A DNA stretch of 46,652 nt from Maricaulis sp. GTDB taxonomy: Bacteria > Pseudomonadota > Alphaproteobacteria > Caulobacterales > Maricaulaceae. The notes under the pieces were generated by a model. That model did no database searches. It saw only the letters and a list, made by a program, of their open reading frames with translations, and was not told the DNA's origin. The position numbers and the translations under genes are program-made. Location of the stretch: NCBI RefSeq assembly GCF_030149425.1, contig NZ_JASBRQ010000086.1:1-46652 (forward strand). The letters run 5' to 3'. Below are positions 1-46,652 of this stretch, piece by piece (the stretch's first letter is position 1; each line of letters opens with the position of its first letter).

Positions 1-422
1 AGGACGGGTTGGTGCGGGATAGGCGCCCCTCCTCGCCTTCATCCCAAACTTGATTTGGGACCTCGAGAGGACGCGCTCGATGGCGCCGGGGTCCCGGATC
101 AAGCCCGGGATGAGGGGTTTAAGTTCTGATGTTGCTGCACATTTTCCCCCGGATTTATTCCGGGGCCTGGTGGGGGCGAAGACGTCGATGACTCTTGGAA
201 CCGCCAGCGCCAAGAGTCATCAACGTCGGGATAACGCCGGGCCCCGACATGAAGTCGGGGAAAGCGGTGGAGGTTGGGGCCGGCTACGATTTCCTTCTCC
301 CCAGGCGGGGAGAAGGAAGGTTGGTGCCGGATAGACGCCCCTCCATGCCCTCACTCCGGACGGGAAGCCCGGACCTTTGCAGCGTTTGGAGTTTGCTTGG
401 AACGGGACAGGCAAACGCCGCG
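1..422. repeat. Intergenic cluster of short palindromic repeats
   Basis: No credible gene is visible here. The stretch holds several perfect inverted repeats: 42-60 (7-bp arms), 92-110 (6-bp arms), 147-165 (7-bp arms), 187-221 (12-bp arms around an 11-base loop), 242-260 (7-bp arms) and 293-316 (10-bp arms). Four of them share a pattern of a CCC-rich arm, a 5-7 base loop and a GGG-rich arm. A direct repeat of about 26 bp with few mismatches occurs at 7-32 and 319-344. Such short palindromes are typical REP-like intergenic elements of alphaproteobacteria. Several may also act as transcript ends for the Sel1 gene, which is read toward them. Confidence 0.7.
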
Positions 423-1454
423 CTACGGGTTGCCCTGGCTCTCGAAGGCACGGCAAGCGGGCTCATATCCTTGCTGGCAGGCCTGGCGGAGATAGTGCGC
501 GGCGCGCTCGAGGTCCTGCGGCACGCCGCGACCGGTCCAGTAAGCGACCCCAAGACTCGAACAGGCGCTCCGTGCGCCTGCATCACAGGCCTGGCGATAG
601 AGTGCCACGGCCCGCTCCAGATCCTGGGGCAGTCCCAGCCCTTCCCAATAGGCGTCGGCCAAGCCCGCGCATCCCAGCTCAAGTCCGGCCCCGCAGGCTT
701 GCTGGTAATAGCCGACGGCTGCCTCATGGTCCTGGGTGGTACCCTGTCCGGTCCATGAAGCGATGCCAAGGCCAAGACACCCTTCGGGAGCCCCATCCTC
801 GCAGGCCTGCCGGTAGTATGCGACACCTCTTTCGCGGTCCTGGCGCACGTTCAGACCCTGGAAATAGGCCCGGCCCAGATCAGCGCAGGCGAACGCATCG
901 CCCAGTTGGCAGGCAGCTGTCATGGTGCCGCCATACTCGACACAGCCTTGGTCAGTCCCCAGATCGCAAGCCTCGCGGAACAAGCCGATCCCGCGCAGAC
1001 GATCCTGGGGAACGCCGTCCCCATTGTAATATGCATAACCCAGATTGAAGCAGCCGGAGCCATTACCGCTGTCACAGGCCTGGCGAAACAATTGTGCAGC
1101 CCGGGGAGCGTCGCGCTCCACGCCCTCGCCGTTGAGGAACAGATAGCCGAGGTTAAAGCAGGCAAAGGCCTCCCCGCCGGCACAGGCCGTGCTGAAATAT
1201 TCCGCAGCCCGGGCAGCGCTTCGGCCAAAGCCCTCGCCCATCAGATGCATATATCCCAGGTGCGAGCAGCTCTGCGCGCCGCCTCGGCTGCAGGCCCGGC
1301 CGAGAATATCGGCGGCGCTTTGGTACCGTCCGGCGTCATATTCCGCTCGGCCCTGATCATAGAGGTCTTCCACCGCCTCGCGTGACGTCCCCTGGGCGGC
1401 GGCGCCGGCCGCAAATATGAAACTCAAAAAAATCGCAAAGAGGTGGCGGTTCAT
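423..1454 (-). CDS. Exported Sel1-like repeat (TPR-related) protein
   Basis: A 343-residue protein starting with a Sec signal peptide: a short basic N-terminus, a hydrophobic stretch, then AGAAAQG. The mature part is almost entirely Sel1-like repeats of about 36 residues. These carry the recurring signatures 'LGYMHLMGEG', 'LGYLFLNGEG' and 'LGYAYYNGDG', and 'A..LFRQACD.G' helices with a regularly placed Cys. Sel1 repeats fold as alpha-alpha superhelices that mediate protein-protein contacts, often in envelope or signalling roles. The cysteines in each repeat resemble the disulfide-rich Hcp-type Sel1 proteins of periplasms. The frame stays open 19 codons further upstream, but the ATG at 1452-1454 directly precedes the signal peptide. 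The partner is unknown. Confidence 0.85.
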   Translation of the reverse strand: MNRHLFAIFLSFIFAAGAAAQGTSREAVEDLYDQGRAEYDAGRYQSAADILGRACSRGGAQSCSHLGYMHLMGEGFGRSAARAAEYFSTACAGGEAFACFNLGYLFLNGEGVERDAPRAAQLFRQACDSGNGSGCFNLGYAYYNGDGVPQDRLRGIGLFREACDLGTDQGCVEYGGTMTAACQLGDAFACADLGRAYFQGLNVRQDRERGVAYYRQACEDGAPEGCLGLGIASWTGQGTTQDHEAAVGYYQQACGAGLELGCAGLADAYWEGLGLPQDLERAVALYRQACDAGARSACSSLGVAYWTGRGVPQDLERAAHYLRQACQQGYEPACRAFESQGNP

Positions 1455-1674
1455 GACAATGTCCCAGGGGGCTGGCAGCCTGATTGGCTGAGTGGTCTTA
1501 AGGCGCGCCACTCTAATCCCCTAATGCAGAATGACATTCCGATTGTTGGACAGATGTCTGAAAACTGCAAACAAGACGGGGAAATAATCGTATCCGACAG
1601 GGTGGTTCTGCTTCGCCTTTGGCCATTCCTGATCCAGGATCACAAATGCGGCGGGGTCTAAGGGGCGTTGAGGC

Positions 1675-2937
1675 TTATTCCTGTCCCGCGACCGGGGCAA
1701 ACACTTCGACCAAGTCCTGGTAGAACATCCCGAATTCGGCGAATTCCTCGGTGTTCATATTGGTGTTGAAGGCGATGCTCATTTCATAGTCGGGGAAGAC
1801 CAGGAGCCAGGACTGGGAGCCGCGGGAGACGCCGCCGTGATTGGCATTTCGGGCAATCCCGACGCCCTCAATCTCAAATTCGCGCCAGCGCCAGCCAAGG
1901 GCATAATCCTGTTCATTGGTTTCGCCATTGGCCAGGGATTGCGGCGTCCAGAACGCCTCGCGCGTTTCCGGCGAGATGAAATCTTCATCGAGCCAGAGCG
2001 AACCGATGCGGACCAGATCACTCGGCGTCGAGGCCCAGCCGCCGCCGGGCAGGCGATGGCTGAGATCAACCGGGCGCCAGACCCGGTAGCGCTGATCCCG
2101 GCGCAGATAGAAATTTGCCAGCTCGCCGGAATGGCTCCGTGGCGCCACGAGGGTGGATTGTGCGCCGGCCGGTTCGATGACCTCCCGGGCTATGAGATCG
2201 CGATAGGACAGACCGCCGGCTTCGCTCATGGCTGCGCCGAGGAGAACGGTGCCGAGGGAGGAATAGTTGAAATCCGTGCCGGGCTCGAAACCGAGCGCGC
2301 TGCCGTCGAAAACGTCGAGGGCCGCCTGCACGGTGGGATAATGGCGGCGCATGGTCATGGTGGCGATCAGGCCCGCCGTGTCGCTATTGCCGCCATAATG
2401 CGGCACGCCTGCCATGTGTGAGGCGAGCTGGCGCGCTGTGATCCCGGTCCAGGCCGGGTTGGGCAGGTCAGCGAAATAGGTGGCGAGGGGCGCATCCAGA
2501 TCGAGCTCGCCCCGTTGGACCTGACGCGCCAGGGCTGTGGCGGTGACCGCCTTGGAGGTCGAGCCGATACGGAAAATCGTATCCGGGGTCGCGGGCGTGG
2601 CGCGGGCCAGGTCGCTCCAGCCGGCGGCACCGCGCCAGACAATCTCTCCCTCCACGGCGACAGCAGCCGACAAGGCCGGGGCGCCGATCCGGGCGCGCCA
2701 GGCTTCAAGGCGGCGAGCGGCTTCTTCGGCCGCTCCGGCATAGGCGGGATCAAGCAGGTCTTGGGTGACTGGTCCGGGGCCATCGGGCAATTGCGTCCAG
2801 CCAAACGGGCCAAGCGGGGCTTCACCGCGATGGGCGAAAAATCCGTAAACCGGCGCCAGCGCCCAGATTGCCGCCAGCAGGAGGAGAGCAGCCAGGGCGG
2901 CCGTGATCTTGCCCCAGGAACGCATCAAACCCGACAT
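1675..2937 (-). CDS. Membrane-anchored serine hydrolase, beta-lactamase/class C (S12) family
   Basis: A 420-residue protein with an N-terminal membrane anchor (residues about 11-33) and a beta-lactamase-related catalytic domain. The SxxK motif is S126-T-S-K129 in 'IGSTSKA'. A YxN-like motif reads 'NYSSLG', and the KTG-equivalent is 'HGG' in 'NHGGVSRG'. Family members act as D-Ala-D-Ala peptidases, esterases or uncharacterised hydrolases; the substrate cannot be told from sequence. The frame is open much further upstream, into the LytTR gene on the other strand. I chose the ATG at 2935-2937 because it has a strong AAAGGAG ribosome-binding site and begins the anchor. The LytTR gene is divergent, 126 bp away, and may control it. 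Confidence 0.85.
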   Translation of the reverse strand: MSGLMRSWGKITAALAALLLLAAIWALAPVYGFFAHRGEAPLGPFGWTQLPDGPGPVTQDLLDPAYAGAAEEAARRLEAWRARIGAPALSAAVAVEGEIVWRGAAGWSDLARATPATPDTIFRIGSTSKAVTATALARQVQRGELDLDAPLATYFADLPNPAWTGITARQLASHMAGVPHYGGNSDTAGLIATMTMRRHYPTVQAALDVFDGSALGFEPGTDFNYSSLGTVLLGAAMSEAGGLSYRDLIAREVIEPAGAQSTLVAPRSHSGELANFYLRRDQRYRVWRPVDLSHRLPGGGWASTPSDLVRIGSLWLDEDFISPETREAFWTPQSLANGETNEQDYALGWRWREFEIEGVGIARNANHGGVSRGSQSWLLVFPDYEMSIAFNTNMNTEEFAEFGMFYQDLVEVFAPVAGQE

Positions 2938-3039
2938 GTTGTACTCCTTTGCACAGGCCCGGCATCGGCGGGCTCTTCCAGATGTTTTGGGGTGCCCTAA
3001 GCAGCGCTGCAAGTGTAGTAAACCGGCGAAGGGGCGAGG

Positions 3040-3081
3040 TGTCGCGAGCTGTCGGGAAATGTCGTGAAGCGTCTGATGTCG
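3040..3081 (+). promoter_or_regulatory. 10-bp-phased TGTCG repeats before the LytTR gene
   Basis: TGTCG occurs at 3040, 3050 and 3060, exactly one helical turn apart, and again at 3077. LytTR domains typically bind short direct repeats spaced about one to two turns apart, so this could be an autoregulatory operator in the divergent intergenic region. The third and fourth copies overlap the GTG/ATG start candidates of the LytTR gene. This is inference from spacing only. Confidence 0.35.
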
Positions 3082-3849
3082 AAATTTCTCCAGGCCTGTC
3101 CGTCCCGGCGGGTGCTGCTGCAGACCGGCTTGCTGGTGCTGGCCCTGAGCCTGATCCAGACCGCGTCCGGCGGATTTGACAGTGACGACGTCTCCTTTGC
3201 CCACCGGCTGGTCCTGTGGACAGTGGTTGTCTGCCTGGTCGCCGGACAATTCCTCGCCATTATGGTTCTCGTCCGCTTGAGCGGTCTGGCTCAGGCGGGG
3301 CGTCGCTGGCCGGCCTGGCTGATCGCCTTCGCCGGCGTCTGGCCCCTGGTGACGCTGCAGGTTGAAGCCCTCAAGCGCACCCCGCTCTTGTCCTACCAGG
3401 CGCCGGACCCGTTGCTGGACTTCGCGCTCTTCATGGCCCCGGGTATCGCCTTTATCTGCGGTCTGATCGTGTTGATCGAGATCCAGGCCGAGCGGCAGCG
3501 TCGGCGTGAAGACGAGCAAGCCAGCTGGGTGCCGGCCCCCCTCGAGGATGCCGATCCCGGTGAGGGGTGGCCCGCCGGGACCATTCTGTCGATCGAGACC
3601 CAGGATCATTATCTCAGCCTGACCAGCGATCACGGCCAGCATCTCGTCCGCGCCACGATGAGCGAGGCGATCGCCCGCACACGACCGGGCAGCGGGATGC
3701 GTGTTCACCGTTCCTGGTGGGTAGCGCGTGAGGCCGTCGCCCGCACGGAACGCCGCGGCCGCGATCATGTGCTGATCCTGGTCGACGACCGCGTTGTCCC
3801 TATCGCCCGTGGCCGGGTCGACCAGCTCAAACAGGCTGGATGGCTCTAG
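3064..3849 (+). CDS. Membrane LytTR-family DNA-binding regulator
   Basis: A 261-residue protein with an N-terminal membrane module of four predicted helices (about 17-36, 46-75, 83-95 and 118-142). A charged linker follows, then a C-terminal LytTR DNA-binding domain from about residue 165: 'ILSIETQDHYLSL', 'HLVRATMSEAI' and 'RVHRSWWVAREAV'. There is no response-regulator receiver domain. This is a common alphaproteobacterial architecture in which the membrane part is thought to sense a signal or partner directly. The start is GTG at 3064; ATG at 3076 is an equally possible start and would leave the TGTCG repeats upstream. It is divergent from the serine hydrolase gene. Its stop lies about 115 bp from the left end of the island. 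Confidence 0.8.
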   Translation: MKRLMSKFLQACPSRRVLLQTGLLVLALSLIQTASGGFDSDDVSFAHRLVLWTVVVCLVAGQFLAIMVLVRLSGLAQAGRRWPAWLIAFAGVWPLVTLQVEALKRTPLLSYQAPDPLLDFALFMAPGIAFICGLIVLIEIQAERQRRREDEQASWVPAPLEDADPGEGWPAGTILSIETQDHYLSLTSDHGQHLVRATMSEAIARTRPGSGMRVHRSWWVAREAVARTERRGRDHVLILVDDRVVPIARGRVDQLKQAGWL

Positions 3850-3962
3850 CGGCTTTGGCCGTAGACGCTCACGCCGCAGCCCTGAGCACGCTTGATGTGA
3901 GCACGAACCCCCACGCCAGCGTCTGGCCTGGCAACGGGTTCGAGCGGAGCGGAAGCAAAGAA

Positions 3963-3973
3963 AAATGGTGCCG
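3963..3973 (+). other. attL core, outer copy
   Basis: AAATGGTGCCG is identical to 26884-26894 at the tRNA end. On the minus strand it reads CGGCACCATTT, a tRNA 3' terminus with CCA and three following bases. The chromosomal sequence to its left would have been immediately downstream of tRNA-Thr before insertion. Confidence 0.65.
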
Positions 3974-4086
3974 GTCGATGGACCAAGCTCGAACACCACA
4001 GCCTTGAGCGCGCTTCATGCGAGCACGAACCCCAACGCCTATGGCCAGGCCGGGCACGGGTTCGAGCGGAGCGGAAGCAAGGAAAG

Positions 4087-4095
4087 AATGGTGCC
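4087..4095 (+). other. Second attL-like core, inner copy
   Basis: AATGGTGCC recurs inside the tandem duplication, 123 bp from the outer copy, again preceded by the GAGCGGAGCGGAAGC-type flank. It may be the true attL, with the outer copy a scar, or a remnant of a serial insertion. The 123-bp spacing is 41 codons, so both copies lie in the same reading frame. Confidence 0.5.
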
Positions 4096-4204
4096 CGTCG
4101 ACAGACTCGACTGGAACCAGTTCTTTGAGCTTCTAGAGGAATGGAACCGCGATCTTGAGGCGCTCGGCGCACCTGAGCTTGGCGGCCCGGAGAACGGGCC
4201 ATGA
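4088..4204 (+). CDS. Small ORF at attL, possible recombinase tail in the circular form
   Basis: An open frame of 38 codons (MVPVDRLDWNQ...) with an AAGGA-like site just upstream. Its stop overlaps the mobC start (ATGA). The frame is also open upstream to 3965. It begins with the same Met-Val-Pro triplet, in the same phase, as the residues before the end of the serine recombinase (...EEMVPLA) at attR. I read it mainly as the C-terminal extension the recombinase would gain in the excised circle. It may also be translated alone as an acidic, Trp/Phe-rich helical peptide coupled to mobC. I recognise no family. Confidence 0.45.
   Translation: MVPVDRLDWNQFFELLEEWNRDLEALGAPELGGPENGP
4184..4200 (+). 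promoter_or_regulatory. Hairpin abutting the mobC start
   Basis: Six-base arms GGCCCG (4184-4189) and CGGGCC (4195-4200) around a 5-base loop end at the base before the mobC ATG. A stem here could occlude initiation unless ribosomes arrive from the overlapping upstream frame, which fits translational coupling. Confidence 0.4.
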
Positions 4205-4608
4205 GCATCAATGAAAACCGGAGCTCCGCTTCTGTATTCAATCGTGCTGCCAAGAAGAAAGCCTCCTCCCCGTTCTCGCTTCGGCTGAGTGAAGACGAAC
4301 GAGCCCTGCTCCGCCAGCGAGCCGGGAAACGATCACTTGGTGACTATATTCGTAGCTGCCTTTTCGGCGATGCAGCGAAACCGTCCAAGCGGCGAACGCC
4401 GCGCGATCGCGATATTGAATACGCCAAAGCGCTCGCCGGGCTCGGTCGTTCTGAACTCGCCACCAATATGGCCACCATTGCGAACGCAGCGGCGGTCGGT
4501 GCGCTACCGGTTACGCCTGATCTGACCGAGGCGCTCAATGCCGCCTGTCGAGACATTCGAGACATGCGCGATGCGCTCATCAAGTCGCTTGGGGTGAAGG
4601 CCAAATGA
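4201..4608 (+). CDS. mobC: MobC-like relaxosome accessory protein
   Basis: A 135-residue basic protein. It has a ribbon-helix-helix-like N-terminal part ('PFSLRLSEDERALLRQRAG', then 'SLGDYIRSCLFG') and a C-terminal helical segment with 'GRSELATNMATIANAA', both typical of the MobC/plasmid mobilization family. Such proteins bind oriT and help the relaxase open the strand. Its stop overlaps the relaxase start by four bases (ATGA) and its own start overlaps the upstream small frame in the same way. It is therefore part of a coupled unit. oriT is probably close, either in 4096-4200 or downstream of the relaxase. Confidence 0.8.
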   Translation: MSINENRSSASVFNRAAKKKASSPFSLRLSEDERALLRQRAGKRSLGDYIRSCLFGDAAKPSKRRTPRDRDIEYAKALAGLGRSELATNMATIANAAAVGALPVTPDLTEALNAACRDIRDMRDALIKSLGVKAK

Positions 4609-5918
4609 TCTTGGTGGGCAATCAGCGCGGCGGCGCGCGCGACCTCGCCTTGCACTTGATGAAGGACGAAAACGAACACGTCGATATCCATGAGATGCGG
4701 GGTTTCATCAGTGACGACCTCGAAGGCGCGTTCACGGAGGCCTACGCCACCAGCCAGGCGACACGCTGCAGGCAATTCCTCTTTTCGCTCAGCCTCAACC
4801 CACCGCAGACAGAGACAGTCGAAACCGAAACCTTCAAGGACGCCATCAATCGGGTTGAAGCGGAACTCGGCCTGAATGGTCAGCCGCGCGCGATCGTCTT
4901 TCACGAGAAGGAAGGCCGCCGCCATGCCCATGCGGTATGGAGTCGGATCAAAGCCGACGAGATGAAAGCGGTTCAGCTCTCCCACACCAAGACCAAGCTC
5001 ATGGAGATCAGCCGGGAGATTTATCGCGAACACGGTTGGCGCATGCCTGACGGGATGACAGACCGCTCTAAGCGCGATCCGAAGAACTTCTCGCTGGAAG
5101 AATGGCAACAAGCCAAACGGACCGGCAAAGACATCAAAGCCATTAAGGCCGCGCTGCAAGATGCCTGGGCGATCTCGGACTCGAAGGTAGCCTTGGAGCA
5201 CGCCCTAGCCGAACGCGGCTATATGCTCGCACGAGGTGACCGGCGCGGATATCTCGTCGTCGATCATCGCGGCGAGCCCTATGCGCTCAACACCTATGCC
5301 GGGGTAAAAACAAAAGAGGTCCGCGCCCGCATCGGCGATGCGGATCAACTCCCGACGCTTGAGGAAGCCAACGCGCGTATCGCTCAAGGCATGATCCCGG
5401 CAATGGACCGGATGAAAGCTGACATCGCGGAACAGGAGCGAGAGCACCGCGAAGAACAAGCTCGCAAGCGATCCGAACTCGTCGAGCGCCAGCGTGCTCA
5501 AAGACAAGAACAGCAGGACCGCATGCGCGCCCGGCAAGAAGCCGAGGCCGTCAAACGGCAAGAGCGGTTTCGCTCCGGCTTCTCGGGTGTTTGGGATCGG
5601 CTATCCGGTGAGCACAAGCGTATCCAGGAGCGCAATCAGTTTGAGGCGTGGCAGGCCGAAAAGCGGGACCAGGCGCTGCGGGATCAGCTTATCTTCCGTC
5701 ATCTCGAAGAACGCCGCCGCATAGATTCCGAACGGGCCCGCGTCCAAGTTCAAGAAGTCCAAAGGCTGCGCTCCATCGAAGCGGATAGGCAGCGATTTGA
5801 GAATACGGTTGCCAGCGAGCGCGAAGCGCGACGGCAAGCCTTCATCAAGCAACGTCGCCAGCAAGAGCAATCGCAGGCTCAGACACGAAACCGCGGCAGC
5901 CCAGACCTCAGCCGATAG
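4605..5918 (+). CDS. Relaxase / mobilization nuclease
   Basis: A 437-residue protein. The N-terminal relaxase domain has the three-histidine metal motif H100...H108-A-H110 ('HEKEGRRHAHAVW'). A long, highly charged Arg/Glu/Gln coiled-coil C-terminus runs from about residue 275 to the end. Relaxases nick oriT and stay covalently bound to the transferred strand. The N-terminus ('MILVGNQRGGARDLALHLM') lacks an obvious canonical motif I 'Y(L/I)' tyrosine. A Tyr at about 47 ('EAYATS') is the best nearby candidate, so the nucleophile is uncertain. The pair with MobC and the distant coupling protein defines a mobilizable, not self-transmissible, module. No symbol is assigned because the MOB class is not certain. 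Confidence 0.8.
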   Translation: MILVGNQRGGARDLALHLMKDENEHVDIHEMRGFISDDLEGAFTEAYATSQATRCRQFLFSLSLNPPQTETVETETFKDAINRVEAELGLNGQPRAIVFHEKEGRRHAHAVWSRIKADEMKAVQLSHTKTKLMEISREIYREHGWRMPDGMTDRSKRDPKNFSLEEWQQAKRTGKDIKAIKAALQDAWAISDSKVALEHALAERGYMLARGDRRGYLVVDHRGEPYALNTYAGVKTKEVRARIGDADQLPTLEEANARIAQGMIPAMDRMKADIAEQEREHREEQARKRSELVERQRAQRQEQQDRMRARQEAEAVKRQERFRSGFSGVWDRLSGEHKRIQERNQFEAWQAEKRDQALRDQLIFRHLEERRRIDSERARVQVQEVQRLRSIEADRQRFENTVASEREARRQAFIKQRRQQEQSQAQTRNRGSPDLSR

Positions 5919-5926
5919 GAAAGCGG

Positions 5927-6016
5927 CTGCAAGCTCCCTTGCAGTCCACGGCAGCTAAAAGAAAACGGGGAAGCGCGGGCAAGGATCAGTGCGGCGGCTG
6001 CAGGGCCGTATGGCCC
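5927..6016. other. Hairpins between the relaxase and the defence block
   Basis: Just after the relaxase stop, a 7-bp stem CTGCAAG/CTTGCAG (5927-5944) could end transcription but lacks a T-run. A second small palindrome GGGCC-GTAT-GGCCC lies at 6003-6016. The two converging transcripts meet here. An oriT is possible because oriT sites often flank mob genes, but no nic consensus can be recognised. Confidence 0.35.
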
Positions 6017-6075
6017 GAAGCTCGGGAGACCGCACCCTTGCGGGCACTGGGGCAAAGTCCCTTTATTCAATGAGT

Positions 6076-8082
6076 TTACGAGGAGAACTTCAAACCAGCC
6101 GCATCAAGAAACGCCAAGTTTCGTAGGCGCGCATCTGCCAGCAGATCAGCCCATTCAATGATTTCGATTACGCCTCTGAATTTTCCGTCAAGCTGATTTA
6201 TGCGGCCTCGCCCATTCGACGTCGTTCGCCAAGTGCTCGTGTGAATATCAAGCTTACCGACGATATCAGCCACGACGTAACAGTAGAAAATGCAATCATC
6301 CGCGACGCGGATTCGCTGCCCTCGAAAATCCTCTATCTCGTTGTTCTTCAATTTGGTGATGTATTCCGCGATCTGATTGGAGGGTGAGTATCGGTCTGTA
6401 TAATCTGTGCGACCAGGTTTCTTAAATTCGACCAGCATTACACGACGGAGAGGGTCTTCACCCTCCGCGCCCAATCCGTGAAGCCGGTCATAGATCAGGA
6501 GGTCCGCGCGCTCGCGCCCAGAGCTCTCTTTGACCAGCTGGCTAAAAGACAAATCTGAGGAGAAGTACTTTGTGAAGGTGAAGCGCTCATCGATGATCCA
6601 AAGGTCGTGATCGGATTGTTCTACCTTGTTCGGATCGTCTCCTCTTATGCGCATCGGGCAGATGAATTTGTGGAGCGTTTCCTCTAGATGGAAATCGGTT
6701 TCCTTGTCTCCCCGGTCCCTAATACGACGAATAAGAACTTGCATTACGTCGAGAACGATTTTTCGTCTCAACACATATTCTGTTAGCTGCCGTTGTTCCT
6801 CCGCGCGGACTTCATTTGCCGCAGATTGGATTGTTTCAGCGAAATTTTCTGGAACCTCTTCGCCAGCTTCTAGCTGCGATACGATGGATTGGATTTTTTC
6901 GTTGCGCTCTTTGTCACGTCTAATCCTTATGGGGATAAGCGCCTGGGCATACTGCTCATCTTTAACAGCGTTTTTCGGTACGCGTTTTAGAAGTGCCTCC
7001 GGCTCCTCGAAGCCGAAAGATGGATAATCCCCGATAAATCCCCGCAGTCCTCCAAGCCGCTCAGTATCAAAGCGTTGGATCTCGTCGTGTATCGCATTCT
7101 TGCGAGCATGTTCAGCACAGACCTTCACGATCTGATCGACAATGCTCTCGTCAAAATTGAACTGAGTTCGCTCTTGATTGACACGCTCGTCTAAGAAGTT
7201 GCCCGATATGCAGCCGTGAAACACACGGTCGCCAGCGGGGCCAAACCGTCCGATGCCTAATAGACCGTCGATCTTGCGTGTCGTGACGGTCCGACCATTT
7301 GCAACAAGATGTAGCTGGTGCAGGCCATCAAAGTTCGCACTCGCCTGTTTGAGGCAAACGAAACTCGCGAGCTCAAGCTCTCCAAACTCTTCGGTTTCGA
7401 GTTTCGCGATGCCTCTGTCTTCCACCTGTAGTTTCTTGATTTCCTCCGGGAACTCAGCGCTTTCACCGCTCACATCAACCACGATCTGCGGCGACCGGCC
7501 AAGAATAAAGTCTGCGAAAAAATGCGAGCCAAAATGCTTGACGATCGTCGCACGCTGGATTGGGAATTTTCCTCTGTAGGCGCTACCCCGGAGCCCAGAG
7601 AACCTCACGATCGTTCCCCGCTCTTGTGGACCTCCCGCGATTTCGGTCAGAGCCTCATCGTAAATCTGATCGGTTTCACGCAAACCAAAATTGAATTCGC
7701 GTCTGTAGAGTTTGTCACCGTCAATAAACTGGCTGGACACAGAAATATTTTCGAAGGCATCAAGCCATAACAGGCGACCCACGCCCTTGCCGCCTCTAAG
7801 CAACTTGAATGGCGTGTCAGTCTTGCAGAATGCTTCGAACCGCTCGTGATCAAGGCCTATCCCGTTATCAGAAACAGTGATGGAAACGCGATCTGGGTCA
7901 TTTAGGTTTTCGAACTCAACAATGACTTTTCCATCGTCCTGAGCGCAGCTTCCAAAGGCATCTTCGATAGCGTGAAGTGCATTGCTAACAGCCTCAAATA
8001 CCGGCTGTAATGCCTCTGCAGCCTGAGAGGGCTTCGGGAAGCGCTTTACGCGATTTACTATGTCTCCCTGAAGCGACGTCAT
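6076..8082 (-). CDS. GHKL (MORC-like) ATPase with C-terminal PD-(D/E)XK nuclease motif
   Basis: A 668-residue protein. The N-terminal GHKL ATPase fold shows E30/N34 in 'FEAVSNALHAI', the D72-x-G-x-G motif 'SDNGIGLD' and the glycine lid 'GGKGVG' (97-102). It most resembles the MutL/MORC-type GHKL ATPases known from restriction-modification neighbourhoods. A coiled middle follows. Around 525-560 lies 'ADLLIYD' (D527) then 'VMLVEFKKPG' (E552, K554), the layout of a PD-(D/E)XK endonuclease core. I infer an ATP-gated clamp carrying its own nuclease. It is the last gene of the five-gene unit and its start overlaps the upstream stop by four bases (ATGA). The nuclease assignment rests on motif spacing only. 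Confidence 0.75.
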   Translation of the reverse strand: MTSLQGDIVNRVKRFPKPSQAAEALQPVFEAVSNALHAIEDAFGSCAQDDGKVIVEFENLNDPDRVSITVSDNGIGLDHERFEAFCKTDTPFKLLRGGKGVGRLLWLDAFENISVSSQFIDGDKLYRREFNFGLRETDQIYDEALTEIAGGPQERGTIVRFSGLRGSAYRGKFPIQRATIVKHFGSHFFADFILGRSPQIVVDVSGESAEFPEEIKKLQVEDRGIAKLETEEFGELELASFVCLKQASANFDGLHQLHLVANGRTVTTRKIDGLLGIGRFGPAGDRVFHGCISGNFLDERVNQERTQFNFDESIVDQIVKVCAEHARKNAIHDEIQRFDTERLGGLRGFIGDYPSFGFEEPEALLKRVPKNAVKDEQYAQALIPIRIRRDKERNEKIQSIVSQLEAGEEVPENFAETIQSAANEVRAEEQRQLTEYVLRRKIVLDVMQVLIRRIRDRGDKETDFHLEETLHKFICPMRIRGDDPNKVEQSDHDLWIIDERFTFTKYFSSDLSFSQLVKESSGRERADLLIYDRLHGLGAEGEDPLRRVMLVEFKKPGRTDYTDRYSPSNQIAEYITKLKNNEIEDFRGQRIRVADDCIFYCYVVADIVGKLDIHTSTWRTTSNGRGRINQLDGKFRGVIEIIEWADLLADARLRNLAFLDAAGLKFSS

Positions 8083-9293
8083 TTATCAGCCCTCTTCTCA
8101 AGTTGTGCATCTGAAGGCGCGTAAACGTAATCGCCAATTGTCCCATCTCTAAATTTTTCGATCGCTTCATCGATCACGAAGAGCGGGACCAGGAACCATT
8201 CGCGTGGTTCGACCGGGTTTCCGAAGCGGTCCTTGATGTCAATCTTCAGACGCGCGGGCTCGAAGACACGGTGCATCAGGCGCTCAAATTTCTTGCGATT
8301 GATGTTGAACAGCTCATAGGTCGCGACGACTTCAACATCAGCCAAGAGATAGGTCGCATCCTTAGCGGCATTCGCGATGCGCTTCTCGACGCTGCCGCCC
8401 GTCACGCCGATCTTGTGGAGCACCTCGCGGTTTTCCGACACGGTTGGGTGATTGGACTTGCTTCGAAGGACGTAGATGGTCCCGCTCGCGAGATCCTCTT
8501 CCTCTTGAGAATCTCCGAACAGCGGGCCCGCCGTTGGCTCGGTAATGCGCCGGCTGGTCTCATCCTTGTAGATAGCGCGCTGTAGAGAGCGGAGAAGCAA
8601 GTTACTCTCGGTACCATTGGAGAAGATCACCCGAAGCCGAGCATCCTTCTCGCCATTGGGCGCTTTGATCGCCTCCCCAACCTCGGCCACATAGAGTGTC
8701 TGGCCATTGAGGATGAAGAATTCACCCTCGCGGATATCCGTCTTCAAGAAGCCTGCTTCCTTGCGGATCGTCCGGCTCTGTCGGACACCATCTTTCAGCT
8801 CAGCCTGGACCTGTTCAAACAGTGGTTTGAATGTCTCGAAATCTTCGCAGCGCTGTCGGTTCGCGATCTCCTCGGCCGCGCGTTTTTCGGCGCCTGATCG
8901 CACGTGCTTCAGCTCGGTGATGTCTGCTAGTTCCGCCTCGATGCCAAGCTGCTCCAGGAGCGCGTCGTCGTCGATGTCCTCTTCGATGGTTCCGACCGGC
9001 GTCTGAGCGTCACCGAGAAGGCCTTGGTGGTCGAGGGGCTCCAGAAGCGTGCGGCATTCGTCAAGTTGGCGCAGCCGGTCTAGGCGAACGGCATACATGC
9101 GCTCAAAAATATCATTGCCTTCGCCATGCTGTGGCGTGCGGCCATGCTGATCATAGAAACGCTGGATATCTTCAAATCCTGCGATGATTCGCTCTTCTCG
9201 CGGCGTCAGGCTCTTTTGCTTTTTCGCTTCAACCTCAACGCCGAGTTCGCCGAGCAGTGCATCGTCTTCATCTGTGAACGCGTATTTAGCCAT
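8079..9293 (-). CDS. GIY-YIG (T5orf172-like) nuclease-domain protein
   Basis: A 404-residue protein. The C-terminal part (about 271-382) matches the GIY-YIG family of the T5orf172 type: 'GTIYVLRS' for the GIY strand, 'HKIGVTGGSVEKRI' for the YIG strand and its conserved Arg (R305), H341 in 'LMHRVF', and E365 in 'PREWFLV'. The N-terminal half carries two similar acidic segments, 'DDALLGELGVEVE' (about 11-23) and 'DDALLEQLGIEAE' (about 109-121), each followed by a helical stretch, suggesting an internal duplication. It sits between the helicase (8-base overlap) and the GHKL ATPase (4-base overlap). It probably cuts or senses DNA for the operon; whether it is catalytic is not shown. Confidence 0.75.
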   Translation of the reverse strand: MAKYAFTDEDDALLGELGVEVEAKKQKSLTPREERIIAGFEDIQRFYDQHGRTPQHGEGNDIFERMYAVRLDRLRQLDECRTLLEPLDHQGLLGDAQTPVGTIEEDIDDDALLEQLGIEAELADITELKHVRSGAEKRAAEEIANRQRCEDFETFKPLFEQVQAELKDGVRQSRTIRKEAGFLKTDIREGEFFILNGQTLYVAEVGEAIKAPNGEKDARLRVIFSNGTESNLLLRSLQRAIYKDETSRRITEPTAGPLFGDSQEEEDLASGTIYVLRSKSNHPTVSENREVLHKIGVTGGSVEKRIANAAKDATYLLADVEVVATYELFNINRKKFERLMHRVFEPARLKIDIKDRFGNPVEPREWFLVPLFVIDEAIEKFRDGTIGDYVYAPSDAQLEKRADK

Positions 9294-11346
9294 TCGCGGC
9301 CTCCGCCTTCATCTTTGCGAGATAGGCCACGCCTTCAGCCATGCGCTTTTCCCAGGCATCGGCTGCCGTGATGGACGGCAAGCGCCCGCGCTCTTGCTTG
9401 AATTTCAAGGCGCGCTTCGCAAGCTCACGGGCTTCGTCTGGCGACATGCTCACGCGTTTGCCCGCGATCACAGACGCGACCTGCTTCAGGCTGTCCTCGC
9501 TCATGGTCTTGGCCAGGATCGCGTAAGCCTCGCCGAACGGATTGATCCGGTCGATCAGGTCGATATCGAGTTCGCGTACATCCATCGCAAACTTTCGAAC
9601 CCCATCGATCAGAGCTGTGTTGCCGGCCTGCTCGATATCAGGATCGTCACCCGCAGCAATGGCTTTGGCCTTCTGAGTCAGATTTAGCGCCGCGATAGCA
9701 TGCTGGCGCACGGCCTCTTGGTCCGCCTCGTCAAGCTCCGGATAGCGGTCCTTGATGATCTTGCCCATGCGAACCTGCGTCAGCTCTTCAGACACCAGTT
9801 CCTCATTGAAGAGGCCTTGTTCGATGGAGGTTTTGTCCTGGGCGAAGGCCGTGATGACCTCGTTCAGGTCTTCTTTACAGATGCGCTCGGCCTCTTTGGT
9901 CTTCGGCTCGGAAAGGCCTTTGATCTCAATCTGAAACTCGCCTTGTTCCTCGTTGAAGCCGACATTGCATTTCTCAGGATCGTAGCCGCCTTCGCCATAG
10001 TCGAAGCCTTCAACCGGGCCGCTCTGGGTGTTCTTGGGCGTGAAATTGAAACGCGGCGCGAGAACCTGCTCCATCAGCAGGCTGGCGGCGATGGCTTTGA
10101 GCGTATCGTTCACCGCATCCACGACGCTGTCTTCCGAGGCGTCCGGTTCCGCGAGCAAATTGGTGAAGCGAGCGCGGGTCTTGCCCTCTGCGTCGCGCGT
10201 CGCGCGCCCGATGATCTGGACGATCTCGGTCAGGCTGGAGCGATAGCCCACCGTCAGGGCGTGCTCACACCATATCCAGTCAAAACCTTCCTTCGCCATC
10301 CCAAGCGCGATGATGATGTCTACGTGGTCGCGGTTGTTCTTCTGCTTGGGGTCTTTGAGCGCGGCTGAAACGCGATCCCGCTTTGCCGGATCATCATTCA
10401 CGAGGTCAGCGATGCGCAGCACCCGGCCTTTGGACGTGCGCACAAGCTGGAACCCGGTCTCAGGATCGGTGCCTTCCCAATCGCCCAGCTCATCCAGGAT
10501 GTGCTCGACTTCCTTGATCTTGTCCTTGGTGCTCTCGCGGGAGTTAACGCTCGGAATATGGACGATCGTCTTTTGCGAAGGATCGAGCACGCTCAGTATT
10601 TCATCGGCGTATGAGCCGGAATAGAAATAATACCCAATATCAAGCGTCTTCAGCCACTTATAGCCATTGAGCTGCTCGTAATACGTATAAGTGACTGTTT
10701 CGAACTTCGCCTCATCATGCGGCATCAAAACCGGCTCGGCATCGCCCCGGAAATAGGAGCCGGTCATGGCGACGACATGCACCTTGTCGCGGGCGATCAG
10801 CTCAGCGAGCTGTGCGCCCAGCTTGTTGTCCGGATTGGCGGAGACGTGGTGAAATTCGTCCACGGCGATGAGGCAGTCATCGAACGCCTCGATCCCGAAC
10901 TTCTCAACCGCATTGCGAAAAGTCGCATGTGGGCAAACAAGCGCCTGATCATCGCTATCCAGAAAGGCCTTTACAGAGGCCGCCTTGCTGCCTTCTTCAC
11001 CGGGCGCGTTACAGAGGTTCCATTTCGGCTCGACATGCCAATCGTAATAGAACCCGAACCTGGTCAACGGCTCATCAGCAAAGCTCGATCCGATCGACTT
11101 CTCCGGCACGGTGATGATGGCTTTGCGGACACCCTGATTGTGGAGCTTGTCGAGCGCAATGAACATCAGCGCTCTGCTCTTACCCGACGCTGGAGGCGAT
11201 TTAATCAGCAGATATTGCTCGCCACGTTTTTCATAGGCGCGCTCCTGCATCGGGCGCATGCCAAGCTCATTGGACTTGGTGGCGTTGCCAGTCTGGGCAT
11301 AAGAGACGGAGACTGACGGGACAGACTTATTGTTTTTATTGGTCAT
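9286..11346 (-). CDS. DEAD/DEAH-box superfamily 2 helicase of a restriction/defence operon
   Basis: A 686-residue SF2 helicase. Walker A is 'SPPASGKSRA' (50-59). The DEAH-type box is 'VDEFHH' (162-167), so it reads DEFH, not DEAH. Motif III is 'MTGSYF', and motif VI is 'IGRATRDAEGK'. It resembles the res-type helicases of type I/III restriction and related phage-defence loci. Those translocate DNA or remodel it for a methylase/nuclease partner. The C-terminal ~250 residues are helical and unassigned. The start overlaps the upstream membrane-protein gene by 11 bases and the end overlaps the GIY-YIG gene by 8, so synthesis should be tightly coupled. Confidence 0.8.
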   Translation of the reverse strand: MTNKNNKSVPSVSVSYAQTGNATKSNELGMRPMQERAYEKRGEQYLLIKSPPASGKSRALMFIALDKLHNQGVRKAIITVPEKSIGSSFADEPLTRFGFYYDWHVEPKWNLCNAPGEEGSKAASVKAFLDSDDQALVCPHATFRNAVEKFGIEAFDDCLIAVDEFHHVSANPDNKLGAQLAELIARDKVHVVAMTGSYFRGDAEPVLMPHDEAKFETVTYTYYEQLNGYKWLKTLDIGYYFYSGSYADEILSVLDPSQKTIVHIPSVNSRESTKDKIKEVEHILDELGDWEGTDPETGFQLVRTSKGRVLRIADLVNDDPAKRDRVSAALKDPKQKNNRDHVDIIIALGMAKEGFDWIWCEHALTVGYRSSLTEIVQIIGRATRDAEGKTRARFTNLLAEPDASEDSVVDAVNDTLKAIAASLLMEQVLAPRFNFTPKNTQSGPVEGFDYGEGGYDPEKCNVGFNEEQGEFQIEIKGLSEPKTKEAERICKEDLNEVITAFAQDKTSIEQGLFNEELVSEELTQVRMGKIIKDRYPELDEADQEAVRQHAIAALNLTQKAKAIAAGDDPDIEQAGNTALIDGVRKFAMDVRELDIDLIDRINPFGEAYAILAKTMSEDSLKQVASVIAGKRVSMSPDEARELAKRALKFKQERGRLPSITAADAWEKRMAEGVAYLAKMKAEAANG

Positions 11347-11914
11347 TGCCGCTCCTTTGTAATTTTTTTGATAGCAATTTTTCCCGGTCGTCAGAGATTA
11401 GAAGCATTCCGACAAGGCTTCCCCGCTTGAGACCTGAGTCATTGTGTCCCAGATCACGTCGGATCGCGCGCAACAGGTCATCCACCACCAGTAGCGACTC
11501 AGAGGGATCGTCTTGTCCGGCCAGGTCCGCGCTTGTAATCTCGTACAGAGACAGGGCGTTGATTACAGCTCCGTCCCCCCAAACCATCAGCTCCCTCTTA
11601 AAATCGAAGAGGCGGCTCATCATCTCGGATTCTGGGACTTCACCTTCGCCCTTAACCGACTTGAATAAATCGAATATCAGATCGACCAGCCGCATGTAGG
11701 CATTCTTCTTTTCTATGAAATGTCGTGAGTTTATCTCGCGGCGGCGACTTGAATAATGACTCCATATACCGCCAACCATAACGGCGATCGCACCGATTAC
11801 CGCCGCTGTGATTCCTGGGTCTGCTTTCAACAAGCTATCGACAAAAAGCCACCCGCCAGCTGAAATCGCAGCAAGAAACAGGATGCCAAGAACGATCGAA
11901 ATCGCTGTTTTCAT
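11336..11914 (-). CDS. Two-TM membrane protein embedded in the defence operon
   Basis: A 192-residue protein with two N-terminal transmembrane helices (about 5-28 and 34-53). A basic stop-transfer 'SRRREINSRHF' follows, then a cytoplasmic helical domain of about 130 residues. I recognise no family. It overlaps the methylase stop by four bases (ATGA) and the helicase start by 11 bases, so it belongs to the operon and is not a chance neighbour. A membrane anchor is unusual among restriction components. It could localise the complex at the envelope, sense infection at the membrane, or act as an abortive effector. These are inferences. Confidence 0.7.
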   Translation of the reverse strand: MKTAISIVLGILFLAAISAGGWLFVDSLLKADPGITAAVIGAIAVMVGGIWSHYSSRRREINSRHFIEKKNAYMRLVDLIFDLFKSVKGEGEVPESEMMSRLFDFKRELMVWGDGAVINALSLYEITSADLAGQDDPSESLLVVDDLLRAIRRDLGHNDSGLKRGSLVGMLLISDDREKLLSKKLQRSGNDQ

Positions 11915-14643
11915 GCCGCCCCCTTCGCCTGGGTCATCTTGGTGTAAAGCTCAAAAAGCTTTTCCAGGCGCTCGGTGTCGTTTTTGAAGCGTCGCCCGAT
12001 AAAGATGCGCTCCATCACTTCATCGTTACGATCGTGCGCTGCGCGGAGATCAGCAGGCATTTTCTCCGGATCGTATAGATCGGTGATAGTAGCTGGAAAA
12101 TGCGCCTCACGCGCCAGGAGAATGTCCTCAGCGCAGCGCGTCAGGTCTTCTTTGTTTTTCTGAGTCAGCACTGGAAGCGGGAACGTATTCCAACCAAGTG
12201 TATTGGAGTAGGAGTAATCCGTCCTTAGTCGGCCACAAATGGTGTCAATCCAAGATAAGTGGATCTTCGACAATATAACCGCGAGCGCCCAGAGAGGGCC
12301 ATTCGGAATGAAAAAGGCTTTATTGGTCGGTATGACTGTTTCGTCAGCAAGGCCCGCTGGAAAATATTCCCTGTTTTCAGACGAAACGATGGGGACAAAT
12401 ATCTTAGATGCATCATCCCCTTTTCGCTCGCGAAATTGATGGGGCCTGGCGGCAAGCTTATTCACAGCTTTATCATCAGTGACGCTTCTATCCTCGCGAA
12501 CACTTTCTATGCGCTCTCGAACATCTGTATAAATCAACGCTTCATCATATTGCTCATCAGAAATCCATAAACAGTATCTCTCTCTCCCGTTGATGAATTC
12601 TGATGAACCAAGAAATCTACGAACAAAGCGATCAGGAAGCCCGCATTCCTGTAATGCGATTTTTGCGGAGGAATCTAGAATTAGACCTGCTGACTTCGAG
12701 TAATACACTCCATAATCCATCGGCACATTTGAGAACAATGGCTTTCTGCTTGCGGGCACGACGGAGATTTTATGCTCAGTAAGATACGGGTTTATGTTCT
12801 GAACCTCTCGCCTGCTCTCGCCCGAGAAAATCCATCTTGGGCCGCCAGGCTCACGATCTACACCTGTGATTACAACCGTGACCCCTGCCTTGTTTGCGGC
12901 AAGATTCGACCACTTAAAGGAAGTGTGAGCAAAGCGGACTCGCAACCCGCGCTCCAGCAACAACGCCCAGGTGATAGGAACTTGCTGCCCTTGGCATATA
13001 CTGTTTGTCGCAACAAACGAAAAAGGCGCATGGCAAACATCATTGTAGATCGCAGCCTTCATCAACCACGCGCCAACATAGTCGACGTTTTTCCATTTCG
13101 AGGTCAGGCGCCCAAAAACCTGCTCGAGGTCTTCTTTTTCGTGCAATGCCTGTTTTCGAGTGCCCTTGAATGGCGGATTGCCACAGATGTACGTTTCGCC
13201 GCCTTCGTTCTCGAAGTCGATTTCAGACTGATCGATCGGCGATTGGAACAAATCATCGGCATGATGCTTCACACCAATGCCGGTTGGCGGGCAGATGCTG
13301 AGCCAGTCTAGGCGGAGCGCATTTCCACAAGTGATCCAGTTCATCGCGTTCAGCGGAAGGACATCCTTCAGCGCTTCGAGCTGGCCACGATAGAGCACGT
13401 CACACTGATATTCGGCGATGATGAGCGCGAGGCGCGCGATCTCTGCCGGGAAGTCGCGAAGCTCAATCCCGCGAAAATTCGTGAGCGGAATCTCTGAACG
13501 AAGATCCTTCTCGCCCCTGCGCTCATTGATCTCCGCCTCGATCTTGCGCATTTCCTTGTAGGCGATGACCAGGAAATTGCCGGAACCGCAGGCCGGATCG
13601 AAGACCCGGATTTTAGCTATGCGATTACGCAGATTGAGGAGCTTGCGGCCATTATCGCCTGCCTCCTCAAGCTGCTCGCGCAGGCCATCCAAGAAGAGCG
13701 GGTTGAGAACCTTCAGAATATTGCTGACGCTGGTGTAGTGCATACCAAGCGCGCCGCGCTCTTCCTCATCCGCAACGGCCTGGATCATAGATCCGAAAAT
13801 GTCCGGATTGACCTTCCTCCAATCGAGTTTGCCAATATGGAGGAGATAGCTACGCGCCATTTTGGTGAAGGTCGGCACCTCAACGGAGTCCGCGAACAGA
13901 CCGCCGTTCACGTAGGGGAATTTGTTTGCCCAGCTGCGCAACCCTGCTGCCTCGCGATCCTCATGCTTGGTGTTCATTGCGCGGAACAGCTCGCTGATCA
14001 CCTCATGGGTGTTCGTGCTGTCGCGGTCGCTCATCAGCTCGATCGTAGAGGTGAAGAGGTCGCCGCCGGTGAATATCTCGGTGTCCTCGGCGAAGAAGCA
14101 GAAAATGAGCCGCGCCATGAAGTGGTTCATGTCGTGGCGTCGCTCCGCGGTGCCCCATTCAGGATTGGTGCGCAAAAGCTCGATATAGAGTTTGTTCAGC
14201 CGCCCGGTCGCCTTGATGTCGAAGGCGCTCTCGCGGATTTGCTGAACCGTGCTGATTCCGGCGAGCGGCAAGAAGAAGCCGAAATGGTCATGGAAGTCGG
14301 GGTAGTTGCACGCTACCGTCTCGCCGGAATTGAGGTCTTCGGCCTCTAGCCACTCACCATCGGTGGCGAGCACGAACTTGGCGCGCGCTTTCTTGGTAGC
14401 CGGGCTGTCCTTCAGCGCGACAAGCGTGTCAGTGACCGTGCCCGGCTCACATACCTTGATATGGATGTTGCTGGTTTGAAGCACGCCACCCAGGTCGGAC
14501 TTGTTCGACGCGCCGGTGCGTAGCCGCTTGATCGTCGTCGCCTTGTTCCCGAACGCCTCCAGAAAGGCATAGGGAAACTCCTGGGCGTCAAACGGCTGCT
14601 CAGCGAGGTTCGATACGGCTTCTTCAATCTCAACAGCGTTCAA
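11911..14643 (-). CDS. MmeI-like class I SAM DNA adenine methylase lacking a visible nuclease motif
   Basis: A 910-residue protein built like the MmeI/type IIG family: an N-terminal domain, a helical spacer (about 130-340), a methylase core and a target-recognition C-terminus. The SAM motif I is 'DPACGSGNFL' (349-358) and the catalytic motif IV is 'NPPF' (489-492), which means N6-adenine methylation. In MmeI the N-terminus is a D-ExK nuclease. Here the equivalent region (about 20-110, 'SNIHIKVCEPG', 'FVLATDGEWLEAEDL') shows no such motif. Cleavage would then depend on partner proteins. It is the first gene of the unit, started at the ATG ending at 14643. Upstream lies 221 bp with no gene, so the promoter should be there. 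Confidence 0.8.
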   Translation of the reverse strand: MNAVEIEEAVSNLAEQPFDAQEFPYAFLEAFGNKATTIKRLRTGASNKSDLGGVLQTSNIHIKVCEPGTVTDTLVALKDSPATKKARAKFVLATDGEWLEAEDLNSGETVACNYPDFHDHFGFFLPLAGISTVQQIRESAFDIKATGRLNKLYIELLRTNPEWGTAERRHDMNHFMARLIFCFFAEDTEIFTGGDLFTSTIELMSDRDSTNTHEVISELFRAMNTKHEDREAAGLRSWANKFPYVNGGLFADSVEVPTFTKMARSYLLHIGKLDWRKVNPDIFGSMIQAVADEEERGALGMHYTSVSNILKVLNPLFLDGLREQLEEAGDNGRKLLNLRNRIAKIRVFDPACGSGNFLVIAYKEMRKIEAEINERRGEKDLRSEIPLTNFRGIELRDFPAEIARLALIIAEYQCDVLYRGQLEALKDVLPLNAMNWITCGNALRLDWLSICPPTGIGVKHHADDLFQSPIDQSEIDFENEGGETYICGNPPFKGTRKQALHEKEDLEQVFGRLTSKWKNVDYVGAWLMKAAIYNDVCHAPFSFVATNSICQGQQVPITWALLLERGLRVRFAHTSFKWSNLAANKAGVTVVITGVDREPGGPRWIFSGESRREVQNINPYLTEHKISVVPASRKPLFSNVPMDYGVYYSKSAGLILDSSAKIALQECGLPDRFVRRFLGSSEFINGRERYCLWISDEQYDEALIYTDVRERIESVREDRSVTDDKAVNKLAARPHQFRERKGDDASKIFVPIVSSENREYFPAGLADETVIPTNKAFFIPNGPLWALAVILSKIHLSWIDTICGRLRTDYSYSNTLGWNTFPLPVLTQKNKEDLTRCAEDILLAREAHFPATITDLYDPEKMPADLRAAHDRNDEVMERIFIGRRFKNDTERLEKLFELYTKMTQAKGAA

Positions 14644-14864
14644 TGGAATCTCAGCCTAATTCGTTGTTCTGTTCTCTGGCAAAATCCCGTATCTATTTAC
14701 GCATAAAGTCACAGACGTTCAGGGCGGCAGGACTGCCCTGCGCGCTCCGCGCTTCTATGAATCCAGTCTGAAGCCTCGCTCCACTAGGGCGCGAAATCCC
14801 GAATCTCTTGCCAGCACAAAAATTGTATCGATTGTCTCAAAGAATGTGAAGGTAGGACGCAACT
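14644..14864. promoter_or_regulatory. Upstream region of the five-gene defence operon
   Basis: Non-coding, relatively AT-rich stretch between the Abi_C-like gene and the methylase gene, both minus-strand. It should hold the operon promoter if the Abi-like gene is a separate unit. A GGGCGGCAGGACTGCCC-type hairpin lies at about 14721-14740. It is followed by a GCGCGCTCCGCGC inverted repeat and could terminate the upstream transcript or attenuate read-through. No clear -35/-10 pair was recognised. Confidence 0.3.
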
Positions 14865-15710
14865 CTATGTTGTTGATACCTGTGTGGAAATTGTCGACAA
14901 GGCCCGTTCAAGTCTCACTATTGTTCTAGTTAGCTCACGCATCGTACGCGCCTCCTCTTCCGTAGTAGACGGGTCTGCCATCGAACCATGACCAGCGAGG
15001 GGAGTTGTGTTCCGCCGATCGAAGATGTCCTTAATTTCATCCAAGATCGCATCGGAAAGGTTGGAGTGGTTTCGGTACAGTTGGAACCAGGACCCAAGGC
15101 TTTGGGACTGAACGTTCGGATTTGTCACAACGGATTTGGCCAAAGTTTCAAAGACTGACGCTGCGGTATGGACCGCAAGCGGCCAATCTTGAGCTTCAAG
15201 AGCGCGATCCATCCGATCAAAAAGCTTGCGCATGTTCGTGTGCTCAGAGCTCTCAATTGGCTCATCTGGAAGCTCGTCAACCGGGACCACATCCACGGAA
15301 ATCGTATCATTCGTCCACTTGAACTGAATACCAACTCCATCGTCCGCCAGGATTGCGTTCAGATCGGGGACAGATAACAGATCCTCGGCGAGCAAATCAG
15401 CGAGCCCCTCAATCAATTCGAGAGTCGCAGGGCGGCGAAAGACTAGCTCTAACTCACCCAAATGCCATGCATATTCACCAACCGCATAGTCATCACCCCA
15501 CATCTCCAACCTGTAGATTTTGCCTCCGCGGGCCGTATTCATAAGATTGATAAATCGATTGATACGAACGAGGCGGATTTGGCTGCCGTCGGGCCCATTC
15601 GCCTGGGTAGCGTCGCGAACTAGGCGCGTTATCCGCAAGCGCGCACGCTGCGATACGACCTCAAGCTCGATTTTTTGCCTATCATCTTGCGCTATCCGTT
15701 CGCCCAACAT
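14865..15710 (-). CDS. Abi_C-like (HEPN-type) putative abortive-infection protein
   Basis: A 281-residue soluble protein. The N-terminal half is unassigned alpha/beta. The C-terminal half (about 160-275) is helical and resembles the Abi_C family: a paired-helix 'AVHTAASVFETLAKSV', then 'SWFQLYRNHSNLSDAILDEIKDIF', 'RRNTTPLAGHG', and a closing helix. The R233...H241 pair is spaced one residue wider than the usual HEPN R-x(4-6)-H RNase motif, so activity is doubtful. It lies upstream of the methylase operon on the same strand with a 221-bp gap. It may be an add-on effector or an independent defence gene. Family assignment is tentative. Confidence 0.5.
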   Translation of the reverse strand: MLGERIAQDDRQKIELEVVSQRARLRITRLVRDATQANGPDGSQIRLVRINRFINLMNTARGGKIYRLEMWGDDYAVGEYAWHLGELELVFRRPATLELIEGLADLLAEDLLSVPDLNAILADDGVGIQFKWTNDTISVDVVPVDELPDEPIESSEHTNMRKLFDRMDRALEAQDWPLAVHTAASVFETLAKSVVTNPNVQSQSLGSWFQLYRNHSNLSDAILDEIKDIFDRRNTTPLAGHGSMADPSTTEEEARTMRELTRTIVRLERALSTISTQVSTT

Positions 15711-16144
15711 TCACTCCCCCAATTTCCAATCGTTCAATGCCGCAAAGCACACTAGGCGCCTTATCGACGAGTGCAACCCGGACGCGAAAAAGCGCAGCCC
15801 GCTATGCTGAAGGCAGAAATTCGCCTTGGATGGATCACTCGCGCCCGAATGCCGAATGCGTCTCCCCAGTCGAAGGGATGATCCACGGAAGGGCAGCGCG
15901 AAAGCTCCCTTCCTGGCCTCGATGAAATCGTCATGGGGTGTCGGGGGAGCAGGAACGCTCCACCTGACGAGCGATCAATCGGCGATACGATCGCATGGCG
16001 CATCGGGCTCGATGTCAGGGGCGTCATAGGACGAGAGGGATGCAACGGGAGAGCGGCAGCGTCTCCCTTGCCAAGCGCGTTGTATTACAACGCACAGCTT
16101 GCGCACGCTCAGAAAGCGGTATGCCGCTGCCAATCATAACGTGG
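15711..16144. other. Non-coding gap with small inverted repeats
   Basis: No frame here has a credible start, codon pattern or recognisable protein. GGGAG-type arms flank about 11 bases at 16049-16069, and GGATGATCCA lies near 15878. It might hold the promoter of the Abi_C-like gene at its left end. It lies downstream of the 447-residue gene, so a 3' structure for that transcript is possible. No tRNA, CRISPR or retron-like element was seen. Confidence 0.4.
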
Positions 16145-17488
16145 TCAATCTAGTTCGCGACGGGTCGCCAGAAATGCTTTGCGCTCCTCACGCAGAAATT
16201 CGAGGTATCTAGGAAATTCCAACTCGAAACGCCCCAACCAACTACTCAATGAATCCCAAGCCTGCCTATCTGTGTCTGACTCGAAAACCAGATGCCAGTT
16301 CTTGGTTTCACGTAGCTCGTCAAAATTTTTCCATTTTTTCGAGAGGGATTTGATTTGGCGTCCAGCTTCCAGGTCATTCGAAACAATGCGCGCCACAGCG
16401 TTATTCAAGTGGACCTCGCAATGCAGCATTGTGAACAGGTCCGGCTCGATTGAATGGGCTAGATGACCCAATCGCTGAAAAAACTCTCCAAGATCCGCAT
16501 TCACCTTTTGGCTTTGGGCCACAATATTGAGAATGGCTAGTCGCTCGCTATCCGAAAACAACGGGAGAAAGCTACCTAGCTCGCGCCTGAAAGCAGAGAT
16601 GAAGCGTTCGTTCCAACCAACGACATCGTCATGTATCTGTTCCGCGTTTTCGACCATTTCGCCGATATTGGGCAGGATCGAAATGTTTGGATGCTGCGTG
16701 ACTCTGCGGGAGATCGCGAGATGCAGATATGCAAGGTGAAAGATGATGTCCTGCTTTCCATCCCACAGCTCAAAACTCGGCAAGAACGATTCAATCGGCC
16801 TCTGATCGGATTGATCCGCCCGGTTCTTCGTTGAGCCGGTAGACTGTTGCGATGGGTTAGCGTCCGCCTCCGCGTCGCGGGACGGGCTATCCAACAAGTT
16901 TTCAAAACCAGGTGCACCATCAAACAGATCTCGATTCAGGCCTTCTCCAAGAGTGTTCTTTAGAGCTTCGATGCCGAGATGGATGCTTGAAATTTCACCC
17001 TTTAGGTCGAAGACAGAAGAATCCGGGTTCGCATCTCTTCTCGGTAAGTCTGGGTGATTAGGTGTAGGTGCATAGGGAAGGCCAAAATCCGTCAAGCACC
17101 GCTCAGCAAAATCCGACAGATGATAATGGCACAGCCAAAACAAAATTGGTCGAAGGTGCTTGTTTGTGCGATCTTCTGGTGAAACGAATTGAGCCTTTCC
17201 GGGATCAAGCGGCAAGCTGCGGACGGTGTCGGCTAGAAAACTGTCATTTTTTGGATCGGCGTTGAGCACCTCACCGGTTACGGCTTTGAAAACGGCAAAG
17301 TAGCGGTCTTGGTTGCGCTTGAAGAATCCGTAGTTTTTCTTTGCGTGCGATTGCACCGCGGCAACGAATTCAGCCTGGCGTTTGGGCGGCAAGAGTCTCC
17401 ATTGCCGCTCTGTGTCTTTCCCCCAGTTTTCCGGCGATAAATCCATTTCTCGACTCGCTCTGCACCGCAGAATAGCGAACGTAGTCAT
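16145..17488 (-). CDS. Unknown 447-residue protein of the island
   Basis: I do not recognise this protein. The N-terminal ~190 residues include 'FFKRNQDRYFAVFKAVTGE' and the Trp/His/Cys-rich 'ILFWLCHYHLSDFAERC'. A low-complexity polar linker (about 200-240, rich in Asp, Ser, Gln and Asn) separates it from a helical C-terminal half. No membrane segments or signal peptide are seen. The start is either the ATG ending at 17488 or the Met at residue 15 ('MDLSPENWGKD'), which begins a more protein-like sequence. It sits on the same strand as the defence genes, between the Abi_C-like gene and a 126-residue unknown. Defence or stress function is only a guess from position. Confidence 0.6.
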   Translation of the reverse strand: MTTFAILRCRASREMDLSPENWGKDTERQWRLLPPKRQAEFVAAVQSHAKKNYGFFKRNQDRYFAVFKAVTGEVLNADPKNDSFLADTVRSLPLDPGKAQFVSPEDRTNKHLRPILFWLCHYHLSDFAERCLTDFGLPYAPTPNHPDLPRRDANPDSSVFDLKGEISSIHLGIEALKNTLGEGLNRDLFDGAPGFENLLDSPSRDAEADANPSQQSTGSTKNRADQSDQRPIESFLPSFELWDGKQDIIFHLAYLHLAISRRVTQHPNISILPNIGEMVENAEQIHDDVVGWNERFISAFRRELGSFLPLFSDSERLAILNIVAQSQKVNADLGEFFQRLGHLAHSIEPDLFTMLHCEVHLNNAVARIVSNDLEAGRQIKSLSKKWKNFDELRETKNWHLVFESDTDRQAWDSLSSWLGRFELEFPRYLEFLREERKAFLATRRELD

Positions 17489-17546
17489 AGCAAACTGTCA
17501 GGAACAGCCTTGAATGGTAGTTCAGCGAAGCGCCGCCCGCTGATCG

Positions 17547-17927
17547 TTAAGGAGTCGGGTCGAAGCCTGGATCCGTATCCGGTTTCGATTTTAGATGTTC
17601 CGGGAATCCGTACTCAGTTGGGTCGCCGGGGTCGTAAGGTTCTCCGTGATTGTAATGGCGCGCAACGTAGACTTCGCCGGTGATTGCGTTTTCGACCTGA
17701 AACGCAGGGCCCGTGTCGCAATGCGGGACCCATGGTTTAGCAACATGTGAGATGCGCCGCACCAAGCAATCATTCAGATCGACACCATCAAATTCAGGGC
17801 GCCTATCCTCTATTGCCTGCTCAAGTACCGCGAGCACTTCGTTGCATCGTGTGATGTCAGCAAGTCGGCCTATTTCTAGTACCAAGTGATTACGACCATC
17901 AAAGAACAAATACCTCACGGCTGACAT
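17547..17927 (-). CDS. Unknown 126-residue protein
   Basis: A small acidic soluble protein, family not recognised. It starts 'MSAVRYLFFDGRNHLVLEIG', which suggests a beta-hairpin followed by helices. Its C-terminus is Pro/Asp-rich ('YDPGDPTEYGFPEH', 'DTDPGFDPTP'). It ends about 60 bp before the 447-residue gene on the same strand, so the two may form a small operon. The upstream region 17928-18160 is AT-rich just before the start and could hold the promoter. Confidence 0.5.
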   Translation of the reverse strand: MSAVRYLFFDGRNHLVLEIGRLADITRCNEVLAVLEQAIEDRRPEFDGVDLNDCLVRRISHVAKPWVPHCDTGPAFQVENAITGEVYVARHYNHGEPYDPGDPTEYGFPEHLKSKPDTDPGFDPTP

Positions 17928-18160
17928 TCTTCATAATACCATAGAACTTCCCAAAAATTCCACTAAATTATTGTATTTATTGCGCGAAATTTCTTGGATC
18001 GATCTTGGATGCGTCCAAGATTTTCTGATGCTGTTCTCCATCCCACGGCACGAGGGGCATGCCCCGATGCCCAGGCCCTGATGCATCCCGGTTACCGGAG
18101 GGCCGCAGCTTTTGAACCTAGGAAACGGGCCCGTCTTCCGCTGTCGCAAGGAAGACGACA
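17928..18160. promoter_or_regulatory. Divergent intergenic region
   Basis: Separates the minus-strand 126-residue gene from the plus-strand 129-residue gene. The first 60 bases are AT-rich and suit a minus-strand promoter. The second half is GC-rich with GGGGCATGCCCC (18052-18063) and a GTCTTCC...GGAAGAC inverted repeat at 18132-18156, ending just before the plus-strand ATG. That repeat could be an operator or a leader hairpin. Confidence 0.35.
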
Positions 18161-18550
18161 ATGGAGACACAAGCAGCCTGGTATTCCTACGAGGATGCCA
18201 TTCAGCTCGCAGACGATGAGGTTTTTCTGTCTGCGGAATTCTTGAACCAGTTAGCGCAGCATGTTGTGACGCTGAACATGTCGCGCCGCAAAATGGCGGA
18301 GTGGATTGCCGAACACTTGAATGCTCTGGACGGGGCATATGATGTATTTGATGGAAACGGTCGATGGATGGATTTCCACGACGAAATCCTGAGTGAGGCA
18401 TTCGGCGATGATGAGTCGTTCAAATACCTCTCCGATGTACTTCGGTACGCTGAACGCCCCGCTACGCGAAAGCCGTCAGATTTCATGCTGCTGCGCTTTC
18501 AATTGCTCGCTATAGCGTTCCTTCGTGAAGGTGACCCGATCACACTCTGA
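18161..18550 (+). CDS. Unknown 129-residue island protein
   Basis: A small acidic helical protein, family not recognised. It begins 'METQAAWYSYEDAIQLADDE', with Trp/Tyr-rich helices, and continues with 'MAEWIAEHLNALDGAYDVF'. There is no signal peptide or TM segment. It is first on the plus-strand side of the divergent region and is followed within 10 bases by a strong hairpin, so it appears monocistronic. The initiation site is weakly marked. Confidence 0.5.
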   Translation: METQAAWYSYEDAIQLADDEVFLSAEFLNQLAQHVVTLNMSRRKMAEWIAEHLNALDGAYDVFDGNGRWMDFHDEILSEAFGDDESFKYLSDVLRYAERPATRKPSDFMLLRFQLLAIAFLREGDPITL

Positions 18551-18558
18551 CGCAGGAA

Positions 18559-18598
18559 AGTAGAGGGAGGCCCCAAAAACAGGGCCTCCCTCATCTAC
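18559..18598 (+). terminator. Terminator hairpin after the 129-residue gene
   Basis: Eleven-base perfect arms GAGGGAGGCCC (18563-18573) and GGGCCTCCCTC (18582-18592), extended by an outer GTAGA/TCTAC pairing. The loop is A-rich. It lacks a long T-run, but it is the strongest hairpin in the neighbourhood and sits directly after a stop codon. Confidence 0.65.
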
Positions 18599-18668
18599 TC
18601 ACAGATTTTGCTGGCCGCGTTAGCGGATTGTTTTGACGGGCAATGGTCGCCCTAATCACAATTCTTCC

Positions 18669-19370
18669 ATGGGCTACGTTCAACTCACCGATGATGTTCT
18701 GGAAGAGTTACGCCGGATAAGAGAAGAGACCGGCGTTGGGCCCATGAAATTTCTACGCCATGAGTCGGGTGTTCCGGACGGGCTGAGTTCGCCGATCATT
18801 GTGAGCTGGATGCGCGGCGCATCAAAGAGGGCGCGCAAAAGGCATCTAGAGTTTGTTTTGGAGCGCTGGCCTAAGGTCATCCCCATTCTGCCGATCACTG
18901 ATGAGATACAAACCGAGATCGTCGGGCATTTAGATCGAACCGGGTTCAACTATCGCGCGCTGATCGCCAAAATCCCGGATCGCCCAGACAAGCTGGATGA
19001 CACGAAAATCATGCGCTGGGTTAAGGGGTACGCGCGAAATGCCCGGAAGGATGAACTTGATGCGGTTCTCAAGACGCTTCGCGCCCTCCCAGACTGCAAA
19101 CCGGGCCTCAAGAAAACAATCGACAGGCGGAGCGTGCACAGTGAACGCCGGGAGTTCACCAAAGCTGACGGCCTTGCGCTGGAGGCTGAGCGCGCTCGCA
19201 CGGGCGTGCAGACCGCAGAACTTCTAAAATATTTCTATCGCGGCAAGGTGCCGGAAGGGCTATCTGCGGGGCTGATTTCGAGTTGGATCAATGGCAGCCC
19301 GCGCACGGTTTCCGCTGAGCTTTACGACTGGACACTTAAGGCGTGGAAAGCACTGCCAGATGCGCAATAA
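18669..19370 (+). CDS. Putative DNA-binding protein made of three HTH-like repeats
   Basis: A 233-residue soluble protein built from three homologous units (about 7-72, 76-142 and 165-231). Each has the pattern '...R..TG....L......P..L....I..W(M/V/I)..G...A.....L..(V)L..W..LP'. The cores are 'IIVSWMRGASKRARK', 'KIMRWVKGYARNARK' and 'LISSWINGSPRTVSA'. The 'I..W..G' core resembles the recognition helix of XRE/Cro-type helix-turn-helix domains, so three tandem DNA-reading heads are likely. A TTG 12 codons upstream (18633) is an alternative start; neither has a clear ribosome-binding site. It may regulate the island or bind the paired 25-bp sites near 20900-21057. That link is inference. Confidence 0.6.
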   Translation: MGYVQLTDDVLEELRRIREETGVGPMKFLRHESGVPDGLSSPIIVSWMRGASKRARKRHLEFVLERWPKVIPILPITDEIQTEIVGHLDRTGFNYRALIAKIPDRPDKLDDTKIMRWVKGYARNARKDELDAVLKTLRALPDCKPGLKKTIDRRSVHSERREFTKADGLALEAERARTGVQTAELLKYFYRGKVPEGLSAGLISSWINGSPRTVSAELYDWTLKAWKALPDAQ

Positions 19371-19406
19371 AATTACCTAAAATTTGAGAGACATTTGATA
19401 CGTAAT

Positions 19407-19456
19407 TAGCTCAAATACAAGGCAAAATTAAGCCTGAGCTAACCCGCCTCTTGTAT
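19407..19456 (+). promoter_or_regulatory. AT-rich region with interleaved inverted repeats
   Basis: Within the AT-rich gap 19371-19510 there are arms TAGCTCA (19407-19413) and TGAGCTA (19435-19441), interleaved with ATACAAG (19415-19421) and CTTGTAT (19450-19456). The two pairs cannot form at once as simple stems, so they could give alternative structures or bind two dimers. The gap should contain the promoter of the 255-residue gene. Confidence 0.4.
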
Positions 19457-19510
19457 CATAAAAGCACCAATCGAAGCAAAGACTTCGACATAAAAAATAG
19501 GGTGTGAAAC

Positions 19511-20278
19511 ATGGAACGGGGGCAACTCTCTCAGCAGCAGCGCGATGCGGCGTGGCAAGGCAAGAGCCTTGAAGAACGCCGTGAGATGACCGCATTCAAC
19601 TTCGCCTTGGGCGGCGAAGAGGAAATGCGCCGTGCTGGGCTGACTGCCTCCGCCACAGCGGTAACGCGCTCGCTGGCTCTCGATGCTCTGGAAAGAGACG
19701 ATAAAGAGCGCAAGGAGCAAACGGATCGCGTCATTCTGCTCGCAACAATAGATGAAGCCCGGCAATTCGCTGCTCAGCGTGGTGCCGAGGCCGATAATTA
19801 TGAAGCGGAGTTTGAGGCGCGCTTTGGCGATGCCTGGCGCGAGGAGATTGCCAACCGGGTTATGGAGCCGGATGAAATTCCAGAACGCCGCGACGGCGAA
19901 AGCATGGAGGATTATCGCGAGCGTTTAAGCGACGCGCTAATCGAAAGAATGATTGATCCGGCAACTGGCCGGATCCGGCCTGAATTCCAGGATGATCCTG
20001 AGCGCAATGAGTTCGCGCAATGGGCGTTGGCTAGATACGAAGAGCGCATAGGTCTGGAACATGCCGCTATCTTGGATGATGAGAACTCAACGCCAGAGCA
20101 ACTCGCCGCGTCTAATGAGCGAATTGCACGTTCTTCCTTCAATGAGTCCCAGCAAATAGATCAGGCTGCTGAATCAGCCCATGCACCAGTTGCGGAAAGA
20201 ACTAACGTCGTACACCACGATGTTGGCGAAACGGCAGCCGAGACTGAAGCTGCGAGCCCTTTCGCTAGCCCAAGCTAA
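19511..20278 (+). CDS. Acidic helical protein of the mobile element
   Basis: A 255-residue, very acidic, Glu/Arg/Ala-rich protein with almost continuous helical propensity ('AAWQGKSLEERREMTAFNFALG', 'EANYR'-poor C-terminus). It has no TM segment and no recognised domain. A segment 'MEDYRERLSDALIERMIDP' near the middle looks like an amphipathic helix pair. The last ~40 residues look disordered. It is convergent with the exported-protein gene; the two stops abut with no gap. Genes of this kind are common as uncharacterised cargo next to mobilization genes. No function is assigned. Confidence 0.55.
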   Translation: MERGQLSQQQRDAAWQGKSLEERREMTAFNFALGGEEEMRRAGLTASATAVTRSLALDALERDDKERKEQTDRVILLATIDEARQFAAQRGAEADNYEAEFEARFGDAWREEIANRVMEPDEIPERRDGESMEDYRERLSDALIERMIDPATGRIRPEFQDDPERNEFAQWALARYEERIGLEHAAILDDENSTPEQLAASNERIARSSFNESQQIDQAAESAHAPVAERTNVVHHDVGETAAETEAASPFASPS

Positions 20279-20770
20279 CTACCGATTTAGTGCAACTTCG
20301 CGATCGAAACGGTTTTGCCGGACAGCTTCTGCGACATTGTCCAATGCATTGTTTAGCCCAAACGGGCCATAGACATAATGGTCTGTATGGTAAGCCAAGG
20401 TGGTTCCGGCAGCCGTGCCGCGTTCCCAGAAAAATGCAAGGTCTGTGACGCCGTTTGCCTCGAAATGCTCGCGTAGAAGCGGCTCGATGTTTTGGATGAT
20501 ATTGTCTGTGGTTTGAGTTCCGAGATGAACAGAAACGGCTACGCGCTCTGGATGATCAACCACCCACATATTAGCCGGCCGATCTGCATCAGGAAGAAAT
20601 TCGATCGCATCCCTTACGCTGGAAGCATTTGAATTGGCCACCATCGCAACTTGTGTGGCCTGTGGCTCTTGGTTGGACGTGTCTTGCTGGGCGCAAGCCG
20701 GGGTCGCGAAAAGCGCTGTCGCCGCTACCGCTCCTGCAAAACCATGACTTAAACGTCCAATTGCTCCCAT
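20279..20770 (-). CDS. Exported protein of unknown function
   Basis: A 163-residue protein with a typical Sec signal peptide: 'MGAIGRLSHGF', then 'AGAVAATALFATPACAQQ' with cleavage after ACA. The mature domain includes 'WVVDHPERVAVSVHLGTQ', 'NIEPLLREHFEANGV' and 'AFFWERGTAAGTTLAYHTDHYVYGPFG'. I recognise no family. The frame is open 24 codons upstream, but the ATG at 20768-20770 starts the signal sequence. It is one of the few exported proteins of the island. A role in surface exclusion or mating is possible but unsupported. Confidence 0.6.
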   Translation of the reverse strand: MGAIGRLSHGFAGAVAATALFATPACAQQDTSNQEPQATQVAMVANSNASSVRDAIEFLPDADRPANMWVVDHPERVAVSVHLGTQTTDNIIQNIEPLLREHFEANGVTDLAFFWERGTAAGTTLAYHTDHYVYGPFGLNNALDNVAEAVRQNRFDREVALNR

Positions 20771-20900
20771 ATCTGCCAATCGAAATAGTTTAAATACAGG
20801 CGATTTATAGCAAAAGTTGCGTAAAAAAGCAAGAAAACGCACGAAGCAAGAGCAAAGTGAATAATTTTGTTTCTTTTTGCTATATTCTATTCGCGATGTT

Positions 20901-20924
20901 GAACAGTTTGTATGAATCTGTTTT
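20901..20924 (+). repeat. Inverted 25-bp site, left copy
   Basis: Contains TGTATGAATCTGTTT (20909-20923). The reverse complement occurs in the copy at 21033-21057; about 20 of 25 positions agree. Each copy is itself an imperfect palindrome (AACAG...CTGTT). It lies in AT-rich DNA between the exported-protein gene and the tyrosine recombinase. Confidence 0.65.
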
Positions 20925-21032
20925 ATTATTTGACGGCGCTGCGTTTTGTTTTAGCGTATCGATGCTGGCAAGCGGCTATCAGCGCGCCCAACGGCCCGAT
21001 AAGCGGCGTGAATTCAGGGAGTGTGACCCCGT

Positions 21033-21057
21033 GAAACAGATTCATACATTCTGTTTC
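21033..21057 (-). repeat. Inverted 25-bp site, right copy
   Basis: GAAACAG, then ATTCATACATT, then CTGTTTC: perfect 7-bp arms, forming the inverse of the copy at 20901-20924. It ends 31 bases before the tyrosine recombinase start, so binding here could repress or position that gene's product. Confidence 0.65.
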
Positions 21058-21088
21058 GCGCGGACGCTGCCTGAAAGGAGCCGCCGCA

Positions 21089-21712
21089 ATGACACATCAA
21101 CGAGACTACAGCACAGGCCTAACGCTCTATAGCCCTATCGGTGAACGCAAATATCTGTGCGCCAGTGAGCGGGACCGGTTCTATGCGGCGCTCGATGTGC
21201 TGGACGATCCACGCGACCGCAGTTTTTGCGAAACAATCTTCTGGACCGGATGTCGCCCCTCTGAGGCGCTGGGGTTGAGTGCGCTTAATATCGATCTGGC
21301 TGACGGCGTCGTTGTAATCCGTAGCCTCAAGAAACGCGGCAAGCTCAAGGGGCGGCATTTCCGGCCCGTGCCTGTACCGTGGCCCTATCTCGAAATGATG
21401 GATCGGGTCCATGGGCTGCGGGCAATACAGGCTGCACCGGGTGGCGGTGCGTGTTCGGAGCTATGGACCTTCAGCCGTACCACCGCGTGGAAGCGGATGA
21501 AGGCGGTTATGGAGGCCGCAGGCCTGACCGGCGTCAAAGCATGCGCCAAAGGACTACGCCACAGCTATGGCGTTCATGCCGCGCTGTCGTTGGTCCCTGA
21601 GACAAGGATAAAGACCTGGCTCGGTCATGCTTCGCTGGCCACCACTGAAATCTACACTGATATGGCCGCTCCAGAAGAGCGCGAAGCCGCCCAGAGAATG
21701 TGGGCAGCTTAG
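21089..21712 (+). CDS. Short tyrosine recombinase (catalytic domain only)
   Basis: A 207-residue tyrosine-type site-specific recombinase. Box I Arg is R56 in 'FWTGCRPSEALGL'. Box II reads 'KGLRHSYG' (K154, R157, H158), with Lys where His is more usual. The last boxes are 'WLGHASLATTEIYTDM' with H180 and nucleophile Y189. There is no room for a full N-terminal arm/core-binding domain, so it is shorter than phage integrases. A good AAAGGAG site precedes the ATG. Since the serine recombinase at the tRNA is the likely integrase, this protein may invert or resolve DNA, or be left from another element. The paired inverted sites just upstream are candidate substrates or operators. Confidence 0.8.
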   Translation: MTHQRDYSTGLTLYSPIGERKYLCASERDRFYAALDVLDDPRDRSFCETIFWTGCRPSEALGLSALNIDLADGVVVIRSLKKRGKLKGRHFRPVPVPWPYLEMMDRVHGLRAIQAAPGGGACSELWTFSRTTAWKRMKAVMEAAGLTGVKACAKGLRHSYGVHAALSLVPETRIKTWLGHASLATTEIYTDMAAPEEREAAQRMWAA

Positions 21713-21926
21713 CGCTTCCGCATCAGGGATCGTCACCCGCATGGGCCAAGACATCGGCCGCCAGCCGGCGGATGACTTGGTGGCGTAGCCATAGAGCCCG
21801 CCCGGATGCCCTCGCTTAATCCCTTCTGCTTGCACGCCTCACATCTCTCCCGCTGCCCCTATTCGAAATCACTACTCCTGAGAACGGTCGAGGCATTTGT
21901 GCTTCGGCTCAGCAGGAGTTCGCAGC
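21713..21926. promoter_or_regulatory. Gap before the coupling-protein gene cluster
   Basis: About 210 bp with no gene seen on either strand. It probably contains the promoter for the 21927-24872 gene run. No certain -35/-10 pair was recognised. Confidence 0.3.
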
Positions 21927-22211
21927 ATGTCTTTTCAATCAAAACCGCAGGGCCCAGCGTTCGTTGAACGTCTGCAAGTTGGCTTGTCGGCTCTGACCTC
22001 AATCGTCGGTGCCTTCATCGTGACGCCTTTCGTCGTCGCTTTCATCGTTCCGTATGCAGTGGCCTTCGCCGATCAGCATTATGGGCTGGGTTTCCTCATG
22101 CCCTTGTTGGTTTGGTTGCTCAGCTTTGCGCTGGTCGCGCTGGGCATCGCCCTGTTCCTCAAAATCGTTTTTACGCGCGAGACGCTCCGTTTCGTCTTGC
22201 CGACCCGCTGA
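21927..22211 (+). CDS. Small two-TM membrane protein next to the coupling protein
   Basis: A 94-residue protein with two hydrophobic helices (about 22-50 and 60-83) split by a short 'ADQHYGLG' turn, and with short polar ends. It has no recognised domain. Its position before the VirD4-like coupling-protein gene suggests a membrane partner for transfer or a small entry-exclusion-type protein. I start it at the ATG at 21927; a TTG ten codons earlier is in frame but less likely. Confidence 0.6.
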   Translation: MSFQSKPQGPAFVERLQVGLSALTSIVGAFIVTPFVVAFIVPYAVAFADQHYGLGFLMPLLVWLLSFALVALGIALFLKIVFTRETLRFVLPTR

Positions 22212-22232
22212 TACAACAAAGGAGGTGTCATC

Positions 22233-22382
22233 ATGTTCACCAAAGAAAAACGCGTCGGAACCCGTACCGATATCCGTCAACGCCCGATTACTGCGGAAGT
22301 GACGGATTGGGGAGAAGTCTTCGGCTTCATTTTTTGGGTGTTTCTCGTCCTAGCGGTCATCAAAGGATGCACCGGCGGCTAA
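22233..22382 (+). CDS. 49-residue single-TM protein
   Basis: A very small protein, 'MFTKEKRVGTRTDIRQRP...' then one TM helix 'FGFIFWVFLVLAVIKGCTGG'. It has an ideal AAAGGAGGT site seven bases before the ATG, the best ribosome-binding site in this part of the island. It follows the two-TM gene by 21 bases and is followed by a strong terminator. It has a basic cytoplasmic N-terminus and a C-terminal membrane anchor with a Cys. No family recognised. Confidence 0.65.
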   Translation: MFTKEKRVGTRTDIRQRPITAEVTDWGEVFGFIFWVFLVLAVIKGCTGG

Positions 22383-22402
22383 ACGCCTTCCAGTCAGTCG
22401 AG

Positions 22403-22432
22403 AAAGGGCGCGCTCACAGCGCGCCCTTTTTT
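22403..22432 (+). terminator. Rho-independent terminator upstream of the coupling-protein gene
   Basis: Ten-base perfect arms AGGGCGCGCT (22405-22414) and AGCGCGCCCT (22418-22427), extended by AA/TT, then a T-run. It ends the small membrane-protein transcript and may attenuate read-through into the coupling-protein gene that starts 28 bases later. Confidence 0.85.
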
Positions 22433-22459
22433 GTTTTCACCATCACTGAAAGGGGAAAG

Positions 22460-24061
22460 ATGAGCTTCAATTTTGACCCAGAACAACATCGCTTCGGCTC
22501 GGCGCGATTTGCCAGCGAAGAGGAGATTGCCCGCGCTGGGCTGTTCGATCTGTCGCCGGGCGCACTTTATGTCGGGCATATCGGAGGACGGTCCCTCATG
22601 CCCAATCTGAGCGGGGGTTATCTGACAGTAGCCGCGCCGAGGTCAGGCAAGCTTGCGACAGTTTTAGCCTATTCCTCATGTCTGGATGGGTTCTCCGACA
22701 CAGCAATTTATCTCGATCCCAAAGGCGAGATTGGCTCAATCAGCTTTACCCTCAAGCCAAGCTATTACTGGAATCCGGCCCGCATTCCTGGGCTGCCCTA
22801 TCACCGGATCAATCCGGTTGGTCATCTCCACATAGACAATCCAAACCTTCATGCCGCGGCCAAAGCGTTCGCGGACAACTTTGTCGAAAAAACCGGTGCC
22901 GCAGGATCTGTCTATTTTGAAGGTCGCGGCGAACAATTCTTAGAAGCCGTTGTGCTGACGCTTGCGCGCCTAGATGGGGTCGTCACGCTAAAGCGTCTGT
23001 TTGAAGTGCTGATGCTCATACCGGGCGGCGGCGATGGATGGCTCGAATTTGCGTTCGAGATGAGCGAGTCCGGCTTCACTATTTCCAAGACCGTGGAAGA
23101 GGAGATCGCTGCCGCTCGTGGCAATGACAGCGGCGGGTTTCGCGGCATTGTGGGAGAGTTGTTGCGCGCAGTAGCGCCGCTCTCTGATCCGGTTTTGTTG
23201 GAGTCTGTGTCTCCGCCCTTTGACATGTGCCTGTCGCAGCTGTGTGGACCGGAGGCTATCAATCTATTTTTGATGCCGCCTGGAAGTTGGATCGCAAAAT
23301 TAGGCGGCGTGCTGAAGAGCTTTTTTGTGGGCGTAAAGCACTACAAAGAAAGCGCTCCATCGGCTCCCCGTCAAACATGGTTTCTCGATGAAATTGGTCT
23401 GTTGGGCAATTTCCCGCTTGCCATGGAGCTCTTCACCATTGGCGCTGGGATGGGCTGTCGGCCTTGGGCGTTTTACCAGTCAACTGAGCAGATGAAGGCT
23501 ACCGCTCCCGGCGGAGATGTGATCATCCCCGCTAGCGCCGCGGTGCGTCAGTATTTTGCCGTTCGCGATGATGTTTCTGCGGCGCGGCTATCCAAGCAAC
23601 TTGGCATGCAGACGCTGGAATATGATGACAAAGCGGCGCAATTGCGGGCCCAATACGCGCGCGAGGAAGCGGCCCGTCATCTTATCGCCGGTGGTGATCC
23701 TGTCCAAGCTGCGCTCGCTCTATCGCATCATAGCGCGCTTGAAGCGAACCGAAGCCAGCAACAACGTGAATTGCGCACGATGGACGAGGTCATCTTCACC
23801 CTCAATGACCGGCAGTATCTGTTCATCGACGGTGTTCCGCACCCGGTCTATGCCGAGCGTGGGCCTTATTGGGAGAGTTATGCGATGCGGGGTCGCTTTC
23901 TTCCTAATCCCTATCACCCACCGACCGACAGCGTGCGCATTAAAACGCGCCTCGGCCATGCAAATCGGCGCGTGATCACCGAACGCGTGCCAGCGCAATT
24001 CGCCCACCTGCCTCAGTTTGCCGATGGATACTGGTCCTACATCGAAGGATTTCGTCCATGA
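22460..24061 (+). CDS. VirD4/TraG-type coupling protein
   Basis: A 533-residue ATPase of the TraG/VirD4 coupling-protein class. The Walker A-like loop is 'VAAPRSGKLATVL' (about 57-69). 'AIYLDPKGEIGSI' matches the conserved 'LDPKGE' after it. Walker B region: 'TWFLDEIGLLGNF'. A RecA-type C-terminal segment contains 'GCRPWAFYQS'. Coupling proteins carry relaxase-DNA to a type IV secretion channel. Strong N-terminal TM helices seen in canonical VirD4 are absent, so it may rely on the small membrane proteins just upstream for anchoring. The ATG at 22460 has a good GGGGAAAG site. The frame is open much further upstream but overlaps the 49-residue gene. The stop overlaps the next start (ATGA). Confidence 0.85.
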   Translation: MSFNFDPEQHRFGSARFASEEEIARAGLFDLSPGALYVGHIGGRSLMPNLSGGYLTVAAPRSGKLATVLAYSSCLDGFSDTAIYLDPKGEIGSISFTLKPSYYWNPARIPGLPYHRINPVGHLHIDNPNLHAAAKAFADNFVEKTGAAGSVYFEGRGEQFLEAVVLTLARLDGVVTLKRLFEVLMLIPGGGDGWLEFAFEMSESGFTISKTVEEEIAAARGNDSGGFRGIVGELLRAVAPLSDPVLLESVSPPFDMCLSQLCGPEAINLFLMPPGSWIAKLGGVLKSFFVGVKHYKESAPSAPRQTWFLDEIGLLGNFPLAMELFTIGAGMGCRPWAFYQSTEQMKATAPGGDVIIPASAAVRQYFAVRDDVSAARLSKQLGMQTLEYDDKAAQLRAQYAREEAARHLIAGGDPVQAALALSHHSALEANRSQQQRELRTMDEVIFTLNDRQYLFIDGVPHPVYAERGPYWESYAMRGRFLPNPYHPPTDSVRIKTRLGHANRRVITERVPAQFAHLPQFADGYWSYIEGFRP

Positions 24062-24309
24062 ACAAAGACCTCTTCCAGAACCGGCTGATTGATAGCGTCG
24101 CATTTGACCGGACCTATCTCTGCATCCCGCCATCCGACCGTTCCCTGCGCGTCGATTACTGGGACTGGCCGGTAAAACGCCTCTGGCTCATCGGTCATGG
24201 CTATCTGCTCACCGAGGAGGTTGATCGCGCCATCATCGAAGAACTCAAGGATTTTGGGGAAACCACTCTCATCTTCCCCCTCGTATTGCCGGGGAATGAT
24301 GTGCCATGA
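24058..24309 (+). CDS. Unknown 83-residue protein coupled to the coupling-protein gene
   Basis: A small soluble protein starting inside the coupling-protein stop (ATGA overlap) and ending inside the next gene start (ATGA overlap). It has a conserved-looking 'CIPPSDRSLRVDYWDWPVKRLWLIGHGYLL' core rich in Trp and Tyr. No family recognised. The four-base overlaps on both sides say it is part of the same transfer operon. Confidence 0.55.
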   Translation: MNKDLFQNRLIDSVAFDRTYLCIPPSDRSLRVDYWDWPVKRLWLIGHGYLLTEEVDRAIIEELKDFGETTLIFPLVLPGNDVP

Positions 24310-24872
24310 GCAAGCGCACCACATCCTTTGCCGCGTCGATACCGACGCTCCCGAGCAAGCCGCTGACGGCCTCTGTTTCAGTGCGCCATGACTTTGGCAA
24401 AGCCAATACGCCGGATGCGTCCAAGCATGGCTCAGAGATGGTGAAAAACGACGCGCCAAAGCCCGTTTTGAAGCCCAACCCGGCGTTCGCCCACGAAGCC
24501 GATCAGGCCGCGTTCACTGCGAAATGGAATGGCGAACGCGCCCGCGCTGACACCCTTCGCGATGGCGCGATCAAGGCAACCATCTGGGAGCGGCAAGGCG
24601 AGCGTGGGCAGTTCTACGCCACAGAACTGGCGCGCACCTATCAGGATCGAGATGGGAACCTGCATGACAGCCGGAGTTTTTCCGGCACCGACCTGCTGAA
24701 GGTCTCTGAACTGGCCAAAACTGCATACCAACGCACGCAAGAGCTAAAGCGCGAGAAGGCGCAGGATCGGCAACCAGATCAAGATCGCGAAGCCCGCCGC
24801 GAGGCACACCGCGAAGCGCGTTCGGCGCCGGCTCCGATCAAGCACAATCGATCCACAGACAGGCCTCGATAA
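24306..24872 (+). CDS. Mobilization-associated hypothetical protein
   Basis: A 188-residue basic protein with a disordered N-terminal third ('SIPTLPSKPLTASVSVRHDF'). A compact middle domain follows: 'KWNGERARADTLRDGAIKATIWERQGE', 'FYATELARTYQDRDGN', 'SRSFSGTDLLKVSELA'. The Arg/Lys/Glu-rich tail looks like a coiled coil. The middle region, with 'IKATIWER' and 'TYKD.DG.w.ds.sf...DL', matches a small beta-rich module often found in uncharacterised proteins of plasmids and integrative elements. It may bind single-stranded DNA or the relaxase. That is inference. Confidence 0.55.
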   Translation: MSKRTTSFAASIPTLPSKPLTASVSVRHDFGKANTPDASKHGSEMVKNDAPKPVLKPNPAFAHEADQAAFTAKWNGERARADTLRDGAIKATIWERQGERGQFYATELARTYQDRDGNLHDSRSFSGTDLLKVSELAKTAYQRTQELKREKAQDRQPDQDREARREAHREARSAPAPIKHNRSTDRPR

Positions 24873-24982
24873 GCAAAAAATCTCTTTACTAAACGGGAAT
24901 TTACGGCATATATGTTCTTCTTTTGTTCTCGTGTAGAAGGAGAAACATGGACCGAAACGACTAAAGAAAGGAAGGCGCCGGA

Positions 24983-25330
24983 ATGGATAATCAATCTCCG
25001 ACCCCGCACGGAGCGGAATTGGATCATCGCTTGTCTGACATTCTGGCGTTGGCGCTCTCTAAGCCGACAGATCAGCCAGTCGGCTGCGATACGCATGCAT
25101 ATCTAGCTGAACTAGATGGTCTGGATGTCGATCCGGCCATCAAGATCGAATTCATCCACAGACTTTGGGTTCTGATCGAAACCGTTGTGAGGATTCAGTT
25201 TCGGCTTGATCCGGTGAGTGATGCTCTGAGGGCGCAAGATTTCGAGCGCGCATCTAACACCGCCTCTCTGATAAAATCAGACGGTCCTCTCAACGATATA
25301 TTTAACGCCGCAAACGGCGAAGGAAGGTGA
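24983..25330 (+). CDS. Small helical protein preceding the serine recombinase
   Basis: A 115-residue protein with a good AAGGAAGG site before the ATG, ending 4 bases before the recombinase TTG. It is helical: 'AYLAELDGLDVDPAIKIEFIHRLWVLIETVVRIQFRLDPV'. Its position and size fit a small accessory protein of the recombinase, possibly a directionality factor, though it lacks an evident HTH. No family recognised. Confidence 0.55.
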   Translation: MDNQSPTPHGAELDHRLSDILALALSKPTDQPVGCDTHAYLAELDGLDVDPAIKIEFIHRLWVLIETVVRIQFRLDPVSDALRAQDFERASNTASLIKSDGPLNDIFNAANGEGR

Positions 25331-25334
25331 TGTT

Positions 25335-26886
25335 TTGACCACGGAAGGAGACGCGCTCAATCTGCGCAAAGCGGTGATCTATGTTCGGATTTCCTCCAAG
25401 AAGCAGCTCGAAGGTGACGGCATTCGCTCGCAAGAAAGAACATGTCGTGATTTCGCGGCGTACAACGGACTAGAACCGGTACAGGTTTTTTCGGATGTAA
25501 TGTCTGGGCGCTTTGTGTCTCGTCCTGGCATGGACGCAATGCTCGATTATTTGCGCACGCATCGCGCCGAGAATTTGGTTGTCCTTATCGACGACGTCTC
25601 CCGGCTTTCGCGAAACTACTTAGGTCACATGCAGCTTCGCGACGAAATCAGGGCCGCCGGGGGCGAGCTATTGTCTCCAAACATGTCGTTTTCGGATGAT
25701 CCGTCGAAGCAGTTGCCAGAGAAGATCCAGGCGGTAGTGGTGGAACAAGCGCGGATCGAAAATGCGATGCGTTCAGCCTCCCGCCAGCGTGCCCGCGTAG
25801 CCAATGGGTATTGGACCTTTCATCCGGGCCCTGGCTATGAGTTCGCCAAAGACAAGGACAATGGCGGGAGCGTTCTCGTTAAGTCAGAACCTTCGGCTTC
25901 AGTGATTGCTGAGGCGTTGAACGGATACGCAAGCGGTCGGTTCCAAACTCAAGCAGAAGTAAAGCGGTTCTTGGACAATCACCCCGACTTTCCGAAGGGT
26001 AAGACCGGTTTCGTGCCGAAGCAGAACATACGGAAGCTTCTGACCAACATCCTTTATTCTGGCTACGTAGCGTACGAGCCATGGGGCATCCCTCCGCGAA
26101 AAGGTCACCATGAGGGGCTGATCACCTACGAGACCCATCTTCGCATCAAGGAGCGTCTCAACGGTCTGCCGAAATTCCCTATCCGTAAGTCCATCAACCC
26201 TGATTTTCCGCTACGAGGCTACGTTGACTGTGCGCATTGTGGCGTGCCGCTTAAAGGGTCCTGGTCCCGCAGCCGTAATGGCGTGCGTCACGGCTATTAC
26301 TCATGCCAGACGAAAGGATGCGTTGCATACGGAAAGTCAACACGGAAAGCGGTGATGGAGGAAGAGTTCGAGAAACTGCTCGGCTCAGTTCGTCCGAATG
26401 CTGTGCTGTTCAGCCTAGCGACGACAATGTTCGAAGCGGTCTGGGAGCGGCAGCACAATGACGTGGAGCTACGCGCCAGTTCGGTGCGGAAGGAACTGGG
26501 GGCCGTACAGAGCAAGATAGATGCTCTCGTCAGCCGCATTGCGACTGCCATGAACTCCAGCCTTATTCCGCTCTACGAAAAGGAACTGGTGACACTCAAT
26601 GAACAACGGTTGGCGTTGGACGAAAAACTATCCGAACTGACGGGTAGAAAGAGCGGTTCAAAACTCAGTTTTGAGGAGGCTTATAGAACCACCATGCGGT
26701 TCATCTCAAACCCTTTAAATCTATGGCGTTCCGAGCGTATCGAGTGCCGTCAAGCTGCGGTCAAATACACTTTTGTCCAGCATCTAAAATGGTGTCGAGA
26801 CTTCGGTTATAGAACCGCCAACTTATCGTTACCTTTCAAAGCGTTAAGCGCGTTTGAAGGTGCAAATTTTGGACAGTTTGAAGAAA

Positions 26887-26903
<17 letters not shown>
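25335..26903 (+). CDS. Large serine recombinase (element integrase)
   Basis: A 522-residue large serine recombinase. Resolvase domain: 'IYVRISSKKQ' with nucleophile S20 and 'DDVSRLSRN'. Recombinase domain: about 150-290. Zinc ribbon: 'YVDCAHCGVPLKG' and 'YYSCQTKGC'. A C-terminal coiled-coil segment follows (about 370-440). The start is TTG at 25335, five bases after the upstream stop, with a GGAAGG site. Its last codons run into the 3' end of tRNA-Thr, overlapping it by 17 bases. The position beside attR marks it as the integrase. In the excised circle its frame would not stop here but continue into the attL-side frame. Confidence 0.9.
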
Positions 26904-26962
<59 letters not shown>

Positions 26963-27066
26963 ACGCTATTCCCTGACAGCCCAATCGCTGTCCGGGAGGC
27001 GGCGGAAACTAACCGCGAATGGGTTTGGCGGCAAGTCCCGTTGCCGGGTGAATTTCACACAGCCTT

Positions 27067-27687
27067 CTAGAGGCCCTTGATGTGCTCGACGATGGGGCGG
27101 ACGAGGGCGTTGAAATCCGGCGCGCCGCGGTTTTCCAGGATCAGGTCGGCATGCGGCTTTTGCGGCTCGACATGAAGGTCATGCATGGGCCGGACATGGG
27201 TCTCGAACTGGTGCCGGGCGAAGGCCTCGGTGCGTTCACGTTCGGCGACATCGCGGGCGATGCGGCGCTCCAGGCGCAGTGGATCGCCGGCGGACACATA
27301 GACGCTGAAATGAAAGTGCGCGCGCAGGGCGGGCGCGCAGAGCAGATGCATACCCTCGACAATCACCACCGGAGCCGGGTGGCGATCAACGGTGTGTCCG
27401 GCGCGGCAATGGGTGGCAAAATCATAGACCGGCTGGGCGATCGGGCGGCCCTGGCGCAGGGTTTCAAGATGTGCGCCGAGCAGATCATGATCCTTGGCCG
27501 CCGGCTCGTCGAAATTGAAGGCGGCGGCATCGAAGCCGGGCATATTGCCGGCATCGACATAGTAATCATCCTCGGCCAGGACATAGCTGCCGATATCGGC
27601 AAAATGTGCGGCGAGGGCTTGCGACAGGCGGGATTTGCCCGAAGCGGAGCCTCCGGTAACAGCGATCAGGCGGCAGGTCTGGGTCAT
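27067..27687 (-). CDS. udk: Uridine kinase-like P-loop kinase
   Basis: A 206-residue P-loop kinase near the length of E. coli Udk (213). P-loop 'VTGGSASGKSRLSQ' (10-23); 'EDDYYVDAGNMP' resembles the uridine-kinase lid start; 'NFDEPAAKDHDLL' matches the 'NFDHPDA.D..LL' motif; 'VVIVEGMHLL' is the strand before the substrate site. Family members phosphorylate uridine/cytidine; phosphoribulokinase-like relatives share this fold. Its start overlaps the stop of the TPR protein gene by four bases, so it is the last gene of the heme-linked operon. Gene symbol is by family only. Confidence 0.75.
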   Translation of the reverse strand: MTQTCRLIAVTGGSASGKSRLSQALAAHFADIGSYVLAEDDYYVDAGNMPGFDAAAFNFDEPAAKDHDLLGAHLETLRQGRPIAQPVYDFATHCRAGHTVDRHPAPVVIVEGMHLLCAPALRAHFHFSVYVSAGDPLRLERRIARDVAERERTEAFARHQFETHVRPMHDLHVEPQKPHADLILENRGAPDFNALVRPIVEHIKGL

Positions 27688-29174
27688 GCGGCGCGTCCGG
27701 CGTCCTCGCCATTGAGTTCGTCGTCATCCCCGCTCTCGATGCCGGGGTCATCGGGCTGGCGGGGCGCCTCGAAATACTGCGTTCCACTGCCCGGTGTCAC
27801 CCCGCCCGAGGCAGGTTTGACGCGGGGCGCTTCCAGCAGGGCCGTTTCCGGCACCGCTTCGGCGGCGATCTCATAGCGCTCATGGCGCGGATGGATCAGG
27901 CGGGCCTCGTCGCCGAAGACATAGACCATGCGCTTCCAGTCATCATCGGTATAGGGGAAGGGTCGGCCGTCCTCGTCCATATCGCTCCAGTCGGCCTCAA
28001 CCGAGGCGTGGGCGGCGCGGGTCATCCAGCGGCGGGCCTGTTCATCCTCATCCTTGAGGCGGGCGAGGCGCGCGGCCAGGGCGCACAGGCGGGCGCTCGG
28101 TGCACCGTCGTCCAGCAGCGGCTTGAGCAGGCCTTCCGCGGTGCTGCTTTCGCCTTCATCGAGTGCTATCTCGGCGCGGATCAGGCGGCTTTCACGGTGT
28201 TCCGGCTGCAGGTCTGCGAGGGTCTTCAGGCGTTCCTGGCGTTTGCTGCGGGTGTCGGACTTGCGCAGTTCGCGATAGGCGCGGGCGGTCACCGGGTGCG
28301 GCGCTGCCGACCAGCTCGCCTCGAGCACGTCAGAAGCTTTCTTGAAGCGCCGGCCGGCTGTCAGCAGGCGGGCTGCCAGGGTGGCGGCCGGTGCGAAATC
28401 CGGCGCCGCACGGGTCGCGGCTTCCGCCAGGTCGCGGGCGCGTTCGGGTTGTTCGTCTTCCAGCTTGATGGCGGCCGCCGTCATGATCACGGCGCGGCGG
28501 CGCAGGATACGATCGGGCGGCAATTGCTTTCGGCGCTCGGCCTCGTTGAGCGTGTCGAGGGCCTCTTCCCAGCGGCCTTGTGCGATCTGGGCGTCGAACA
28601 GGGCATCGAAGGCCCAGCGTGCCCCCTTGGCGCGGTTGAACGCGTCCTGGGCGTGTTCCGCGGTGGCGTTGTGATCGCCGCGCTCATGCGCCAGCTGGGC
28701 CAGGCCACGGCGGGCCATGACCCGGGTCCGGCCATCCTCCAGCAGGGCCTCGTAATGCGCTTGGGCGCCGTCGATATTGCCGGCCGCCTCTGCCGCCCGG
28801 GCGGCGAGCAGGCGTGACAGGGCCGGGCGGTCGAGCAGGGCATCGGCTCGGGCGGCCTGGCGGACAGCGGTTTCACCATCGCCGGCGGCGGAAGCGATCA
28901 GCGCCTTTTCGAGAGCGTCATAACCCTGTTCACGACGACGGCGGGTGACGAAATTGCGCAGCTTGTCCGGCGAGGACCAGGCCATGTAGATGGCCCACCA
29001 CAGGACCACCATGAGGAAGGCAAAGACGATGATGCCGCCAGCCGCGAGGACGAAGGGCATCTCGGTCTCGGTGCCGAGGAATTCGAAACTGGCCCGGCCC
29101 GGATTGAGGGCCAGGAATGCGCCCAGCACGGCGGTGAAAATGGCGAAGGCGACGGCGAGGATGAGGCGGATCAT
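27684..29174 (-). CDS. HemY-type TPR membrane protein
   Basis: A 496-residue protein: two TM helices at the N-terminus (about 3-22 and 40-64) typical of the HemY_N domain ('FLALNPGRASFEFLG', 'FLMVVLWWAIYMAW'), then a long TPR-like helical domain to about 410, and an acidic disordered tail. In proteobacteria this family sits beside hemC/hemD and is thought to organise late heme synthesis; it is not the protoporphyrinogen oxidase that shares the old hemY name. It starts at the ATG at 29172-29174, overlapping the mitofilin-like gene's stop. The frame is open further upstream but overlaps that gene. Confidence 0.85.
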   Translation of the reverse strand: MIRLILAVAFAIFTAVLGAFLALNPGRASFEFLGTETEMPFVLAAGGIIVFAFLMVVLWWAIYMAWSSPDKLRNFVTRRRREQGYDALEKALIASAAGDGETAVRQAARADALLDRPALSRLLAARAAEAAGNIDGAQAHYEALLEDGRTRVMARRGLAQLAHERGDHNATAEHAQDAFNRAKGARWAFDALFDAQIAQGRWEEALDTLNEAERRKQLPPDRILRRRAVIMTAAAIKLEDEQPERARDLAEAATRAAPDFAPAATLAARLLTAGRRFKKASDVLEASWSAAPHPVTARAYRELRKSDTRSKRQERLKTLADLQPEHRESRLIRAEIALDEGESSTAEGLLKPLLDDGAPSARLCALAARLARLKDEDEQARRWMTRAAHASVEADWSDMDEDGRPFPYTDDDWKRMVYVFGDEARLIHPRHERYEIAAEAVPETALLEAPRVKPASGGVTPGSGTQYFEAPRQPDDPGIESGDDDELNGEDAGRAA

Positions 29175-30484
29175 GACGGATCGGCTCCGAGTTCGGCCGC
29201 GTCCTCGGCCAGGGCCTGGCGCAGGCGGGTGATGGCGGCATCGACGGCAAGCCGGGCACGCGCGGCGATCAGCCAATCCTGTGCTGCCGCGAGCGCATCG
29301 CCTTCGAGCTGTTCGGTCAGGCCGACAGCGGCGGTCAGATCGCGCTCGCCAAGCCGGGTTTCGGCCAGGGCTGTGAGGGCGAGCGGGTTATCGCTGTCAC
29401 TGCCACCGGAGACATCGCGCACTTCGATCAGGCCGAAGAAAATCCGGCCCGGCCCGGCGGCCTCACGGATCGCGGCGGCGGGGAATTCATCGTTCAGCGT
29501 GTCGAGATCAGGTACACCGGCGCGGGAATACCCGGCCAGGGCCGCCAGATCGGGCTGACCGCGCCAGAGCCGGGCCAGCGCCGCGCGCTCGGCCTCGAAC
29601 GGGGTGCCGGTCGCAGCCATATCGCGCAGGGCGGTCAGGGCGAGGACGCGGGCGGCCAGCTGACGGTCGGCTTCGCTGTTCGATTGCGAGGAGGTTGCCG
29701 CGGTGCGGGCGGCATCATCCGCGGTGGTCTGGGCGCTGTCGGCGGCGGACTGCGCGGCATCGGCGACGGAGCGGGCTTCCAACAGGGCGGTTTCCAGCGC
29801 CGCTATGCGCGCCTCCAGCGCCGCAACCTGCGCGCCGTTATCAACGACCGGTGTTGCGGCTTGATCGCTGCTGTTTTCCAGCGCTGCAACCCGTTCGGTC
29901 AGGTTTTGCAGGATTGACGGGTCGATGGCGCTGGCCGACGCTTGCTGGGCCGCCTCCAGGGCTGAGCTGGCCGTGCTTTCCAGCCCGTCCAGATCGCTCT
30001 CCAGCGCGCCGATGCGCGCGTCCAGCGGTGCGGCGTCAAAACCCTCGCCCGCGGCCGGGGCGGGCGCAGTTTCCAGAGCCGCGATGCGGGTTTCCAGCGG
30101 TGTCAGGTCAGTACTGCCGGGCGGCAGGCTTTCCAGCGCGGCGATACGGCTTTCCAGATCCAGCAACGCCTCGCCGACGGTCGCCTGGGCGACGCGCGCC
30201 GGGTCTTCCGCCTCAATCGCGGTGAGCCGGGTTTCCAGACCGGTGAGATGCTGGGTCAGGGCGGCGCGTTCGGCGGCGGCCCCACCCTCATCGCTGACCT
30301 GCTCGGGCGCGAAAAACTGGCTTCCCCAAGCTCCCAGAGTGCCGCCGATCAGCGTCGCGGCAACAAAGCCTGTGATCAGAGTGACGGATCCGGAGCGCGC
30401 GGCTTTTCCCGGCGTTTCCACGTCCGCCGGCTCAAACTCCGCGTCTACGGGTTCGGGATCAAGATGTTCGTTATTGGACGCCAT
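29171..30484 (-). CDS. Mitofilin (Mic60)-like membrane protein
   Basis: A 437-residue protein: an acidic N-terminal tail, one TM helix (about 33-54), long Ala/Glu-rich coiled-coil heptads with repeated 'LETRIAALE' units (about 70-270), and a C-terminal helical domain of about 150 residues. This is the layout of the alphaproteobacterial Mic60/mitofilin homologues, which are encoded beside hemD and hemY. In that group Mic60 shapes intracytoplasmic membranes and contacts outer-membrane proteins. No ATPase motif. The gene cluster position supports the call more than sequence alone. Confidence 0.8.
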   Translation of the reverse strand: MASNNEHLDPEPVDAEFEPADVETPGKAARSGSVTLITGFVAATLIGGTLGAWGSQFFAPEQVSDEGGAAAERAALTQHLTGLETRLTAIEAEDPARVAQATVGEALLDLESRIAALESLPPGSTDLTPLETRIAALETAPAPAAGEGFDAAPLDARIGALESDLDGLESTASSALEAAQQASASAIDPSILQNLTERVAALENSSDQAATPVVDNGAQVAALEARIAALETALLEARSVADAAQSAADSAQTTADDAARTAATSSQSNSEADRQLAARVLALTALRDMAATGTPFEAERAALARLWRGQPDLAALAGYSRAGVPDLDTLNDEFPAAAIREAAGPGRIFFGLIEVRDVSGGSDSDNPLALTALAETRLGERDLTAAVGLTEQLEGDALAAAQDWLIAARARLAVDAAITRLRQALAEDAAELGADPS

Positions 30485-30517
30485 GCCGGACCGTGATTCG
30501 GTTGCTGCCGAAACACC

Positions 30518-31255
30518 TTAGGACGCGTTGCCAGCGCTGGCCAGTTGCATGGGCTCGGCGAGCAGGCTCAAAAGCGCTTCTTCATTGGGTTCGCGCGCCG
30601 CGATAAGGTCGGCGAAACCGGCATTTTCCAGCGGTTTGAGCGCTTTCGCGCTGATCCCCAGGGCCGTCACCGAGCCGAGCCAGTGATGCAGGCCGAATTT
30701 GCGGGCCAGGTCGAGGAAGGTCTTGGCGCCGCGGCCGGAATGGATCAGCACCTGGACCGGGGCGCCGGAAATGATGGCGGCGATGGCTTCCTCGCTCAGC
30801 ACGTCGACGGGGACCGTGCCATAGCCGATGGCCTCGCGGGCGGTATAGCCATCCTGGCGCAGATCACCGGCCAGATTGCCGGCCGTATGAATGCCGCGGA
30901 TATGCAGGATGGAGCCGTTACCAGGGCGCAGTTTGCGCTTGATCAGCTTGCCGAGATCCGCGACATCGCCGCGCGCGGAGTGAACTTTCTTGAAGCCGAT
31001 ATTGCGGGCGAGATCAGCGGTCGCATTGCCGACGGCAAAGACGGGCAGATCACGTTCGGAGCGCCTTGGGCCCCACGCCCGTACGCCATTGGCGCTGGTG
31101 AAGGCGAGGGCCTGGACCTCGGACAGGTCGGCATCGATCTTGGCGCGGAAATTGACGTCCATGACCGGACAAATGATCGGGTCGATGCCCATTGCACGAA
31201 GGCCGGTGGCGGTCTGTTCCGCACCGGGCCATCCGCGCGTGATCAGCACGGTCAC
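30518..31255 (-). CDS. hemD: Uroporphyrinogen-III synthase
   Basis: A 245-residue HemD-fold protein: 'MTVLITRGWPGAEQTATGLRAMG' at the N-terminus, 'AFTSANGVRAW' in the first lobe, 'FAVGNATADLARNIG', and 'VLIHSGRGAKTFLDL' in the second lobe. It closes hydroxymethylbilane, the HemC product, with inversion of ring D. HemD proteins are poorly conserved, so context is important: it starts four bases inside the end of hemC and is followed by the mitofilin-like gene after 33 bp. No terminator separates them. Confidence 0.85.
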   Translation of the reverse strand: MTVLITRGWPGAEQTATGLRAMGIDPIICPVMDVNFRAKIDADLSEVQALAFTSANGVRAWGPRRSERDLPVFAVGNATADLARNIGFKKVHSARGDVADLGKLIKRKLRPGNGSILHIRGIHTAGNLAGDLRQDGYTAREAIGYGTVPVDVLSEEAIAAIISGAPVQVLIHSGRGAKTFLDLARKFGLHHWLGSVTALGISAKALKPLENAGFADLIAAREPNEEALLSLLAEPMQLASAGNAS

Positions 31256-32196
31256 GTGAGTTTCAGGGCGCTATGCAGTGCAGGGCCCGCCTCTTGTTTC
31301 ACCGCTTCGCCGAGCGCGTGGCCCGTTTCCAGGGCTTTGGTCATGGTCATTTCACGCATGTCGAATTTCATCGTCTTACGCCACCGGGTGTCACCATCAG
31401 GACTCAAGACTTCACCGGTGAAATCCATGGATTCAATATTCACGTAGGCCGCGATAGGGGTGCGGCAAGAGCCGTCAAGCCTTGCCAGGAAGGCTCTTTC
31501 GGCTGCTATGCTTAATGCAGTCGGGCTGTGATCGAGCGGTTCCAGCAGGGCCTGGGCCGTCCCGTCCTGCGTGCAGGCGGTCACCCCGATCGCGCCCTGG
31601 GCGACGGCGGGCAGCATTTCTGACGCGTCCAGCGGTGCCGATTCGGCTTCACTGCGCCCCAGACGTTTCAGCCCGGCGCGCGCCAGGAAGGTCGCATAGA
31701 CGTCGCCCTCGCGCAGCTTTCCCAGCCGCGTAGCGACATTGCCGCGCCGCGGCACGACGGTGAGATCCGGGCGCGCGGCCAGCGCTTGGGCCTGGCGCCG
31801 GAGACTGGCGGTGCCAAGCACGGCGCCTTGCGGCAGGTCGGCCAGGCGCGCTTCCCCGCCGCGGGCCAGCAACATGTCGCGCGGATCCTCGCGCTCGAGC
31901 ACGGCGCCCAGCATCAGCCCGTCTGGCAATTGGGTCGGTACATCCTTCATAGAATGCACGGCAAAGGCCGCGCGGCCATCAAGCTGGGCCTCGTCGATTT
32001 CCTTGGTGAAGAGCCCTTTGCCGCCGGCTTCGATCAGCGTGCGGTCCTGGATCTTATCGCCGGTCGAGACCAGGCCCAGAATGGGAAAGGCCTCATCCTT
32101 GTCGGCGGCATCGACACCATGATGCCGGGCCAGCAAGTCCTGCACATGCCGGGCCTGGACCAGGGCGAGCGGGGATTTGCGGGTGGCGATGGCCAT
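31252..32196 (-). CDS. hemC: Porphobilinogen deaminase (hydroxymethylbilane synthase)
   Basis: A 314-residue protein from the chosen start, near the family's usual 310-320. It has 'IATRKSPLALVQARHV' at the N-terminus, 'HSMKDVPTQLPDGL', 'GTASLRRQAQ' and 'DGSCRTPIAAYV' with the Cys that holds the dipyrromethane cofactor. It polymerises four porphobilinogens in tetrapyrrole synthesis. The start is not certain: the ATG at 32194-32196 fits homologue lengths; a GTG at 32227-32229 and an ATG at 32266-32268 are in frame upstream. The last would overlap the divergent tsaD start itself. It overlaps hemD by four bases. Confidence 0.9.
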   Translation of the reverse strand: MAIATRKSPLALVQARHVQDLLARHHGVDAADKDEAFPILGLVSTGDKIQDRTLIEAGGKGLFTKEIDEAQLDGRAAFAVHSMKDVPTQLPDGLMLGAVLEREDPRDMLLARGGEARLADLPQGAVLGTASLRRQAQALAARPDLTVVPRRGNVATRLGKLREGDVYATFLARAGLKRLGRSEAESAPLDASEMLPAVAQGAIGVTACTQDGTAQALLEPLDHSPTALSIAAERAFLARLDGSCRTPIAAYVNIESMDFTGEVLSPDGDTRWRKTMKFDMREMTMTKALETGHALGEAVKQEAGPALHSALKLT

Positions 32197-32266
32197 CGGG
32201 CTGGCCAAGGAGCGGGACGGTTGAGACACGTTGCGATGATCCGGAGAGAAGGTTATCGACAGGGCC

Positions 32267-33400
32267 ATGGACTTAGCGCCCCCTTCCCCCAAGACGCAAG
32301 CAAGCACGCTCACCGTGCTCGGCCTGGAATCCAGCTGTGACGAGACGGCGGCGGCCATTCTGCGTCGTCATGCCACGGGTGAGGTCGAGGTCCTGGCCGA
32401 TCTCGTCCTCGGTCAGACCGAAGCCCATGCGCCGTTTGGCGGCGTCGTGCCGGAGATTGCCGCGCGCGCGCATGCCGAGGCGATTGACGGGCTGGCCGCG
32501 GCGGCGCTGCAGGAGGCCGGGTTGGGCCTGGACCAGATTGACGGTATCGCGGCGACCTCGGGGCCTGGTCTGATCGGCGGCGTGATGGCCGCGTTGATGA
32601 CCGCCAAGGGCCTGGCGCTGGGTGCCGGGAAACCGCTCATCGCGGTCAATCACCTGGAAGGTCATGCGCTTTCCCCGCGCCTGTCCCAGAGCGCGGAATT
32701 TCCTTATCTCCTGCTGCTGGTATCGGGCGGGCACACCCAATTGCTCATCGCCGAGGATGTCGGCGTTTATCACCGCCTCGGCTCGACCATTGACGATGCC
32801 GCCGGCGAGGCTTTCGACAAGACCGCCAAAGTCATGGGCCTCGGGTTTCCCGGTGGACCGGCCCTGGAGCGTTGTGCGACCGATGGTGATGCCGACCGGT
32901 TCGACCTGCCGGTGCCAATGCGGAACAAGCCGGGTTGCGACTTCTCCTTTGCCGGCTTGAAGACGGCGGCGCGGCAGATCTGGGACGGGCTAGACCAGCC
33001 GGGTGATCAGGACAAGGCGGACCTGGCGGCTTCGGTACAGCGGGCCATCGCACGGGCGCTTGCGGCGCGTTCGAAGCGGGCCATGGCGATGTTCAAGGAT
33101 CGTTTTCCGGCTGCGGACCAGCCCGCTCCCTTTATTGTGGCGGGCGGGGTTGCGGCCAACGCATCGGTGCGGTCCATGCTGGCAGAGACGGCGGCCGCGG
33201 AAGGTTTTGAGCTGATCGCCCCGCCGATGAAATGGTGTACCGATAATGCCGCCATGATCGCGCTGGCCGGGCTCGAACATCTCGCTCGCGGCGAGACCGA
33301 CGGCCTGGACGCGCCGGCGCGGGCGCGCTGGCCTTTGGACGCCAGCTCGGCCAAGCTGGACCCGGCCATTGGATCGGGACGGAAAGGACCTAAAGCCTGA
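32267..33400 (+). CDS. tsaD: tRNA N6-threonylcarbamoyladenosine transferase
   Basis: A 377-residue TsaD/Kae1/YgjD protein, an ASKHA-fold ATPase with metal-binding histidines in '[11 protein letters not shown]'. It shows '[16 protein letters not shown]' at the N-terminus and '[13 protein letters not shown]', and transfers threonylcarbamoyl to A37 of ANN-reading tRNAs. It is slightly longer than E. coli TsaD (337), partly from the C-terminal tail. It is divergent from hemC with very little space, and its stop overlaps the gpsA ATG by one base. tsaD-gpsA pairing is common in alphaproteobacteria. Confidence 0.92.
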
Positions 33401-34398
33401 TGCAGTATGAAACGATTGGCGTGATCGGCGCCGGTGCCTGGGGAACAGCTCTGGCCCAGACGGCGGCCAGCGCGGGGCGCGATGTTTTGCTCTGGTCCTA
33501 TGAGCAGGACGTCGCCGAGGCGATCAACAACAAGCGTTGCAACACAATCTACCTGCCCGAGGTTGAGCTGCACGGGGCCATCGAGGCGACGACAGCGATG
33601 GGCGATCTCGACGCCTGTGACGCCATCCTGGCGGTGGCTCCGGCGCAGCATTTGCGGCGTGTGCTGGAAAGCTTCCTGCCTTTTGCTGCCCCGGGTGTGC
33701 CCATCGTGCTGTGCGCCAAGGGGATTGAGCAATCCTCGCTGTCGATGATGACGGAGGTCCTGGCCGAGACCATTCCGTCCGCCCTGCCGGCGGTTTTGTC
33801 GGGCCCGAGCTTTGCCATTGATACGGCCAAGGGGCTGCCAACCGCGGTGACGCTGGCCTGTGAGGATGAGACCGCCGGTGCCGGTCTGATCGAGGCACTG
33901 GGTACACCGCGTTTCCGTCCCTACCTGGTCAATGACCTCGTCGGTGCAGAAGTCGGCGGTGCGATCAAGAATGTACTGGCCATCGGCTGCGGTATTTCCG
34001 AGGGGCGCGGACTGGGCAAGTCGGCGCATGCGGCACTGATCGCGCGCGGTTTTGCCGAGATGACGCGCCTGGCGCTGGCCTTGGGAGCCGAGCGGGAAAC
34101 CCTGGCCGGCTTGTGTGGCCTGGGCGATCTGGTGCTGACCTGTTCCTCACCGCAATCGCGCAACATGTCCTGCGGCATGGCGCTGGGGCGCGGGGTTCAC
34201 CTGGACGATATCCTGTCCGAGCGACGGGCCGTAACCGAAGGCGTGGCCAGTGCCCCCGCTGTCGTTGCGCTGGCGCAACGACACGGGATCGACATGCCGA
34301 TCTGCCAGGCGGTCGACGATATCCTGGCCGGCCGCTCAAGTGTCGAAGCCGCGATCGATACGCTCTTGTCCCGTCCCTTTACCCTGGAGCATGTGTGA
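33400..34398 (+). CDS. gpsA: NAD(P)-dependent glycerol-3-phosphate dehydrogenase
   Basis: A 332-residue GpsA. The Rossmann motif is '[14 protein letters not shown]' near the N-terminus, 'GPSFA' and '[14 protein letters not shown]' carry the catalytic Lys, and '[19 protein letters not shown]' is a family signature. It makes sn-glycerol-3-phosphate for phospholipid synthesis. The start shares a base with the tsaD stop (TGATG) and its stop overlaps the YciI ATG in the same way. It is therefore in the middle of a tightly coupled operon. Confidence 0.93.
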
Positions 34399-34694
34399 TG
34401 CTGTTCGTCGTTCATACCCGCGACAAGGCCGGTGCGCTGGATCTTCGTCTGGCCAATCGCCAGGCCCATCTCGACTGGCTGCATGAGGCCGGTGACCGTA
34501 TCAAGGCGGCCGGGCCCTGGCTTGATGGCGGCGACAAACCCGCCGGCTCGCTGTTGATCGTCGAGATGGATGACCGGGCGATGCTCGATGCCTGGCTCAA
34601 GGACGACCCCTATGCCAAGGCCGGCTTGTTCGACAGTGTCGAGGCTGCGCCGTTCAAATGGGTGATCAATGCCCCGGAAGGCCTTCCGGCATGA
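34398..34694 (+). CDS. YciI-like (DGPF) family protein
   Basis: A 98-residue ferredoxin-like-fold protein: 'FVVHTRDKAGALDLRLANRQAHLDWL', 'GPWLDGGDKPAGSLLIVEMDD' and 'FDSVEAAPFKWVI'. YciI proteins are small dimeric barrels with a conserved His/Asp pocket, and the function is mostly unknown. YCII genes often follow gpsA in alphaproteobacteria. Its ends overlap both neighbours by one to four bases. Confidence 0.85.
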   Translation: MLFVVHTRDKAGALDLRLANRQAHLDWLHEAGDRIKAAGPWLDGGDKPAGSLLIVEMDDRAMLDAWLKDDPYAKAGLFDSVEAAPFKWVINAPEGLPA

Positions 34695-35008
34695 GCCTGT
34701 GCCGGCTGGATGATATCGAGGACGGCAAGGGCAAGGTCGTGCCGCCGGGCCCGGACGGGCTCCTGATCGTACGCCGCGGCGAGCATGCTTTTGCCTGGCG
34801 CAATAGCTGCCCCCACGCGCATCTGCCGCTCGGCCTGCCGGACGGGCGGGTGCTGGTCCATGGCGGATCGCAGATCGTCTGCCCGGTGCATGGGGCAAGC
34901 TTTGATGTGGTCACCGGCACGTGCACGGGTGGACCGGCGGCCGGTGAAAGCCTGACCCCGGTCGCGGTCGAAGTTGTCGCGGGCGAGATCCGGCTGAAAC
35001 AGGGCTAG
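34691..35008 (+). CDS. Rieske [2Fe-2S] ferredoxin
   Basis: A 105-residue Rieske protein with both cluster-binding boxes: C-x-H in 'SCPHAHLPLG' and C-x2-H in 'IVCPVHGASFD'. No TM or signal, so a soluble electron carrier, possibly for an oxygenase. It overlaps YciI by four bases and ends the tsaD-gpsA-yciI-Rieske operon. Its stop overlaps the stop of the convergent lipoprotein gene (shared CTAG, 35005-35008). Confidence 0.88.
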   Translation: MSLCRLDDIEDGKGKVVPPGPDGLLIVRRGEHAFAWRNSCPHAHLPLGLPDGRVLVHGGSQIVCPVHGASFDVVTGTCTGGPAAGESLTPVAVEVVAGEIRLKQG

Positions 35009-35559
35009 TTTGGTTCGCCGGGTTCAGCCGCGTCCTCGGCCGCAGCCTCGTCTTCCAGACCCCAATTCCCGGTGGCGGCCATCACCGATTTCATCGCTTC
35101 AACCAGGGCGCCGCCAATGTCCTGCGAGCGCACAACCGTGCAGAAAATGCCATCGCGCGTACGGTGATAGATGACGTCGTCCGTGGTCGGGTCGTGCGCG
35201 TCTCCGGCGGCCCGGAAGAAGGCGGCGCTCGCATCTTCCAGCTGGCCGCGGAAGGGCTCGTCCATGCGCGTCACGCGGACGCGCAAGTCTTCGCGCTGTC
35301 CATTGAGGGCATGGGACACGCCGATAAATCCGCGCGGACCGCGCTCCAGCAGCGTCTGGCCCTCATCGAGCAGGGCCGCCTGGCCGGTTTCGGCAAGGCA
35401 GGCGTCCGAGGTGGCCAGATTGCCGGGGCCGAAGGCGCTGATGTCAGCGTCTTCCACCGGCGCGGCGTCCATCACGGTTTCAGAGTCCGTTTCGCCCGGC
35501 TGCGGGCCGGAGCATGCAGTGAGCAGAAGGATGGCGGGAAGTGTGAACCAGGCTTTCAT
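35005..35559 (-). CDS. Putative lipoprotein
   Basis: A 184-residue protein beginning 'MKAWFTLPAILLLTACSG', a signal peptide with lipobox LTAC. After the Cys it is very acidic, then has a small folded part ('LERGPRGFIGVSHALNG', 'DDVIYHRTRDGIFCTVVRSQD') and a long acidic Ala/Glu C-terminus. The frame is open 15 codons further upstream; the chosen ATG begins the lipoprotein signal. No function recognised. Convergent with the Rieske gene, sharing its last four bases. Confidence 0.65.
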   Translation of the reverse strand: MKAWFTLPAILLLTACSGPQPGETDSETVMDAAPVEDADISAFGPGNLATSDACLAETGQAALLDEGQTLLERGPRGFIGVSHALNGQREDLRVRVTRMDEPFRGQLEDASAAFFRAAGDAHDPTTDDVIYHRTRDGIFCTVVRSQDIGGALVEAMKSVMAATGNWGLEDEAAAEDAAEPGEPN

Positions 35560-35639
35560 TTCGGGCCCCCTCGAAAAATCGAATGCCGCCGCGCTATATC
35601 GCAAAAGCCCCGCGCAGCTGAATGAAACTTATGTGTCGG

Positions 35640-36401
35640 CTATTCCGCGGCCTGTGCCTTGGGCGGTAGATCGAAGAAGTTCTGTATCTCGCCGATCAGG
35701 GCGGTCTTGGCGGCGCGGACAATCCGGGTTCCTGCTTCGCGGCTGGCCATGGCCGGATCGGAACCGCAGCGCCCGTCCGGGAAGCTGGCGCGGAAATCCG
35801 CCGCGTCGGTGAAGGGGCCGTCGGCCGCGATGCGCGGCGACATGGCCGCCGTCTTGGCCGAGTGCGGATAGCCATGCAGGGTGACAGAAATTTCCGATGC
35901 CGTGGCGTGTGATCCGTCCCCGCTGGGGAAGAGTTGGCGGCAGGTGTCCATGACCCCGGCCAGCTCCCACCAATTGCGCTGTTTCAACACAATGGGGCAG
36001 GGCTCGCCGCGCATCGACCAAGTCGCATAATACTCAGAGAATGCGGCGTTGAGCGTGGTGATATTGCCGCCATGCCCGTTGAAAAAATAGATCTGCTTGA
36101 AGCCATGCCCGGCCAGGCTGGCGATCCAGTCATTGAGCGCGGCGATCATCGTCGAGGGGCGCAGGGTGATCGAGCCGGGAAAGGCCAGATGGTGCTGGGC
36201 CATGCCGACATTGAAGGTCGGCGCGACCAGGAAGCCGGCCTCAATGGCAGCCTCGTGGGCGATGATTTCCGGGCACAGCGCGTCGGTGCCGATCAGACCG
36301 GTCGGGCCATGCTGCTCGGTCGATCCGATTGGGACCAGAATGCCCTGGCAGCGGCCCAGATAGGTCTCGATTTCAGGCCAGCTCGTCTGGTGCAGCAGCA
36401 T
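35640..36401 (-). CDS. Creatininase-family amidohydrolase
   Basis: A 253-residue protein of the creatininase superfamily: 'ILVPIGSTEQHGPTGLIGTDA', 'FFNGHGGN' and 'GDGSHATASEISVTL', which hold the conserved metal-binding Glu/His/Asp residues. Members hydrolyse creatinine or formamide-like bonds (also riboflavin/F420 pathway homologues); the substrate is unknown here. The frame is open 14 codons upstream, but the ATG at 36399-36401 gives 'MLLHQTSWPEIETYL', a typical family start. It is followed by a lipoprotein gene after a short gap. Confidence 0.85.
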   Translation of the reverse strand: MLLHQTSWPEIETYLGRCQGILVPIGSTEQHGPTGLIGTDALCPEIIAHEAAIEAGFLVAPTFNVGMAQHHLAFPGSITLRPSTMIAALNDWIASLAGHGFKQIYFFNGHGGNITTLNAAFSEYYATWSMRGEPCPIVLKQRNWWELAGVMDTCRQLFPSGDGSHATASEISVTLHGYPHSAKTAAMSPRIAADGPFTDAADFRASFPDGRCGSDPAMASREAGTRIVRAAKTALIGEIQNFFDLPPKAQAAE

Positions 36402-36449
36402 GGGCGCTTTCCTTTCCCGCGAGGGAAAAAGAAAAGCCTGCATTGCGGC

Positions 36450-36977
36450 CTAGTGCAAGCCAGCGCGCATCCGGCAGCGCTTGATATAGGCCTGTTGATA
36501 AGCGCTTGGCTCGCCGTCAATCGATGCTGCGGCCTCTAGCATCTGCATCAGCGCCGGCATCTCATCGCGCCCAACCCGTTCGATGATGAAGTCGACCATC
36601 TTGTTAATCGCGTTGGTTTCATCGACCAATTCGGAGACATGCCAGCTGGCCCGGGCGAGAATTTCCTCGCTGGCGTCGCGGTCGAGTTCAAAGCGAGTCA
36701 CCATTTGCCCGGCGATGGCCTCTTTATGAGCAGCGGTGACCTCTCCATCGACCCGGACTATGCACAGCATGAGCACCGTGGCCGCTTCGCGCGGGTCATC
36801 AATGACGTCCAGCCCGTTGCGACGGGCCTTGCTGCGAAAGCGCATTTTGCGAGGCAGGTTGGCAGCTTCTCCGGCGAGATCGGCTACCTGACTTGCCGCA
36901 TCTGCGGCCGCGCGGATGCGGTAAATCCAAATTCCAATCGCAGCGATGGCGCCAACGAGACCCAAAAGAATGTGCAT
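36450..36977 (-). CDS. TerB-like protein with an N-terminal TM helix
   Basis: A 175-residue protein: one TM helix (about 2-20), a helical linker, then a helical domain (about 60-170) with 'DDPREAATVLMLCIVRVDGEVTAAHKEAI' and 'FIIERVGRDEMPALMQML', which is the style of TerB/DjlA_N-like domains. These bind metals or membrane partners in tellurite and stress resistance. Assignment is tentative. The creatininase gene is 48 bp away on the same strand. Confidence 0.55.
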   Translation of the reverse strand: MHILLGLVGAIAAIGIWIYRIRAAADAASQVADLAGEAANLPRKMRFRSKARRNGLDVIDDPREAATVLMLCIVRVDGEVTAAHKEAIAGQMVTRFELDRDASEEILARASWHVSELVDETNAINKMVDFIIERVGRDEMPALMQMLEAAASIDGEPSAYQQAYIKRCRMRAGLH

Positions 36978-37053
36978 ACGTTTCCCCCAAAACGAGACTC
37001 ACGCACAGTCTAATTGGATCGCAGTCGTAGAAAAAGCCCGTTCCGCGTGTGGC

Positions 37054-37146
37054 TCAGCTGTCGCGCAGGTCGCGACGGCATTCCCAGCGATACAGATAGG
37101 CGGCGCCCAGCGCCATGAGCGCTGTGAGCAGAAAAAAGAATTCCAT
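37054..37146 (-). CDS. 30-residue membrane peptide
   Basis: A very short frame: 'MEFFFLLTALMALGAAYLY' then a basic tail 'RWECRRDLRDS'. It has one TM helix and a positive cytoplasmic end. A GGGAGGC ribosome-binding site sits six bases before the ATG. It resembles other small single-TM peptides that modulate membrane complexes. Convergent arrangement is not relevant; the next plus-strand gene starts 210 bp away. No homologue known to me. Confidence 0.6.
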   Translation of the reverse strand: MEFFFLLTALMALGAAYLYRWECRRDLRDS

Positions 37147-37355
37147 GGTGCCTCCCCCGGCCCCGGCAACTGATTGGCTCAGTCAGTCATGGGAATATGC
37201 GCGGCAATTCCTGATCAATCGTAAAACCGGCCGCTGCACGCCTGGATCATCCTGCGCGACCGGGTGCGGGCTCACACCATCGTGATTGGCTGTACCGCCT
37301 GGCTTGCTACACTGCGTGGATTACGGGCGATTTGGGTTCTTCTGGGGAGGTAGAC
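37147..37355. promoter_or_regulatory. Divergent intergenic region around the 30-residue gene
   Basis: The interval between the small membrane peptide and the methyltransferase-like lipoprotein. It should hold promoters for both, but no certain promoter is recognised. No other structures stand out. Confidence 0.3.
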
Positions 37356-38171
37356 ATGATCCGAGCCATTTCAGTTTTAGGTATGGCCGCGCTGGTCGCG
37401 GCGTGTTCGCCCGCTGCCGAGGAGGCGGAGACAGACGCGGCGGTCCCGGCTCCGGTGATTGATCCCGCTCCGGCGAGTGCCGGGGACAGCATGCCGGAGA
37501 CGATTGAACGGGCCCTGGCCGACCAGTCGCGCCCGGCCGAGGATCGTGAACTCGATATCAACCGGCATCCCGCCGAAGTGCTCCTGTTTGCAGGCGTTGA
37601 GCGCGGCTGGAGCGTCGCGGATCTGGCTGCCAGTGGCGGTTATTACTCCCGCGTCCTGTCTACGGCCGTGGGCGAGAATGGCCGGGTCTATGCGCACAAT
37701 CCGGACTGGGTGGCGGAACGCTTTCCCGAGCCCAATGAGGCACTCGCCAACCTGTCGGCCCAGCGCGCCAACATGACCCATATCGTTGCGCCCCTGCCGG
37801 GCTTCAATGCGGAAATCGACGCCGAGCTCGACGCGGTCTTCCTGGTGCTTTTCTACCATGACACGGTGTGGGCGGGCACGGATCGTGCGGCCATGAACCA
37901 GGCTGTGTTCGATGCGCTCAAGCCGGGCGGGGTGTTCCTGGTCATCGACCATCACGCCGTCGAGGGCACCGGCCTGGCCCATGTGCAGGATTTACACCGT
38001 ATTGATGCGGCCAGCGTGCTTGCGGAAATCACCGCTGCCGGTTTCGTCCTCGACCGCCAGAGCGATATGCTCGCCAACCCGGACGATCCGCGCGATATCA
38101 GCGTCTTCGGAGAAGGCATCCGGCGCCAGACCGACCGCTTTGTCTATCTCTTCCGCAAGCCGGAAGCCTAG
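37356..38171 (+). CDS. Class I methyltransferase-fold lipoprotein
   Basis: A 271-residue protein: a lipoprotein signal with lipobox 'LVAACS', an acidic linker, then a SAM-type fold: 'WSVADLAASGGYYSRVLSTAVGENGRVYAHN', 'DALKPGGVFLVIDHH' and 'GFVLDRQSDML'. The SAM motif I is weakly conserved ('DLAASGGYYS'). Periplasmic SAM-dependent methylation is not expected, so it may bind another ligand. Similar predicted lipoproteins are common in alphaproteobacteria. ATG at 37356 has a strong GGGGAGG site. A bidirectional terminator follows. Confidence 0.7.
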   Translation: MIRAISVLGMAALVAACSPAAEEAETDAAVPAPVIDPAPASAGDSMPETIERALADQSRPAEDRELDINRHPAEVLLFAGVERGWSVADLAASGGYYSRVLSTAVGENGRVYAHNPDWVAERFPEPNEALANLSAQRANMTHIVAPLPGFNAEIDAELDAVFLVLFYHDTVWAGTDRAAMNQAVFDALKPGGVFLVIDHHAVEGTGLAHVQDLHRIDAASVLAEITAAGFVLDRQSDMLANPDDPRDISVFGEGIRRQTDRFVYLFRKPEA

Positions 38172-38181
38172 GCGCAAAGAA

Positions 38182-38209
38182 AAAGGGCGGCCCGTCTGGA
38201 CCGCCCTTT
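38182..38209. terminator. Bidirectional intrinsic terminator
   Basis: AAAGGGCGG (38182-38190) and CCGCCCTTT (38201-38209) with a short loop; A-run on one side and T-run on the other. It lies between the convergent methyltransferase-like lipoprotein gene and the first chemoreceptor gene and can end both. Confidence 0.85.
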
Positions 38210-38231
38210 CCGGCAGATCGACAAGTCAGGG

Positions 38232-39689
38232 TCAGGCCGCTTCCAGGGCCGCCTTGAACGCGTTCAGCTCGCTGTCGAGCTGACGGGCATTATCGTTGAG
38301 ATTGGCCGACGCGCCGATGAATTCCTCGGCTGCCGAGCTTGCCCGGCCAGCGGCTTCATTGACCTGGCCCATGCTGGAATTGACGTCCGAGGTCGCACCG
38401 GCCGCCTGTTCGGCCAGCTGGGCGATTTCACCGGTCGCTTCACGCTGCTGGGTGAAGGCGTCACGCACGCTGTCGGAGGACGTCCGGATCTCGGCAATGA
38501 TTTCCGCGATGCGGCCCAGCGAACTGGCGGCACCACCGGAGGCATTGCGCATGGCCTCAATCCGGCCGGCAATGTCATTGGAGGCATTGGTGGTCTGCTC
38601 CGCCAGGGCCTTCACTTCCGATGCGACAACCGCAAAGCCCTTGCCGGCTTCACCGGCCCGCGCCGCCTCGATGGTGGCGTTGAGGGCCAGAAGGTTGGTC
38701 TGCTCGGCCACATCGGCGACGAGCTGCATGATGTTTTCGATTTCCTTGGCGGCGAGCTGCAGATCGTCGATCGAGCGACCGGCCCCTTCGGCTTCGGCCA
38801 CGGCGCGTTCGGAGACCTCGTCGGAATTCTCCAGGATACGGGCGACTTCCGCGATCGATGCGGACAGCTCTTGCGAGGCCGCGGCGACGGACTGCACGTC
38901 CGAATTGGTTTGGGAGGCGCGCGAGGAAGCGGTTTCTGCGCTGGAGCGGGTTTCCTGGGCATCGCCATTGAGCTGACCGGCAAGGCCTTCCACCTGGGTC
39001 GCCGCGCCGGAGACCGAGCTCAGGCCGAGGCGCAGCTTGCTTTCAAACTCGGTTGCCAGGCTGGAGATGGCTTCGCGACGGGTCTCCGCTTCGGCGCGGG
39101 CTTGTTGTGCGTCCTGGCTGGCCGTATCGGCTTCGGCCTGGGCCGCCTTGGCTTCTGCGGTGGCCTTTTCGGCCCCGGACAGGGCCGAGCTGGCTTCATG
39201 GCACATATAGACGAGGGCCGCCGTCTGGCCGATCACGATCACGGCGTGGAACAGGACGCGGAAAATGTCCGCGCCTTCCGGGAAGACGGCATAGGGGAAG
39301 ATGAAATTGAGACCGAGATGGTGCACGGCGGTGACGGCTGCGGCCGCGACGACGGCCCGCCAGTCCACCATGATGGCCGAGACGGCAAGCATGGCGAAGA
39401 ACAGCATGTGCATGTCGATCTGCCAGGCCTTGCCACCCATCAGATAGGCCAGCGTTGCCGGGATGATCACCAGGCCGGAGGCCGTGGTCATGCGCGAGAT
39501 CTGGGTGTTCGGCGAGGTCTTGTAGGTGAACAGGCAGGCGCCGGCCACAATCGCCATCAACACCGTACCGACCACGAGCTTGGCCGGATTGACGAAAAAG
39601 GCGAGGACTGGATAAAGCGCTGCGCCACCCATGATGATGAAGGTCATCACCCGTTGGGCGCGACATTGAAGCCGTTCTAATTGGGTCAT
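38232..39689 (-). CDS. Methyl-accepting chemotaxis protein, membrane-module type (1)
   Basis: A 485-residue chemoreceptor: an N-terminal integral-membrane module of about six TM helices with a '[13 protein letters not shown]' motif, and no periplasmic sensor domain. A coiled-coil with many Glu/Gln/Ala (about 185-255) and a cytoplasmic MCP signalling domain follow. The signalling hairpin reads '[19 protein letters not shown]', then '[18 protein letters not shown]'. Such receptors sense membrane or intracellular cues, e.g. energy state. It starts at the ATG 39687-39689; a start 30 codons upstream is in frame but less likely. It is a paralogue of the next gene and has the same length. Confidence 0.9.
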
Positions 39690-39888
39690 ATCGATCTCTG
39701 TTCGCCGTAGGTCGTTTCTTAGTTCACGCCGCCTGCCGCCTCGATGAGGCGTTAGCCGAGCGTCGTTTTCTGTCCCCAATAAGGGCCCTTAAGGTTAATG
39801 TGCGCTTTCAGCTCATAAGCTATGACTGGCTTGCGCTCTGGAGTTGCCGAGCGGGTGCAGCATCGCCGCACGCGCAGCGCGGAAACAA

Positions 39889-39918
39889 AAAAGGGCGGCC
39901 CCGGCAGGCCGCCCTTTT
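39889..39918. terminator. Terminator between the two chemoreceptor genes
   Basis: Twelve-base perfect arms AAAAGGGCGGCC (39889-39900) and GGCCGCCCTTTT (39907-39918). On the minus strand it is followed by a T-run. It ends the second chemoreceptor transcript, so the two paralogues are probably transcribed separately. The first has its own promoter in 39690-39888. Confidence 0.88.
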
Positions 39919-39940
39919 CGCAAATAACGGGATGCAGGCG

Positions 39941-41398
39941 TCAGGCTGCGTCGAGATCGTTCTGGAAACTGCCGAGCTCGGTCTGCAGCCGGCTGGCATT
40001 CTCGTTCATCTCGACAGCCGCCTGGGTGAACTCCTTGGCGGTTTCGCCGGAGCGGGAGACGGTCTCATTGACCTCTTCCATGGTCCGGGTGACTTCCGTC
40101 GTCGCCGAGGCAGCCTGTTCAGCCAGCTGGGCGATTTCGCGGGTCGCCTCGTTTTGCTGACCGAAGGCATCGCGGACGCTGTCGGAGGATTTGCGCAGCT
40201 CGGCTATGATCTCGGCAATGCGGCCGAGCGAGCTGGCAGCACCACCGGATGCGCCACGCATGGCCTCGATGCGGCCGGCAATATCGTTGGAGGCATTGGT
40301 GGTCTGTTCCGCCAGCGCCTTCACTTCCGAAGCCACGACGGCAAAGCCCTTGCCTGCTTCACCGGCACGCGCCGCCTCAATGGTTGCGTTGAGCGCCAGC
40401 AGATTGGTCTGCTCGGCGACATCGGCCACCATCTGCATGATGTCCTCAATCTCTTTGGCCGCGGTCTGCAGGTCGTCGATCGAGCGACCTGCGCCTTCGG
40501 CTTCCGCCACAGCACGTTCGGAAACCTCGTCGGAGTTCTCCAGGATGCGGGCGACTTCGGCGATGGAGGCGGAGAGCTCCTGGGCCGCAGCGGCCACCGA
40601 CTGGACGTCTGAATTAGTTTGCGAGGCGCGCTTGGAGGCGGTGTCAGCACCCTGGCTGGTCACCTGGGAATTGGTGTTCAGCTCGCTGGCGAGACCGTCG
40701 ACCTTCGTCGCCGACTTGGAGACGGCAACGGCGACCCGGCGCAGGTTGAGCTCGAAGTCCGATGCCATGTCCGCGATCTCCTCGCGACGGCGTACGGCTT
40801 CTTCCTCGGCCTTTTTGATTTCCTCGGCTGCAGCCTGGGCGTTGGCTTCAGCCTGCTTGGCCTCATTGGTCGCCTCGCTGGCGTCATCAAGCGCCTTGGC
40901 GGTCTGATAGGTCATCCAGATCAGCGCGGCGGACTGGGCCACCACGACGACGGCGTGGAAGACAACGCGCAGAAAATCCGCGCCATAGGGGAAGACCGCA
41001 TAGGGCAGAAGGAAGTTGAGCGAGAGGTGATGCACAGCAGTGACGGCAGCGGCCGCAATAATGGCGCGCCAGTCAATCATGATCGCAGCGACCGAAAGAC
41101 CGGCGAAGAAGATCATGTGCATGTCGAGCTGCCAATTGGTGCCGCTCGCCATATAGGTCATGACCGCCGGGAAGGCGACGACGGCGCCGGCCGTGGTCAT
41201 GCGCGAGATTTGCGTGTTCGGATTGGTCTTCCAGGCGAAGAAGGCGGCTGCCGCGGCGATGCCGAGCAGCACGGTTCCCGGTATGACTTTGTCGGACGCG
41301 GCGAAGAAGGCCACGATCGGGTAAAGGGCGGCGCCACCCATGATGACAAAGGTCAGCACCTTTTGCGCTTCCGCGCGCAGACTATCTAGCCGGTTCAT
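39941..41398 (-). CDS. Methyl-accepting chemotaxis protein, membrane-module type (2)
   Basis: A 485-residue chemoreceptor, same architecture as its neighbour and same length; six-helix membrane module ('[20 protein letters not shown]'), coiled coil, and identical signalling-tip sequence '[19 protein letters not shown]'. The two proteins diverge most in the linker and the C-terminal 40 residues. It shares four bases with the preceding gene for a small exported protein (ATGA), so these two are co-translated. It is likely that this pair senses through the small protein. Confidence 0.9.
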
Positions 41399-41787
41399 AT
41401 TGAAGTCCCGTTATTTGTGGAGCCGGCCTCGAGCAGGGCCGGTGTCGAGCCGATGAGCATGCATCCGCCCAGGGCCTGGGGGTGGAGCAGGAACCAGGCG
41501 CCCTGCTCGCGCAGCGCATTGAGCGCCTCGCGGTCATCGAATTCGACAATGCCGATATTGGAGAATGCACCAAAGCGAACGACGGAGAGGTCGGCCTGCG
41601 AGGCGGCAACCATGATGTCGCGGTGGGTCCAGCCCGGAGGGAAGACAGCCGCGGCCTGATCGCCGGTGACCGGTTCGGCCAAGCCCAGAAGCGGCGCGCT
41701 GACGACAGCGAGCCCAACTACGACCGCCGGGGCGATCTGTCCGAGTGTTTGACCTTCTTTGCGCACACGTTTCTCCCGTTGTGTCAC
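41395..41787 (-). CDS. Small exported or membrane-tethered protein coupled to a chemoreceptor gene
   Basis: A 130-residue protein with a basic N-terminus, a hydrophobic segment (about 17-36, '[20 protein letters not shown]') that can be a signal or anchor, and a periplasmic domain: '[25 protein letters not shown]', '[15 protein letters not shown]', '[17 protein letters not shown]'. No family recognised. Coupled to the chemoreceptor by a four-base overlap. A ligand-binding or membrane-state role for the receptor is a reasonable inference. Confidence 0.65.
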
Positions 41788-41870
41788 GCAACGGAAGAAG
41801 CCATTGATATGCTTAATAGGTGCTTTCAGCGTATATCATATTACCTGGCTCGAGACTGCATATATGCATG

Positions 41871-41895
41871 TCAGGCGCGCCTGATCTGAAATCAG
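41871..41895. promoter_or_regulatory. Palindromes downstream of the ABM-domain gene
   Basis: A perfect 14-bp palindrome TCAGGCGCGCCTGA (41871-41884) and an adjacent CTGAT/ATCAG pair (41881-41895) overlapping the ABM stop. They may act as a 3' hairpin for that gene. A further GCATATATGC palindrome lies just upstream at about 41859-41868. Confidence 0.4.
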
Positions 41896-42194
41896 ACAAT
41901 CATTCGGCTTTTAACATCAAGCACTTGTTCTGGGTGACGGGTTTCCACACACGCCCGCATTGCATTGAAGCTGCTCTCTTCAGCCCAGTTGTTTTTCTCC
42001 CCGCAAGCCTGGCGGGCATCCTCGGATGGCCACATGGCATAGGAGACATAATCGCCATTGGGATCGACCTGCAGGTTGGCGCCATAGGATCCGCATCGCT
42101 CGTGAATGAGGCGGGTCGCCTCGCTCCAGGCGGTTTCGAACTCGGCCTCGCGGCCTTTCTTGATGGTCCAGCGATAAAGCACGGCAGAGGTCAT
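41892..42194 (-). CDS. ABM-like (antibiotic biosynthesis monooxygenase-type) domain protein
   Basis: A 100-residue protein with 'VLYRWTIKKGREAEFETAWSEATRLIHE' and 'LQVDPNGDYVSYAMWPSEDARQAC', which is the dimeric alpha-beta barrel fold shared by ABM and similar small proteins. No cofactor site is evident. It may be a small monooxygenase or a stress-linked protein. It is divergent from the STAS-like gene over a 260-bp gap. Confidence 0.6.
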   Translation of the reverse strand: MTSAVLYRWTIKKGREAEFETAWSEATRLIHERCGSYGANLQVDPNGDYVSYAMWPSEDARQACGEKNNWAEESSFNAMRACVETRHPEQVLDVKSRMIV

Positions 42195-42454
42195 GATGTG
42201 TCCCTTTCCTGTCAGCAGTGGCTTGCTTCACGCCTTTATTTGGGGCGCTCCGCACACGGGCACAAGATGCAATTAGGAATTATTCGCAGTAAAATGCATG
42301 TTCGCTCCGGGCCTTGGCGAGGCGGCCTTCTGCATTGATTGCAATTTATGGACTCCAATTAACACCGCGCTACCTGTGATCGACGTGATGCTTTGAGTGG
42401 CAGGCGTCTGATCGGTAAAACTCGACTAGAGTTTGTTTCGATTGCCGAGATTAT
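42195..42454. promoter_or_regulatory. Divergent intergenic region with an AAACTC/GAGTTT inverted repeat
   Basis: About 260 bp between the ABM-domain and STAS-like genes. AAACTC (42418-42423) and GAGTTT (42429-42434) form a 6-bp inverted repeat about 20 bases before the STAS-like start. It could be an operator. No clear promoter was recognised. Confidence 0.3.
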
Positions 42455-42853
42455 ATGCCGGTTGTTTTCGACATGACGCCCGAAGAGGGCATTCTCCACC
42501 TGCGGTTTGAAGGTGAGCTTTCAACCAAGGAGATCGTCGGGACGGCGGAAGTAGGCGGAGCTTATCTGCGGGGTACGGGGCGTTATTTCGCGATCATTGA
42601 TGCCACGGCCCAGGCCATTACGGCGGATCAGCACAAGACCGTGGTCTACTGGACTGGCGGGCTGCGTCAGATCCCCGAGGGCTGCCGCATCGCCTATATT
42701 CCGCCCCTGAAAGTAACGGCCGAACGGGCCCGCCTGATCCGCGATGTTGCCGCTCGGTGCGGCCAGCTCATGCGCTTTTTCGACTGTTATGACGCCGCCT
42801 ATGAATGGATCCGCTTCGAACACGACCGCCCTGGCGAGGCGGCGGCGGAGTAG
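42455..42853 (+). CDS. STAS-like (SpoIIAA-type) small protein
   Basis: A 132-residue protein. Its secondary-structure pattern and 'ILHLRFEGELSTKEIVG', 'YFAIIDATAQAI' and 'RARLIRDVAARCG' resemble SpoIIAA-like/STAS proteins, which are usually single-domain regulatory or lipid-binding proteins. It does not have the obvious Ser phosphorylation site of anti-anti-sigma factors. The function is unknown. It is convergent with rlmN, whose end is 4 bp from its stop. Confidence 0.5.
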   Translation: MPVVFDMTPEEGILHLRFEGELSTKEIVGTAEVGGAYLRGTGRYFAIIDATAQAITADQHKTVVYWTGGLRQIPEGCRIAYIPPLKVTAERARLIRDVAARCGQLMRFFDCYDAAYEWIRFEHDRPGEAAAE

Positions 42854-42856
42854 GCG

Positions 42857-44035
42857 CTAGGCCTCACCCGCCAGGCGCTGTTTGCGCAGTTCGCTGGCGC
42901 GGACCTTCTTGCTTTCCGAGCGCAATTGGCCGCAGGCGGCGAAGATGTCGCGGCCTCGCGGGGTGCGGATCGGGGAGGCGTAGCCGGCGCGGTTGACGAC
43001 GTCGGCGAAAGCTTCGATCTGGTCCCAGTCGGAGCACTCATAGGGGCTGTCCGGCCAGGGGTTGAACGGGATCAGGTTGATCTTGGCCGGCACGCCCTTG
43101 AGCAGTTTCACCAGCGCCCGCGCTTCCGCCAGGCTGTCATTGACGCCCTTGAGCATGACGTATTCGAAGGTCACGCGCTTGGAATTGCCCAGGCCGGGAT
43201 ACTGGCGGATCGCATCCATCAGTTCGGCCAGCGGGTATTTCTTGTTCAGCGGCACCAGCTCGTCGCGCAAATCGTCATTGGTCGCGTGCAGCGAGATCGC
43301 CAGCATGGTGCCGGTGCGCTCGCCGAGCTCCTTGATCTTGGGCACGACACCGGAGGTCGACACCGTGGTGCGGCGGCGGCCAATGGCCATGCCGTCACCG
43401 TCGGAGATCGTGTCGATCGCGTCAGAGACATGGTCGAGATTGTAGAGCGGCTCACCCATGCCCATGAAGACGATATTGGTGATCTTGCGGTTCTCGTTCG
43501 AGGTCGGCCATTCCTGCAGATCATCGCGTGCGATCATCACCTGGGCGGCAATCTCGGCGGCGGTCAGATTGCGCACCAGGGCCTGGGTGCCGGTATGGCA
43601 GAAGGTGCAGTTGAGCGTACAGCCGACCTGGCTCGACACACACAGGGCGCCGGACTTGGCAACGTCGGGAATGAAGACCGTCTCGCACTCAACACCCGGA
43701 GACAGCTCGATCAGGTATTTGCGGGTACCGTCGACCGAGACCAGGCGCTCGACAATCTTAGGCCGGCTCAAGGTGAAACGGTCCGCCATCTTGGCGCGCA
43801 GGTCCTTGGAGATATTGGTCATCTCGTCAAAGGAGGTGGCGCCCTGGTGATAGATCCAGCGCCAGAGCTGCTCGGCGCGCATCTTGGCCTTCTTTTCATC
43901 CACGCCGATCTCGATCGCGGCATCGCGCAATTGCGCCCGCGTCATGCCCGCCAGCGAGGGGGGCAGATGCGGCTGCGAACCGTCAAGACGCGGCGCATTG
44001 GGATTGGCGGCAGAGATGTTGAGCGCGTGGTTCAT
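42857..44035 (-). CDS. rlmN: Dual-specificity 23S rRNA/tRNA adenine-C2 methyltransferase (radical SAM)
   Basis: A 392-residue RlmN. The radical-SAM motif is C139-x3-C143-x2-C146 in '[12 protein letters not shown]'. Other family marks are '[12 protein letters not shown]', '[24 protein letters not shown]' and the C-terminal '[11 protein letters not shown]' with a second catalytic Cys (C368). It methylates A2503 of 23S rRNA and A37 of some tRNAs. The IalB-like gene lies upstream on the same strand, a common alphaproteobacterial neighbour. Start at the ATG ending at 44035. Confidence 0.94.
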
Positions 44036-44167
44036 GGAACGCGGGACCTGTCGTGTTTCAAGGAGGCGCGGGCTGTATCACAGATCGTGTGGAAAACCGA
44101 ATCTTCAAGGCTGGTTTTCCTTGCGCCTCCGGCGAGCACCCCATCCGGCCCGCTGCTGCGCAGCGCG

Positions 44168-44231
44168 CCTCCTTCCCCATCAAGGGGAAGGAGGTAGAGC
44201 CAATCGCCCTCCTCGCCCTTGATGGGCGAGG
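44168..44231. repeat. Intergenic palindromic repeat pair
   Basis: An 11-bp stem CCTCCTTCCCC/GGGGAAGGAGG (44168-44194) and an 8-bp stem CCTCGCCC/GGGCGAGG (44211-44231), in the 239-bp gap between the IalB-like gene and rlmN. They match in style the elements at 42-316, with CCTTC/CCCC arms and a short A/T-rich loop. This suggests members of one repeat family. Confidence 0.6.
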
Positions 44232-44274
44232 TCCCGCGCAGCGGGGGAGTGGGTGCGCGCCGAAGGCGCAAAAA

Positions 44275-44784
44275 TTAGCTACACAGCGCCTCGACACGCT
44301 GCAGGGCTGCCGTCACGCCGCGCAGGGAGAATTCATAGGAGGTCGCCGTGCCTTCTGCGGAAGTGGCTTCAACGCGCATGGTCGAGCCGCGGCGCATGGA
44401 GCGGACCAGGCGGGGTTCGTCTTCCAGATCGTCCATGAAACCCTCGCGCTCATCCACAAACATGGAATAGCGGTTGGAGCCGATGCGCACCCGCGGCGGG
44501 CTGGAAGGGCGCAGATCATAGCCGACCAGAAGGTTGGGCTGTTCTTCTACGCTGCCCGATTGCCAGGTGGCGACGATGAAATAGACGCTGCCATGCTCAT
44601 GCGAACGCGGCGCGCTGTCGGCCGGGCGGCCCAGCGCATAACAGACCCGGCCGGCATCGGTTTCGCGGGTGAAGACGCGCCAGTCGGTATATTCGCCGCG
44701 GAATTGCGGGTCAGACTGGGCCGAGGCAGCGGCGGGCAGTAAAGTGAAACAGGTCAGGGCGGCAAGCAGCGCGGAAAGACGCAT
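44275..44784 (-). CDS. IalB-like (invasion-associated locus B) exported protein
   Basis: A 169-residue protein with a Sec signal ('MRLSALLAALTCFTLLPAAASAQ'), then a domain with 'YTDWRVFTRETDAGRVCYALGRP', 'GYDLRPSSPPRVRIGSNRYSMFVDEREGF' and a Cys near the C-terminus ('EALCS'). The 'C..Y..G...' spacing and the closing Cys fit the IalB family, exported in alphaproteobacteria. Many members have no link to invasion. It precedes rlmN. Moderately certain. Confidence 0.65.
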   Translation of the reverse strand: MRLSALLAALTCFTLLPAAASAQSDPQFRGEYTDWRVFTRETDAGRVCYALGRPADSAPRSHEHGSVYFIVATWQSGSVEEQPNLLVGYDLRPSSPPRVRIGSNRYSMFVDEREGFMDDLEDEPRLVRSMRRGSTMRVEATSAEGTATSYEFSLRGVTAALQRVEALCS

Positions 44785-44893
44785 GGGGGCAACATCCTCG
44801 TCGAGCGTAAGAGCGGACCGGGTAAAGCGAAACGGTGTGGCCGTTTGATGGCCATGGTTAACCAGACCCTACCGCCAGCAGGTTTCCGCGGTG

Positions 44894-45415
44894 TTACCGG
44901 TGCGAGCCGAATTTCTTCCAGTCATCCGGCTTGGCCGGTTTCGGCCCGCCCGGCATCAGCGGCCGGTCCGGATGATTGCCCAATGACAGGGTGCGGTCAT
45001 ACAGCGTCACGGCGCAGGCGACGGAGACATTGACGCAGAATTTGGTCGGGATTTTCACGATATGGGCGCAGCGCGCCTGCATCTCTTCGGTCAGCGAACC
45101 GCGTTCGCGCCCGAACACATAGGCGGCGTTGAGCGGATGCCGGAAGGAGGGCAGATCAACCGCGTCATCGGTTAGTTCGATACCCACGAGCTGGCATTGC
45201 GCCGGCAGCACCATGGCATCGAGATCCGGCCATTCATAATAGGGCAGGTGCGTCACCGATTTGGACGTGTCGGCATCGAAGACGTCACGGGTATTGTGAT
45301 GGGCGTCGACGGAGAAGGCGAAACTGGCGCCAAAAGCATGCGCCGTGCGCAGGATGGCGCCCAGATTCATGGCCTTGGAAATGCCCTCGGCCCCGACAGC
45401 GAAATAACCACGCAT
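44894..45415 (-). CDS. SpoU/TrmH-family RNA 2'-O-methyltransferase
   Basis: A 173-residue SPOUT-fold methylase with motif 1 'KAMNLGAILRTAHAFGA', motif 2 'AAYVFGRERGSLTEEM' and motif 3 'IVKIPTKFCVNVSVACAVTLYDR'. It makes a 2'-O-methyl mark in tRNA or rRNA. The knot is intact. The length fits the small family members that lack an RNA-binding extension. The target base cannot be assigned. It is followed by a 10-bp gap and the peptidase gene. Confidence 0.88.
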   Translation of the reverse strand: MRGYFAVGAEGISKAMNLGAILRTAHAFGASFAFSVDAHHNTRDVFDADTSKSVTHLPYYEWPDLDAMVLPAQCQLVGIELTDDAVDLPSFRHPLNAAYVFGRERGSLTEEMQARCAHIVKIPTKFCVNVSVACAVTLYDRTLSLGNHPDRPLMPGGPKPAKPDDWKKFGSHR

Positions 45416-45424
45416 AGCTTTACC

Positions 45425-46288
45425 CTAGTTGACCGCGACGATGACCGGCTTGCCGGCCTGGACGACGGCCCGCTTCATGCCTGGTGAGTTGAACGGGTGG
45501 GCGACATTGCCGGCGCGATCAACGGCAATGATACCGCCTTCGCCGCCCAGTCCGCCGACCGCGCCGAGTGCGGCATCGGTGGCCTCGTCCAGCGCCATGC
45601 CGCCATAAGCCATGCGGGCGGCCAGGTCGCGCGCCGTGGCCGTGCGCAGGAAAAACTCGCCCTGTCCGGTGCAGGAAACGGCCACCTGGTCATCGGCCCA
45701 GGTGCCCGCGCCGATGATCGGGCAATCGCCGACCCGGCCTTCCATCTTGTTGAGCGTGCCCCCGGTCGAGGTGCCGGCGACGAGTTCACCATGGGTGTCG
45801 AGGGCGACGCAGCCCACGGTACCGGTCGGGATCTCGCGGTCATCCGGCGCTGCGGCCGGGGTGTAGTAATCATTGACGCTGTCGACGCGCTGGAATTCCT
45901 TCAGCGCGGCAAACTCGCAGGCCCCGTGGCCGGCGAGCATGACATGCGGAGTGTCTTGCATGACCGCGCGGGCGACCCCGATCGGGCTGATGAAGCCGGT
46001 CAGGGCGGCAATCGAGCCGGCTTTGCGGCTGGGGCCGTGCATGATGGCAGCATCGAGCTCATAGCGTCCGGCCCGGTTGGGCGAGGCCCCTTTGCCGGCG
46101 ACATAGAGGCCGGAGGCTTCCAGGTCGGCGATGACGTCGCAGACAATATCCATGGCGTGATCACCCGCGGCCAGCCGACCTTCCGCGCGCTCGGCCAGAT
46201 GGCGCATATGCTCGCGCTCGGCGCTGTAATCATGGTCAGCAAGCACGCCGGCTCCGCCGTGCAGGATCAGGGCATAGGTCTGGCTCAT
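45425..46288 (-). CDS. iaaA: Isoaspartyl peptidase / plant-type L-asparaginase (Ntn hydrolase)
   Basis: A 287-residue type-2 asparaginase (Ntn-hydrolase). It has 'LILHGGAGVLADHDYSAE', 'VAGKGASPNRAGRYELDA', and the autoprocessing site 'IPTGTVGCVALD' with Thr157 as the nucleophile. 'GTSTGGTLNKMEGRVGDCPIIGAGTWADD' is the family hallmark. It cleaves isoaspartyl dipeptides and asparagine after self-cleavage into two chains. It is read away from the upstream gene; a 316-bp gap lies on its far side. Confidence 0.92.
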   Translation of the reverse strand: MSQTYALILHGGAGVLADHDYSAEREHMRHLAERAEGRLAAGDHAMDIVCDVIADLEASGLYVAGKGASPNRAGRYELDAAIMHGPSRKAGSIAALTGFISPIGVARAVMQDTPHVMLAGHGACEFAALKEFQRVDSVNDYYTPAAAPDDREIPTGTVGCVALDTHGELVAGTSTGGTLNKMEGRVGDCPIIGAGTWADDQVAVSCTGQGEFFLRTATARDLAARMAYGGMALDEATDAALGAVGGLGGEGGIIAVDRAGNVAHPFNSPGMKRAVVQAGKPVIVAVN

Positions 46289-46604
46289 GAGCGTCTCTCC
46301 GCGCTGGGGCTCATGCCTCCTCTAGCACCGCCTTGCGGGTGCGCGAAGACGCTTTTCCACCCGCCTGCGCCGAGCTGTCGCATTTAACCCTTAGCGGATT
46401 GTGGTTATTGTCCGGGCAGCTACGGTATCAGTGCTGTCGTGGCGGGCAGTGTGTGCCGTAACCGACATTCCAGTCCCCCGACGACGCACACTCCCCCAAG
46501 GATGCGTCGAACGCGCCGCCTGTCCTGATCAGGCGGCGCGTTTTCTTTTCTCCCGTCTCAGGCTATGTCGCTGGGCATACGGTTATCAATCCAGGGGAGA
46601 ACCA
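46289..46604. other. Gap with an isolated plus-strand terminator
   Basis: No credible coding frame lies here. It separates the minus-strand peptidase from the plus-strand SDR gene. A strong terminator at 46512-46550 has no visible gene feeding it from the left, so a short transcript may end there. A GCACCG/CGGGTGC-like inverted repeat near 46326-46343 is the only other structure noticed. Confidence 0.4.
46512..46550 (+). terminator. Orphan Rho-independent terminator
   Basis: Ten-base perfect arms CGCGCCGCCT (46512-46521) and AGGCGGCGCG (46531-46540), followed by TTTTCTTTTCT. Oriented on the plus strand, with no gene upstream on that strand, so it could end an unannotated small RNA, or act as a leader attenuator for the SDR gene 55 bp further on. 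Confidence 0.8.
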
Positions 46605-46652
46605 ATGAAACTCGACAATTCCATCTCCGCGGTCGTTACGGGCGGTGCATCC
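46605..46652 (+). CDS. SDR-family dehydrogenase, first 16 codons (partial)
   Basis: MKLDNSISAVVTGGAS, cut by the window edge. 'AVVTGGAS' is the start of the short-chain dehydrogenase/reductase TGxxxGxG nucleotide-binding motif. An AGGGGAGA site sits seven bases before the ATG. Too little is present to name the enzyme. Confidence 0.7.
   Translation, partial: MKLDNSISAVVTGGAS

Follow-up and report, generated by a model that had tools for sequence, protein, structure and literature searches.

A bacterial serine recombinase gene predicted to span its own attachment site in an integrated mobilizable element of Maricaulis

In the archaeal suicidal integrases of the SSV1, pTN3 and pT26-2 kinds, attP lies within the integrase gene, which is split on integration; the part of the source covered here terms self-disrupting recombinases exclusively archaeal and tyrosine-type (PMC8371274). 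In mycobacteriophage BPs, attP falls in the reading frame of the gp33 repressor, and the free form is 33 residues longer, according to the sections covered (PMC4557955). For serine integrases, the covered part of another study reports that fusing an RDF to the enzyme determines reaction direction by way of intra-subunit contacts (PMC5737554). Streptococcal integrative mobilizable elements (IMEs) combine a serine recombinase with a relaxase in an integrated mobilizable element, and the passages covered describe serine-recombinase IMEs as integrating within genes, tRNA 3' ends being targets of tyrosine integrases (PMC5704250). Experimental activity is described for a plasmid whose attP lies at the int1 3' end and which uses a tRNA-Ser attB; this attP was picked among intergenic matches, and the text covered mentions no frame through attP (PMC3516476). 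Within open-licence PMC full text (subscription journals lie outside this scope), no description was found of a recombinase gene spanning its own att site in the manner set out below.

We analysed 46,652 nucleotides of Maricaulis sp. (GCF_030149425.1, contig NZ_JASBRQ010000086.1, positions 1-46,652, forward strand), hereafter the window. The best overall explanation of this locus, to which we assign a probability of roughly 85% from sequence, is an integrated mobilizable element in which the serine recombinase gene extends across the element's own attachment site and has its tail swapped on integration.

The element and its attachment cores

The element (~22.8 kb, about 4089-26886, limits inferred) lies at the 3' end of its host target gene, a tRNA-Thr(CGT) found by ARAGORN at 26887-26962 on the minus strand. 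The integrated form of the large serine recombinase (522 aa; 25335-26903, plus strand) matches PF00239 (6.6e-21) and, under the gathering score, Zn_ribbon_recom (9.8e-05). Its sequence relatives in the PDB are A118 integrase and TnpX, the latter from Tn4451. At the left end are a mobC-like (NikA-like) gene (4201-4608, plus strand; PF21983, 5.7e-05, under the gathering score) and mobA, encoding a MobA/VirD2-like relaxase (4605-5918, plus strand; PF03432, 1.7e-16). A TraG/VirD4-like coupling protein is encoded at 22112-24061 (plus strand; PF02534, 2.3e-16), and no mating-pore gene was found among the element proteins scanned, a subset of the ORFs. With its own recombinase and relaxase and its chromosomal location, the element has the make-up of an integrative mobilizable element. 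To its left is host DNA, comprising a gene with a LytTR domain (3064-3849, plus strand; PF04397, 1.3e-11; homologue in G007) and, outside the element, a tandem repeat (3871-4085, plus strand) with copies at 3871-3963 and 3993-4085, spaced 122 bp.

Three other features of the element were recorded. A small tyrosine recombinase (PF00589; 21089-21712) sits beside a 22-bp inverted repeat (20902-21055), and perhaps resolves circle dimers. The minus-strand cargo at 6076-14643 encodes a GHKL ATPase, a T5orf172 domain protein, a helicase and an MmeI-type restriction-methylation protein, and looks like a defence island. A 115-aa frame (24983-25330) ends just ahead of the recombinase start; no Pfam or NCBIfam model matches it, and its product is a candidate directionality factor or regulator.

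The initial annotation had placed an att core inside the recombinase frame, coding Glu-Met-Val-Pro before Leu-Ala and a stop, and both coordinates and codons proved exact. AAATGGTGCCG lies at 26884-26894, where the frame reads GAA ATG GTG CCG (26883-26894); the gene as a whole ends GAA GAA ATG GTG CCG CTT GCG TGA. Recombinase codons up to 26885 are element DNA. The frame then enters the tRNA without a stop, so that MVPLA and the stop codon lie across the junction, in the tRNA-Thr end; since the bases from 26887 on are the opposite strand of tRNA-Thr(CGT), MVPLA is almost wholly antisense tRNA. The 3' CCA end of the tRNA (TGG on the plus strand) constitutes the attR core, TGGTGCC at 26887-26893, and analysis of both ends as a pair matches it to the same seven bases at 4089-4095.

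Two copies of the core are present on the left: an outer one, with all 11 bases of AAATGGTGCCG again, at 3963-3973, and an inner one, AATGGTGCC, at 4087-4095. Both stay in the same phase until the TGA at 4202-4204, which overlaps the mobC ATG (4201) as ATGA, exactly as first described. From the inner copy, 35 residues follow MVP (a 38-residue tail), for a recombinase of 555 residues in all; from the outer copy it would be 76 residues after MVP (a 79-residue frame) and 596 in all. The C-terminal tail of the predicted circle, MVPVDRLDWNQFFELLEEWNRDLEALGAPELGGPENGP plus stop, occupies 4088-4204 on the plus strand and is kept in relatives. By itself AATGGTGCC is common, with 40 copies in the 3.3 Mb genome; what goes beyond chance is the phase agreement and the conservation in related elements, rather than the AATGGTGCC match alone.

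Same-genus tRNA-Thr sites that lack the element (G018, G015, G001, G011 and G017) distinguish between the two left copies, as they carry the same downstream repeat flank. The outer core belongs to the host tandem repeat, and by eye an upstream repeat unit with a degenerate core occupies its place in G018, G015 and G017. In G018, window positions 3927-4095 align at 83% with L014 1342-1509, and the host match passes through the inner core and straight into the tRNA. Because this unoccupied homology continues to 4095 and then into the tRNA, we take the inner copy to be attL, the left end of the element. The outer core was ruled out as an attachment site, since its repeat is host DNA at element-free tRNA-Thr sites; with it falls the 596-residue form that had been proposed, and the 555-residue circle form stands at the length originally given. 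In G007, the nearest relative (88% on the right flank), ~920 bp of other DNA separate the LytTR gene from the tRNA, and an exact unoccupied copy of the site was therefore not found.

The repeat spaced at 122 bp downstream of tRNA-Thr(CGT) is kept in several same-genus genomes (L014, L018, L005, L004, L006). Its units close with degenerate versions of the tRNA 3' end, and it is reminiscent of the repeats that follow E. coli tyrT. In G008, the copy of the G013 element shows two left cores separated by 120 bp (L085, about 1051 and 1171) with element-like sequence after both, maybe a scar of repeated insertion.

Reading frames at the two ends of related elements

Recombinase matches were found in 59 of 149 related genomes, in 67 of 398 genomes of the order (profile search) and in 24 of 385 genomes of the class, each count including the source genome. 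From the GTDB collection, 80 loci were kept of at least 494 recombinase relatives; those listed come from alpha-, beta- and gammaproteobacteria and from bins labelled Nitrospirales, Polarisedimenticolaceae and Bacteroidetes. Judged by these sequences, the arrangement occurs widely across Proteobacteria, and metagenome bins that bear the labels of other phyla contain related recombinases as well.

The right-end set of 170 loci, including the window, resolves into 120 unique loci with a whole tRNA, 25 without one and 25 duplicates. In all 120 unique tRNA loci, TGG stands in the same phase (NTG/G) at the recombinase C-terminus, and the last 40 recombinase codons are open. Ten tRNA types are targeted (Arg, Ser, Thr, Leu, Ala, Val, Met, Phe, Glu and Tyr), and the base preceding TGG is A in 102 of the 120. 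The linker is 11 codons long in 93 of 113 cases, and linkers of other lengths also keep the phase. Because these recombinases are kin to one another and so many have the 11-codon linker, the 120/120 count stands for far fewer independent events; the evidential weight of this sequence pattern rests on the other linker lengths and on a double phase shift described below. The antisense-tRNA extension of the integrated form, MVPLA in the window, ranges from 4 to 567 residues (118 of 120 loci; two run off the stretch). The 25 loci without a whole tRNA include some duplicates; three of them are natural fusions (see below), and many others enter partial tRNA-like sequence by eye; L184, L120/L162, L317 and L322 are also in this group. 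The second recombinase of G100 was considered as a tandem junction and rejected, as it enters a partial tRNA-Arg and then another island, with no tail.

Left ends were approached from the recombinase, by taking up to 60 kb upstream of 22 related genes, and from the relaxase. A short frame upstream of mobC, starting at the element's own tRNA core, recurs: the window has it, as do 13 of the 14 other elements that gave a MobC match, and in the fourteenth, G011, the tail was not found. Seven of the remaining eight upstream regions had no MobC match and were too short or were set aside, and G120 had a MobA match only. The G004 tail is 57% identical to that of the window (E 1.5e-07). MobA was found in 63 of 398 genomes, giving 88 upstream loci, of which 78 match a tail HMM built from 13 tails at any score (the weakest matches are few; lowest score 4.8) and 10 show no tail by the same measure.

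At an HMM score of at least 15 there are 70 unique tails, 34-76 codons long from the core (median 39). The tail stop overlaps a start codon in 59 of the 70 (52 ATGA, 7 GTGA); we take the overlapped ATG or GTG as the mobC start, which is matched to MobC in the window and in G004. Conservation is internal to the tail, in a motif SN-x-LF-xx-L-x-W, and the termini are diverse, with 1/70 ending in AA, LA or VA. Pooled dN/dS is 0.35 (34 non-independent pairs) and differences by codon position number 276:215:420, third positions differing most, which argues that the frame is translated and constrained. An alignment with short tails mixed in (A2) apparently misplaced them, at 11-21% identity, and was excluded. 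The tail has no Pfam match and no homologue tying it to a function. A core was recognised in 66 unique tails, of which 49 have ATG and 12 have CTG as the core codon; because ATG is so frequent there, separate translation of the tail in the integrated state is possible.

Both ends were tried together in 38 elements, the left core being chosen as the best match to the element's own tRNA near the tail match, with phase ignored. Both ends proved to be in the same phase in 36 of the 38. Core matches averaged 7.08 bases, versus 4.38 in mismatched pairs, a fit equalled in none of 10,000 permutations; the putative short crossover cores of these 36 pairs are read from sequence. One further pair, G282a, is unscorable, its left end lying at a contig end. 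The other, G081:C12, is shifted alike at both ends (REKWC at attR, QKWCPG at attL), leaving the joined frame open. Its tail scores only 11.7 with the HMM, but the same ATGA comes next; the stretch taken yielded no whole tRNA. Counting this double shift, phase agreement extends to 37/37 scored pairs. That two sites almost 30 kb apart have shifted together would be difficult to account for if selection did not see the joined frame. An att site inside the recombinase frame with a state-dependent C-terminus, as the initial annotation had claimed, is thus upheld by the left-core frame kept in relatives, and the comparison it had proposed, of frame conservation at both ends of related elements, turned out in its favour, with a conserved tail and natural in-frame junctions.

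Natural junctions and the predicted protein

Three natural in-frame fusions of recombinase and tail were found, all in damaged genes, and two of them continue into mobC. One, in the complete chromosome of G149, where two elements lie in tandem, runs recombinase-tail-mobC-mobA (L211): the first recombinase, frame-shifted upstream, gives KKKMVLPEGESLNTLFDELAAFEEQLKPYAYELEELGL and stops over mobC, mobA following. An unbroken recombinase copy lies 30 kb on, at tRNA-Thr. By its layout this tandem naturally records that a second element inserted at attR. In Oceaniradius stylonematis, one contig (L180) ends in recombinase-tail-mobC, with an early internal stop in the recombinase, and a remnant in G026 (L060/L353) retains the recombinase end plus tail. 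Since all three genes are damaged, the natural fusions demonstrate the joined frame rather than a working long protein. The full G149 region (G149:C1:1234771-1299500; L262, L354, L211, L355) has both tandem elements at a single tRNA-Thr; its inner recombinase is frame-shifted, its outer one unbroken.

In the source genome itself, the search gave a single match, with no second junction. A tblastn search of plasmids with the 555-aa protein, for a circle or plasmid form, returned 43 records, all below 60% identity. Among the matches listed (30 of 43), H28 alone passes residue 517 (to 525), and it enters tRNA-Thr, not the tail. The C-terminal half of L211 returned eight records; the four inspected, including H28, all lie at tRNA genes, and one is frame-shifted.

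The L180 protein matches Zn_ribbon_recom above the cut-off and Recombinase below it. A model of the segment after its stop has a serine integrase body with long helices at 316-364 and 368-393, and Foldseek relates it to serine integrase complexes with low whole-chain TM-scores. A separate helix (473-497) is predicted over the tail motif, in a block with pLDDT of 52-64 and undefined docking. Taken together, the window and L180 provide the resolvase-type catalytic domain, zinc ribbon and long coiled coil of a large serine recombinase.

Proposed mechanism, alternatives and known systems

In the excised circle, the recombinase body would run through the core, (A)TGGTGCC, into the tail, a short linker followed by the predicted helix. 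Recombinase, mobC and mobA would there form one coupled unit, the tail stop lying over the mobC start. Crossover with the tRNA 3' end would swap the tail for antisense tRNA residues, strand the tail at the far left end and separate mobC-mobA from the recombinase promoter; the whole gene should thus exist in the circle alone. The anatomy, the phase at both ends, the conservation of the tail and the natural fusions can be read directly in the sequences; we infer that the circle forms and that both protein forms are made. Because the catalytic body survives, the integrated form probably still excises the element. Given the gene order and the stop-start overlap, mobC-mobA would be coupled in the circle to the message of the recombinase; their expression would be mainly from the circle. 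Such coupling had been proposed at the outset, and what is borne out is its layout, the stop overlapping ATG or GTG in 59/70 tails.

The tail is probably a state-dependent modulator of recombination. As the integrated C-terminus is arbitrary, anything needing a defined C-terminus must act in the circle. There the tail would serve as a state tag that promotes or allows attP x attB, or else holds it back until transfer has finished; by analogy with RDF fusion in engineered serine integrases, an influence on attP x attB is its most likely role. A fuller version is a self-switching integrase, in which crossover removes the conserved C-terminal helix, the circle form is integration-biased, the inserted form is excision-capable and the mobilization operon is turned off on insertion. 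This proposal is tentative, and we regard it as possible rather than probable.

Other readings give the tail a different job, or none. Readthrough of the att site might serve only the translation of mobC-mobA in the circle, the tail sequence mattering little. The stop-start overlap in 59/70 tails agrees with this, as does Tn916, whose transfer gene expression is circle-dependent; but it needs only an open frame, yet SN-x-LF-xx-L-x-W is kept at a dN/dS of about 0.35, and we consider it unlikely. Less likely still is a stability tag, by which the long form made from the circle would be broken down and the short form of the integrated copy would persist. Its geometry is that of phage BPs, whose longer free form is degraded according to the sections covered (PMC4557955). 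Diversity of the tail ends (1/70 AA, LA or VA) makes a degradation tag less likely, as conservation is internal, and the integrated form itself bears an uncontrolled extension of 4 to 567 residues.

The open frames would be mere by-products if DNA constraint on the attP arms shaped both ends. Serine integrase attP arms extend about 25 bp each side, the arms overlap both reading frames and linker length is mostly constant, as that reading requires; however, the tail extends 34-76 codons from the core and differs mostly at third positions (276:215:420), and phase is kept with other linker lengths, so that we give this explanation very little credence. Marginally less credible again is an independent small gene ahead of mobC whose phase match with the recombinase is accidental. 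An ATG at the core in 49/66 tails and the overlap of the tail end with a start codon are what such a gene would show, but 12/66 have CTG at the core, the one start position considered, the phases match the recombinase in 37/37 scored pairs, including the double shift, and natural fusions occur. We conclude that a recombinase gene crossing its own attachment site accounts best for these observations.

Separate directionality factors account for most of what is understood of direction control in serine integrases. In the present case, a large natural family seems to have the state signal built into the gene, with attP in the last codons, so that the protein differs before and after recombination. 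Were the self-switching proposal true, the state of the element would be recorded in the protein, and a separate directionality factor would be unneeded or simpler. Direction control becomes testable with two protein versions, and naturally tRNA-targeting serine recombinases are on offer as tools. Integrase genes of this kind annotated from integrated copies would carry the wrong C-terminus, tRNA antisense, and lack the true one, which lies roughly 3-40 kb off in the paired elements.

Among described systems, the archaeal integrases split by their own integration, absent from the initial annotation, are a closer precedent than the phage repressors it invoked. As in those integrases, attP is predicted, from both ends, to lie in the integrase gene of the window. 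However, theirs is a tyrosine recombinase (Phage_integr_3), whereas the window encodes a bacterial PF00239 serine recombinase; and in the archaeal case, as far as the covered part of the source describes it, an N-terminal piece is parted from the catalytic C-terminal piece and the enzyme is lost (PMC8371274), whereas here only a C-terminal tail would be. Its chemistry and the retention of its catalytic part place the window's recombinase outside the archaeal suicidal class. The repressor analogy is apt in that BPs also has a longer free form, as predicted in the window (555 vs 522 aa), though in some relatives the integrated form is the longer. It does not extend to the ends of the tails: the switched protein of BPs is a repressor whose long form has an ssrA-like tag in the sections covered (PMC4557955), whereas here it is the recombinase itself, without an ssrA-like end (1/70). 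Engineered integrase-RDF fusions are man-made and contain a whole RDF, whereas the tail in the window is natural, short and predicted to be removed by the reaction itself. In gene content the element resembles serine-recombinase IMEs of the Tn4451/TnpX and streptococcal types, having a serine recombinase and a relaxase, with TnpX as a sequence relative. Unlike those IMEs as described in the passages covered (PMC5704250), the present family targets the 3' ends of many tRNA genes, and the recombinase gene itself crosses the site.
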